From a virus: 45,498 nt of DNA. Of this stretch, positions 1 to 45,498 are shown in pieces (position 1 is the stretch's first letter; the number at the start of each line of letters is the position of its first letter). Below the pieces are notes generated by a model. It was not told where the DNA came from and did not search any database. It saw only the letters and a program-made list of their open reading frames with translations. The stretch covers positions 1 to 45,498 of IMG/VR virus record IMGVR_UViG_3300043467_000777; one strand, written 5' to 3'. The translations under genes were made by a program, and so were the position numbers.

Positions 1-136
1 AAACACCTATTTCCAACGTCTCGGCTGTGACAACTCACATGAAGACAAAAAGATGGAACCGTGCAAAACGGTTCCGTCTGACTGAAACAATCTACATGAA
101 TTTAAACTACTTCGTAGTTATTGTTCTAAGAATAAT
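1..136 (+). other. Left edge: possible 3' end of an upstream gene, and leader
   Basis: Two plus-strand frames are open from the window edge. One stops at 83-85 and the other at 141-143, and I cannot tell which, if either, is the end of a real gene. Neither tail resembles a family I know. The minus strand has no useful frame here. The segment also holds the perfect hairpin at 55-75, listed separately. Confidence 0.3.
55..75 (+). other. Perfect 8-bp inverted repeat (RNA hairpin)
   Basis: GGAACCGT and ACGGTTCC flank a 5-base GCAAA loop. There is no T-tract after the stem, so it is not a standard intrinsic terminator. It could be an mRNA 3'-end stabiliser or processing site between the upstream gene and the late gene starting near 194. 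Confidence 0.45.
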
Positions 137-180
137 GTGTTGAGCGTTAGCGAAAACACAGACGAACTTAGTTCGTCTCA

Positions 181-188
181 TATAAATA
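181..188 (+). promoter_or_regulatory. T4-type late promoter TATAAATA
   Basis: Exact match to the T4 late consensus TATAAATA. By T4 geometry the transcript should begin about 6 bases past the last A, near 194. That is an ATG in frame with the downstream gene, so the message would be leaderless or nearly so. Confidence 0.55.
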
Positions 189-193
189 TGTAC

Positions 194-1231
194 ATGAAAG
201 TCTTTGAAATTTTATCAGAAACCACGACATTGCAAGAAGCACTGGCTAATGTGATTAAAACTGGATTCATGAAATATCAGGTAATGAAACCTAATGGTGT
301 TTTAGATCCCAAGATCTTTAGATCGGCTAAAGGTGCTATTCAACACAAGTCACGATTTTACATGACTAAATCTCAAAGAGATGCTAAGATAGCCGCTAAA
401 CAACGTCAAGGTGCTGGCGGAGAAGCGCCGCTGATCAAAGGTGCCAAGGACAAAATCAGTCCTATTAAGAGAGCACCTAACGGTAAAATTTACACTATGG
501 TAGACGGACAACGTCGATACTATTCAAGTTACGCTGACTACATTAGAAAAAGCAAAATCTGGGGACCCGGTGTTGCAGCCGCAAGCAAACGTACTGCCGC
601 ATTTTGGGAGAAATCTTGGGTAGGATCAACACTGTTGGGTCTTGGTGCCAACTTGGCTGTACCTATCTTAGAATGGCGCAGTGAAGTAGATGCCATTCAT
701 GCAGGATACGTTAATGGAGAATTTAGCAAAGAAGATGCTGAGTGGCAAATCAAGGACATTACAGATTTAACTATTGCCAAGTTTGTTACAATATTTTTAG
801 GTCTAGGCGCAGCAAGATTAGTTGCTGCAAAATTTCCAATAGATAAAATACTGACATGGGTGTATGGAAAAATACCCGGGGGTTCTTGGATTGCCGCACT
901 AGACAAACCTGCATTGACTTTGCTAGTTCAATCAGTGTTAATGAAACAACCTATAGTTGAGGATCTTGCTAGAGCAGCGTTGCGACTTATTTATGAATAC
1001 ACACCATATGAAGAATACAGTGATAATTTTTGGTATCAATTATTTCGAGTCACTGGTTATGAAATGGTCAACGGTGAATTAGACAAACAACGTATTGCTA
1101 GCACAGGATCCACCGCAGGTACCACTTCTGGGCAGACCAAACCACCAGTTGCTAAACCAGAAGATAACGACATTGATTTTGGGGTTCCTGGAACTGCCGA
1201 TAGATTGATCAAGCAGTTTGGTCTAGACTAA
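194..1231 (+). CDS. Unknown probable virion protein with two hydrophobic stretches
   Basis: I do not recognise this protein. It has 345 residues if it starts at 194; in-frame starts also exist at 188 (ATG) and 137 (GTG). I chose 194 because an exact late-promoter motif at 181-188 should start transcription there, and neither alternative has a good ribosome-binding site. The N-terminus (MKVFEILSE) is a short amphipathic helix of a kind often seen on T4-like virion proteins. A basic, Lys/Arg/Gln-rich region follows, then hydrophobic or amphipathic stretches around residues 155-175 and 210-235 that could touch membranes. The C-terminus is Thr/Pro-rich and disordered-looking. The late promoter and the neighbouring tail genes suggest a structural or injected protein. 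It overlaps the converging minus-strand gene by a few bases at the stop codons. Confidence 0.7.
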   Translation: MKVFEILSETTTLQEALANVIKTGFMKYQVMKPNGVLDPKIFRSAKGAIQHKSRFYMTKSQRDAKIAAKQRQGAGGEAPLIKGAKDKISPIKRAPNGKIYTMVDGQRRYYSSYADYIRKSKIWGPGVAAASKRTAAFWEKSWVGSTLLGLGANLAVPILEWRSEVDAIHAGYVNGEFSKEDAEWQIKDITDLTIAKFVTIFLGLGAARLVAAKFPIDKILTWVYGKIPGGSWIAALDKPALTLLVQSVLMKQPIVEDLARAALRLIYEYTPYEEYSDNFWYQLFRVTGYEMVNGELDKQRIASTGSTAGTTSGQTKPPVAKPEDNDIDFGVPGTADRLIKQFGLD

Positions 1232-1449
1232 AGCGGCAACTTGGTTTTTTGTATAGTTTCAATGTTGTCTTTGATTAAAGAACTTAACAACATCCTGTCT
1301 TCGTAAGAATATATGTGAAACAGTTCTTGTGCGGATACACCCCCACGCATATACCAACTGATTTTAAAAATTTCTTCTTTGATACCCTTGACAGTAGATT
1401 CTAGTCGCTCAACATATTTGCCTATGTCAGAGTTCGACATAGTCGTCAT
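1228..1449 (-). CDS. Small conserved-looking protein downstream of gp26
   Basis: This 73-residue protein looks mostly helical. Its first half is charged (KYVERLESTVKGIKEEIF) and its second half contains YSYEDRMLLSSLIKDNIE. Its start overlaps the gp26 stop in an ATGA arrangement (1446-1449), so it is probably translated by coupling with gp26. A second in-frame ATG lies three codons in. T4 places gene 51, a baseplate hub assembly factor, after gene 26, but this protein is far shorter than gp51 and I see no homology. A small baseplate-hub assembly partner is a guess from context. Its stop overlaps that of the convergent gene ending at 1231. Confidence 0.75.
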   Translation of the reverse strand: MTTMSNSDIGKYVERLESTVKGIKEEIFKISWYMRGGVSAQELFHIYSYEDRMLLSSLIKDNIETIQKTKLPL

Positions 1450-2273
1450 TTTCTTACGAAAAAACTTGCTTGATCCATGGTGATTTCCAAGTCAGCGGCA
1501 GTGCCGCAGTTACTACATTGAGATTTTACTGCGGGCAGTTTCCAATTTTTTCTATTGTTTTCTATACAATCTTTAATTTTTTCAAACAATTCTGATTCAC
1601 TGTTGGTAATCCATTCTTTGATATAAGCCTGTTGATTGACCACAGCATCGGGAATTTCTACACTGTCGATACTTTGAATAAACACTTCAGTTTGCAGTGC
1701 GGCTATTTTGGTGTACAAATCGTTGACAGTTTTTTGATTTTCAGGGTTGTCAAAATTTTGTGCAGACTGGATCAACATTTTTTGCAGTGTGTAGTTTTCT
1801 AAATTAAAAGTGGTCATCTCTTTATAGGTTAAAGGTCTAATTTTTACTTTGACATCACCAAGATCCACAGTGTCATGAAACTCTACATGATTGAAATGAT
1901 CATTTAACAAGCCTAGATCAATCTCATATTCATTTTCGGTACTGCAATTGCCACAGGTATGTTCAATAGTCATCATGTTGCCATATGTGGCAATCCTGAT
2001 AGCAATCAATAGATGGTCTAAATCAACAGCATTTATTTGCCAGCCATCGGTAATGGTAGCACAACAACTTTGAATAACTTTCACTGTGGATTCACCGTTG
2101 AACAATGCATCGGGAGTTTTCAACAGAATTTCATCCATGCCGGTCATAGAATACACTGGGATCTGTGTAGGATCTCCTTCAACAACATCTGGTGCAGTAT
2201 ACAAACCTTTACTGGGCAATGACACATACAGTTTGGGTTGTCTAAAATATTTTTGCAATGGATTTTGGCTCAT
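1446..2273 (-). CDS. gp26: T4 gp26-like baseplate hub subunit
   Basis: The 275-residue protein resembles the T4 gp26 baseplate family, whose members form or assemble the hub of the contractile-tail baseplate. The N-terminal part (KLYVSLPSKG, then a GMDEILLKTPDALFNGE-type segment) is typical of the group. Two CxxC motifs are visible, CGNC at about residues 107-110 and CSNC at about 253-256, which together could bind one zinc ion. The frame is open to an ATG at 2297, but the start at 2273 is preferred: it has a GGAG site seven bases upstream, and the late promoter at 2301-2308 would start the mRNA near 2295. It is followed by the overlapping 73-residue gene. T4 gp26 has 208 residues, so this is longer. 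Family assignment is moderately sure. Confidence 0.75.
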   Translation of the reverse strand: MSQNPLQKYFRQPKLYVSLPSKGLYTAPDVVEGDPTQIPVYSMTGMDEILLKTPDALFNGESTVKVIQSCCATITDGWQINAVDLDHLLIAIRIATYGNMMTIEHTCGNCSTENEYEIDLGLLNDHFNHVEFHDTVDLGDVKVKIRPLTYKEMTTFNLENYTLQKMLIQSAQNFDNPENQKTVNDLYTKIAALQTEVFIQSIDSVEIPDAVVNQQAYIKEWITNSESELFEKIKDCIENNRKNWKLPAVKSQCSNCGTAADLEITMDQASFFVRK

Positions 2274-2283
2274 ATTAACTCCG

Positions 2284-2291
2284 TATAAATA
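2284..2291 (+). promoter_or_regulatory. T4-type late promoter TATAAATA (rightward)
   Basis: Exact late consensus with predicted start near 2297, giving a leader of about 35 bases with AGGA before the ATG at 2333. It faces the minus-strand late promoter at 2301-2308, and the two predicted start sites nearly coincide. Confidence 0.75.
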
Positions 2292-2300
2292 TAACATAGG

Positions 2301-2308
2301 TATTTATA
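2301..2308 (-). promoter_or_regulatory. T4-type late promoter TATAAATA (leftward)
   Basis: TATTTATA on the plus strand reads TATAAATA on the minus strand. The predicted start near 2295 serves gp26 and its small partner. It lies face to face with the rightward promoter at 2284-2291. Confidence 0.75.
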
Positions 2309-2332
2309 TACGTAGTTTTTAGGATAGAAATT

Positions 2333-5300
2333 ATGACGGCATTGACCAAAGATGATTTAGTAGACGCACTTAGACAAGTAGCTCGTAGTGCTCCTGCCGC
2401 GGCGCCAGTAAATTTGGGTCCTGGAGGCGGAAAAGATTTTCTAAAAAACCTAAGCGAAGGTGCTAACATTGCCGGCGGCGCACTGAGAGGAGTCATAGAG
2501 GGCGGCGTTAAGTTCGGCGATACTGTAGGTGGTGTTGGACAATTAATTGGCAGAATAGGCGACAAAAGTAAAATTGCAGGCGATGCATTGTCTTACATGG
2601 GTCAATATGCACAACAGTCAGTTGATGCCATGCGAAATTTTGGTAAATTTGGTGCTGGATTCAACGGCGATGCTATTGCTATGCGCAGTAGTATTGCACA
2701 AACCAATATGAGTTTAGAAGAATACGGCAAATTTTTAAACAAAAATACCAGTATTCTCAATGCTATGGGCGGATCTGTTACTCAAGGTGTTGCAAGATTC
2801 AATGAGTTCAGTCAGGCATTCTTTGATCAACAGGCTAAACAAGGAGATTCATTTGGATCTGTTAGTGATCAGTTAAGAAATTTAGGAATGACATCAGAAG
2901 AAATCAATGGCACACTGGCCATTGAACTGGCGTCAAGACGATTTCAAAACATGGAAGATACCAAAAGTAGAGAAGATGCCATTGCATCGGCTGCATCAAT
3001 GGCTACGGAGATGGATAAAATTGCCAAATTAACTGGCAAAAGTAGAGAAACACAACAGGCAGAAATGGCACTATTAGAAAAAGACGGCCAGTATCAAGCC
3101 AACTTACGTATGCTCCAACGTCAAGGCAATACATTTGCCGTCGAAGGCATGACGAAAGCCATGACCAGTATGCAACAATTTGGTCCAGGCGTTCAAAATC
3201 TAATGAAAGATTTTCTAGCATTTGGCACAGCCACTAAAGAGACACAGGATACATTGGCGGGATTGGGACCAGCGGGTACCGAATTGCAAAATGCCATACA
3301 AATGGTCAAGTCGGCAAAAACAGAAGAACAAAAAATTGCTGCAGAAGCAGCAGTGAAACGTGCAGAAGAAGCGATCAAATCTCAAATCCTTAGCGATGAT
3401 TTTACAGCGGCGGCTGGAATGAATACCAAAGGCTTTAGGCAATTAGCAGACCAGACAACTACTATAGCCGCAGGTATGGACAAAGTGGCTACAGCAAACA
3501 ACTTGAATCTAAGTTTGGAAGCAGATCGCCGTAAAGCTAATCAAATACTAAATGCACAGGCTAAACAACAACAAGACGATGCAAGAACACTGGCAAAGCC
3601 AGGTGAAGCAGATGCTGGCAAAGCCACAACCCAAGCAGTGGTACAGTTTGAAAAAGTCATGCAGAATGCCACTGCTGCGGTTCAAGATCAGTTTGTCAAC
3701 AGATTGAACGGCGAAATTGCGACAGGCATGATTGAATTTACAAAGTTTTTGAAAGCGCCAGGATTCAGTAGAGAACGTATGGCGGGTGGTGTAGAAAAAG
3801 GCTACACTGGAATTAAAGAAGCATTTAATAACCCAGGCAGTCTAATTCCAGGAAAAGATCCTAATAACCCCGATGCTAACCGTAGACCAGGAAGGCCAGA
3901 AGAGCGCTCAGAGGGAACCTACGGTGCTGGAAAAATGTTTGAAAATGTTGGATCAATACTAGAAATTACCAAACCCGGTGAAGTTGTACTGAACGGCGAA
4001 CAACAAATGAATCTAGCCAAAGGCATGATGGACAAAGGTGCTGCCACTGCATTTAATAACTTGTCAAAGAATTTAGATCTTAGCAAACTGTCAGCAGGCA
4101 TGCCCAAGTTTGAAATGCCTAAGTTTGAAATGCCTAAGTTTGAAATGCCTAAGTTTGATGCTTCGGCACTTAAAGGCACAATAACTGAAAACGGTAAGAC
4201 TAGAGAAATGTCTCAGGCAGATTTAAGCAAGGCCACAAATGATATTAGCAAGATGATGGGCAATCTTGATTTGACTCAACTGAGTAAAAAATTTACTACT
4301 GAGATTAGTTCGGTTACTGGTGGCGGCGCCAGCACAGTCAAAGGTCCAGACATAAAAGAATTATCAAAACCTTTTGAAAAATCTTTTGCCGATATGCCCG
4401 CAACAGGTTCACAATTGACACAATCAGCATCTGTTGAAAAACTTGCACAAGAACAGGCATTGGCATCAAAGAAACAACAAGCAGAAGCCAGTGTTGAATC
4501 TGCTAAAATTTACAAAGACTCGTCTGAAAAATTTGTTTCTTTCTTAGAAAAAGATATTGCAGCCAAAGAACAAGAACTGGCTGCTACTGACAGTGAAAGA
4601 ACAAAACGTCGATTAGAAAATGAGTTGACAACTCAGCGAACCAAGTTAGATGGTGCAAAATCTCAAGTGATTGAAGACACTAAAAATTTATTAACTGCTG
4701 AAAAAGAGTTGGCCGATGCTCAACAACAATCTGTCGCTGCAGAAGCCAGCATACGAGAAGAAACTATTCAGCAGACTAATAATATTGCAGAACAGACACA
4801 GTCAATGTTGGCAACTAAAAAAGAGTTTTCTGATTCTGAACTACAACAAATTGGACACGAATTATCTACTCTGGCTGACGAAAAGCAAGTGCAATCAATA
4901 CGACAAGCCAGTGTTCAGACTAGCCTAGATAAATTACAAGCACAAAAAGATATCTACGAAAATAATCAACGGTATGAAGAAAAAGATCTTGCAGAGTCTA
5001 ACGAAGAATTGGCTATGCTGCGCAATAGAATTGACAATTCAGAATCAGCAGCAGAAATTCAAGAACTACAAGCGCAAATAGCCGATGAAGAAAGTATAAA
5101 TCTATCTTTGCAAAATCGTATTGCTGAACGAAATCAAAACATTTTAAATGCCACTGCTGATATTGCAATAAAAGAACAAGAACTGCAAGATCTCAAAGAA
5201 GAAATGGCTGACACTGAGATTGCCATTCAAGACAAACAGTCTAAACTGTTAGATCATGTCAGCAACCAAGGCGAAATAGTAACAGAGTCTGATGAAGACT

Positions 5301-5812
5301 TAGCATTGTATGGTGCTAATCAACCGGAAATTACTGAAGAGTCTCCTGAAGATTTGGCATTGTATGGCGCTAATCAGACACCTCGTGACACTGAGTTTGG
5401 TGATCTAGCAGGTGCTATTGCAAAAAATAAAACTCAGACTACCACAGGACGAGATCCATTTGCCAGCATGCTGGATAGATTTATGGGTCCAATGGCAGGA
5501 CCTGCCAGTGCTACTGCCGGTGTTGATGCTGCTAAGAATTCAGCAGTGAAAGATGCTGAGAAAAAAGATGCAGAGGCCAAACAACAGGCGCAGACTGCTA
5601 AAACCGCAACTGCAACTGCAACTGATGCCAAACCAAAAACTACCGCAGGTGCCGGCAAAGAAACAACCTTATCTGATGTAGTGGCCAGCCTAGATACGTT
5701 AAATATGCAAGTAGGCAAACTGTCTGGTGAAATGTCCAAGTTGCCAAATTTAATGGAAAAAGCAGTGTCAGCAACCAAATCGTTGAATGGCAATCTTAAT
5801 ATGAGAGCATAA
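2333..5812 (+). CDS. Large coiled-coil structural protein, probable tail tape measure
   Basis: This 1159-residue protein begins with an Ala/Gly-rich, partly hydrophobic region (about residues 15-110) and a helical domain (about 110-400). Then comes a linker with GEVVLNGEQQMNLAKGM, a segment type I associate with phage tape-measure-like proteins. Residues about 590-609 hold four copies of M-P-K-F-E/D. A long heptad-like coiled coil rich in Glu, Gln and Lys covers about 690-970. Two copies of EDLALYGANQ follow near 980-1010, and the tail is Ala/Thr/Lys-rich. Size, composition and late promoter suggest a tape measure, which sets tail length and is ejected with DNA. T4 gp29 has only 590 residues, so a longer tail is implied. 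It lies two bases before gp20, whereas T4 places gene 29 with the hub genes. Another large virion protein is the alternative. Confidence 0.65.
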   Translation: MTALTKDDLVDALRQVARSAPAAAPVNLGPGGGKDFLKNLSEGANIAGGALRGVIEGGVKFGDTVGGVGQLIGRIGDKSKIAGDALSYMGQYAQQSVDAMRNFGKFGAGFNGDAIAMRSSIAQTNMSLEEYGKFLNKNTSILNAMGGSVTQGVARFNEFSQAFFDQQAKQGDSFGSVSDQLRNLGMTSEEINGTLAIELASRRFQNMEDTKSREDAIASAASMATEMDKIAKLTGKSRETQQAEMALLEKDGQYQANLRMLQRQGNTFAVEGMTKAMTSMQQFGPGVQNLMKDFLAFGTATKETQDTLAGLGPAGTELQNAIQMVKSAKTEEQKIAAEAAVKRAEEAIKSQILSDDFTAAAGMNTKGFRQLADQTTTIAAGMDKVATANNLNLSLEADRRKANQILNAQAKQQQDDARTLAKPGEADAGKATTQAVVQFEKVMQNATAAVQDQFVNRLNGEIATGMIEFTKFLKAPGFSRERMAGGVEKGYTGIKEAFNNPGSLIPGKDPNNPDANRRPGRPEERSEGTYGAGKMFENVGSILEITKPGEVVLNGEQQMNLAKGMMDKGAATAFNNLSKNLDLSKLSAGMPKFEMPKFEMPKFEMPKFDASALKGTITENGKTREMSQADLSKATNDISKMMGNLDLTQLSKKFTTEISSVTGGGASTVKGPDIKELSKPFEKSFADMPATGSQLTQSASVEKLAQEQALASKKQQAEASVESAKIYKDSSEKFVSFLEKDIAAKEQELAATDSERTKRRLENELTTQRTKLDGAKSQVIEDTKNLLTAEKELADAQQQSVAAEASIREETIQQTNNIAEQTQSMLATKKEFSDSELQQIGHELSTLADEKQVQSIRQASVQTSLDKLQAQKDIYENNQRYEEKDLAESNEELAMLRNRIDNSESAAEIQELQAQIADEESINLSLQNRIAERNQNILNATADIAIKEQELQDLKEEMADTEIAIQDKQSKLLDHVSNQGEIVTESDEDLALYGANQPEITEESPEDLALYGANQTPRDTEFGDLAGAIAKNKTQTTTGRDPFASMLDRFMGPMAGPASATAGVDAAKNSAVKDAEKKDAEAKQQAQTAKTATATATDAKPKTTAGAGKETTLSDVVASLDTLNMQVGKLSGEMSKLPNLMEKAVSATKSLNGNLNMRA
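4100..4159 (+). repeat. 15-bp in-frame tandem repeat, four copies
   Basis: The unit ATGCCTAAGTTTGAA occurs four times, with one base change in the first copy and one in the last, encoding M-P-K-F-E/D. It lies within the tape-measure-like gene just before the coiled coil and may act as a length-variable linker. Confidence 0.9.
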
Positions 5813-5814
5813 CT

Positions 5815-7539
5815 ATGTCGTGGAAAAAATATTTTACCCCTGTTAATACTGGTGCGTTAACTGACGGCACGTGGAGTCCTATGAGCAGCCAGAACTCCAG
5901 CAGACCAGGACCTGCTAGAACAAACTACAGTAGTTTTTTGCCGGATGTCTATACAGGTAGCCCCAACAGAGTCGAACGATATCTGCAGTATGACACAATG
6001 GATATGGATCCAGAAGTAAATGCAGCGTTGGATATTTTAGCAGAATTTTGCACACAGAAGAACAAAGAAAACAATACACCGTTTAATTTATTTTTTAAAA
6101 ACAAAGCAACCAATACAGAAATACGTATTCTAAGAGAATATCTACAGCAATGGTCAAAGTTGCAAGAATTTGACACACGAATTTTTAGAACTATTCGTAA
6201 TCTTTTCAAATACGGCGATGCATTTTTTGTACGTGATCCAGAAAATCAAAAGTGGATGTATATAGATGCTGGTAAAATTACCAAGATCATAGTAAACGAA
6301 AGTGAAGGCAAAATGCCTGAACAATATGTAATCAAAGACCTCAATATCAATTTAAAAGATCTTGCAGTGACGATGATACATCCCAACACTACTAATACAC
6401 AAAATAGAGGAACTACCTATGCTGCCGGCGGCAGTAACGGCAGTGCAGGCCCTGGTGGTGCATACAATGTTTCAACTGGATCTAGATTTGAATTAACACA
6501 GATGGAAGAAGCAGTAAATGCTGAACATGTGATTCATCTCAGCCTCAGTGAAGGACTAGACAACAACTATCCGTTTGGCAACAGTTTGTTAGAACAAGTA
6601 TTCAAAGTATTCAAACAAAAAGAGTTATTAGAAGATGCTATCATTATCTATCGTGTACAACGTGCGCCAGAACGCCGAGTGTTCTATGTTGACGTAGGTA
6701 ATATGCCCAGTCACTTGGCTATGGGATTTGTTGAGCGTGTTAAAAATGAAATACATCAACGTAGGATTCCCAGTAGCACTGGCGGTGGTACTAACGTTAT
6801 TGATTCAGCATACAATCCGCTGAGTATTAACGAAGATTACTTCTTTCCACAAACTGCTGAAGGACGTGGAAGTAAAGTTGAAACTTTACCAGGAGGAACG
6901 AATCTTGGTGAGATTGACGACTTAAAATTCTTTACAAACAAGTTGTTCCGTGGTTTAAGAATTCCCAGTAGTTATTTGCCCACAGGCGCAGACGACAGTC
7001 AAGCGCAGTACAACGATGGCCGTGTGGGCACAGCGTATATTCAAGAATTTAGATTTAACAAATATTGTGAAAGACTACAGAGTTTAGCAGCCAGTATATT
7101 TGACGAAGAATTTAAATTATATCTACACAACAGAGGAGTCAATATTGATTCCAGTTTGTTTGAATTGAAACTACAACCTCCAATGAACTTTGCAGCATAT
7201 CGTCAAAGTGAAGTAGATGGCCAGCGTATCAATACATTTAATACTATTCAAGCAGTACCGTTCATCAGCAAACGATTTGCACTAAAACGTTTCTTAGGAC
7301 TGAGTGAAGAAGAGATGGCAGAAAATGAATTGTTGTGGAGCGAAGAACAAGGCAAGAGTGATCCAATACCCACAGACAGCAGTGGAGAACTAAGATCTAT
7401 TGGCCTAAGTCAAGGAAATATTGCTGCTGATGTTGATGCTGCTACTGATACTGAAGGTACACCCGAACAATCTGATGCAATACCAGAACCTGGAACTGAA
7501 CCGTTACCAGTAACCCCCGCAACTCCGCCAACAGCATAA
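5815..7539 (+). CDS. gp20: Portal vertex protein gp20
   Basis: The 574-residue product is the T4-family portal (T4 gp20 has 524 residues). Twelve copies form the ring at one capsid vertex through which DNA is packaged and ejected, and on which the prohead scaffold nucleates. Recognisable segments include RVERYLQYDTMDMDPEVNAA near residue 50, KYGDAFFVRDP near 135, the central LEDAIIIYRVQRAPERRVFY near 275, and KFFTNKLFRGLRIPSSYLP near 370. A Gly/Ser/Asn-rich insertion sits near 200-220, and the C-terminus is Pro/Thr-rich and probably disordered. It starts two bases after the preceding stop. It opens the head operon that runs to gp23. Confidence 0.95.
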   Translation: MSWKKYFTPVNTGALTDGTWSPMSSQNSSRPGPARTNYSSFLPDVYTGSPNRVERYLQYDTMDMDPEVNAALDILAEFCTQKNKENNTPFNLFFKNKATNTEIRILREYLQQWSKLQEFDTRIFRTIRNLFKYGDAFFVRDPENQKWMYIDAGKITKIIVNESEGKMPEQYVIKDLNINLKDLAVTMIHPNTTNTQNRGTTYAAGGSNGSAGPGGAYNVSTGSRFELTQMEEAVNAEHVIHLSLSEGLDNNYPFGNSLLEQVFKVFKQKELLEDAIIIYRVQRAPERRVFYVDVGNMPSHLAMGFVERVKNEIHQRRIPSSTGGGTNVIDSAYNPLSINEDYFFPQTAEGRGSKVETLPGGTNLGEIDDLKFFTNKLFRGLRIPSSYLPTGADDSQAQYNDGRVGTAYIQEFRFNKYCERLQSLAASIFDEEFKLYLHNRGVNIDSSLFELKLQPPMNFAAYRQSEVDGQRINTFNTIQAVPFISKRFALKRFLGLSEEEMAENELLWSEEQGKSDPIPTDSSGELRSIGLSQGNIAADVDAATDTEGTPEQSDAIPEPGTEPLPVTPATPPTA

Positions 7540-7542
7540 ATA
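7535..7542 (+). promoter_or_regulatory. Late promoter-like CATAAATA
   Basis: A near-consensus late motif that overlaps the gp20 stop codon. The predicted transcript start (about 7548) falls on the ATG at 7547, four bases past the motif, so a transcript from here would be leaderless. Confidence 0.5.
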
Positions 7543-7546
7543 TCAT

Positions 7547-7786
7547 ATGATTCTAAGAGAACTGTTTTACGTTGACAATGACAAAAAATCTCTGTCCAAT
7601 GACATGAGATACGAACCTCGCCAAGACAAAACCGCAATATCTAAAAACGACACTAGAAAAACTAGATTAACATTGGGTCAAATTAATCAATTGAGAAAAA
7701 CTAGTGAAGCACACATCTTAGAACAAGAACAAGAATTGCAATTTGTAAAAATAATGTACGGTGCGCCACCTCCGGCACCACAATAA
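7547..7786 (+). CDS. Small helical protein between portal and protease genes
   Basis: This 79-residue, charged protein begins MILRELFYVDND. Its C-terminal half reads as one long helix (LTLGQINQLRK, then a Glu/Gln-rich stretch) and it ends in a Pro-rich tail. I do not recognise a named family, though small proteins occupy this place after gp20 in other T4-like marine phages. No ribosome-binding site precedes the ATG; the bases before it are the gp20 stop and a late-promoter motif. That suggests either leaderless translation or re-initiation after gp20. A small prohead-core or head-assembly role, like that of T4 gp67/gp68, is inferred from position only. Confidence 0.75.
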   Translation: MILRELFYVDNDKKSLSNDMRYEPRQDKTAISKNDTRKTRLTLGQINQLRKTSEAHILEQEQELQFVKIMYGAPPPAPQ

Positions 7787-7820
7787 AATCTCTTTGATAA
7801 ATTAATACAAGGAGATTAAT

Positions 7821-8402
7821 ATGCGTTGTTTTGTGCTAGGCAACGGCAAAAGCCGTCTTGCAATACAGCCCCCAGATCTAAAAGCATACGGAAAAATATA
7901 CGGATGCAATGCTTTATATAGAGAATTTGATCCAGATTTTTTAATTGCAGTAGATCCCAAAATGGTTATGGAACTAAACAGTGTCGGTTATCAACACCAG
8001 CATTCAGTGTGGACCAATGGCAATGCTAGATACAAAGCATTTAGGGGATTCAACTATTTTATTCCCAGTCTAGGATGGAGTAGCGGACCAACAGCATTGG
8101 ATATGGCTTCTCGATCAGGTGTAGACGAAATATATATTTTGGGGTTTGACTATGAAGGTGAAAATGGCAAACTAAACAATGTCTATGCCAACACAAAAAA
8201 TTACAAACTATCTAGTGACGTGGCCACTTACTATGGTAACTGGATGCGACAAACAGAAAAAGTTATTCGAGACAACAAGCATATAAAATATTATCGACTA
8301 GTTGGTGATAAATATTTTGACACAAATTGGCACTTCTCAAACTTTAAAAATTTAAACTACACAGAATTTAAACAAATATCCAAGACTTGGCCTAAAAACT
8401 AG
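7821..8402 (+). CDS. Rossmann-like protein of unknown function
   Basis: The 193-residue product starts MRCFVLGNGKS, a beta strand followed by a glycine-rich loop as in nucleotide-binding Rossmann folds. Next come GCNALYREFDPDFLIAVD, a second strand ending in acidic residues, and a later strand DEIYILGFDYEGENG. The layout recalls the MptE-like/DUF115 proteins and sugar-modifying enzymes that carry this fold. No catalytic assignment can be made. A strong AAGGAGA site precedes the ATG. It sits among head-assembly genes but looks enzymatic, so it is probably an accessory gene inserted in the head module. A stem-loop overlaps its stop codon. Confidence 0.7.
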   Translation: MRCFVLGNGKSRLAIQPPDLKAYGKIYGCNALYREFDPDFLIAVDPKMVMELNSVGYQHQHSVWTNGNARYKAFRGFNYFIPSLGWSSGPTALDMASRSGVDEIYILGFDYEGENGKLNNVYANTKNYKLSSDVATYYGNWMRQTEKVIRDNKHIKYYRLVGDKYFDTNWHFSNFKNLNYTEFKQISKTWPKN

Positions 8403-8418
8403 CATTTTAAGGCCATTT
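8388..8418 (+). terminator. Terminator-like stem-loop over the stop codon at 8400
   Basis: TGGCCT at 8388-8393 pairs with AGGCCA at 8410-8415, extended by an A-run against a T-run with one bulged base. Only three T follow, so termination would be weak. The next gene has its own late promoter at 8441, which fits a partial terminator here. Confidence 0.45.
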
Positions 8419-8440
8419 CACCCCATTTATTACAATTAAA

Positions 8441-8448
8441 AGTAAATA
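8441..8448 (+). promoter_or_regulatory. Late promoter-like AGTAAATA
   Basis: A late-type motif with predicted start near 8454, giving a leader of about 30 bases with AGGAGA before the ATG at 8483. It would drive the core protein, gp21, gp22 and gp23 series. Confidence 0.55.
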
Positions 8449-8482
8449 TATCAACAGCCTTGTAACCATAGGAGACAAAACA

Positions 8483-9373
8483 ATGACTGATCGAAACAAA
8501 TTTGAACAGATGCTTGAGTCTTTGGTCAATGACGACCAAGCCAGAGCAAAGGAATTATTCCACCAAATCGTGGTAGAAAAATCACGTGAGATTTATGAAA
8601 ATCTTCTTGCTGAAGAATTTGACGAAGACGTTGAAGAAACTAGAGAAGATAATGACATGGAAGAATCTATGGCAGATGAAGACATGGAAGAATCTATGGC
8701 AGATGAAGACATGGAAGAAGGCATGGACGAAGAAACTGAAGAAGGTTTTGACATGTCTATGGAAGCCGAAGACGACGAAATGCCAATGGATGGCGACAAA
8801 ATGTCATCAATGGACAAAAGCGATGATTTCATCGATGATGTCACTGGTGATACAGGTAGCCCACAGGAAGTAGTTGCTGACATTGGTGCAGCAGTTGATG
8901 ACTTAGATGCATTGGTTGCTGAATTAGAAAACGCTATTGCAGCATTTGATGGCAGTAAAGAAGATAATGCAGAAATGGATGATGAAGATGATATAATGTC
9001 CAAAGAACAGTATGCATTTGAAGATGAGCAAATGATGCGTGAGTATGTAGAAAAAGTAGGCGAAGCCTACAAAGGCGGCAAAGTTGCTAGCACAAGCGAA
9101 GCAGGCGGCGCCAATACAAAAAGTATCTTAGCCAAGAAGAATGACATGGGCGGCACAACTGCTAACATTGCCAAGGGCGGTGAAGGCGGCGGTAACAAAA
9201 CCAGCCTACCAGGTCATGCAAACGCCAAGACTGAAAATCTTGGCAACATAAATGTTCCAGGCGGCAAAGCTGGTGTGAAGCATCTTAAGGGTGTGCCAGC
9301 AGGTCACGGAGCAGAAAAGAAAGGCAGTGGCGACACTGCTACCAATAAGAAAAGTATAATTGGATCTAGATAA
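8483..9373 (+). CDS. Acidic prohead core-like protein
   Basis: This 296-residue protein has three parts. Residues 1-45 form a helical head (KFEMLESLVNDDQARAKELF-type, then KSREIYENLL). Residues about 45-200 are extremely acidic and Met-rich, and include a duplicated nine-residue repeat D-M-E-E-S-M-A-D-E. The C-terminal third is Gly/Lys/Asn-rich and disordered. Its place immediately before the protease gene, sharing one base with it (TAATG at 9371-9375), matches the prohead core proteins of T4-like phages (gp67/gp68 in T4), which fill the prohead with scaffold and are cut by gp21. The N-terminal motif looks like the marine T4-like core family, but exact correspondence to a T4 protein is uncertain. 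Confidence 0.7.
   Translation: MTDRNKFEQMLESLVNDDQARAKELFHQIVVEKSREIYENLLAEEFDEDVEETREDNDMEESMADEDMEESMADEDMEEGMDEETEEGFDMSMEAEDDEMPMDGDKMSSMDKSDDFIDDVTGDTGSPQEVVADIGAAVDDLDALVAELENAIAAFDGSKEDNAEMDDEDDIMSKEQYAFEDEQMMREYVEKVGEAYKGGKVASTSEAGGANTKSILAKKNDMGGTTANIAKGGEGGGNKTSLPGHANAKTENLGNINVPGGKAGVKHLKGVPAGHGAEKKGSGDTATNKKSIIGSR
8654..8719 (+). repeat. 27-bp in-frame tandem repeat, about 2.4 copies
   Basis: Two identical 27-base units (8654-8680 and 8681-8707) and a 12-base partial third encode the acidic repeat in the core-like protein. Identity at DNA level indicates a recent duplication. Confidence 0.9.
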
Positions 9374-10005
9374 TGTTATTACTTCGTGAAAACCTTTCGT
9401 TTACACAAGCCGGTATCGTTGTTGAATCAACTGACAACGAGACTGGCGGTAAAAGTTTGTACATGAAAGGTATTTGCATACAGGGCGGCATTAAAAACGC
9501 TAACCAAAGGGTATATCCTGTGGACGAGATTGGCAGGGCTGTTAAGACTCTAAACGATCAGATTGCCAATGGTTATTCTGTATGCGGTGAAGTAGATCAT
9601 CCAGACGATCTAAAAATTAACCTAGACCGTGTCAGCCACATGATTACCTCAATGTGGATGGACGGTCCAAATGGTTATGGCAAAATGAAAATATTACCTA
9701 CCCCTATGGGCATGCTGGTCAAAACTATGTTAGAAGCCGGCGTTAAATTAGGTGTAAGTAGCAGAGGTTCCGGAAACGTCCGAGATGACGGGTCTGGTCA
9801 CGTCAGCGACTTTGAAATCATTACGGTGGATATAGTTGCTCAACCAAGTGCTCCCGGTGCGTATCCTACACCAATTTACGAAAATCTCATGAACACTCGT
9901 GGCGGTTTAAGTAGCCTTCGTATAGCGAAGGAGGTGCAGGGCGACCCGAAAGCGCAGAAGTATCTCAAGGAAAGCCTATTAAGAATAATAGGCGGTCTCC
10001 AATAA
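9373..10005 (+). CDS. gp21: Prohead maturation protease gp21
   Basis: The 210-residue enzyme matches the T4 gp21 family of capsid-maturation serine proteases, related in fold to herpesvirus assemblins. It sits inside the prohead and cuts the scaffold, core proteins and capsid protein after a glutamate before DNA packaging. The catalytic histidine is visible in GEVDHP (His76) and the serine in GVSSRG (Ser129 or Ser130). A third acidic or polar residue probably lies in the following DFEIITVDIVAQPSAPGA segment. Its start overlaps the previous stop by one base, so translation is coupled, and the scaffold gene begins 12 bases later with an AGGAGG-like site. Confidence 0.95.
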   Translation: MLLLRENLSFTQAGIVVESTDNETGGKSLYMKGICIQGGIKNANQRVYPVDEIGRAVKTLNDQIANGYSVCGEVDHPDDLKINLDRVSHMITSMWMDGPNGYGKMKILPTPMGMLVKTMLEAGVKLGVSSRGSGNVRDDGSGHVSDFEIITVDIVAQPSAPGAYPTPIYENLMNTRGGLSSLRIAKEVQGDPKAQKYLKESLLRIIGGLQ

Positions 10006-10017
10006 TAGGAGGAATAC

Positions 10018-11109
10018 ATGTTGGATTCGTTAAAAACTTTGTTTGAAAACAATGTGATTTCTGAGGAGATGAGAGCAGAAATTGAACAAGCATGGGATCG
10101 CAGAGTTGTTGAAAACCGTCAAGAAGTTACACAACAATTACGCGAAGAATTTGCTCAACGCTACGATCATGACAAACAAGTCATGGTAGAAGCCATGGAC
10201 AAAATGATCAGTGAACACTTAGCTGTTGAAATTCAAGAGTTTAAGGAAGACAAGGCACAATTGGCAGAAGCAAAAGCCAAGTATGCTAAGAAGATGAAAG
10301 ACGATGGCAAGAAGATGAAAGAATTTATGGTTCATCAACTGGCTAAAGAAATTTCAGAACTACACGAAGATCAGAAACAGTCAGCAGATAAATTCCAAAA
10401 ACTTGAACAATTCATTATAGATGCTCTATCTGAAGAAATTGCAGAGTTTTATCAAGACAAGCAAGACCTGGCTGAAGCCAAGGTCAAATTAGTCAAAGAA
10501 GGTAGAGAACAGATTTCTGCATTAAAACAGAAATTTGTAAAACGTGCAGCAAGCATGGTAGAGTCTATGATCGGTAACAACCTATCTAAAGAAATTACCC
10601 AACTCAAAGAAGATATTGAGAGTGCTCGTCGCAACGACTTTGGACGTAAATTATTCGAAGCTTTTGCTTCTGAATACCAAGCAAGTTACCTAAACGAGAA
10701 ATCTGAAACTTCAAAATTACTCAAGGTCATAGACCTGAAAGATCTAGCCATTACTGAAGCAAAAACTGCGGTAATAGCGACACAAAAGATTTTAGAAAGT
10801 AAAGAGTCAGAAGTCAACCGTTTACAAGATGCTATGCAAAGACAGACCACAATGGCTGAACTTTTTGCTCCACTGAGCAAGGATCAGAAAAACATTATGT
10901 CTGAGCTGTTAGAAAGTGTGCAAACACCAAAATTACAAAATAGTTTTGAAAAATATCTACCAGCGGTAATTGCCGGCGAAACAAAACCAAAACAAAAACA
11001 GGCACTAGTAGAGGCAAAAGAAATTACTGGAAATAAGGTTTCCAGTACTCAAGTTAGTGGCGAGTACGATTCTAATATCAGAAGTATTAGACGTCTTGCT
11101 GGATTATAA
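10018..11109 (+). CDS. gp22: Prohead scaffold protein gp22
   Basis: The 363-residue, almost wholly helical, Glu/Lys/Gln-rich protein is the expected gp22 scaffold by position and composition (T4 gp22 has 269 residues). It forms the internal core around which gp23 assembles, and is degraded by gp21 to small peptides. Three loosely repeated blocks of the form [IF]-x-E-[FLH]-x-[EQ]-D-[KI] occur at about residues 60-85, 100-125 and 140-160. They suggest that an internal coiled-coil unit was duplicated. The C-terminal 60 residues are less helical and end SIRRLAGL, likely the capsid-contacting end. An AGGAGG-like site precedes the ATG. Confidence 0.9.
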   Translation: MLDSLKTLFENNVISEEMRAEIEQAWDRRVVENRQEVTQQLREEFAQRYDHDKQVMVEAMDKMISEHLAVEIQEFKEDKAQLAEAKAKYAKKMKDDGKKMKEFMVHQLAKEISELHEDQKQSADKFQKLEQFIIDALSEEIAEFYQDKQDLAEAKVKLVKEGREQISALKQKFVKRAASMVESMIGNNLSKEITQLKEDIESARRNDFGRKLFEAFASEYQASYLNEKSETSKLLKVIDLKDLAITEAKTAVIATQKILESKESEVNRLQDAMQRQTTMAELFAPLSKDQKNIMSELLESVQTPKLQNSFEKYLPAVIAGETKPKQKQALVEAKEITGNKVSSTQVSGEYDSNIRSIRRLAGL

Positions 11110-11129
11110 AGTTTAAGGAGAAAAACTAA

Positions 11130-12305
11130 ATGTCAGATCTACTAAATGGTCGTTGGCAAGAGACCAAAGAGGCTCTATTAGAAGGCCTAAACGGTACCCG
11201 TAGAAGTTCGATGTCTGTAACTCTAGAAAATACTCGCAAGTATTTGGCTGAGTCAGCATCCGCAGGTGCTACCTCTGCCGGTAATGTCGCAACACTAAAC
11301 CGTGTGATATTGCCAGTTATTCGTCGTGTCATGCCAACCGTTATCGCTAACGAGTTGGTTGGTGTTCAGCCAATGACAGGTCCAGTTGGACAAATTCACA
11401 CTCTACGTGTGCGTTATTCAGATACATCAGCAGGCGCTGGTGTTCTAGCAGGTGAAGAGGCTCTAAGCCCATTCAAAATTGCTGCTAGTTATTCTGGTAA
11501 CGAGACAGCAGCAACACCCCGAGCAGGTAGCACCGCTACTTTAGAAGGTGCTGCTGGTAAGCGTATGAGCATCCAGATCCTAAAGCAAGTAGTTGAGGCT
11601 AAAACCCGTAAACTAAGTGCTCGTTGGACATTTGAAGCTGCGCAAGATGCACAAGCCCAACAAGGCATTGACATCGAAGCAGAAATCATGGCTGCTTTGG
11701 CACAAGAAATCACTGCTGAAATTGATCAAGAAATCTTAGGATCTCTACGTTCATTAGCAGGCACAGCCGTTGAAACATACAACCAGGCTGCAGTTTCTGG
11801 TACAGCAACATTCGTTGGTGATGAGCATGCCGCATTGGCAGTTCAAATCAACCGTGCTGCTAACTTGATCGCTCAGCGTACACGTCGTGGTGCTGGTAAC
11901 TACGCAGTGGTTAGCCCAATGGCATTGACAATTCTTCAAAGTGCTACAACTAGTGCGTTTGCTCGTACTACTGAAGGTACTTTCGAAGCACCTACAAACA
12001 CCAAGTTTGTTGGTACATTGAACAGTGCAATGCGTGTTTATGTTGACAGTTATGCTAGCGACAGCACAGGCGTATTGATTGGTTACAAAGGTTCTAGCGA
12101 ATCTGATGCACCAGCATTCTACTGCCCATACATTCCATTGATGAGCAGTGGCGTTGTGTTAGATCCATCAACATTCGAGCCAGTCGTGTCATTCATGACA
12201 CGTTATGGTTATGTTGAACTAACCAACACAGCATCATCTCTTGGTAATGCTGCTGATTACTTGGCTAACGTTGCTATCACAAACGCAAACGTTCGATTCA
12301 GTTAA
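11130..12305 (+). CDS. gp23: Major capsid protein gp23
   Basis: The 391-residue protein is the T4-family HK97-fold major capsid protein, shorter than T4 gp23 (521 residues), so insertion domains are probably reduced. Conserved segments include VLPVIRRVMPTVIANELVGVQPMTGPVGQIHTLR-type sequence at about 63-95, ARWTFEAAQDAQAQQGIDIE near 170, and the C-terminal YCPYIPLM with FEPVVSFMTRYGY. The N-terminal 41 residues look like a propeptide: KYLAE ends at Glu41 in a form suited to the gp21 consensus (hydrophobic-x-Glu), which would leave a mature chain of about 350 residues. It has a strong AAGGAGAAAA site. A strong terminator follows the gene. Confidence 0.95.
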   Translation: MSDLLNGRWQETKEALLEGLNGTRRSSMSVTLENTRKYLAESASAGATSAGNVATLNRVILPVIRRVMPTVIANELVGVQPMTGPVGQIHTLRVRYSDTSAGAGVLAGEEALSPFKIAASYSGNETAATPRAGSTATLEGAAGKRMSIQILKQVVEAKTRKLSARWTFEAAQDAQAQQGIDIEAEIMAALAQEITAEIDQEILGSLRSLAGTAVETYNQAAVSGTATFVGDEHAALAVQINRAANLIAQRTRRGAGNYAVVSPMALTILQSATTSAFARTTEGTFEAPTNTKFVGTLNSAMRVYVDSYASDSTGVLIGYKGSSESDAPAFYCPYIPLMSSGVVLDPSTFEPVVSFMTRYGYVELTNTASSLGNAADYLANVAITNANVRFS

Positions 12306-12329
12306 TCAAATCTTTTTTAAAAGAAAAAC

Positions 12330-12357
12330 AAAGCGGGTGGCAACATCCGCTTTTTTT
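12330..12357 (+). terminator. Intrinsic terminator after gp23
   Basis: AAAGCGGGTG and CATCCGCTTT form a 10-bp stem (one G-U pair) around a GCAA tetraloop, running into seven consecutive T. It ends the head transcription unit and protects the fiber genes from read-through. Confidence 0.9.
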
Positions 12358-12374
12358 ATGACTTGAGCAAAATG

Positions 12375-12382
12375 GCTAAATA
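12375..12382 (+). promoter_or_regulatory. Late promoter-like GCTAAATA
   Basis: A late-type motif just past the gp23 terminator, with predicted start near 12388. It would begin the fiber transcription unit with a leader of about 83 bases before 12471. An ATG opening an 18-codon frame lies two bases past the motif. Confidence 0.5.
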
Positions 12383-12384
12383 TC

Positions 12385-12441
12385 ATGTCTAAAAATGATT
12401 TTGTTTACCAGCAAAACTTATGCAGTAACCCCACTGCGTAG
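12385..12441 (+). CDS. Possible 18-residue leader ORF
   Basis: An ATG directly after the late-promoter motif opens an 18-codon frame (MSKNDFVYQQNLCSNPTA). It has no ribosome-binding site and may be only leader sequence of the next gene. I list it because several late motifs in this window are followed at once by an ATG. Confidence 0.2.
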   Translation: MSKNDFVYQQNLCSNPTA

Positions 12442-12470
12442 ACCTAGAACGTCAACATAAGGAGAAACAA

Positions 12471-12851
12471 ATGGGACGTCCATTAAGAAAAGATGTATTA
12501 GGTACTGATGTTATCGGCACCCCGGTCAGCGACACTGGCATCAAAGTTCAGTCACATGATGGCAGCACTCTAAGTGCAGCTTCGTTTATTATTAAGCAGC
12601 GCGGCGCAAAAACGTTTGTTATTACAACTAACGGAACAGATCGTCAAACTTGCGTGTTACAAAGTACAACACCGGCCGCAGCAGGCCAAATGTTAATGAT
12701 GGGATTTACACAACCTTATCAAGCAGATGCAAATGCAGTACCTATCGCTAAAATTACCAAACGTGTTGCTACTGATTTTAGCGGTGTTCGTTATACATGG
12801 TATTTAGAAAATGATTCGTCAACTGACGTTATTGTGCTGACAGCAATCTAA
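12471..12851 (+). CDS. Small beta-rich virion protein, first gene of the fiber region
   Basis: This 126-residue protein starts MGRPLRKDVLGTDV and continues with beta-strand-like segments (KTFVITTNGTDRQTCVL, YTWYLENDSSTDVIVL). I do not know a named family. It is the first gene after the capsid gene and leads the late fiber transcript, with a clear AAGGAGAAA site, so abundant late expression is likely. The MGRPL start resembles the MGR start of the two Cys-rich proteins downstream, but the similarity does not continue. A head-decoration or tail-associated structural role is inferred. Confidence 0.75.
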   Translation: MGRPLRKDVLGTDVIGTPVSDTGIKVQSHDGSTLSAASFIIKQRGAKTFVITTNGTDRQTCVLQSTTPAAAGQMLMMGFTQPYQADANAVPIAKITKRVATDFSGVRYTWYLENDSSTDVIVLTAI

Positions 12852-12865
12852 TTTAGGATACTGCG

Positions 12866-13867
12866 ATGAAAGTTGTTCACGTCAAAGATGGTGGCTATAA
12901 AGTAATAGTGCAGTCTGGTGGTACTATTGTTCTAGACACCGGTTCTACGATTGGTAATGTGTTGGTCACTGGTAATCTCACAGTCAACGGCACTACTACC
13001 ACTATTAATTCTTCTACTTTGACTGTGGACGACAATATCATAGTAATCAATGAAGGCGAAGGCGGTGCTGGAATCACATTGGTGCAGGCAGGTATTGAAA
13101 TTGATCGAGGATCATTGCCTAATGCAGAAATATTTTTTAACGAATCAATAAGTCATTACAGTCCTACATTGGCAACTACAGTGTCGGGAACTTTTGTTTT
13201 TAGAAATCAATCAGGCACTTTGTTGGGTCTAAGAACCAACAGTATCATGACCGGTGGTAGTAATTTAGCATTGGTAGGATCAGGTTCAGGTGTTATCACA
13301 GTGCAGGGCACTACTAACTACGAACAAAATGTATTAGATTATAGTGATCCTTTAAAACAACCAATAAACGGGGATTTCATTCCCAATGCACAAGCAATGG
13401 TGGACTATGTTACTGCTTCGTTTACAGGAATTTTGCAACCTGGTATTGAAGATGGTGATACCAGTGTGCGTACCAAAGATCAAAGCAATTTGAATAATCC
13501 ATTGCCCAGCGTTATTGAATTTAAAGTAGACAACGTGTTGATTGGTGAAATTAACTCCAGCGGATTAGAAATTGGTAATATTGTCATCGGCGGCGATACC
13601 ATTACTGATAGCAGTGTTAACAATTTGACCATTACCAGTAACACCGGTGAAGTGGACATGGATGCTGTGTTAAGTTTGTTGGATCAATCAGACCCAACAC
13701 CCACAGCAGGCGCTTGCAAAATTTATACAAAAACAGCAGTGGGCAGCGGCAACACTGGCCTGTATTATGTCAATACAAAAATTGACTTTGATGGTTCAAC
13801 TGTGATAAATTTACAAGACGAGTTGGTAAGTAAAAATCGTGCGTTATTGTTTAGTATGTTATTTTAA
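12866..13867 (+). CDS. Tail fiber protein, beta-structured
   Basis: The 333-residue protein opens with short strands and turns, then a segment typical of marine phage fibers (VTGNLTVNGTTTTINSSTL, then LTVDDNIIVINEGEGGAG). The alternating pattern of small polar and hydrophobic residues fits a trimeric beta-fiber. A second block near 215-285 repeats the theme (IGEINSSGLEIGNIVIGGDT, DSSVNNLTITSNTGEVDMD). The C-terminus (KTAVGSGNTGLYYVNTKIDF) looks like a tip domain. It is followed at a 9-base gap by a small beta protein, a pairing that recurs downstream. Fiber identity is likely; its place on the particle is unknown. Confidence 0.75.
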   Translation: MKVVHVKDGGYKVIVQSGGTIVLDTGSTIGNVLVTGNLTVNGTTTTINSSTLTVDDNIIVINEGEGGAGITLVQAGIEIDRGSLPNAEIFFNESISHYSPTLATTVSGTFVFRNQSGTLLGLRTNSIMTGGSNLALVGSGSGVITVQGTTNYEQNVLDYSDPLKQPINGDFIPNAQAMVDYVTASFTGILQPGIEDGDTSVRTKDQSNLNNPLPSVIEFKVDNVLIGEINSSGLEIGNIVIGGDTITDSSVNNLTITSNTGEVDMDAVLSLLDQSDPTPTAGACKIYTKTAVGSGNTGLYYVNTKIDFDGSTVINLQDELVSKNRALLFSMLF

Positions 13868-13876
13868 GGAAAAATC

Positions 13877-14209
13877 ATGGCGGTTCAGAGTGTAGTAATC
13901 AACAATACAAATACAAACTTGTTTGTGTCATCTGGCAACAATGCCGTGACAACAATTATGATTTGTAACAGAATACCGTTTGATCCGTTAGACCCAGCAG
14001 CAGATCAAACATATCTGTATTTGCACATTGTGGCCAATGGCGACGGAGTGACAGATACTAATCTAGTGGTCAATAAACTGTTGGTGCCAGCAGGTGAAAC
14101 AGTGACATTTGACACTGAAAAAATAGTGTTGGCTAACGGAGATAGACTCGTGGCCAACACAGAGTTGCCTGCAAATTTAGTAGCCACAGTGAGTACATTG
14201 GTGTTGTAA
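13877..14209 (+). CDS. Small beta-sandwich-like fiber-associated protein (copy 1)
   Basis: This 110-residue protein is one of three similar-sized proteins in the window, the others being at 23087 and 34434. All have the same order of elements: an N-terminal strand pair, a short [CG]-N segment (MICNRIPFD here), a central strand with a hydrophobic patch (KLLVPAGETVTFD), then a [GN]-[DK]-x-[LF]-x-V edge and a final Val-rich strand. No known domain name can be given. Each copy follows one or more fiber genes, which suggests a cap, adaptor or chaperone for the fibers. The AAGGAAAAATC leader is a fair ribosome site. Its stop shares one base with the next start (TAATG). Confidence 0.7.
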   Translation: MAVQSVVINNTNTNLFVSSGNNAVTTIMICNRIPFDPLDPAADQTYLYLHIVANGDGVTDTNLVVNKLLVPAGETVTFDTEKIVLANGDRLVANTELPANLVATVSTLVL

Positions 14210-14721
14210 TGCGATATCTACAAAGACAATTGTTGAACAAACGCCAAGTGATAGACTTTGGCATAGCCGTGGGCATCGGCGGAGACGTTGTTATCAATTC
14301 TACCAACAACGTGTTGTTGCCAAAAGGCACCACGGCAGAACGGCCAATAACACCCGTTGTGGGAATGATACGTTTCAATACTACAACAACAGAAGTTGAA
14401 GTATATCAAGGCAGTGCTTGGCGAAATTTAAGATTCAAAGAAGCAGCCGCTATAACTTTACAAAGTCTAGGATTCGGCGACGGATCTTCCACATTGTTTG
14501 GCCCACTGAGCCCTGTTCCTCCTAGCGTTATAGAAAGCGGCAGCACATGGGGCGGCCAGCACTTGATAGTGTTAGTAGAAAACGTCATACAGATATTCAA
14601 TACAAATTACACAATCGTACAAAATCCTGGTGGAGGATATGCTGCTGGATATTATATTCAATTTACTGGACCGTCAATTCCCAATAAACCTATCAATGTA
14701 CTACACGGATTTGATCGTTAA
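14209..14721 (+). CDS. Short tail fiber or tip protein
   Basis: The 170-residue protein contains the phage-fiber segment LPKGTTAERPITPVVGMIRF followed by NTTTTEVEVYQGSAWRNL. This 'parameter-to-signal' module (T-x-x-x-R-P, then G-M-I-R-[FY]-N, then V-E-V-Y-x-G) also occurs near the C-termini of the large fibers at 16883 and 19742. The last 90 residues are Gly/Pro/Tyr-rich. It starts within the preceding stop, so the two are translationally coupled and probably made in matched amounts. Confidence 0.7.
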   Translation: MRYLQRQLLNKRQVIDFGIAVGIGGDVVINSTNNVLLPKGTTAERPITPVVGMIRFNTTTTEVEVYQGSAWRNLRFKEAAAITLQSLGFGDGSSTLFGPLSPVPPSVIESGSTWGGQHLIVLVENVIQIFNTNYTIVQNPGGGYAAGYYIQFTGPSIPNKPINVLHGFDR

Positions 14722-14734
14722 ACAAGGACAATAA

Positions 14735-16843
14735 ATGGCACTGGTACTAAAAGACAGAGTTAAAGAAACAACAATCACAGTGGGAACTGGAAGTTTTCAA
14801 CTGCAAGGCCCTGCGGCTGGCTTTAGACCTTTCAACGACATAGGTGACAGCAACACCACTTACTATGCGGCGGTTACAGACAGTAGCATTGGTGAGTTTG
14901 AAATTGGCCTAGGTCAATTTAATTCAACCACTCAACAAATATCAAGAAGTCAAATTATTTCCAGCAGCAACAGTAACAATATTGTAAACTTCAGTGCTGG
15001 CGTCAAAGAAATCTTTGTGACATATCCAGGACCCAAGGGATTGTTTTTAAATTCTACCGGATTGGCAGAATTGCCAGCAGGCAGTTTAGTAGGCGGCACA
15101 CCCATTGGTGGTGTTGGACCTACCGGACCCGTTGGACCTACTGGAGCATTTGGCGGCCCGACTGGACCAACTGGACCTACGGGACCCACTGGACCTACTG
15201 GACCAACTGGACCTACGGGACCACAAGGTAATAAAGCAGGTTTAAAATATACTTTCAGCACAACAACTGCGATGGCTGATCCAGGATTAGGAATTGTAAG
15301 GTTCAACAATGCTGCTGTGGCCAGTGTAACTGCCATTGCTATCAGTGACATCACATATGATGCTGCCGATCTCAGTTCATACATGTTGACTTGGGACGAC
15401 GGCACTCCTGTGGTCAAGGGATATTTAATTTTTAGAAGCAACAGCAACGCCAGTGCTACTCATGCAATCTTTCAACTGACAGCAGTCACAGACAACAGCA
15501 GTTGGTTACAATTCACAGTGGCATATGTTTCAGGTATACTGCCCAGTAATCTAGACGAACTCACTGTTGATCTAACTCGTACAGGCGATGTTGGCCCTAC
15601 AGGACCAACCGGCCCTACTGGACCCACAGGCCCTACTGGCCCAACTGGCCCACAAGGCGACAAAGCCGGATTAAGATATAACTTTAGTACTACTACTACC
15701 ATGGCTGATCCAGGGGCCGGGCAAGTAAGATATAATAATGCCACAGTAGGCAGTGTTACTGCAATTGCCATAGATGACATAACTGCTGAAGGTACAGATG
15801 TTGAAAGTTATTTGTTAACCTGGGATGACGGCACAGCAAGTCCAAAAGGTTATATCTATTTTAAGAGCAATTTAAATTCCACGTCAACTGCTACTATCTT
15901 TGCTGTTAACAGTCTTACAGATAATGCTGGGTGGGTAGAATTAGCAGTAACTTATATAAGCGGAGTATTACCATCGGGTAGCCAGCAGTTAGTTGTAGAT
16001 CTCAATAAGACTGGAAATATTGGGCCTATAGGACCGACTGGACCAACCGGACCTACAGATGCCAACAACTTGTTTGGCGGTGGTACAGGTCAAATTCCAT
16101 ATCAAACTGCTGCTGGTGCTACTGCATTTGACGCTGACCTAACATGGGATGCAACCACTAACAGACTAACAGTTAATACAGTGCAGATTGGTAGAGGCAA
16201 TGCCGGCGACAATACAACTACCGCAGTTGGCAGAAATGCATTAAATGCAGTGACTTCCGGAGTTCAAAACACTGCTGTTGGCGCCCTAGCACTAGAAGAT
16301 GCCAATGGCACTAATAATGTGGCTGTTGGTTTTAGTGCGGCACTCAATGCAGCAGTTGGTGACAACAACGTGGCAGTGGGTGCAAATGCACTGTTTACAT
16401 CTGCATCAGGCAGCAGTAATATTGCTATTGGTGCAAATAGTTTATACACAGTTACTGGAGCAGGTGGCAATGTGGCTATCGGTGACAGCGCATTGTATAC
16501 TATAGGCAATCAAGCCGACAACAATATTGCTATTGGATTTTTTGCAGGATACGATTTAACAGGCAACGTTGATGGTAATGTGTTGTTAGGCAACTTTACA
16601 GGCAATGCTGACGGATTAGACATTTCTACATCCACCAACACTGTTACAGTGTCTAACGGTGCTGGCAATGTAAGACTGCACTATACTGCTAATGGTAACT
16701 TTGTAACTAAAATTCATACTGCTTCAACAACATTATGGGCCAACAATTTCTTAGAAATTTTTGCAACTTCTAATACTAGTCTAACTTTTAGATATAGAGG
16801 TAGCGACGGAACTACCCGCTCAGCGTCAATAACATTGTCTTAA
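14735..16843 (+). CDS. Collagen-like tail fiber with YadA-type head repeats
   Basis: The 702-residue protein is a modular trimeric fiber. Residues 1-125 form an N-terminal attachment domain. Collagen-like Gly-Pro-Thr stretches lie at about 128-165, 287-307 and 430-441. Between them are two homologous domains of about 120 residues (167-285 and 309-428) that share F-S-T-T-T-x-M-A-D-P-G and L-T-W-D-D-G-T. Residues about 486-622 carry YadA-head-like repeats of the form N-x-A-[VI]-G-x-x-[AS]-L, and the last 70 residues form a beta tip. Gly-Pro-Thr triplets form stable triple helices in bacterial and phage proteins, and their threonines are known glycosylation sites in Bacillus BclA. An AAGGA site precedes the ATG. 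Confidence 0.85.
15116..15229 (+). repeat. Collagen-like Gly-X-Y repeat 1
   Basis: Twelve Gly-X-Y triplets, mainly Gly-Pro-Thr, with one extra glycine that breaks the register after G-A-F. Synonymous codons vary between triplets, so the repeat is old or selected against slippage. Confidence 0.9.
15593..15655 (+). repeat. Collagen-like Gly-X-Y repeat 2
   Basis: Six Gly-Pro-Thr triplets and one Gly-Pro-Gln, uninterrupted, ending before the second copy of the 120-residue domain exactly as repeat 1 ends before the first copy. Repeat and domain therefore duplicated as one unit. Confidence 0.9.
16022..16057 (+). repeat. Collagen-like Gly-X-Y repeat 3
   Basis: Four triplets (Gly-Pro-Ile then three Gly-Pro-Thr) that begin after the second 120-residue domain and lead into the YadA-like region. 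Confidence 0.85.
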
Positions 16844-16870
16844 TCCGAATCACAACATCATACTATCTCA

Positions 16871-16878
16871 AATAAATA
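16871..16878 (+). promoter_or_regulatory. Late promoter-like AATAAATA
   Basis: A late-type motif four bases before the ATG at 16883. The predicted start (about 16884) lies on the start codon and no ribosome-binding site is present. Confidence 0.55.
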
Positions 16879-16882
16879 GTAT

Positions 16883-19717
16883 ATGTTAGGATTTTCACCT
16901 TTAAGTTCATCCCCGCTGGGCACACCCGCACCTGGCTCCCCAATAGGTACTGGCGTTGGCAAAATATCAGGGCCTTTGTTGGCTCCTAATTTAGAGCGAA
17001 GCGGTACAGACTTCAGTGTTGATACAGATTTATTATACTTAAATGTCAACGATCAACGTGTAGGTTTTGGCACAGATGTACCAGATGCAACATTGGCTGT
17101 TGACAATTTTGTTGCAACAAGTTTAATAATAGATGATGTAGGCAATATTGGTGATCTACAATATGTAGGATCTGGACTCAATGAAATAAAAAGTTTCTTT
17201 GGCAACATCAATATATTGCCTTCCGGCGCTGATCCAGTGATCTTTGCCACTGCTTTAGGTAGTGAAAATGTAGTGTTTGATGAAAACATTATTCGCAGTG
17301 AAGACAGCAACAGTTCAATAGAATTCTATGTAGACCCTAGTAGAAAGGTCAATGTCAACAGCAACATGTTTGTAGACGGTGGACTACATGCTACTGGCAA
17401 TGTGACATTTGACGGCAGCATTACCCTGGGCAATACCGATGCTGACAGCATTGCATTCAATGCAGATGTCAATACCAGCATAATTCCAGATTCTAATTTA
17501 ACTTATCAATTAGGCAGTGCCTCAAAGAAATGGGGAGACATATATTTCTATCTATGGAACGGTGATGTACTCAATGCCAGCGCACTGGTATCAGGCGGAG
17601 TAGGATTCGGCACTAGACAACAAAACATATGGTATGTGGCGAAAAACGGACTAGATACCAATGTAGGTGATCATCCAAACGGAGCATTTTTTACAATAGG
17701 CGAAGCCATCAATCATGCTGTGGCCGGTGATACTATTTTTATCTATCCCGGTACATACGAAGAAGCAGTACCGTTAACTGTGCCAGCAGGAGTCACTATC
17801 AAAGGTGCTGACTTACGCAACACTATTGTCAAACCAGACAGCAACACCGCAGAAGATATTTTCTTGCTCAATGGTGAATGTACCATTGAAGACATCACCA
17901 TAATGGATTTTCATTTTGATGCTTTGAACAACAAAGGTTATGCATTTCGTTTCGCCCCCAACATGACGGTGACCACTCGCAGTCCGTATGTACGCAATGT
18001 CAGCGTGATTACTTCTGGCACTGTGACCAGTGTCAATGATCCTCGAGGCTTTGACACCGGCGATGCTGGACGTGGAGCATACATTGACGGCAGTGTGGTT
18101 AACGCAGCCAGCAAAGAAGCATCATTACTGTTTCACTCAATAACATTCATCACTCCGGGCATACCTTGTATACTGGCCACAAATGGAGTACGTATTGAGT
18201 GGTTAAACAGTTTTATATATTTTGCTTCTATTGGTCTACAGGCAGTGTCGGGTGCTACAGGATTTGCCAACAATGGCAAAACGCGACTTAGAGTAAACGG
18301 CATGAGTGCAGCCACTGTGACTGCCGGAGATACTATTATTCTAAGAGACAACGGCAGTACCATAGTTTCAGCAACAATTGCCAGTATTGTATATGACATG
18401 CCCACAGCATACATTGAAATCAATGGCAAAGTTGAAGGTTGGGAAACCAGTGCACCACCGCCCGACAGTGCAGTGCAGCAAGATATTGAGTTTAGTGGTG
18501 GCGAAACTGCTGTGCATATTGTCACTGCAGACTTTAGTGATTTTGGCGCAGAGATTCGATCAATCGGATCAGCCAACGTTTATGGCAATATAGGTGCCTT
18601 GGCCAACGGCGTTGGCACGCTGATGTATTTGATCAGTCATAATTTTGGATATATTGGCACAGGCAAATTCAGCAACAATGATCCTCGTGACGCAGTGCAA
18701 GCCAATGAAATTGTAACGATCAATGACGGAAGAATTTATTATCAAAGTCAAGATCACAAAGGAGATTTACGTGTTGGAGAAATAATGACTGTGGAAAGTT
18801 CTACAGGTAATATTTTCTTGAACTTTACTTTTGCAGAATTTACCGCAGGCAGTAGTTTAATTTTTTCATCCGGTGGAACTACTACTATTATAGATGCTAC
18901 ACAGGTTCAAACCGGAGTGTTACGATTTATAAACACTGGCATAAACAATATAGAAACCGGCGGCACGGTGGGTCAACGATCCATAAATCTAACACCAGGA
19001 ATCAACAGAGGCATTGAGATAAGTCATTACACTGCTGTAGAATTGCCCAAAGGCACTGATGTAAACTTAACAATGAGCACACTGGGAGAAATTAGATTCA
19101 ATACGGCATACAATGATATTGAAGGATTCAGCAGTCAAGGCAAAAATAATTTATATAGTATTTGGGATAAAGATCGCACAACTTATATTTTACCAGAAAC
19201 TTCTCCAGGCGCCAACAACAATGTGTTGCAATTCTATGCAAACAACACTTTGCAATCTTGGATCAACACTACCGGGCTTTACAGCAACAGACTAACAGTA
19301 AGTCAATTGACCATAGATGGCAATACCATTGTGAGTAATGAAAGCAATAGCGACATAGAATTAATTGCCAATGCGTTTGGTGTGGTTGATATATCTAATT
19401 TTCAAATCTATGACAACAAAATCGAAGTCGACACAGTCAATACCAATTTGAATTTTATTACCAACAATGGCACTGGATATTTAAAATTTGGCGGAGGCGG
19501 CACAAGAATACCCACAGGGAATTCAGTCAATCGCCCGTTGATAGTTGAAACTGGAATGATTAGATACAATGAAACAACCCCCGAAGTAGAAGTGTATACT
19601 GGCGATCCTTTGTTAGGAACCAATGGTTGGATTCCGTCAGCGGGCGTTACTGGCATCACAGTAACTGCAGAAATCATGGAGGAATTCACCACTATTTGGG
19701 GAATGACCTTAGGATAA
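16883..19717 (+). CDS. Long tail fiber with pectate-lyase-like beta-helix (paralogue A1)
   Basis: The 944-residue protein begins with a Pro/Gly-rich N-terminus and a beta region (DFSVDTDLLYLNVNDQRVGF, near 40-60). A right-handed beta-helix domain starts near residue 249 (NIWYVAKNGLDTNVGD, then DTIFIYPGTYEE, VPAGVTIKGADLRNTIV), the pattern of DUF1565/pectate-lyase-like folds. It continues through FAPNMTVTTRSPYVRNV to about 605. The C-terminal third has two fiber modules, including a GEIRFN-type segment and a last one with GMIRYNETTPEVEVYTGD. Such folds bind or cut polysaccharides; I see no clear catalytic set. It is paralogous to the gene at 19742 along nearly its whole length. There is no ribosome-binding site, and a late-promoter motif ends four bases upstream. 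Confidence 0.85.
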   Translation: MLGFSPLSSSPLGTPAPGSPIGTGVGKISGPLLAPNLERSGTDFSVDTDLLYLNVNDQRVGFGTDVPDATLAVDNFVATSLIIDDVGNIGDLQYVGSGLNEIKSFFGNINILPSGADPVIFATALGSENVVFDENIIRSEDSNSSIEFYVDPSRKVNVNSNMFVDGGLHATGNVTFDGSITLGNTDADSIAFNADVNTSIIPDSNLTYQLGSASKKWGDIYFYLWNGDVLNASALVSGGVGFGTRQQNIWYVAKNGLDTNVGDHPNGAFFTIGEAINHAVAGDTIFIYPGTYEEAVPLTVPAGVTIKGADLRNTIVKPDSNTAEDIFLLNGECTIEDITIMDFHFDALNNKGYAFRFAPNMTVTTRSPYVRNVSVITSGTVTSVNDPRGFDTGDAGRGAYIDGSVVNAASKEASLLFHSITFITPGIPCILATNGVRIEWLNSFIYFASIGLQAVSGATGFANNGKTRLRVNGMSAATVTAGDTIILRDNGSTIVSATIASIVYDMPTAYIEINGKVEGWETSAPPPDSAVQQDIEFSGGETAVHIVTADFSDFGAEIRSIGSANVYGNIGALANGVGTLMYLISHNFGYIGTGKFSNNDPRDAVQANEIVTINDGRIYYQSQDHKGDLRVGEIMTVESSTGNIFLNFTFAEFTAGSSLIFSSGGTTTIIDATQVQTGVLRFINTGINNIETGGTVGQRSINLTPGINRGIEISHYTAVELPKGTDVNLTMSTLGEIRFNTAYNDIEGFSSQGKNNLYSIWDKDRTTYILPETSPGANNNVLQFYANNTLQSWINTTGLYSNRLTVSQLTIDGNTIVSNESNSDIELIANAFGVVDISNFQIYDNKIEVDTVNTNLNFITNNGTGYLKFGGGGTRIPTGNSVNRPLIVETGMIRYNETTPEVEVYTGDPLLGTNGWIPSAGVTGITVTAEIMEEFTTIWGMTLG

Positions 19718-19720
19718 ATA
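19713..19720 (+). promoter_or_regulatory. Late promoter-like GATAAATA
   Basis: Overlaps the stop codon of the previous fiber gene. Predicted start near 19726, with a leader of about 16 bases before the ATG at 19742. Confidence 0.5.
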
Positions 19721-19741
19721 TTGCATAATGGATAAAAGAAC

Positions 19742-22700
19742 ATGGCTGTAGGACAAATTACCGGTGAAATGCTACAAAACAATCTCGTAAGAGATGGTAT
19801 TAATCTAGCATTTGAAACAGATCTATTATTTTTAGATGTGATCAACGGGCGAGTTGGTGTCAAAACCAGCAGTCCTAGCCATCCTTTGCAAGTAGTGGGC
19901 ACTGCTAGAACACAAAATGTCGATGTGTCTAATTCTGTTACAGTAGGCACATTTACACTCAGCGGCAACACTCTGGCCAGCACATCAGACAGTATTTTCT
20001 TTAATCTTGCTGGCGCTGGCGCAGCAGTCTATAACAGTAGATTATTGGTTGATGATTTTGAAATAACTGACAACGAACTGCGAATTACCGCCACAAATAA
20101 AGATTTAGAAATTCGCCCCAACGGCACTGGCAGTTTAAAAGTATTCGGCGATACAGAAGTGTTTGGAAATTTACATGCCACCGGCACTATCACCGCTGAC
20201 GGAAATTTACAACTGGGTGATGCCAACACAGATAATATTACCTTTGTAGGTGAAGTTAACAGTAACATCATTCCTGATGCCGATAATCTTTATGATTTAG
20301 GCAGCGCCAGTCGACGTTGGACCAATATCTATGCAGATGTATTAAATGCCAACACTGTGACGTCTGGCAGTATCATTGTAGACGGCATTGATGTAGTGAC
20401 GCCACAAGGCAACATTTGGTATGTCAGTATTGGAGGCGATGACAGCAAATCTGGCAGTCACCAAAACGACACATTCCGCACTGTTGAAAAAGCATTAACT
20501 GTGGCTACCAGCGGTGATACTGTGTTTATCTATCCCGGTATCTACGATGAATTGTTACCGTTGACAGTGCCAGTGGGTGTAACTGTAAAAGGCATGGGCA
20601 TACGCTCAGTGACTATTCGTCCAGACACTGCCAGTACAGATAAAGATGTATTTTTACTCAACGGTGAAACCACTATTGAAGACGTCACTATCAGCGGATA
20701 TCAATACAACAGTGGCGCCAACACTGGGCATGCGTTTCGCTTTGCCCCCAACATGACTGTGACAACTCGCAGTCCTTATATTCGCAACATCACAGTTATC
20801 ACTGCAGGAACAGTTACTAGCGGCACAGATCCTCGAGGTTATCTAGCAGGTGATGCAGGTCGCGGTGCATACATCGATGGTTCAGTGGTCAATGCTGCCA
20901 GCAAAGAAGCAAGTATGTTGTTTCACAGTGCAACATTTATCTGCCCTGGTGTTGACGTTATCACAATGACCAATGGTGTGCGTGTTGAGTGGTTAAATTC
21001 ATTTACGTATTTTGCAGCAAAAAGCATATACGGTATTTCGGGTAGTGCTGGATTTGCTGGTAATGGCAAAACAATTTTACGTATCCCCACTGTGACCGGA
21101 ACATGGAATGTAGGCAACACTATCAGTTACTATGACACAGACGGCGTCACAGTATTGGCCAGCGGTGTAATTGAAAGCATCAGCGGAAATTATTATACTA
21201 TAGATGGCAAATCTGTAGGTTTTGAAACTGTTACTGATCGTGTGGGCAAAGCAATCAGCGTCAGTGGCAACGCACAGCAAAGCACAGCACAGTTTAAATT
21301 TGGCACTGCTAGTTTCTTGTTTGATGGCGTAGGAGATTCTGTTGGTTCAGCCACCAGTACTGATTTTGAATTTGGTACCGGGGATTTCTGTGTAGAATTT
21401 TTTGTTAGAAGACTTAGAACTGGTGTGATAGAACAGTTGTTTGATCAACGAAATGTAGAACCAGAAGTAACACCTACAGTCTACATCGATGCAGCAGATA
21501 AGTTGATCTTCTATACCAACGGGGCAGTGAGAATAACTGGCACTACCAGTATGGTCACTGGCACATGGTATCATGTGGCAGTGTCTAGAGTAAGTGGCAA
21601 CACTAGATTGTTTTTGAACGGCACCCAAGAAAGCAGTACCTATGTGGACAGTAACACTTATTTGTCAAGACCTGTAAAATTTGGTGCTAGAAATTTTGAC
21701 AACAACTTGGGATTTCAAGGATACATCGACGAAGTAAGAATCTCCAAAGGACAAGGACGATACACCACAACGTTTACTCCAACAACAACTCAATTCGAAG
21801 GTGACAATACCACAGTATTGTTGTTGCATGCCGACGGCCCCAACACCAGCACAACAATTATAGATGACGGTATCACTCTGCAAGATGTACGAACCAGTGC
21901 AGGCGGCACATCAAACTTAATTGAAACAGTGGATTATAGTGATTTTGGAGCAGAAGTTCGATCTATTGCCAGTGCATCGGTATATGGTGAATACGGAGCA
22001 TATGCTGATGGGCTAGGCGTGTTGATGTACATGATTGGACACAATTTTGCCTACATGGGAGTTGAACAACTGGTCAATAATGATCCAGCAGATGTAATTC
22101 AGGCAAACGAAGTGGTCACTATCAATGACGGTGTTGTTCACTACACCAGTGTTGATCATCAAGGTGATTTCCGTGTTGGAGATTTTTTCAAAGTAGATCA
22201 GCAGAATGGCACTATCACATTCAGCAGTGTGGCCACCAGTATCACTAGCCCAGACGGACTGACATTTACCAACGGCGTTAATACAACAATTATTAATTCG
22301 TCTGAAGTAATCACTGGTAACTTACGCATTGCTGGCAACACTATCAATGCTACGGGGGTGAATCAAAATATTGAATTGATCCCCAGTGGCACTGGTGTTG
22401 TTAAAATTAACAGCACACAGAGTTTACAAATACCAGTGGGAGCATCTGGTCAACGACCAACAGCAGCCACAGGACAAATTCGTTACAATACCGATCTAGG
22501 TAGATTTGAAGGATACAATGGCAGTGTTTGGTATCAATTAGGCGGTATCAGTGACGTTGATCAAAACACTTACATTTTACCTGAATCATCTGTCAACGCC
22601 AATGACAACATCATGACATTTGTAGCAGGAGGTGTCAATGTGGCCACGTTGACTTCTACGACATTCACAGTGAATCAAGTAGATGTTGACAATTTGAGAT

Positions 22701-23083
22701 TCAGTGGCAATGCAATTTCTGCTACCAACAGTGACGGCGACATAGTGTTCTTGCCCAACGGCATAGGTGCTGTGGTCATGGACAATTTGAGGTTCAGCGG
22801 CAACACCATTACCAATAGTCAACCGAATGCTGTTACAGAAATAAATGTCACAGGCGACGGATATATAAGAATTCCGGGAACCAACGGAATGGTATTGCCC
22901 AGTGGCGGATCTGCCACTAGACCCAGTTCAGTTGAAGTAGGGCTAATGAGATATAATACAGATCTACAATATGTAGAAATTTGGGACGGTCTATCCTGGG
23001 TCAGTACAGCCGGTGCAGCCGCAGGTATCACTGCAGCCACTGCTCAAGATATTGCCGTAGCGGGCGCATTAATGTTAGGATAA
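19742..23083 (+). CDS. Long tail fiber with beta-helix and inserted LamG-like domain (paralogue A2)
   Basis: The 1113-residue protein follows the same plan as its neighbour at 16883. It has an N-terminal FETDLLFLDVINGRVGVKTS segment, a beta-helix from about residue 222 (NIWYVSIGGDDSKSG, DTVFIYPGIYDE, FAPNMTVTTRSPYIRNI), and C-terminal fiber modules with GQIRYNTDLGRFEGYNGSVW and GLMRYNTDLQYVEIWDGLSW. The main difference is an insertion at about 510-696 with a concanavalin/LamG-like jellyroll signature (FLFDGVGDSV, FEFGTGDFCVEFFVR, GTWYHVAVSRVSGNTRLFLNG, FQGYIDEVRISKG). Such domains bind carbohydrates. Duplication followed by domain gain would change the receptor range. Only a weak AAAGAAC ribosome site is seen. 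Confidence 0.85.
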   Translation: MAVGQITGEMLQNNLVRDGINLAFETDLLFLDVINGRVGVKTSSPSHPLQVVGTARTQNVDVSNSVTVGTFTLSGNTLASTSDSIFFNLAGAGAAVYNSRLLVDDFEITDNELRITATNKDLEIRPNGTGSLKVFGDTEVFGNLHATGTITADGNLQLGDANTDNITFVGEVNSNIIPDADNLYDLGSASRRWTNIYADVLNANTVTSGSIIVDGIDVVTPQGNIWYVSIGGDDSKSGSHQNDTFRTVEKALTVATSGDTVFIYPGIYDELLPLTVPVGVTVKGMGIRSVTIRPDTASTDKDVFLLNGETTIEDVTISGYQYNSGANTGHAFRFAPNMTVTTRSPYIRNITVITAGTVTSGTDPRGYLAGDAGRGAYIDGSVVNAASKEASMLFHSATFICPGVDVITMTNGVRVEWLNSFTYFAAKSIYGISGSAGFAGNGKTILRIPTVTGTWNVGNTISYYDTDGVTVLASGVIESISGNYYTIDGKSVGFETVTDRVGKAISVSGNAQQSTAQFKFGTASFLFDGVGDSVGSATSTDFEFGTGDFCVEFFVRRLRTGVIEQLFDQRNVEPEVTPTVYIDAADKLIFYTNGAVRITGTTSMVTGTWYHVAVSRVSGNTRLFLNGTQESSTYVDSNTYLSRPVKFGARNFDNNLGFQGYIDEVRISKGQGRYTTTFTPTTTQFEGDNTTVLLLHADGPNTSTTIIDDGITLQDVRTSAGGTSNLIETVDYSDFGAEVRSIASASVYGEYGAYADGLGVLMYMIGHNFAYMGVEQLVNNDPADVIQANEVVTINDGVVHYTSVDHQGDFRVGDFFKVDQQNGTITFSSVATSITSPDGLTFTNGVNTTIINSSEVITGNLRIAGNTINATGVNQNIELIPSGTGVVKINSTQSLQIPVGASGQRPTAATGQIRYNTDLGRFEGYNGSVWYQLGGISDVDQNTYILPESSVNANDNIMTFVAGGVNVATLTSTTFTVNQVDVDNLRFSGNAISATNSDGDIVFLPNGIGAVVMDNLRFSGNTITNSQPNAVTEINVTGDGYIRIPGTNGMVLPSGGSATRPSSVEVGLMRYNTDLQYVEIWDGLSWVSTAGAAAGITAATAQDIAVAGALMLG

Positions 23084-23086
23084 TAA

Positions 23087-23416
23087 ATGGCAACCTTTTT
23101 TAGAACACAAGTGGTAAAAAATATTGGAACTACTCCAATTGACGTAATAGGAACTGTGGACAACAATAGATTCACAGTGGTCGGATGTAACTTGGCCAAC
23201 ATCGTTGACGAGGATGTGATAGTGGATGTGTTTGTAGTAGACAGTGGCAGCACAGCGGCATACTACATTAAACAATTGATCATCCCACCCTACACATCAG
23301 CCAAAGTAATTACCAACGGAGAAAAATTGATTTTAGACACCAATCATTTTTTAAGAGTAGTCAGTGATACTGCGGCCGGTATTGATGCAGTCATTAGTTA
23401 TGTAGAAATAGTATAA
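23087..23416 (+). CDS. Small beta-sandwich-like fiber-associated protein (copy 2)
   Basis: The 109-residue protein has the same element order as those at 13877 and 34434: an N-terminal strand pair (DVIGTVDNNRFTVVGCNLAN), a central hydrophobic patch (KQLIIPPYTSAKVI), an edge (GEKLILDTNHFLRVV) and a final strand (AVISYVEIV). It follows the paralogous fiber pair with a three-base gap. Function unknown; an adaptor, cap or assembly factor for fibers is inferred from its recurring position. Confidence 0.7.
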   Translation: MATFFRTQVVKNIGTTPIDVIGTVDNNRFTVVGCNLANIVDEDVIVDVFVVDSGSTAAYYIKQLIIPPYTSAKVITNGEKLILDTNHFLRVVSDTAAGIDAVISYVEIV

Positions 23417-23426
23417 GGAACAAATT

Positions 23427-23789
23427 ATGAGCAATTACTTTTTTGGCAGATCAGCAGACGATCTTTTAGGCGGTGCCCCTAGATATTTCTATGGAATAAA
23501 ACGTTCAGACGACGGTGAAGTTACATTTACTAGAGTAAATCAACTCAGCAGAGACGACAGTTTAAATATCAATGAACCAGGCGACATTGCGGAAAATTTT
23601 GAAGATTTTGAAATTGGAAGTGATTTTTTTGAAGGTCGTGATGTCAATCACAACATTGTTTTTGACAACTTATTGTATGAACAATATCGCTGGGATAATC
23701 GCAGCATATACTATTACATCGACACGGATGGTCAACTTGTAGCAAGAATAAATACAAAATACGACTATCCTAGCGGAATACAATCATAA
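23427..23789 (+). CDS. Acidic aromatic-rich small protein, unknown
   Basis: I do not recognise this 120-residue protein. It starts MSNYFFGRSADDLLGG and is rich in Asp, Glu, Asn, Tyr and Phe, with a pattern of short strands (EQYRWDNRSIYYYIDTDGQL near the end). It has an AAGGAAC site, and its last codons contain a possible late promoter for the giant fiber gene that follows. A structural role is inferred from position between fiber genes. Confidence 0.7.
   Translation: MSNYFFGRSADDLLGGAPRYFYGIKRSDDGEVTFTRVNQLSRDDSLNINEPGDIAENFEDFEIGSDFFEGRDVNHNIVFDNLLYEQYRWDNRSIYYYIDTDGQLVARINTKYDYPSGIQS
23747..23754 (+). promoter_or_regulatory. Possible late promoter AATAAATA inside a coding region
   Basis: A late-type motif in the 3' end of the preceding gene. 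Predicted start near 23760, giving a leader of about 42 bases before 23802. It could be chance, but the other giant fiber genes each have such a motif. Confidence 0.35.
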
Positions 23790-23801
23790 AAGAGAAAAAA
23801 C

Positions 23802-26800
23802 ATGGCTGATTTTAAAATTGGTAAGATTCGATTTACATGGCGCGGAAATTGGGCTTCGGTCTATGACTACGTCAAAGACGACATAGTAAGATATGGTGCA
23901 AAAACCTATGTGTGTATGGTTACACACAGTAGCAGTGCTGATTTTTATACAGATCTAAACAACGTCGCCACTCGATGGAATGAGATGATAGATGGCTACG
24001 AGTGGACTGAAGATTGGACTGCAACCACATTTTATCAATTAAATGATTTAGTAAAATACAGTGGAATTATATACCGTTGCACAACCAATCACACTTCTAG
24101 CACTACATTAGAAACCAACATTGCCAACTGGACTGTACATTTCAGCGGAGATGATTGGAACAACGTATGGACAGCCACAACATTTTTCAATGTCAATGAT
24201 CTAGTGAGATGGGGCGGAATTGTTTACAGATGTAACACTGCTCATACGTCAGCAACCTATGCTGCTGATCTAAATCCAGCATTGGCGTTTTTGGGATTAG
24301 AAGCAGATCAAGCCAAATGGACTGTGGTTCACGACGGCGTAGAATGGAAAGGTGTGTATACCACCACTGTGAGATACAAAAAAGGTGACATTACTCGTTA
24401 CAATTCCAGCATTTGGTATTGCACAGCAGGACACGTCAGCCAATCAATAATAGATGAAACAAAATTTACTCTTTGGTTGCCCGGTCTAGGTTGGGAAGAT
24501 GCATGGAGCAGTGCTACCAGTTATACAGCAGGTGATGTTGTCAGTCATGGCGGATATGTCTATCGTGCCATTACCAATAACTCTGCACAGACACCTCCTG
24601 TATCACCTAGTGATTGGCAGATTGTAGTAGAAAGTTATAGAGATAGATCTGAGTGGACTGCTGGTCCTACTGCATATCTAGTTGGAGATATAGTTAGATG
24701 GGGCGGCACCACCTATGCAGCAGTAGCAGACAACATCGGCGTAGAACCGCCAAATGTTCAGTACTGGAATGCAATCGTAGTCACTGAACGATTCAGAGGC
24801 CCGTGGACTGTATACGACAGTTTAACTGCTCCCTACAATTATGTAGTAGGGGATGTTGTAAGTTTTAACAGCAGTGCATGGTTGTGTGTGCAGCGCCATC
24901 AGGCAGCCACTAACAACAGACCCGATGATGACCCACAAGGAAATTTTTGGCAACCCTTCATTCTAGGCCAATCTACTAATGTGTTAGAATCTATAGGCGA
25001 TATCAAAAGTTACGGAGTAACAGATGATGGCAGTACCATTGGGCCCAATCGTGTGCCTATTGGTGCCAATGCAACTGCGTTGAAAGTTGCAGGCAGTGTG
25101 TTGGAATGGGACTCTTTTAGACAATCACCCAAAGTTTACTATGTAAGTCCATTGGGCACTGATTCAGGAATAGCCGTTGGTGAAGCATTGTTCGGACAAG
25201 ATGAAGACAAACCATTTGCCAGCATAAGATATGCATGCCAATATATTCAAGCCAATCTTGCAACAAGAGCACCCGCAGCAATTTTTGTCAAATCTGGTGT
25301 GTATTTTGAAGTGTTGCCTATCAGTGTGCCAGCCACAGTGAGTATTATAGGTGATGAATTGAGAAACCCGACCATACGACCAGCACCTGGATATGTTACA
25401 TCTAACATGTTTCTCATGCGCAATGCAACTGGCCTACGTAACATGACTTTAGAAGGATTGACCGGTACCTTAAGTGCCGCCAATCAGTACCTTACACAGC
25501 GTCCCACAGCCGGCGCATATGTCAGTTTAGATCCTGGCACAGGACCTACTGACAGTTCCACTTGGATTACCACACGCAGTCCTTATATTCAAAACGTCAC
25601 TACATTTGGAACTGGTTGTACCGGTATGAAAGTAGACGGCAGTTTGCATAATGGTGGCAACAGATCAATCGTGGCCAATGATTTCACACAGGTGCTAAGT
25701 GACGGAATCGGTGCTTGGATCAAAGGTAGTGCCAGAGCAGAATTAGTTTCGGTGTTTACTTACTACAATCACATTGGATATTTGGCCGAAGACAATGGCA
25801 AAATCCGTGCTACCAACGGCAACAACTCATATGGTGACTATGGTGCTGTAGCAGAAGGTGTCAACGTCAACGAAATACCAAAAACTGCCTTGGTCGACAA
25901 TCGATCAACTGAAGCATCAGTTGGATTTGTGTTCACCGACGGCGCCCAAGTTTTAAGATATGAATACAGTAATGCAGGGTCCGATTATACCGCTGCTACT
26001 GCAACAATTACAGGTGCTGGATTAAATGCCGCAGCAACTCATGACGAATTTAGAGATGGTGCCATTTATCAAATTAGAGTAGCAGCACCTGGGGATTCTA
26101 GTCAACCAGGTGGCGGCGGCTATGTTGGCAATTCTGGCAATGCACAAACAGGTGATACAACTTCTATAACACTGAGTGCTACAGATGCCAACGACAGTGG
26201 TGTTTATGTTGGTATGCAGATTGTAATCACCAGCGGATTGGGAGTTGGTCAAATTGGCTATATTGACAGTTATGACAATGGCACTAAGATTGCACAAGTT
26301 TATAATCAAGCAACAGGTTCTGCAGGATGGAATCATGTAGTTCCAGGAACTGCAATTCAAGCAACATTAGACACCACTACTGCCTATAGCATAACTCCTC
26401 GTATAACATTGGCAGCACCGGCATTTACTCCAGTTACAGCCACAACACCTTCCGCTGCTGCATGGGTGGCTATGGCCTATGGCAACAGTAGATTTGTGTT
26501 GATTGCTACCGGAGCCACCTCTACAGCATATTCTACTAACGGAACAACTTGGTTAAATGGTGGCGCACTGCCGGCCAGCACCACATGGACTAACGTTACT
26601 GCTGGAGCAATATCTGGAACAACATATCATGTTGCTGTGGCCAGCGGCGGAACACAAGCAGCATATTCTACCAACGGCGGAACATCATGGAGTACTGCGT
26701 CTTTGACCACAAGTGCAACATGGACTGCTGTGGCTTACGGCAACAGTAGATTTGTTGCGGTCAGCAGTGGAGGCACAGCAACTAATATATCAACTAACGG

Positions 26801-28349
26801 AACTACGTGGTCATCAGGCGGAGCACTGCCTAGTTCAACATGGTCAGCAATTACCTATGGTAACGGAAAGTTTGTAACAGTGGCGGGAGGCGCTAGTGCA
26901 ACTACCGCAGCAGCATATTCTACAGATGGTGTATCTTGGACGTCAGCAACATTACCTACCAGTGCTAATTGGACCAGTGTTACCTATGGTAACGGCAGAT
27001 TTGTTGCAGTTGCACAAGGAGGTTCATTTGCTGCGTTTAGTTTGGACGGCATAACATGGACTGCATCTACACTGTCTACTGGAGGATCTTGGTTAGAAAT
27101 TAGATACGGACAAGGAACTTTTATAGCAGTTCAGGGATATGCTGGCGCCACTACTAATACTGTGGCCAGCAGCACAGATGGTATAGTTTGGACTTCACGG
27201 ACACTGTTGTCAACACAAGCCTGGAGTGCCATAGCGTTTGGAAATCCTTCTAATACACCTATTTGGGCAATGGCAGTTACTGGTGCAACTGCTGCACAAA
27301 ACTTTGCTAATTTTACACAGGCTGTAGCCCGTGCTGGATTAACATCGGGACGTATCAGTTCTATCAGAGTTATAGAACCTGGATCAGGGTATACTGCCAC
27401 ACCAGCAATTGTGTTCACTGATCCTAACAACACTGGAGAAGTAGTCACAGAAATTCGTAGAGCCAACGGAGCCTTGGCCAATCCAAGTTTCTCTAATAGA
27501 GGCACTGCATACACCACTGCGTCAGCAACAGTTGTTGGTAACGGCTACGCTGATGAGTATCAAACTGGCAGTTTCTTGTATATAAAAAACTTAACAACAC
27601 TACCTAGTCCAGGCGCAAATTTAGAAATAGCCACTATTAATGATCGAGTGTATACAATAGTTAATATAGATACGGTAACAGGAACTCCGGGTAATTATTC
27701 TGCAAGATTTAGAATATTTCCCGGACTAGGAGTTGACGAATCGCCAATAGAAAATGAAGCACTGGAAATTAGAGAAGACTACAGTCAATGTAGAATTACA
27801 GGACATGACTTCTTAGAAATTGGCACAGGTAGTTTTATTGACACTAATTATCCCAACACTAATTTGCAACTTTTAGCACCAGAAAATCAAGTGGTGCAAA
27901 GTGGTGGCGGTCGTGTGTTTTACACATCAACCGATCAGGACGGTAACTTCCGAGTTGGTGAATTGTTCCAGGTTGAGCAGTCTACAGGTGTGGTCAGTAT
28001 CAATGCTGATGCATTTGAATTGTCTGGACTTACTGAAATTAGACTAGGAGGCGTGACCCTGGGAGGTACAGGAGCTACTATTAACGAGTTTAGTACAGAT
28101 CCTACTTTCAGTGCCAATACTAATAATATTGTACCTACACAAAAAGCAATTAAAGCATATATTGCCAGTAGAATTGGTGGTGGTGGCTCTGATCTAGACG
28201 TTAACGAAATACAAGTGGGATCTATTACTTTTGACGCTCCAAACGATATCGGACACATTGCCAATGGCACTATAGAAATTGATGCTGTGTCAGAGTTTAG
28301 GCGCGGAGTAACCGGACTACCGCTGGCAATGGCCTACTTTATAGAATAA
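23802..28349 (+). CDS. Giant adhesin-like tail fiber (paralogue B1)
   Basis: The 1515-residue protein has clear modules. Residues 5-390 hold seven tandem units of about 50 residues with the pattern W-x(5-9)-Y-x(3)-D-[ILV]-V-x-[YWH]-x-G-x-x-Y-x-[CA], resembling CBM5/12-type carbohydrate-binding modules. From about 442 (YYVSPLGTDSG) a beta-helix domain runs to about 710, including TRSPYIQNVTTFGTGC. A Gly-rich beta module follows at about 765-845. Residues about 880-1165 hold seven propeller-like repeats of the form W-x-x-[VI]-x-Y-G-N-x-[RK]-F-V-x-V, with S-T-[ND]-G-x-[ST]-W. The C-terminus shares GGGRVFYTSTDQDGNFRVGE with its paralogue. All point to glycan recognition on the host. Its closest relative is the next gene. 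Confidence 0.85.
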   Translation: MADFKIGKIRFTWRGNWASVYDYVKDDIVRYGAKTYVCMVTHSSSADFYTDLNNVATRWNEMIDGYEWTEDWTATTFYQLNDLVKYSGIIYRCTTNHTSSTTLETNIANWTVHFSGDDWNNVWTATTFFNVNDLVRWGGIVYRCNTAHTSATYAADLNPALAFLGLEADQAKWTVVHDGVEWKGVYTTTVRYKKGDITRYNSSIWYCTAGHVSQSIIDETKFTLWLPGLGWEDAWSSATSYTAGDVVSHGGYVYRAITNNSAQTPPVSPSDWQIVVESYRDRSEWTAGPTAYLVGDIVRWGGTTYAAVADNIGVEPPNVQYWNAIVVTERFRGPWTVYDSLTAPYNYVVGDVVSFNSSAWLCVQRHQAATNNRPDDDPQGNFWQPFILGQSTNVLESIGDIKSYGVTDDGSTIGPNRVPIGANATALKVAGSVLEWDSFRQSPKVYYVSPLGTDSGIAVGEALFGQDEDKPFASIRYACQYIQANLATRAPAAIFVKSGVYFEVLPISVPATVSIIGDELRNPTIRPAPGYVTSNMFLMRNATGLRNMTLEGLTGTLSAANQYLTQRPTAGAYVSLDPGTGPTDSSTWITTRSPYIQNVTTFGTGCTGMKVDGSLHNGGNRSIVANDFTQVLSDGIGAWIKGSARAELVSVFTYYNHIGYLAEDNGKIRATNGNNSYGDYGAVAEGVNVNEIPKTALVDNRSTEASVGFVFTDGAQVLRYEYSNAGSDYTAATATITGAGLNAAATHDEFRDGAIYQIRVAAPGDSSQPGGGGYVGNSGNAQTGDTTSITLSATDANDSGVYVGMQIVITSGLGVGQIGYIDSYDNGTKIAQVYNQATGSAGWNHVVPGTAIQATLDTTTAYSITPRITLAAPAFTPVTATTPSAAAWVAMAYGNSRFVLIATGATSTAYSTNGTTWLNGGALPASTTWTNVTAGAISGTTYHVAVASGGTQAAYSTNGGTSWSTASLTTSATWTAVAYGNSRFVAVSSGGTATNISTNGTTWSSGGALPSSTWSAITYGNGKFVTVAGGASATTAAAYSTDGVSWTSATLPTSANWTSVTYGNGRFVAVAQGGSFAAFSLDGITWTASTLSTGGSWLEIRYGQGTFIAVQGYAGATTNTVASSTDGIVWTSRTLLSTQAWSAIAFGNPSNTPIWAMAVTGATAAQNFANFTQAVARAGLTSGRISSIRVIEPGSGYTATPAIVFTDPNNTGEVVTEIRRANGALANPSFSNRGTAYTTASATVVGNGYADEYQTGSFLYIKNLTTLPSPGANLEIATINDRVYTIVNIDTVTGTPGNYSARFRIFPGLGVDESPIENEALEIREDYSQCRITGHDFLEIGTGSFIDTNYPNTNLQLLAPENQVVQSGGGRVFYTSTDQDGNFRVGELFQVEQSTGVVSINADAFELSGLTEIRLGGVTLGGTGATINEFSTDPTFSANTNNIVPTQKAIKAYIASRIGGGGSDLDVNEIQVGSITFDAPNDIGHIANGTIEIDAVSEFRRGVTGLPLAMAYFIE

Positions 28350-28375
28350 ATGACAACAAATTTGAATCCTGTATT

Positions 28376-28383
28376 GATAAATA
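28376..28383 (+). promoter_or_regulatory. Late promoter-like GATAAATA
   Basis: Predicted start near 28389 and a leader of about 23 bases with CGGAG before the ATG at 28412. It gives the largest fiber gene its own late promoter. Confidence 0.6.
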
Positions 28384-28411
28384 ATGTTAAACGTAATGTT
28401 CGGAGTATCTA

Positions 28412-31400
28412 ATGGCAGAATTTAAACTAGGTAGAATAAGATTTGTTTGGAAAAATGTATGGACCGCTGCAACGGCCTACATCAAAGACGACGTAATTCG
28501 TTATGGTGGTAGAGTTTACATTTGTTTAGTAGGTCACACTGCCAATGCTGATTTTTATGTTGATCTAGAAAATGCTACCCCAAAATGGGGACAGATGAGC
28601 GACGGCCAAGCATGGCGCGGTGACTGGACAACACTAACATACTACAAAGAAAACGATCTTGTAAAGTGGGGCGGTCTGGTCTATATCTGTAACAACGGAC
28701 ACACATCCAGTACATATCTTGAAACCAATCAAGCCAATTGGGATTTATTTGCTGAAAGCCTTGACTGGAAAAGTACATGGACCGTAGGTACTTACTACAA
28801 AGTTAATGACGTAGTTAAATACGGTGGTTATACTTATTTGTGTATCACCAGCCATACCAGTAACGCCAGTGCTACATTATTGAGCGGAGGCCTAGAAGCA
28901 GATCAAGCCAAGTGGCAGGTAATACATCCAGGCCTAGAATACAAAGGCACATTCACAGGATCAGCACGATATAAAATTAATGACGTAGTCAAGTTTGGTC
29001 CAGATCTATGGATTTGTACAACATTCTATTATGCTGCTACCAGTAGTTTTGATGAATCAAAATGGCAATTGTTTGTAGGTGGATTAGAGTTTGAAGACAC
29101 CTGGAACAGTTCAGCAATATATCAACCAGGCGATGTGGTAGCACACAGTGGGTATGTATGGGTGGCTATCACTAATCACACTAACAGTATTCCGCAAGCC
29201 GCCAGTTCAGACTGGGATCTTTTCACAGTGGGATTTAGATTTGTAGGTGATTGGAACAGTTACGAAGATTATCTAACTGGTGACATTATCAGATTGGGCG
29301 GATACACTTACTTGTGTAAAGTATCCAACAACAATCAACTGCCTCCTAACAACAGTTATTGGGAAGTATTAAACACAGGATTCAGATGGAGAAGCACTTG
29401 GGTCAATGCCAACATCTATGTTCAAGGCGACGTGGTAAAATTCGGCGCCAACAGTTATGTATGTAAATTAGCACACACTGCATCTACATCAGTTAATGAT
29501 CCAGTGACTGATGCAGCACTGCTAGTCACAGTGTATTGGGATTTATTGGCAGGTGGTCCAGAAACATCAGTATTGACCACAACAGGTGACATTGTATATT
29601 ACGGTGGCGGCGGTCCAACAAGATTGCCAATTGGAACTGACGGACAAGTGTTGACAGTCAGCAATGGAGTACCATCATGGAACACATTTGGCGATGTACC
29701 AGGAGTGTATTATGTAAGCGCCACGGGTGTTGATGATGCGTTTGGCCTGTACGGAACAACATTAGATAAACCTTTTCAAAGTATTCGTTATGCCTTAAGA
29801 CAAATTGAAGAAGGTGCTAGAAATATCAACGCTGCTAAACTTCTTGAATTAAACCGTCAATTCATTCAGCGTGAAATTGTTGAGTGGACTGAAGAACAAA
29901 TTCTTACTAACACTGCTCCATTTATTTCATCATTTACCTATGACACTGTCAAGTGTGAACGTGACATGGGTTATATTATTGACGCAGTGATCTATGATCT
30001 TACACATGGCGGCAATGTTAGAAGTCGTGCAGCAGCATTGGCATATGTTACTAGTCCTGGTAATTTTTATATACTTGGACAAGAAGCAGAAACAGTGGCC
30101 AGCATTGCCTACGGATTAACTGTTATTGAAAAAGTATTAGGTAATTTGGCACCAACAGTTAATTATCAAGCATTGCAAACAGCCACTTGCACCAACACTC
30201 TATCAGGCACCAACAGAATTACTATATCAGCAGGCACCGGCGGTACAACAAGATTCAAAGTTGATGATGCTGTGGTATTTACAGGCACAACATTTGGTAA
30301 TATTGTAAGTGGTACAACTTATTTTATCAACACTGTAGTAAACAGCACTACAGTTACTATCACAGCAACCAAAGGTTCTGGCACACAATTTGTGTTGACC
30401 ACGGCCAGTGGCACAATGACAATTACTACTAGACAAATTGCACAGGTAATCGATGCAACCTATGTGTCAGAATCTGGTACATATGCCGCTACAACTAGTC
30501 TAGTGGCCATAGTGACCAATGCCATCACTGCTGGAGTATCTACCAATATACCAGAAGCAACAAAAATTCATGACACACTGTTTATAAAAACTGGCACCTA
30601 CAATGAAGTATTGCCTATAGTTGTTCCTGAAAGATGCAGTGTAGTAGGAGATGAACTACGAGCAACCACAGTACAACCTGGTACTGGAACTGTACACATT
30701 ACCGATGTTGCTGTGAGTTTAGCAGCACTTGGTCGTATTCAAAGTATTATCAGTAATGTTGTTCAAGGCGTTACTGTGACACCTACTGCGGGCAATGCCG
30801 AATCTCAAGTACAAGCATGGCCCTACGGCACTTCTACACAGGGCACATTGGCCGCAGGCCTAATGACCAATATTGTCAATTACATAAATTTCCACATCAA
30901 CGCAGTGGGCAGTGACCCTGCTATGACTGGAACCAACACTGCTGTCAGCAGTTATGATGTTTATGCTGCTGTGAGAATATTAGAACGCAACAAAGATTTC
31001 TTAGCCAACGAAGCCACAGCGTTTACCAATTTTACCTACAGTTGGACTGCTAGTGCCACTGCCGCTTCTACAGATGAAATCACAGTGGCATCTACTACTG
31101 GTATGACAGTCGACATGGCTGTGAGATTTACTGGCAGTGTGTTTGGTGGTGTTGCGTTAGCCACAACGTATTTTATTAAAACCATCGGTGCTGGAGTAAT
31201 TACTGTTTCAGCAACACGGGGCGGCGCAACATTGGATCTCAGCACTGCCAGCGGCACAATGACTGTGTCATATTTTTACGATCAAACACTGTGCCAAAAA
31301 GATATTGCGTATTATATTGAGTCTATCAAATATGATTTGATCTACACTGGCAATTATAAATCTCTACGTGCTGCAAAAACATATCGAAGAGCACAACAAG

Positions 31401-34342
31401 GCAGTTTGACTGAAAACATGTTCTTTGCACGAAATGGCAGTACCTTGCGTAACATGACATGGAACGGTTTGTCTGGTACTTTGGGAGCACCTAACATATA
31501 CGGCACTCGTCGTCCCACAGCAGGTGCGTATGTCAGTCTTGATCCGGGTTACGGTCCAGCAGACACCAATGTGCATATTTTGACTCGTAGTCCTTATGTA
31601 CAGAACGTGACCACATTTGGTACTGGTTGTATTGGACAAAAGGTTGACGGCAGTCTACACAGTGCAGGCAATCTCAGTATTACCTCCAATGACTTTACAC
31701 AGGTATTGAGCGACGGCATTGGTGCATGGATTACCAACAATGGTCGTGCTGAATTAGTTTCAGTGTTCTCATACTACAATCACGTGGGTTATTTGGCAGA
31801 AAATGGCGGCAAAATTCGTGCAACCAACGGCAACAACTCATACGGTGATTTTGGCGCAGTATCGGAAGGCATTGATGCTACAGAAACTGCTATCACTGCT
31901 ACCATCAACAATCGCAGCCTTGAAGCACAAGTGGCATTTGTATGGACTAACAATTCTAATATTTTAAGATATGAATACAGCAATGCCGGCACCGGCTATA
32001 CTACAGGTTCGTACACTGTAGCAGGAGCAGGAGTAGGCGGCGTAGCAGTGATGGATGAATTTAGAGATAATGCTGTGTTTGAAACACGAGTTGTTGATTT
32101 AGATTCAACCAACGAAGGCGGCTCTGATTACAAAGTGGCCAACAACACTGCACAGGGCGGCAATACTACCAGCATCACTTTGAGCGCCAGCGACAACGAA
32201 GCCAGTCCAGCATATGTTGGCATGGCCATACACATCACAGCAGGTCTAGGAGTTGGTCAATGCGGATATATTCAAGCATACAACTCTGGCACCAAAGTTG
32301 CTACAATTTACAAATTTTCAACTGGCACTGCAGGATGGGACCATGTGGTAGCAGGCTCTGCAATTGAAGCCAGTTTGGATTTGACCACAGCATATCTTAT
32401 CGAACCAAGAGTGACCTTTTCAGCACCAGGTTTCACAGCAGCTCCTGCTGCATTGACCACAGCTGCTGGTTGGTCTGCAGTGGGCTATGGCGGTGGAAGA
32501 TTTATTGCAGTGGCCAGTGGTGCTACAACTACTAATATTTCAACTGACGGTACAACATGGACTTCTGGTGGCGCATTGCCCAGCAGTGCTACCTGGACTG
32601 ACGTTCAATATGGTGCAGCAGACAACATATGGGTAGCAGTGGCTTCGGGCGGTACCACAGCAGCCAGCAGTGTAGACGGCGCAGCATGGGCTTTACAAGC
32701 ATTGCCAGTATCCGGCACATGGGTCAACGTGGCCTATGGTAATGGACGTTTTGTCACAATAGCCAGCGGCAGTACTAATACTGCATATTCAGATAATGGC
32801 ACTACATGGTTGTCGGGTGGTGCATTGCCAACCAGTACCACCTGGAGCAGTGTGACCTATGGTGCTGGATACTTTGTGGCAGTGGCCACTGGTGGAACAG
32901 TCACAGCAGTGTCAGTTAACGGCACTTCATGGGCATTGGGTGGTGCATTGCCCAGCAGTGACACTTGGAGCAGTGTGGCTTTTGGTAACGGACGTTTTGT
33001 AGCCACTGCAGGTGTCGGCGGAGCCAGCACAGCAGCCGCGTATAGTTTAGATTTTGGTGTAACATGGACTGCCAGCACATTACCATCTAGTACCACTTGG
33101 GCTAGACTGGCCTATGGTCAGGGAGTATTTTTTGTAGCAGCCAATGGCGGTACCTCAGCAGCCAGCAGCCCCGACGGGGTAACTTGGACCGCAAGAACAT
33201 TGGCCACCAGTACCAACTGGGTTGACACAGCATTTGGCAGCATCAGCGGTGTTCCAAAGTGGGTAGCAGTGGCCTCCAGTTCCACTGCTGCACAGGCAAT
33301 TGATCAAGGCGCGACCACAATAGGTCGTGCAGTGGTATCATCAGGACAAATTGCACAAATTAGAATTGTAGAACCGGGCAGTGGCTATGTGTCAGCCCCT
33401 ACTATCACTATCACAGATCCCAACAACACCGTGGAAGCCACATTTGAAGTGAGAACTGGTGACGGAGTATTGGCCAATCCTACTTTTACAAATAGAGGCA
33501 CAGGCTATACAACCAGTGCTGCTTTCGTGGCTGGTGACGGATATGCAGACATATTCCAAACTGGTGCATTTGTATTCGTCAACAATTTAACAGCAATTCC
33601 TACTCTTGGTAGTAACGTGCAAATTGCGGGTATTGACGGAATTTGGTACAAGTTGGTGTTGTTTACAGAACAGTCGGGCACGCCGGGTAATTACGCTGGT
33701 AGACTACAGTTGAGCCCCACAGTGGGAATTGCTGAAGCACCTAATCACGGACAAGCAGTGACTATTCGTATTAGATTTAGTCAGTGCAGATTAACTGGTC
33801 ATGACTTTTTAGATATAGGTACTGGTAACTTTACCCAAACAAATTATCCGGGTATACCATTACAAGAACCAGTGCCCGCCAACGAAACAGTTGATTCCGG
33901 TGGCGGTCGTGTATTCTTCACATCTACGGATCAAGACGGTAACTTTAGAGTAGGTAATCTGTTTACGGTTGAACAATCAACTGGTACAGCCACATTGAAC
34001 GCCGATGCGTTCAACCTCAGTGGTCTACAAGAACTGCAATTGGGGTCTGTAACATTGGGCAGTAGCAACACTGCGGTTAATGAGTTCAGTACAGACGCTA
34101 CATTTTCAGCTAACAGTGATTCAGTAGTGCCCACTCAAAAGGCTATCAAGACATATATAGCAAGTCAAATTGGTGGCGGTGGCAGTTCAATTGTGGCCAA
34201 CAGTCTAACTGTGGGCAACATTTACATTGCTGGCAACAGCGTTGGAACCACTTCGGGCGCAATAGATTTTACCAGTAATGTGAATTTTACAACTGGGGTT
34301 CGTGGCACTATATTGGCACTGAATTATCATTTATTGAGATGA
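28412..34342 (+). CDS. Giant adhesin-like tail fiber, largest gene (paralogue B2)
   Basis: The 1976-residue protein is the longer paralogue of 23802. Seven CBM5/12-like units fill about residues 5-390 (for example DVVKYGGYTYLCITSHTS). A beta-helix region starts near 430 (YYVSATGVDD). It is interrupted by material absent from B1: helical segments (FQSIRYALRQIEEGARNIN; FIQREIVEWTEEQILTNTAP) and two copies of a beta module (about 592-672 and 876-953) with the form [VM]-x-F-T-G-[ST]-x-F-G and ending A-S-G-T-M-T-[IV]. The beta-helix resumes with TRSPYVQNVTTFGTGC. Seven propeller-like repeats lie at about 1349-1626, and the C-terminal region shares GGGRVFFTSTDQDGNFRVGN. It is probably a very long receptor-binding fiber, more complex than B1 through insertions. 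Confidence 0.85.
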   Translation: MAEFKLGRIRFVWKNVWTAATAYIKDDVIRYGGRVYICLVGHTANADFYVDLENATPKWGQMSDGQAWRGDWTTLTYYKENDLVKWGGLVYICNNGHTSSTYLETNQANWDLFAESLDWKSTWTVGTYYKVNDVVKYGGYTYLCITSHTSNASATLLSGGLEADQAKWQVIHPGLEYKGTFTGSARYKINDVVKFGPDLWICTTFYYAATSSFDESKWQLFVGGLEFEDTWNSSAIYQPGDVVAHSGYVWVAITNHTNSIPQAASSDWDLFTVGFRFVGDWNSYEDYLTGDIIRLGGYTYLCKVSNNNQLPPNNSYWEVLNTGFRWRSTWVNANIYVQGDVVKFGANSYVCKLAHTASTSVNDPVTDAALLVTVYWDLLAGGPETSVLTTTGDIVYYGGGGPTRLPIGTDGQVLTVSNGVPSWNTFGDVPGVYYVSATGVDDAFGLYGTTLDKPFQSIRYALRQIEEGARNINAAKLLELNRQFIQREIVEWTEEQILTNTAPFISSFTYDTVKCERDMGYIIDAVIYDLTHGGNVRSRAAALAYVTSPGNFYILGQEAETVASIAYGLTVIEKVLGNLAPTVNYQALQTATCTNTLSGTNRITISAGTGGTTRFKVDDAVVFTGTTFGNIVSGTTYFINTVVNSTTVTITATKGSGTQFVLTTASGTMTITTRQIAQVIDATYVSESGTYAATTSLVAIVTNAITAGVSTNIPEATKIHDTLFIKTGTYNEVLPIVVPERCSVVGDELRATTVQPGTGTVHITDVAVSLAALGRIQSIISNVVQGVTVTPTAGNAESQVQAWPYGTSTQGTLAAGLMTNIVNYINFHINAVGSDPAMTGTNTAVSSYDVYAAVRILERNKDFLANEATAFTNFTYSWTASATAASTDEITVASTTGMTVDMAVRFTGSVFGGVALATTYFIKTIGAGVITVSATRGGATLDLSTASGTMTVSYFYDQTLCQKDIAYYIESIKYDLIYTGNYKSLRAAKTYRRAQQGSLTENMFFARNGSTLRNMTWNGLSGTLGAPNIYGTRRPTAGAYVSLDPGYGPADTNVHILTRSPYVQNVTTFGTGCIGQKVDGSLHSAGNLSITSNDFTQVLSDGIGAWITNNGRAELVSVFSYYNHVGYLAENGGKIRATNGNNSYGDFGAVSEGIDATETAITATINNRSLEAQVAFVWTNNSNILRYEYSNAGTGYTTGSYTVAGAGVGGVAVMDEFRDNAVFETRVVDLDSTNEGGSDYKVANNTAQGGNTTSITLSASDNEASPAYVGMAIHITAGLGVGQCGYIQAYNSGTKVATIYKFSTGTAGWDHVVAGSAIEASLDLTTAYLIEPRVTFSAPGFTAAPAALTTAAGWSAVGYGGGRFIAVASGATTTNISTDGTTWTSGGALPSSATWTDVQYGAADNIWVAVASGGTTAASSVDGAAWALQALPVSGTWVNVAYGNGRFVTIASGSTNTAYSDNGTTWLSGGALPTSTTWSSVTYGAGYFVAVATGGTVTAVSVNGTSWALGGALPSSDTWSSVAFGNGRFVATAGVGGASTAAAYSLDFGVTWTASTLPSSTTWARLAYGQGVFFVAANGGTSAASSPDGVTWTARTLATSTNWVDTAFGSISGVPKWVAVASSSTAAQAIDQGATTIGRAVVSSGQIAQIRIVEPGSGYVSAPTITITDPNNTVEATFEVRTGDGVLANPTFTNRGTGYTTSAAFVAGDGYADIFQTGAFVFVNNLTAIPTLGSNVQIAGIDGIWYKLVLFTEQSGTPGNYAGRLQLSPTVGIAEAPNHGQAVTIRIRFSQCRLTGHDFLDIGTGNFTQTNYPGIPLQEPVPANETVDSGGGRVFFTSTDQDGNFRVGNLFTVEQSTGTATLNADAFNLSGLQELQLGSVTLGSSNTAVNEFSTDATFSANSDSVVPTQKAIKTYIASQIGGGGSSIVANSLTVGNIYIAGNSVGTTSGAIDFTSNVNFTTGVRGTILALNYHLLR

Positions 34343-34407
34343 TGTAACAGTATATGACAACATTACAAAATTTATTAATTATGATTATCATTCAGACAAA
34401 CGATAAA

Positions 34408-34415
34408 CATAAATA
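34408..34415 (+). promoter_or_regulatory. Late promoter-like CATAAATA
   Basis: Predicted start near 34421. An ATG at 34420, four bases past the motif, opens a three-codon frame (M-E-K-stop) whose bases also form the GGAG site for the ATG at 34434. Confidence 0.6.
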
Positions 34416-34433
34416 TATCATGGAGAAATAATT

Positions 34434-34754
34434 ATGGCAACAGGAAGATTAGGAACCGCAGATTTAGCAGCAACCACCAATACCACAGTGTATACCTGCC
34501 CAGCAACAACTTTTGCAGTGGCATCGATTTCGATATGCAATAGAAATGCTACAGGTATAACTGCAAGATTGGGATTGTCTGCCACCGCAACACCGGGTAC
34601 CGCAGAATGGTTGGAGTTTGGAGTCACAATACCAGCCAACTCGGTACTAGAACGAACAGGATTAGTAGTAGATGCAGGAAAAAATCTAGTGGTCTGGGCC
34701 AGCGGTACCGGCGCTAGTGCTGTGGCCTACGGCATCGAAACCAGCACGGTGTAA
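34434..34754 (+). CDS. Small beta-sandwich-like fiber-associated protein (copy 3)
   Basis: The 106-residue protein is the third of the interspersed set. Its order is TTVYTCPATTFAVASISICN, then an Ala/Thr-rich pair of strands, EFGVTIPANSVLERTGLVVD, GKNLVVWASGTGASAVAY and a short C-terminal strand. The I-x-I-C-N-R segment matches MICNRIP of copy 1. It has a GGAG site and lies between the giant fibers and the Cys-rich pair. It might cap or chaperone either; function unknown. Confidence 0.7.
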   Translation: MATGRLGTADLAATTNTTVYTCPATTFAVASISICNRNATGITARLGLSATATPGTAEWLEFGVTIPANSVLERTGLVVDAGKNLVVWASGTGASAVAYGIETSTV

Positions 34755-34769
34755 CGGAGAATATAACAT

Positions 34770-36383
34770 ATGGGACGTTTTGTACCAATAACAGTAACTA
34801 CGGTGGCTGGAGCAGAGAAGCCCAGCCAGTTTAGTGTTCCTGGCGGCAAGGGCTATTACAACGGTAAAGAATGCTGGCAATACAAAGTAGTATATGATCG
34901 CCCAGGCACATATACCTATACCTTACCCAGCACTGCAATCTGTGCTAGAACTGTATTAGTAGGTGGCGGCGGCAAGCCCAAATGTAGCGGCAGCAGTTTT
35001 GGTAGCGGCCAATGTTGTTCAGCAGCGGGTTCTGGTGGAGCCTACAGTGAAAAATGCTTTGTTGCCACAGGTGCACCAACACTTACACTGGTAGTTGGCG
35101 CCCAAGAATGTGACACAACTTTGGCTTGTAACTCAGTGGCAGTACATACTGCCGGCGGTGCAGCCGGATGTGTTCCAGGTTCAGCATCTGGCGGAGACTG
35201 GAACAGTACTGGCGGCCGGGCAGGTTGGGGCTGTATGTATTGCGGCGGCAGTGTCAGTCACGTTTCGCAGTGTTTTTACACCTGTTTTGCCACTTGTTGC
35301 GGTTATTGCATTGCATATGTGTGCGCTCCTTATCCTACGTGTGGTGATTGCCCTGCAATGTTTGTGGGCGGTGCTTCAGCAGGATCTCCTAAAAATGTTC
35401 AAGGCGGTTGCAGTAGTTGTCTTTGCGGATATCTGCATGCTAGCAGTGCTGGCGGCGGCGCTGGCATAGGCGATACTTGTTGTATGCCTATTTGGCATTA
35501 TCCATGTTGCAATTGCATATGTTTCACTAACACATGTTGCGGCGGCACGTTTCCATGTTTGAATTACCCTAACAGCAATCAAGGTGGCGGCGGGACTTCA
35601 CCTCGTTGCAACTTAGCATGTCGTAGCACTATGCAAACATGCACCGGCGGCTATTGGAAGACAGGAGAAGGCGGCCCTGGCGGACCTGACAACAGTGCCG
35701 CATATGGTTACGAATTTGAATGGGGATGGGCAGGAGCATGCGTTTATCCCTTTGGAGTACGATGCGGTTTTCAACACAGTCAGCCTCGATGTGCCTGTGC
35801 TGCACCAGTAAGACTGTGCGTGTTAAACAATGAACAATGGGACATTCAAAACATCTGTGGTACTGGTTCACCGGGCACTGGTCTGTTAACCTGTATTGGC
35901 TGTTACAGTGGCTGTGCCGATTATATTTCAACTCCTCGCCCAAGAAATGCAGGCGAGGGCGCCGGCACTGGTGGATTTTCGTTGTACAGATGTGGTGTTG
36001 ACGCTATACGAGATTTAGGCATAAGCACACTAAGCGAATGGGGACAGGATATGGTTAATTGGACAAAGATTTGCCAATTGGGCCTGTGCGGTCATTGTGA
36101 CCAGGCTTGGCTCATGCAAGATCACTTGTTCCCGCAGTTTATTACCTGCGCAGGTACACTGGGTGGATCAGGTGGCGTAGGCATCTGCGGATTTACTAGT
36201 CGAGCAGGCAAAGGCGGCGGTGGCGGACAATCTAAGAGTCAATTCCTCTGTGTGTGTCACGGCGGCTCATTTAACTTATGTAATGGGTCAGGACCGGCAC
36301 TGGCATTTCCTCCATGCATACTAGATCAATTGCTCAGCAATGCAGGTACAGGCATGGCCATTATATATTATAGGGAAGCATAA
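34770..36383 (+). CDS. Cys- and Gly-rich adhesin-like protein (paralogue C1)
   Basis: The 537-residue protein has about 53 cysteines (some 10%) and many glycine runs. After an N-terminal strand region comes PGTYTYTLPSTAICARTVLV followed by GGGG, then GSGGAYSEKCFV and LTLVVGAQE. This is the pattern of phage Gly-rich tail-tip domains (a hydrophobic strand, GGGG loop, G-G-x-Y-x-E, then a V-V-G strand). The rest alternates Cys pairs (CCNCIC, CFATCCGYC, CLCG) with Gly-rich loops. The C-terminal block, GTLGGSGGVGICGFTSRAGK then FPPCILDQLLSNAGTGMAII, matches its neighbour. It may be a disulfide- or metal-stabilised receptor-binding tip using a polyglycine sandwich like that of T-even gp38. No signal peptide is evident. 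Confidence 0.75.
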   Translation: MGRFVPITVTTVAGAEKPSQFSVPGGKGYYNGKECWQYKVVYDRPGTYTYTLPSTAICARTVLVGGGGKPKCSGSSFGSGQCCSAAGSGGAYSEKCFVATGAPTLTLVVGAQECDTTLACNSVAVHTAGGAAGCVPGSASGGDWNSTGGRAGWGCMYCGGSVSHVSQCFYTCFATCCGYCIAYVCAPYPTCGDCPAMFVGGASAGSPKNVQGGCSSCLCGYLHASSAGGGAGIGDTCCMPIWHYPCCNCICFTNTCCGGTFPCLNYPNSNQGGGGTSPRCNLACRSTMQTCTGGYWKTGEGGPGGPDNSAAYGYEFEWGWAGACVYPFGVRCGFQHSQPRCACAAPVRLCVLNNEQWDIQNICGTGSPGTGLLTCIGCYSGCADYISTPRPRNAGEGAGTGGFSLYRCGVDAIRDLGISTLSEWGQDMVNWTKICQLGLCGHCDQAWLMQDHLFPQFITCAGTLGGSGGVGICGFTSRAGKGGGGGQSKSQFLCVCHGGSFNLCNGSGPALAFPPCILDQLLSNAGTGMAIIYYREA

Positions 36384-36384
36384 A

Positions 36385-38004
36385 ATGGGACGTTACATCA
36401 GCACAGGCAGTACGCAAGCAAACGCATGTACACTTGTAGGCCAATCAGTTTGTTATCAAGTTAACGAACAAAAATATGATTATGATGGCAATTCCTGTTG
36501 GCAAAATCGAGTAATCATTGACACTCCAGGAAGTTATACTTTTACAGTTCCAGCAGGTGTGACTTGCTTACGAACTATCGCAATTGGCGGCGGCGGCAAG
36601 GCTTCTTTCGCTGCCAGTGCCAGTTGCAATTATGGCGGCGCTGGCGGCGGGTACGTGGAAAAAACAGACACTGTAGCATCGTGCTGCGTAGTGACAATTG
36701 TAGTAGGTCGTCAGCAACAAGACACTACAATTTCATATACTTCCACTAGTGGAGCAAGAACACTCACAGCAGGTGGCGGCGTTTGCTGCAATCCTGGTGC
36801 TGCATCAGGAGGTGATTGGAATTCAATCGGTGGTGCCAGCGGCTTAGGATGTGCTGGTGGCGCCTATTGCGGAGTTGGCAACTGTTTCCTTTTCAGCACT
36901 TGTTGTGGTTATTGTATGGTATATAGTGGTTACGGTATTACATACAGTCCTGACAATTCTCCGGGTTGCTGTAGCGGCAAAGCCCCCGGTGGCGGATCAG
37001 CAGGTTCTTGGATGTGGGCTTGTGGCGGCCAAGGTGGCGGCACGATTCAGGAAGATGAATATGTTGGTGGCGGCTACGGTCCAGCGGCAGGTGGCGGCGG
37101 CGGCATCGGCTATATTTGTAAAAAACCTGTTTACCCGGCTTTTTGTTCTTGTATCTGTACACCAGAACGTTGTGCCAATTACTACCCTAGTGGAAGAAAG
37201 AGTTATTATATGGGCGGAACCACTGGTGGTGGCGGCACCAAATTACAACGATGTGATTCTTCACTTAACAGGTGGTTTAGTTGGAGAGGCATGTGTGTCA
37301 GCGGCCAATGGCATCAAGGCCCAGGTGGCTGGGGTGGTTATGATAACGATGAAGGCCGCGATGCTAGATTTACTTGGTTTAGTAGCGGTTGTATACAAGG
37401 GATAAATTTTTTCCAAGATCACGGTCCGCAACCCAAACGCTATGCATGGCACGACATTCACAGCATGTGCGGCAGCGGCAGTCAAGGTAACAGTTTTGCA
37501 GACGGCGGCTGTTATCGTATGTGCAGCAACTGGAATCAAGGTCCACGATTGGCCATGAATGCCTATCACAATTCTGGTGAAGGAGCAGGCACTGGCGGCA
37601 TTGCCTATTTCTGTTGTGAACTAAACTCGATGAACATACCCTACTGCATGGGTGGCGCAGACTATTGCGCAGGAATAAATTGGACTTTGGTATGTTGTTT
37701 AGGTACAACTGGTAGAATTTGCTGCTCAGATCGCATGCAGGATCAACTGTTTCCCTACATCACCCATTGCGCAGGCACACTAGGTGGTGCAGGCGGTGTT
37801 GACATAGGTTGGATGGCCAGCCGTGCAGGTAAAGGTGGCGGCGCTGGAATGGTAAGATGTTTCTTGCACTGTATATGCTGGGGCGGAAGTTTTAACAACT
37901 GCAACGGTGGAGGAACACCACTAGCATTTCCACCATGCAAGTTAGACCAACTGGCAAGTACTGCCGGCACAGGTATGGCAGTTATATATTGGCGAAATCC
38001 ATAA
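36385..38004 (+). CDS. Cys- and Gly-rich adhesin-like protein (paralogue C2)
   Basis: The 539-residue protein is the tandem paralogue of the gene at 34770 and has about 43 cysteines (8%). The start at 36385 is chosen over an upstream in-frame ATG at 36340: it gives the MGR N-terminus shared with C1, follows a GGGAAG-type site, and lies two bases after the C1 stop. Shared landmarks are PGSYTFTVPAGVTCLRTIAI then GGGG, GAGGGYVEKTD, IVVGRQQQD, ASGGDWNS, CCGYC, GEGAGTGG, MQDQLFP, HCAGTLGGAGG and the C-terminal FPPCKLDQLASTAGTGMAVI. Conserved cysteines are spread over the length while the middle diverges in sequence. The two proteins may be alternative or co-assembled fiber tips. Confidence 0.75.
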   Translation: MGRYISTGSTQANACTLVGQSVCYQVNEQKYDYDGNSCWQNRVIIDTPGSYTFTVPAGVTCLRTIAIGGGGKASFAASASCNYGGAGGGYVEKTDTVASCCVVTIVVGRQQQDTTISYTSTSGARTLTAGGGVCCNPGAASGGDWNSIGGASGLGCAGGAYCGVGNCFLFSTCCGYCMVYSGYGITYSPDNSPGCCSGKAPGGGSAGSWMWACGGQGGGTIQEDEYVGGGYGPAAGGGGGIGYICKKPVYPAFCSCICTPERCANYYPSGRKSYYMGGTTGGGGTKLQRCDSSLNRWFSWRGMCVSGQWHQGPGGWGGYDNDEGRDARFTWFSSGCIQGINFFQDHGPQPKRYAWHDIHSMCGSGSQGNSFADGGCYRMCSNWNQGPRLAMNAYHNSGEGAGTGGIAYFCCELNSMNIPYCMGGADYCAGINWTLVCCLGTTGRICCSDRMQDQLFPYITHCAGTLGGAGGVDIGWMASRAGKGGGAGMVRCFLHCICWGGSFNNCNGGGTPLAFPPCKLDQLASTAGTGMAVIYWRNP

Positions 38005-38025
38005 ATTGATAATCAGGAGAATTAA

Positions 38026-38778
38026 ATGATTTGGGCAAAAATAGTAAACGATGAAATCATGCAGACGCATGATGAAAATCCAGCAGGACTTTGGCATCCA
38101 GATGCCATTGCAAAAAATGACTTGCCGGGGTATTGGGAAGAAGTTCCTGATCATGTTAATGTGGGCTGGAAATTTAAAAATAATCAATGGATATCAGGCG
38201 GGCAATGGATGGAAGAACAAGCGGCCGAAACCCCAATACTTCCGCCTGGCCCACCCGGTTGTCGCATTGACTTTACTCCTATTGAAGATAGGAGTAGTGT
38301 TGATCATCCAGTTGCGTTTGATTCGAGAGTGTCAGGGATATACGACACATGGAGTATCACCATAGGTGACACTGTATATTCTACAAATGTAACTGCAACT
38401 AATAGTGCAACTAATGAATTTACTTGTGGCACAACAGCATGGTTAACAGCGGGCGATCAAGTGACATTTATGGGCACAATGGGTGGTGTTGAGAAACATA
38501 AAGTATATGAGGTGAAGTCAGTAACTGATGCAACAAGATTTAAAATATGCGACCCAATGCAGCCACTTCAACTGTTAGAGTTGACTACAGATACCGGCAC
38601 TATGATGTTGTCGAAAGGTCCAGATTTTACACACATTTTCCAAAAGACTGATGCTCCGCAACCCCTTGCATTAAGTATTACCGTAACAGGCCCTGGCGGC
38701 ACAACTACGTATAATGCAGAAGGTGAACTGGCATTCGGTGTTCCTGAAAAATGGATTCCTTTATTTGCTAGACCGTAA
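38026..38778 (+). CDS. Fiber-region protein with a shared beta module
   Basis: The 250-residue protein starts MIWAKIVNDEIMQTHDENPA, like the N-termini of some tail-fiber assembly proteins. A Trp-rich segment follows (GYWEEVPDHVNVGWKF, then NNQWISGGQWM). Residues about 121-196 form a beta module (DQVTFMGTMGGVEKHKVYEV, ending T-D-T-G-T-M-M-L) that resembles the two inserted modules of the giant fiber at 28412. The C-terminus looks beta-stranded (ALSITVTGPGGTTTYN). It could be a fiber chaperone or a small fiber carrying a receptor-binding module; I cannot decide. It is the last gene before a strong terminator. Confidence 0.65.
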   Translation: MIWAKIVNDEIMQTHDENPAGLWHPDAIAKNDLPGYWEEVPDHVNVGWKFKNNQWISGGQWMEEQAAETPILPPGPPGCRIDFTPIEDRSSVDHPVAFDSRVSGIYDTWSITIGDTVYSTNVTATNSATNEFTCGTTAWLTAGDQVTFMGTMGGVEKHKVYEVKSVTDATRFKICDPMQPLQLLELTTDTGTMMLSKGPDFTHIFQKTDAPQPLALSITVTGPGGTTTYNAEGELAFGVPEKWIPLFARP

Positions 38779-38794
38779 AAACAATACGATCAGT

Positions 38795-38821
38795 AAAAAG
38801 GCGACTAGTTCGCCTTTTTTA
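38795..38821 (+). terminator. Intrinsic terminator closing the fiber region
   Basis: A(5)GGCGA and TCGCCT(5) form a 10-bp stem around a CTAGT loop, with a T-run of six or more. Because of its A-run it would also work in reverse. It separates the fiber block from the enzyme module. Confidence 0.9.
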
Positions 38822-38839
38822 ACGACCTAATAAAGTTAT

Positions 38840-38847
38840 AGTAAATA
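38840..38847 (+). promoter_or_regulatory. Late promoter-like AGTAAATA
   Basis: A late-type motif whose last A is followed by four bases and then the ATG at 38852. The predicted start (about 38853) falls on the start codon, so the transcript would be leaderless. Confidence 0.5.
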
Positions 38848-38851
38848 CACT

Positions 38852-39637
38852 ATGAAAAAACTTATAGATTCTCCGACACCAATTATATTTGTACAATATC
38901 CAGTTGGTGCAGGTGGTTGGTTTTTAACGTCGTTGTTGTATACTGCATTTAATCCAGCCGAACCGCTGAAACACAATGCACTAGGGTCAGGCCACGCTAA
39001 TACTAAAATTACATCTATCAACAATTTTAGTATGATTTCGTTAGAAGATACGTATCAATCTATTTTGTATCAAACTGAGTCTAATATGTCCCGTAACGAT
39101 AAGATAGAATATATTAGAAACACATTAATCAATAATCCTTACAAAGAAGAAACAATAATTCATACTATATCTATACATTGTCAAGACATCAACATATTCT
39201 TAGAAGCATTTCCCAACAGTAAAGCAATACAGATTGTGATTAAAGACGAACAAATTCCACAGTGTGCATTTAATTTTATCCACAAGGTATTAAAAGGAAA
39301 TTTAATATATTTTGAAAAAGTATGTAAAGATTATGATAAAGATTTTGAAATTGAAAAAACATATTTAGATAATATTAATTTGGCAAATCTTGATAATTTA
39401 AATTGGATTCACAAGTTGATAGATATGTCCAATATAAAAAACGAGATTTTAGAAAAGTTTGATAGTCGCGTACTAACAATAGATTATGATCAATATATAA
39501 ACCATGCCGATGCTAAACACTTGATTTCTTATATTGAAAATTTTTTACAAGCACAGTGGGGCACACAGATAAAAAATAAACTAGTAGACGAATTAGAATT
39601 GTATCGAACAATCCAACCAGCGTATCCTCAACAATAA
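38852..39637 (+). CDS. Sulfotransferase-like P-loop protein (1)
   Basis: The 261-residue protein begins with a hydrophobic strand and a glycine-rich loop (IIFVQYPVGAGGWFLTSLL, residues 11-29), like the 5'-phosphosulfate-binding loop of sulfotransferases or another P-loop. The rest is mostly helical and Asn/Lys/Ile-rich, and clearly more AT-rich than the fiber genes, which hints at separate ancestry. A clear 3'-phosphate-binding motif is not seen, so activity is unproven. It is followed with a one-base gap by a second protein of similar layout, and together with the SGNH gene forms a three-gene operon. The late-promoter motif ends four bases before the ATG and no ribosome-binding site exists. 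Confidence 0.6.
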   Translation: MKKLIDSPTPIIFVQYPVGAGGWFLTSLLYTAFNPAEPLKHNALGSGHANTKITSINNFSMISLEDTYQSILYQTESNMSRNDKIEYIRNTLINNPYKEETIIHTISIHCQDINIFLEAFPNSKAIQIVIKDEQIPQCAFNFIHKVLKGNLIYFEKVCKDYDKDFEIEKTYLDNINLANLDNLNWIHKLIDMSNIKNEILEKFDSRVLTIDYDQYINHADAKHLISYIENFLQAQWGTQIKNKLVDELELYRTIQPAYPQQ

Positions 39638-39638
39638 T

Positions 39639-40757
39639 ATGAATGTATTAATTTTAACACCAGATAGAGTAGGGTCAAGCCTACTGCAAAAATATATCAC
39701 AGTGACTATGCAGCATTATGATTATCAACGTCCGGTTATCAACCTGCACGAACTTACTAACGGAATCGAATCATATCATTCGACCAAATACAATCAACAA
39801 GTATTAGGCAAACCTAAGAAATCTACTTGGGGATATTATCAGTCATTGGAAGAAATAACAAGATTATTAAGCAGTGTAGATCACTATAAAGTATCAAGAT
39901 TGGCACAATATCATATTTTAAATAGACAAGACTTATTAAAAGATCAATTGAGTTTCTATCAATATATCAATGATAACTTTTTTATAATCAGTGCTCGCCG
40001 CCAGAATTTGTTTGAACATGCACTAAGTTGGTGTATCGCCGCATTTTCAAAACATCTAAATGTATACGATCATCAAGAAAAAATCAGCGTATTCAAAGAC
40101 CTGTATCAAAAGAAAATCACGATAAATCAAGAAGTATTTAAAAACTATCTAGACAAATATGTAAACTATCTAGGTTGGGTTGACAATCATTTTACAATTA
40201 ATTCAATATTTAATTATGAAAAAGATGTTGTGGATCTTGAGTCGTATGTGTCTAATCTTGATATATTCCCAATTAATCATCAGCCCGTAAGTTGGAAAGA
40301 TCAATATGGAATTTCGTGGAAAGACTGGAACACTTGTCATTATCTCATCAGCGACATGAGCGGATTTTCTGCATCTTTACCTCAAAATCAAAGTCTTCTT
40401 TTAGAAAATTCAAGTACTACTCAGCGTCCACTGTTGTCTATGAACATAAATCAACTGATGACACGCCCAGGATTAAGCGTAGCCCATCAAGAGTTTTTAA
40501 CTACAAATTCAACAAACTATATAAATGCCTATAGAACTATATATGACTTAGTAGACGACAGAACTTTGATCGCAGGAATGCCAATCAAATTACAAACTTT
40601 GGCTGAAAAAGCACTACTGATAAAGAATTTTGCCGAATGTCTGGATACTTATAACAACTGGAGCAGTGGATCTTCTGTGGGAAATTTTTTATCAATAGAA
40701 AATTTAAGTAATGCGGCATTGACAGAATTAGAATCATATTACAAAAGGCAAGCATGA
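39639..40757 (+). CDS. Sulfotransferase-like protein (2)
   Basis: The 372-residue protein starts MNVLILTPDRVGSSLLQKYI. The R-V-G-S-S-L-L loop matches the R-x-G-[ST]-[ST]-[LF]-[LV] phosphate-binding loop of sulfotransferases. A second segment near residues 117-131 (SARRQNLFEHALSW) fits the R-x(6-7)-[SA]-x-W 3'-phosphate-binding region of that fold. If active, it would move a sulfate group from PAPS to a glycan or other acceptor. The C-terminal half is helical without recognised motifs. It is strongly AT-rich like its upstream neighbour. Assignment to the fold is moderately supported; substrate unknown. Confidence 0.6.
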   Translation: MNVLILTPDRVGSSLLQKYITVTMQHYDYQRPVINLHELTNGIESYHSTKYNQQVLGKPKKSTWGYYQSLEEITRLLSSVDHYKVSRLAQYHILNRQDLLKDQLSFYQYINDNFFIISARRQNLFEHALSWCIAAFSKHLNVYDHQEKISVFKDLYQKKITINQEVFKNYLDKYVNYLGWVDNHFTINSIFNYEKDVVDLESYVSNLDIFPINHQPVSWKDQYGISWKDWNTCHYLISDMSGFSASLPQNQSLLLENSSTTQRPLLSMNINQLMTRPGLSVAHQEFLTTNSTNYINAYRTIYDLVDDRTLIAGMPIKLQTLAEKALLIKNFAECLDTYNNWSSGSSVGNFLSIENLSNAALTELESYYKRQA

Positions 40758-40758
40758 T

Positions 40759-41514
40759 ATGAAAGTACCTATTGAATTTATATTAACAACTACTGCCAAT
40801 GGATTCGAAACAACATGTGGCATAGACAGTCTTGAACACTGTTGTGATACAAATTATTTTAAAACTTATGCGAAAACCATCTTGTATGCGTACAATAGTC
40901 TTGGATATCGAGATGAAGAATGGCCCAGCGATTTAACCAATCATGTATGGTGTGTGGGCGATAGTTTTACTGTAGGACTTGGTCAGCCACATGAAGAGAC
41001 TTGGCCAAAACTTGTAGAAAAACAAATAGGCAACAGAATAATCAACGTCAGCATGAACGGTGCTAGTAATGATTGGATTTCACGACGAGTTCAATCAATA
41101 ATAGATAATTTTTCTCCAAAGGCTATTTTAATTCAATGGAGTTACTGTCATAGAAGAGAACATGCAGACACTACAATGCATGATGAAGATCGAAAAATAC
41201 ATTTTATTGCTCCCCAAGGTGGCCGAGAATCGTTTGCAGATCCGCAAGAATTAGATAAACTAAATTGTATAGAAAATATTTGTAAAATAACTCATCCAGC
41301 ACATGTAGAGATTATACATTCATTTATTCCTAGATTTGCGTTGGCTAGTGATGCTGCATTCATATATACTGAATTATCAAAAAACAAAATTAAATATTTT
41401 TCCGAACAACCTCAAATTGATCGAGCAAGAGACGGACATCATTATGATGTAGAAACTGCACAAAATTATGCAAATCTATATGTAAGCAAATTAAAGATGC
41501 AGAATGTTATCTAA
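40759..41514 (+). CDS. SGNH/GDSL-type hydrolase-like protein
   Basis: The 251-residue protein has the SGNH landmarks: a G-D-S block with the serine at about residue 69 (VWCVGDSFTVGLG), a G-x-x-N-D block near 101-105 (NVSMNGASNDW), and a C-terminal D-x-x-H near 225-228 (RDGHHYD). SGNH enzymes are esterases or acetyl transfer/removal enzymes, often acting on O-acetyl groups of polysaccharides. No signal peptide is seen, so it would act in the cytoplasm or on the virion. It closes the operon starting at 38852. Its stop overlaps the stop of the convergent oxygenase gene by eight bases. Confidence 0.75.
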   Translation: MKVPIEFILTTTANGFETTCGIDSLEHCCDTNYFKTYAKTILYAYNSLGYRDEEWPSDLTNHVWCVGDSFTVGLGQPHEETWPKLVEKQIGNRIINVSMNGASNDWISRRVQSIIDNFSPKAILIQWSYCHRREHADTTMHDEDRKIHFIAPQGGRESFADPQELDKLNCIENICKITHPAHVEIIHSFIPRFALASDAAFIYTELSKNKIKYFSEQPQIDRARDGHHYDVETAQNYANLYVSKLKMQNVI

Positions 41515-42025
41515 AGTTGGGACCATATACCCAACCAAAAATAGCATATCTAGTTCCTTCCTCAACAACTGATACCTTGTGCGGCATAAAAGAAGGAAAA
41601 ATTAATAATTTTCCAGGATGACACTCTACAGCAGAATCTGTTAGAGTTATAAACTCACCGCCTTGAAAGTTGTCATTTAGTAGTAATGAAAATGACAACT
41701 TGCGCTGATGTTCACCGCCTATACAATCCATGTGTAGACTACTGTAGTGCATGCCTTCGTCGTATCTTCCAAAAAAGCAATCAATGTGATTAAAATTCAA
41801 GTCAAGTTTAAAATGTTTTTCATTGATAAACTCGAGACTATCAGTTAAGTGCGGAACATCTGCAATATTCATATTTGATACTCGGACACTTCTGTAGGAT
41901 TTTTGTATTACGTTTTCTAGTTGGTCATTGTCGTGCTTAGAAATTAGTTGATTACATTGTACAGTGTCTAGTAGTGATTTACCAATCACTACAATTTGTT
42001 CATATTTTTGGGTTGACATTTGCAT
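41507..42025 (-). CDS. 2OG-Fe(II) oxygenase, prolyl 4-hydroxylase-like
   Basis: The 172-residue protein carries the set expected of a 2-oxoglutarate/Fe(II) dioxygenase: His98 and Asp100 in H-M-D, His149 in F-M-P-H-K-V, and Arg159 in T-R-Y-A-I to bind 2-oxoglutarate. GGEF and the strand KLLIFPSFMPH are typical of the P4Hc/PKHD group. Such enzymes hydroxylate proline or other side chains, sugars or nucleobases. It is translated from the same minus-strand transcript as the oxygenase gene upstream, whose 3' end it overlaps by 26 bases. An AAGAAG site precedes the ATG at 42025; a second ATG lies two codons in. Confidence 0.85.
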   Translation of the reverse strand: MQMSTQKYEQIVVIGKSLLDTVQCNQLISKHDNDQLENVIQKSYRSVRVSNMNIADVPHLTDSLEFINEKHFKLDLNFNHIDCFFGRYDEGMHYSSLHMDCIGGEHQRKLSFSLLLNDNFQGGEFITLTDSAVECHPGKLLIFPSFMPHKVSVVEEGTRYAIFGWVYGPNFR

Positions 42026-42587
42026 ATATTTTTTCTTCTTTATAGTAGTCGTTAATATGAGAGTTGATACATATTTCCATATTCACTGCAATCCGATAGT
42101 CACTACCACTATGAAACAATGGCTCGTGAACAGTGTAATTGGGCATAATTAACAAATCTCCTTCGTCGGGCTGAAATTGAATTATAGGTTTTGTAAACGG
42201 ATAAAGATTTAAACCGCCTTCGTTTGCCAACATGTCATTAGAAATTTTTAAATAGTACACAGCATTAATTGAAGCAGTGTGAATATGATTGTGAGCATTA
42301 GTTTTAAAGTTATCTTTGTTGTATACATTAGCCCAGCACCAAGGTTTGTGTTTAGCCGCAAGATCAATCGGACCAAATATTGATTCTACTACGGAAAAAA
42401 AATAGTTATACAATTTGTCAAAATCACCGTGCATGTCCTCGATATGAAATGTGTATCCACCGTGATAATTTGCTGTGTCTTTTTGAGACAATACAGTGTT
42501 GATCATTCGTTGACGAGTAACATCATCTAAAATATATGTAGTTTCTAAAACTTCGGGCATCAGAGGATTGTGATATAAATCATACAT
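42000..42587 (-). CDS. 2OG-Fe(II) oxygenase of the phage/cyanobacterial type
   Basis: The 195-residue protein resembles the putative 2OG-Fe(II) oxygenases (PF13759-like) common in marine phages. It has a His cluster with iron-ligand candidates (NAHNHIHTASINAVYYL, His99-His103), GGLNLYPF, the strand GDLLIMPNYTVHEPLF with distal His154, and Arg165 in Y-R-I-A-V-N. The second acidic iron ligand is not obvious, so metal binding may use the His cluster. It is the first gene of a two-gene minus-strand operon whose second member is another 2OG oxygenase. The target is unknown; fibers, glycans or host factors are possible. Confidence 0.8.
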   Translation of the reverse strand: MYDLYHNPLMPEVLETTYILDDVTRQRMINTVLSQKDTANYHGGYTFHIEDMHGDFDKLYNYFFSVVESIFGPIDLAAKHKPWCWANVYNKDNFKTNAHNHIHTASINAVYYLKISNDMLANEGGLNLYPFTKPIIQFQPDEGDLLIMPNYTVHEPLFHSGSDYRIAVNMEICINSHINDYYKEEKIYANVNPKI

Positions 42588-42718
42588 GGCAATTGATGTT
42601 AAATTAATAATTATCCTGTCTTTGTTAGATTGAGTAGATCAATCGGTTGTGCTGTATATATGCTACTGTGAAATATTGTTCAAAATAATGTACAACTTGC
42701 GGAATGGCGAAGTGTTAG
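42588..42718. other. Divergent intergenic region with a small inverted repeat
   Basis: The AT-rich gap between the leftward oxygenase operon and the rightward sugar operon. It holds the perfect 6-bp inverted repeat GATTGA/TCAATC at 42628-42644 (5-base loop), a possible operator or hairpin. I find no convincing promoter for the leftward operon here. Confidence 0.4.
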
Positions 42719-42748
42719 TTGACTATGTATGTGGAAATATTTTATAAT
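42719..42748 (+). promoter_or_regulatory. Sigma70-like (early) promoter
   Basis: TTGACT at 42719-42724 and a perfect TATAAT at 42743-42748 are 18 bases apart, a good host-type promoter. It precedes the late motif at 42762 and would let the GT9 and carbamoyltransferase genes be read early by the host polymerase. Confidence 0.7.
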
Positions 42749-42761
42749 GAACAAAACTGTG

Positions 42762-42769
42762 TATAAATA
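42762..42769 (+). promoter_or_regulatory. T4-type late promoter TATAAATA
   Basis: Exact late consensus with predicted start near 42775. An ATG at 42776 opens an eight-codon frame whose stop overlaps the ATG at 42799 (ATGA) and which contains the AAGGA site. Confidence 0.7.
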
Positions 42770-42798
42770 CATTATATGCGTATATTATTAAGGACGAC

Positions 42799-43725
42799 AT
42801 GAAAAAAATATTTTTTATCAACGGCGGTGCCGGACGAGTATTGGCCAGTATTCCGGCATTAGAAGAAAGCCACCGTAGAGGAGAACTGGCAGGAATTGTG
42901 TGCGAAGGCGGCATGGAGTTCTATCTAGGACATCCTGTCTTGCAAAATTATGCATTTGATGTCAATCACAAAGGCATTTTTGAAAATCTTATCAAAGATA
43001 ACTTATGCGTTAGTCCCGAGCCATATAGAGATCACGAATACTATAATCAACGCAGTAGTTTGCAACAAAGTTTTTGGTGGGAAATTCTTGGAGAACGCAC
43101 CGACAAAAATATCAGACCCACAGTGGTGCTAAACAAGTCTGAAGAAATGTCTGCTATGGAAATAATAGGACAGGTCAAACAGCAACACCAAAAAGAAAAA
43201 ACCATTGTAATTCAACCATTTGGACGCAGCAGCAGTCTAGGCGGCGGCGGAGTAGTGTTTGACGGTAGCAGTCGTAGTATAGAACAGTCCACCTTTATGG
43301 AATTAGTTGCAGAATTATCCAAAGACTACAACATCATGTATATGGGTGAACACAAATTAAATGTTGTAAATCTTCCTATTTTTCAACCAGACAATAATAT
43401 GCCGTTGAGAATCTGGGCCGCAATTATAGAGTCCGCCGATTATTTCATAGGATGTGACAGTGTGGGTCAACACCTGGCCTATGCATTTGACAAGCCTGGC
43501 ACCATAGTGTGCGGCAGTACATTTCCGGTGAACATTACATATCCTGAGCACTTTAACATTGTAGAAAAGAAAAACGCAGTGCGACACTACAGTCCAATTA
43601 GAATTGCAGGGTTTGCCAGTGAAGAAGCGGATAGACTAAATGACACCATAATGGATTTCAGCAAAGACGAATTAAAAAGTATCATTGCCGGTATTAAAGC
43701 ACACATTGCTAAAACAACAAAATAA
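42799..43725 (+). CDS. GT9-like (heptosyltransferase-type) glycosyltransferase
   Basis: The 308-residue protein has the two-domain Rossmann layout of family 9 glycosyltransferases. It opens MKKIFFINGGAGRVLASIPAL (first strand, then a Gly-rich loop and a P-A-[LV] segment). Residues about 135-140 (IVIQPFG) form the start of the second domain, and ADYFIGCDSVGQHLAYAFDK near 215-232 matches the G-x-[DN]-[ST]-G-x-x-H-x-A motif that binds the sugar nucleotide. ADP-heptose transferases of LPS synthesis use this fold; the donor here is unknown. A clear AAGGA site precedes the start. It is cotranscribed with the carbamoyltransferase 11 bases downstream, which suggests sequential sugar transfer and decoration. 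Confidence 0.7.
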   Translation: MKKIFFINGGAGRVLASIPALEESHRRGELAGIVCEGGMEFYLGHPVLQNYAFDVNHKGIFENLIKDNLCVSPEPYRDHEYYNQRSSLQQSFWWEILGERTDKNIRPTVVLNKSEEMSAMEIIGQVKQQHQKEKTIVIQPFGRSSSLGGGGVVFDGSSRSIEQSTFMELVAELSKDYNIMYMGEHKLNVVNLPIFQPDNNMPLRIWAAIIESADYFIGCDSVGQHLAYAFDKPGTIVCGSTFPVNITYPEHFNIVEKKNAVRHYSPIRIAGFASEEADRLNDTIMDFSKDELKSIIAGIKAHIAKTTK

Positions 43726-43736
43726 GGAACTACCAC

Positions 43737-45449
43737 ATGTGGTTATTAGGAATTAATGTAGGACATAACGGTGCCGCGGCACTGTATAAAGATAGTGAAT
43801 TGATTTTTTATATAGAAGAAGATCGATTAAGTCGTATGAAGTATGACGGCAATCCGTTCTTGGGAATTGAAAAAGCATTTGAATACACCGATCATATTGA
43901 TTTTCTTATTCTGTGCGGCACTCGCAATGCATTTGGTAAAGTATTCTGGACTGGCGAAGATCCATACACTTGCTTAGTAAGAAAAAAACAACCAGGATAT
44001 AGAGTTGAAACTATTAAACTAGGTGATTCTCATCATATGACTCATGCGGTGACTGCTTTTTATAACAGTGGATTTGATGATGCAGCAGCCTTGGTAATTG
44101 ATGGCGCCGGTAGTGGCATTGACGTTCCGGATCTAAAAGAGATTTGGAATGATACATGGGAAGTTGAATCTATTTGGACTCTTGGATATCCTGCAGAAAT
44201 AAAACGACATCTAGTAAATTATGGCACGAACCTTATTGATAGTTTTGAACTTACTGACAATGAATGTCAAATAGAAGTTTCTGATGGTCATGGTATTACC
44301 AAGAGTTATGAAGCAGTGACACAGTATCTTGGTTTTCATGCTATTGAAGCAGGAAAAACTATGGGAATTGCACCGTACGGCAAACCCAATGACAGCATCA
44401 AGATCCACGATGGTAGATTCAACAACAGAAGTTTAATTAAACCAAAGTTTCCTGCTGGAAATGTTATTAGATGTGATTTAAATCCAGAACTAAAAGAACA
44501 CGAAGGTGATGTTGCTTGGCACACTGATCCAGACCTCATCGACGACTTCAGGAAAGACCTAGCATATGCTGTACAGAAATCAGCGGAAGAACGTGTAATT
44601 GCATTAATCAGAAAAACAATAGAATTAACTGGCAAGAAGAAAATTGTCATGGCCGGCGGCTTTGTTTTAAACTGTGTAGCCAACTATGAATTCTTAAAAG
44701 AATTTCCTGATGTGGAATTTTATCACGAACCAGTGGCTCACGACGGCGGCAATGTGATGGGTGTATGCCAACATGTTTACAGAACTATTACTAAAGATTC
44801 TGTTAAGACACCGTTAACTAGTTTATACTTAGGCCTGGATCATTCTGCAGAATACGCAACAGCAGATTTTACAGGCTTCATTGTTGCAGATACCACTGCG
44901 GCTGATGTTGCAAAATTGATAGCAGAACAGGAAATTGTTTGTTTATATCAAGGTCGTAGCGAAGCCGGACCACGTGCATTAGGTAATCGTTCGATACTGT
45001 TTGATCCAACAGTTGTCAATGGTAAGGATATTGTTAATGAAGTTAAACACCGTGAATGGTTCCGTCCATTTGCTGGATCGGTAATGGCAGAACATGCTGC
45101 CGAATGGTTTGACTTCCGCTCACGTACAGACAGTCCGTTTATGATGTATGCTGTAAATGTGTTGAAAGATAAACAGGCCTTGATTCCTGCAATTACTCAT
45201 GTCGACGGAACTTGTAGAATACAGACTGTGACATCAGAACAAAATCCGCACTATTACGAATTAATTAGTGAATTTAACAAATTAAAAGGCGTGCCTATTT
45301 TGTTCAACACTAGTTTTAATTTAGCAGGCGACCCGTTGGTTGAAACAGTTAAGGAAGCATTGACTACCCTAGAAAGATCAGAAATGAAATATCTATGGTT
45401 ACCGGACATTGGTAAATTATTGACAAAAAATAATTTCACAGAAGTTTAA
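43737..45449 (+). CDS. NodU/CmcH-type carbamoyltransferase
   Basis: The 570-residue protein is a complete member of the carbamoyltransferase family, which moves a carbamoyl group from carbamoyl phosphate, through an adenylate intermediate, to a hydroxyl of a sugar or antibiotic. The N-terminal Kae1-like domain starts LLGINVGHNGAAALYKD. The metal-binding histidines lie in GDSHHMTHA near residues 96-104, followed by AALVIDGAGSG. MAGGFVLNCVAN near 305 is a nucleotide-site segment. The C-terminal YrdC-like domain has YQGRSEAGPRALGNRSIL near 404-421, HREWFRPFAGSV near 440 and VPILFNTSFNLAGDPLVET near 520. Usual family length is 550-610 residues, so it is intact. Its acceptor may be the product of the GT9-like neighbour. 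Confidence 0.93.
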   Translation: MWLLGINVGHNGAAALYKDSELIFYIEEDRLSRMKYDGNPFLGIEKAFEYTDHIDFLILCGTRNAFGKVFWTGEDPYTCLVRKKQPGYRVETIKLGDSHHMTHAVTAFYNSGFDDAAALVIDGAGSGIDVPDLKEIWNDTWEVESIWTLGYPAEIKRHLVNYGTNLIDSFELTDNECQIEVSDGHGITKSYEAVTQYLGFHAIEAGKTMGIAPYGKPNDSIKIHDGRFNNRSLIKPKFPAGNVIRCDLNPELKEHEGDVAWHTDPDLIDDFRKDLAYAVQKSAEERVIALIRKTIELTGKKKIVMAGGFVLNCVANYEFLKEFPDVEFYHEPVAHDGGNVMGVCQHVYRTITKDSVKTPLTSLYLGLDHSAEYATADFTGFIVADTTAADVAKLIAEQEIVCLYQGRSEAGPRALGNRSILFDPTVVNGKDIVNEVKHREWFRPFAGSVMAEHAAEWFDFRSRTDSPFMMYAVNVLKDKQALIPAITHVDGTCRIQTVTSEQNPHYYELISEFNKLKGVPILFNTSFNLAGDPLVETVKEALTTLERSEMKYLWLPDIGKLLTKNNFTEV

Positions 45450-45457
45450 GGAACGCA

Positions 45458-45498
45458 ATGATAGACTACTGGAAAGGGGTGCATCCTGATAGTGGCAA
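45458..45498 (+). CDS. Start of a further gene, cut by the window edge
   Basis: An ATG nine bases after the carbamoyltransferase stop, preceded by AAGGAAC, opens MIDYWKGVHPDSG and runs off the window. The spacing suggests the third gene of the same operon. Too little is present to name a function. Confidence 0.6.
   Translation, partial: MIDYWKGVHPDSG

Follow-up and report, generated by a model that had tools for sequence, protein, structure and literature searches.

The window analyzed here (45,498 nucleotides, positions 1-45,498 of the IMG/VR virus record IMGVR_UViG_3300043467_000777) carries two adjacent genes on its plus strand, A (34770-36383) and B (36385-38004), each predicted to encode a cysteine- and glycine-rich tail-tip protein. 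The product of A has 537 residues, including 53 cysteines (9.9%) and 97 glycines, and that of B has 539, including 43 cysteines (8.0%) and 107 glycines (or 554 residues if translation starts at an in-frame ATG at 36340). The initial annotation of this DNA had given these lengths and approximately these cysteine counts, which compare with 79 cysteines in 13,615 residues (0.58%) over the remaining predicted proteins of the window. It also supposed a duplication that left shared ends and a divergent middle, and this is what the sequences display: A and B are tandem paralogues, 38% identical (BLASTP, E = 5e-83), whose alignment is conserved at both ends and gapped in the middle.

The pair follows a gene for a long tail fiber of 1976 amino acids (28412..34342, plus strand) that contains CBM5/12-like repeats (Pfam CBM_5_12, E = 1.4e-21; PHROG 9851, tail fiber, E = 1e-190). 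The fiber matches cyanophage tail fibers, its gene is conserved 5' of A and B in related loci, and it is likely to be the shaft that bears the tip proteins. In between is a small gene (34434..34754, plus strand) whose 106-amino-acid product matches PHROG tail fiber families; relatives 39-74% identical to it are found in related loci and in P-SSM2, S-CAM1, and S-CAM3, and it served as the marker of the locus. On its other side, the pair adjoins a gene for a 250-amino-acid protein (38026..38778, plus strand), with relatives of 163-282 amino acids that come after A and B in related loci. Its family is present in 22 of 58 loci with cysteine-rich tips and in none of 18 with cysteine-poor tips (the two forms are described below), and one might guess that it is a fiber chaperone. 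Further along, two proteins of 261 and 372 amino acids (38852-40757) give no Pfam match above the cut-off; they occur in 13 and 11, respectively, of the 58 cysteine-rich loci and in 0 of the 18 cysteine-poor loci.

B falls just short of the Pfam cut-off for Gly_rich_2 (PF21722), with 23.9 bits versus 24.3 (E = 4.9e-5); A gives no match, and 3 of 11 relatives do match. A model of B built from 36 sequences (pLDDT 72.6, pTM 0.80, with the N-terminal 29 residues not confident) is predicted to consist of a TNF-like domain and a glycine-rich domain. Foldseek aligned the model to the Pam3 fiber (7ypx, E = 3.4e-4) and to the glycine-rich domains of ALK and LTK (probability up to 1.0), and 129 viral models matched at E <= 1e-3; phage proteins with a glycine-rich domain account for many of these. 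Since the Foldseek alignments are partial and the global TM scores low (about 0.14-0.28 against Pam3), the model backs the type of domain rather than the entire fold. Taken together, the near match, the model, and its fold matches bear out the glycine-rich tail-tip scaffold that had been proposed from the sequence.

The best PDB fold match of the model, gp24 of Pam3 (PDB 7YPX), is a myophage fiber tip with a TNF-like and a glycine-rich domain, to which host recognition has been assigned (PMC9608196). Unlike B, it has its own helical shaft, and a search through the text of the paper describing it turned up neither cysteine nor disulfide. Salmonella phage S16 gp38 (PDB 6F45; PMC6851490) is similar in being a tip adhesin encoded with a long fiber and in having glycine-rich motifs with variable segments between them, but it has its own sandwich domain, more than 50% glycine, and its own three-helix attachment domain; 6F45 is absent among the 50 fold matches listed for the B model and shows no sequence match. 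Sequence searches of the PDB with A/B and cyanophage profiles also gave no meaningful match. The host range of a phage is largely set by its tail-tip proteins. Given that the B model matches Pam3 gp24 and the ALK glycine-rich domain, and that the tip genes lie directly 3' of the long tail-fiber gene in related loci with enough sequence and in cyanophages as well, A and B are probably receptor-binding adhesins at the distal tip of the long tail fiber.

Cysteine-rich and cysteine-poor tips

The A and B pair was found again in about 25 more IMG/VR contigs (some of them 280 and 356 kb in length), with 41-53 cysteines in the full-length copies. Both copies stand in tandem in every relative with enough sequence, so the duplication must be old. 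One B homologue is divided between two overlapping frames of 393 and 124 amino acids (L021:7500-9223), reflecting either a frameshift or a sequencing error. No relatives of A or B were found in 84,980 bacterial and archaeal species genomes, and A, B, and the L057 protein described below had no tblastn match in 50,697 phage records; the relatives in cyanophages were found solely through neighboring marker genes. At the same locus, the cultured cyanophages P-SSM2, S-CAM1, S-CAM3, and S-SSM7 each encode 2-3 proteins with 8-11.6% cysteine. These belong to PHROG 4205 and 35878, whose homology to A and B extends over the N-terminal domain (hhalign, E = 3e-6 and 1e-5), but the proteins differ in their number of copies per genome and in being shorter (260-356 amino acids). 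Sf-FS3 and AG-345-F15 have cysteine-rich proteins at the corresponding locus too.

S-SM1, Syn9, and Mosig have glycine-rich proteins with 0-2% cysteine at the equivalent position following the tail fiber. The marker was found in 80 loci, 73 of them with enough sequence to be surveyed: 42 were cysteine-rich, 25 cysteine-poor, 6 neither, and none mixed, and the distribution of cysteine content in the tip proteins is bimodal. The cysteine-rich form has less glycine than the cysteine-poor form (17.6% versus 22.7%), less histidine (2.1% versus 3.0%), and less serine and threonine; cysteine is raised. Several relatives of B match Gly_rich_2, which B itself narrowly misses, and S-SM1, Syn9, and Mosig encode ordinary Gly_rich_2 proteins at the same type of locus. 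The ordinary members have 0-3% cysteine and mostly more than 20% glycine, as against 8-12% and about 18% in the cysteine-rich group.

Some cysteine-rich proteins look quite unlike A and B. In two loci, a single long protein with Gly_rich_2-like ends is encoded with the marker and a GT9 gene (see below) nearby: 1209 amino acids with 139 cysteines in L057 (5021-8647) and 1458 amino acids with 137 cysteines in L070 (contig 3300044723_011190). In marine virus AG-345-P14 (L183), the marker is followed by a 282-amino-acid protein with 9.2% cysteine that matches nothing in Pfam at E <= 1; more than one scaffold can therefore carry the trait. An intermediate protein of 498 amino acids with 4.8% cysteine is found in L279 and L280 (6305), with a gene of the GT9 family nearby. 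A literature search turned up no description of a cysteine-rich tip class, and the class with about 10% cysteine is a real, conserved variant of the glycine-rich tail-tip adhesins, apparently undescribed in the searchable literature.

The window is a mosaic: its fiber is closest to those of cyanophages and its major capsid protein (11130-12305) to those of jumbo phages (68-72% identity to PA5oct-like phages and Phosso). The host of the phage need not be a cyanobacterium, since psbA was detected in P-SSM2 but in none of the 15 IMG/VR contigs examined for it.

Selection on the cysteines

Cysteines that vary among homologues would, by its own account, have counted against the initial annotation. 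They are instead among the most conserved residues: a cysteine of the window proteins is matched by cysteine in 0.74-0.75 of comparisons with relatives, with glycine at 0.79-0.81 and nearly all other residues lower, and at 15 positions of the alignment cysteine accounts for 93% or more in both the A family and the B family. Among close relatives, 86-100% of the cysteines are retained while TGT and TGC are swapped at 7-22 sites, and dN/dS over the whole gene is 0.07-0.17, indicative of purifying selection. The retention of cysteine despite the interchange of its codons, together with the low dN/dS, implies that the cysteines are selected as amino acids. Chance composition was considered as their source and ruled out by the codon analysis. 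The same dN/dS values give no support to the receptor-driven change by which the divergence of the paralogues had been explained; at the level of the whole gene, diversification of that sort is not seen.

The number of cysteines is steady although many of their positions turn over. Pairs of cysteines are gained or lost together no more often than expected from glycine, serine, threonine, asparagine, and tyrosine columns, in a comparison of low power with few informative columns. As for spacing, the CC, CxC, and CxxC groups that had been called numerous in A and B occur within these two proteins about as often as in shuffled sequences (the highest value, z = 2.1, belongs to CC in B). When 41 non-redundant relatives are taken together, there is indeed an excess of CC (z = 6.8) and of CxC (z = 4.6), but CxxC is depleted (z = -2.4). 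A CxCxC motif (B 254-258) is conserved, as is CCGYC.

A linked cassette of sugar genes

Downstream of the tip genes, on the plus strand, are a gene for a 308-amino-acid protein resembling GT9 heptosyltransferases (42799..43725, phrog_8954) and another for a 570-amino-acid carbamoyltransferase of the NodU/CmcH type (43737..45449; Pfam Carbam_trans_C, E = 7.8e-62; Carbam_trans_N, E = 3.1e-20). The likeness to GT9 comes from profile matches at the level of the family: Pfam Glyco_transf_9 matches 15 of 24 members (best E = 4e-6; the window member, at 0.02, is below the cut-off) and the NCBIfam model for heptosyltransferase III matches 23 of 24 (best E = 2e-7; the window member, at 6e-4, is below the curated cut-off). 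The GT9 profile had no meaningful match in the PDB. The tie between these genes and the cysteine trait had been missed by the initial annotation.

Within 6 kb after the marker, the family of the 42799 gene is found in 35 of 58 cysteine-rich loci versus 0 of 18 cysteine-poor loci. Over whole contigs, it is found in 45 of 48 that are cysteine-rich (the three without it are short or doubtful) and in 0 of 20 that are cysteine-poor; it is absent in S-SM1, Syn9, S-PM2, PA5oct, and Phosso, and Mosig has a single weak match broken by a stop. Combining the results (with the match in L232, a cysteine-rich locus, counted on the cysteine-rich side) gives 54 of 57 versus 0 of 20. The corresponding Fisher value of 1e-15 overstates the linkage, because the rows are not independent: the well-supported branches of the marker tree contain just one independent pair. 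On that tree the cysteine label is clustered, and the best tree calls for 7-9 changes of state, most forks being weakly supported.

Two further enzymes follow the same pattern. The carbamoyltransferase is present in 25 of 25 cysteine-rich contigs or genomes and in 3 of 15 cysteine-poor or control records, and a strong match (E < 1e-29) to the HldE adenylyltransferase domain is present in 18 of the 25 and 0 of the 15. The absence of genes from the cysteine-poor set weighs less than it might, since many of those records are fragments (S-SM1, Syn9, S-PM2, and Mosig are complete). The linkage is kept across the unlike cysteine-rich proteins of L057, L070, and AG-345-P14. Cysteine-rich tips thus occur almost only alongside genes whose products seem capable of making and transferring a heptose-type sugar, and a trait so tied to sugar genes suggests that the cysteines may be chemically decorated, not simply paired.

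Other kinds of modifying enzymes lie near tips as well. Two 2OG-Fe(II) oxygenases (41507-42587, minus strand) adjoin the tail module of the window, similar oxygenases come after the cysteine-poor tips in S-SM1 and Mosig, and in Syn9 the tips are followed by tryptophan halogenases, so perhaps tip genes travel generally with modifying enzymes. A special tie of the cysteine trait to the oxygenases, and hence to hydroxylation, was weighed but set aside, as they accompany 8 of 58 cysteine-rich loci and 2 of 18 cysteine-poor loci.

Possible roles of the cysteines

Starting from the observed content and conservation of the cysteines, the selection upon them, and their tight linkage to the sugar cassette, we tentatively favor the idea that they are acceptors for an S-linked sugar. 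A heptose-type sugar would be made with the HldE-like enzyme of the phage, the GT9-like protein encoded downstream would put it on cysteine thiols, and the carbamoyltransferase would carbamoylate this sugar. Such decoration would stabilize the tip and alter its contact surface (one may compare the heptosylation needed by autotransporter adhesins). We infer all three elements: the action of the enzymes on A and B, the choice of cysteine as acceptor, and the identity of the sugar as heptose. Cysteine is singled out because it, and not serine or threonine, is raised in these tips, because its count holds while positions turn over, and because the transferase accompanies the trait even where the proteins are unlike one another, the one in AG-345-P14 included. 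TibC offers a parallel as a heptosyltransferase that hyperglycosylates adhesins, but its acceptor is serine, not cysteine, and it has a four-cysteine iron finger (PMC4358343). No comparable set is conserved in the phage family, whose alignment contains only one nearly invariant cysteine, C219. We know of no GT9 enzyme that S-heptosylates. The subthreshold GT9 assignment of the window member, taken alone, also weighs against the S-linked sugar, as does the failure of the family profile to match anything in the PDB. In its broadest form, that widespread aquatic phages, including cultured marine cyanophages, mass-modify dozens of tip cysteines with an S-linked carbamoylated heptose by means of HldE-like, GT9, and carbamoyltransferase enzymes, the proposal is rather doubtful.

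The formation of disulfides after lysis ranks just below the S-linked sugar and is nearly as likely. The tip would be made reduced in the host cytoplasm, its cysteines would pair in oxygenated water once the host has lysed, so that loops of the glycine-rich domain become cross-linked, and the sugar cassette would be a mere neighbor. Abundant, conserved cysteines in an extracellularly exposed protein are what one would expect in that case, as are the enrichment of CC and CxC across the family and the 15 nearly invariant columns (which also suit structural roles); the lower glycine content of the cysteine-rich form looks as if cross-links replaced part of a glycine lattice. Disulfides, however, leave the linkage to GT9, HldE, and carbamoyltransferase genes unpredicted, the low-powered comparison found no cysteine pairs gained or lost together, and no thioredoxin-family protein was found in the 11 contigs searched (controls were positive; those for the sulfhydryl oxidase PF04777 were silent, so that search carries no information). 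The cassette could also work on host glycans or other phage glycans, and its association with the tips may stem from the inheritance of one gene block. Perhaps, then, it modifies a host surface glycan or serine and threonine in the fiber, while the cysteines, inherited in the same block, have a separate role. The closeness of the genes and the clustering of the cysteine label on the marker tree agree with this, and the three enzymes would suit the editing of surface glycans equally well, but such co-inheritance seems unlikely in view of a linkage that spans unlike cysteine-rich proteins, one lacking a detectable Gly_rich_2 scaffold, and of the repeated changes of state on the best tree, weak though most of its forks are. 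Very improbable is the binding of zinc, iron, or a cluster as a means of stabilizing the tip: the many cysteines and the conserved CxCxC and CCGYC motifs might invite it, but CxxC is depleted, histidine is lower than in the cysteine-poor form, not raised, and no zinc or iron-sulfur family was matched in Pfam. Of what the initial annotation had entertained, metal binding in the form of classical knuckles is unsupported, as is receptor-driven change at the level of the whole gene, while its tail-tip scaffold, its duplication, and its exceptional cysteines, now seen to be conserved, are supported.

The cysteine-rich tip class is conserved over widely diverged phages, alternates with the ordinary cysteine-poor class at the same locus, and owes a testable biochemical meaning to being so tightly linked with sugar-transfer genes. 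The cultured, non-pathogenic cyanophages P-SSM2, S-CAM1, S-CAM3, and S-SSM7 carry the trait, so the test can be made directly. If the cysteines are glycosylated, they would represent a new kind of modification of phage adhesins; if instead they form disulfides, oxidation after lysis would be a step in the maturation of the virion.
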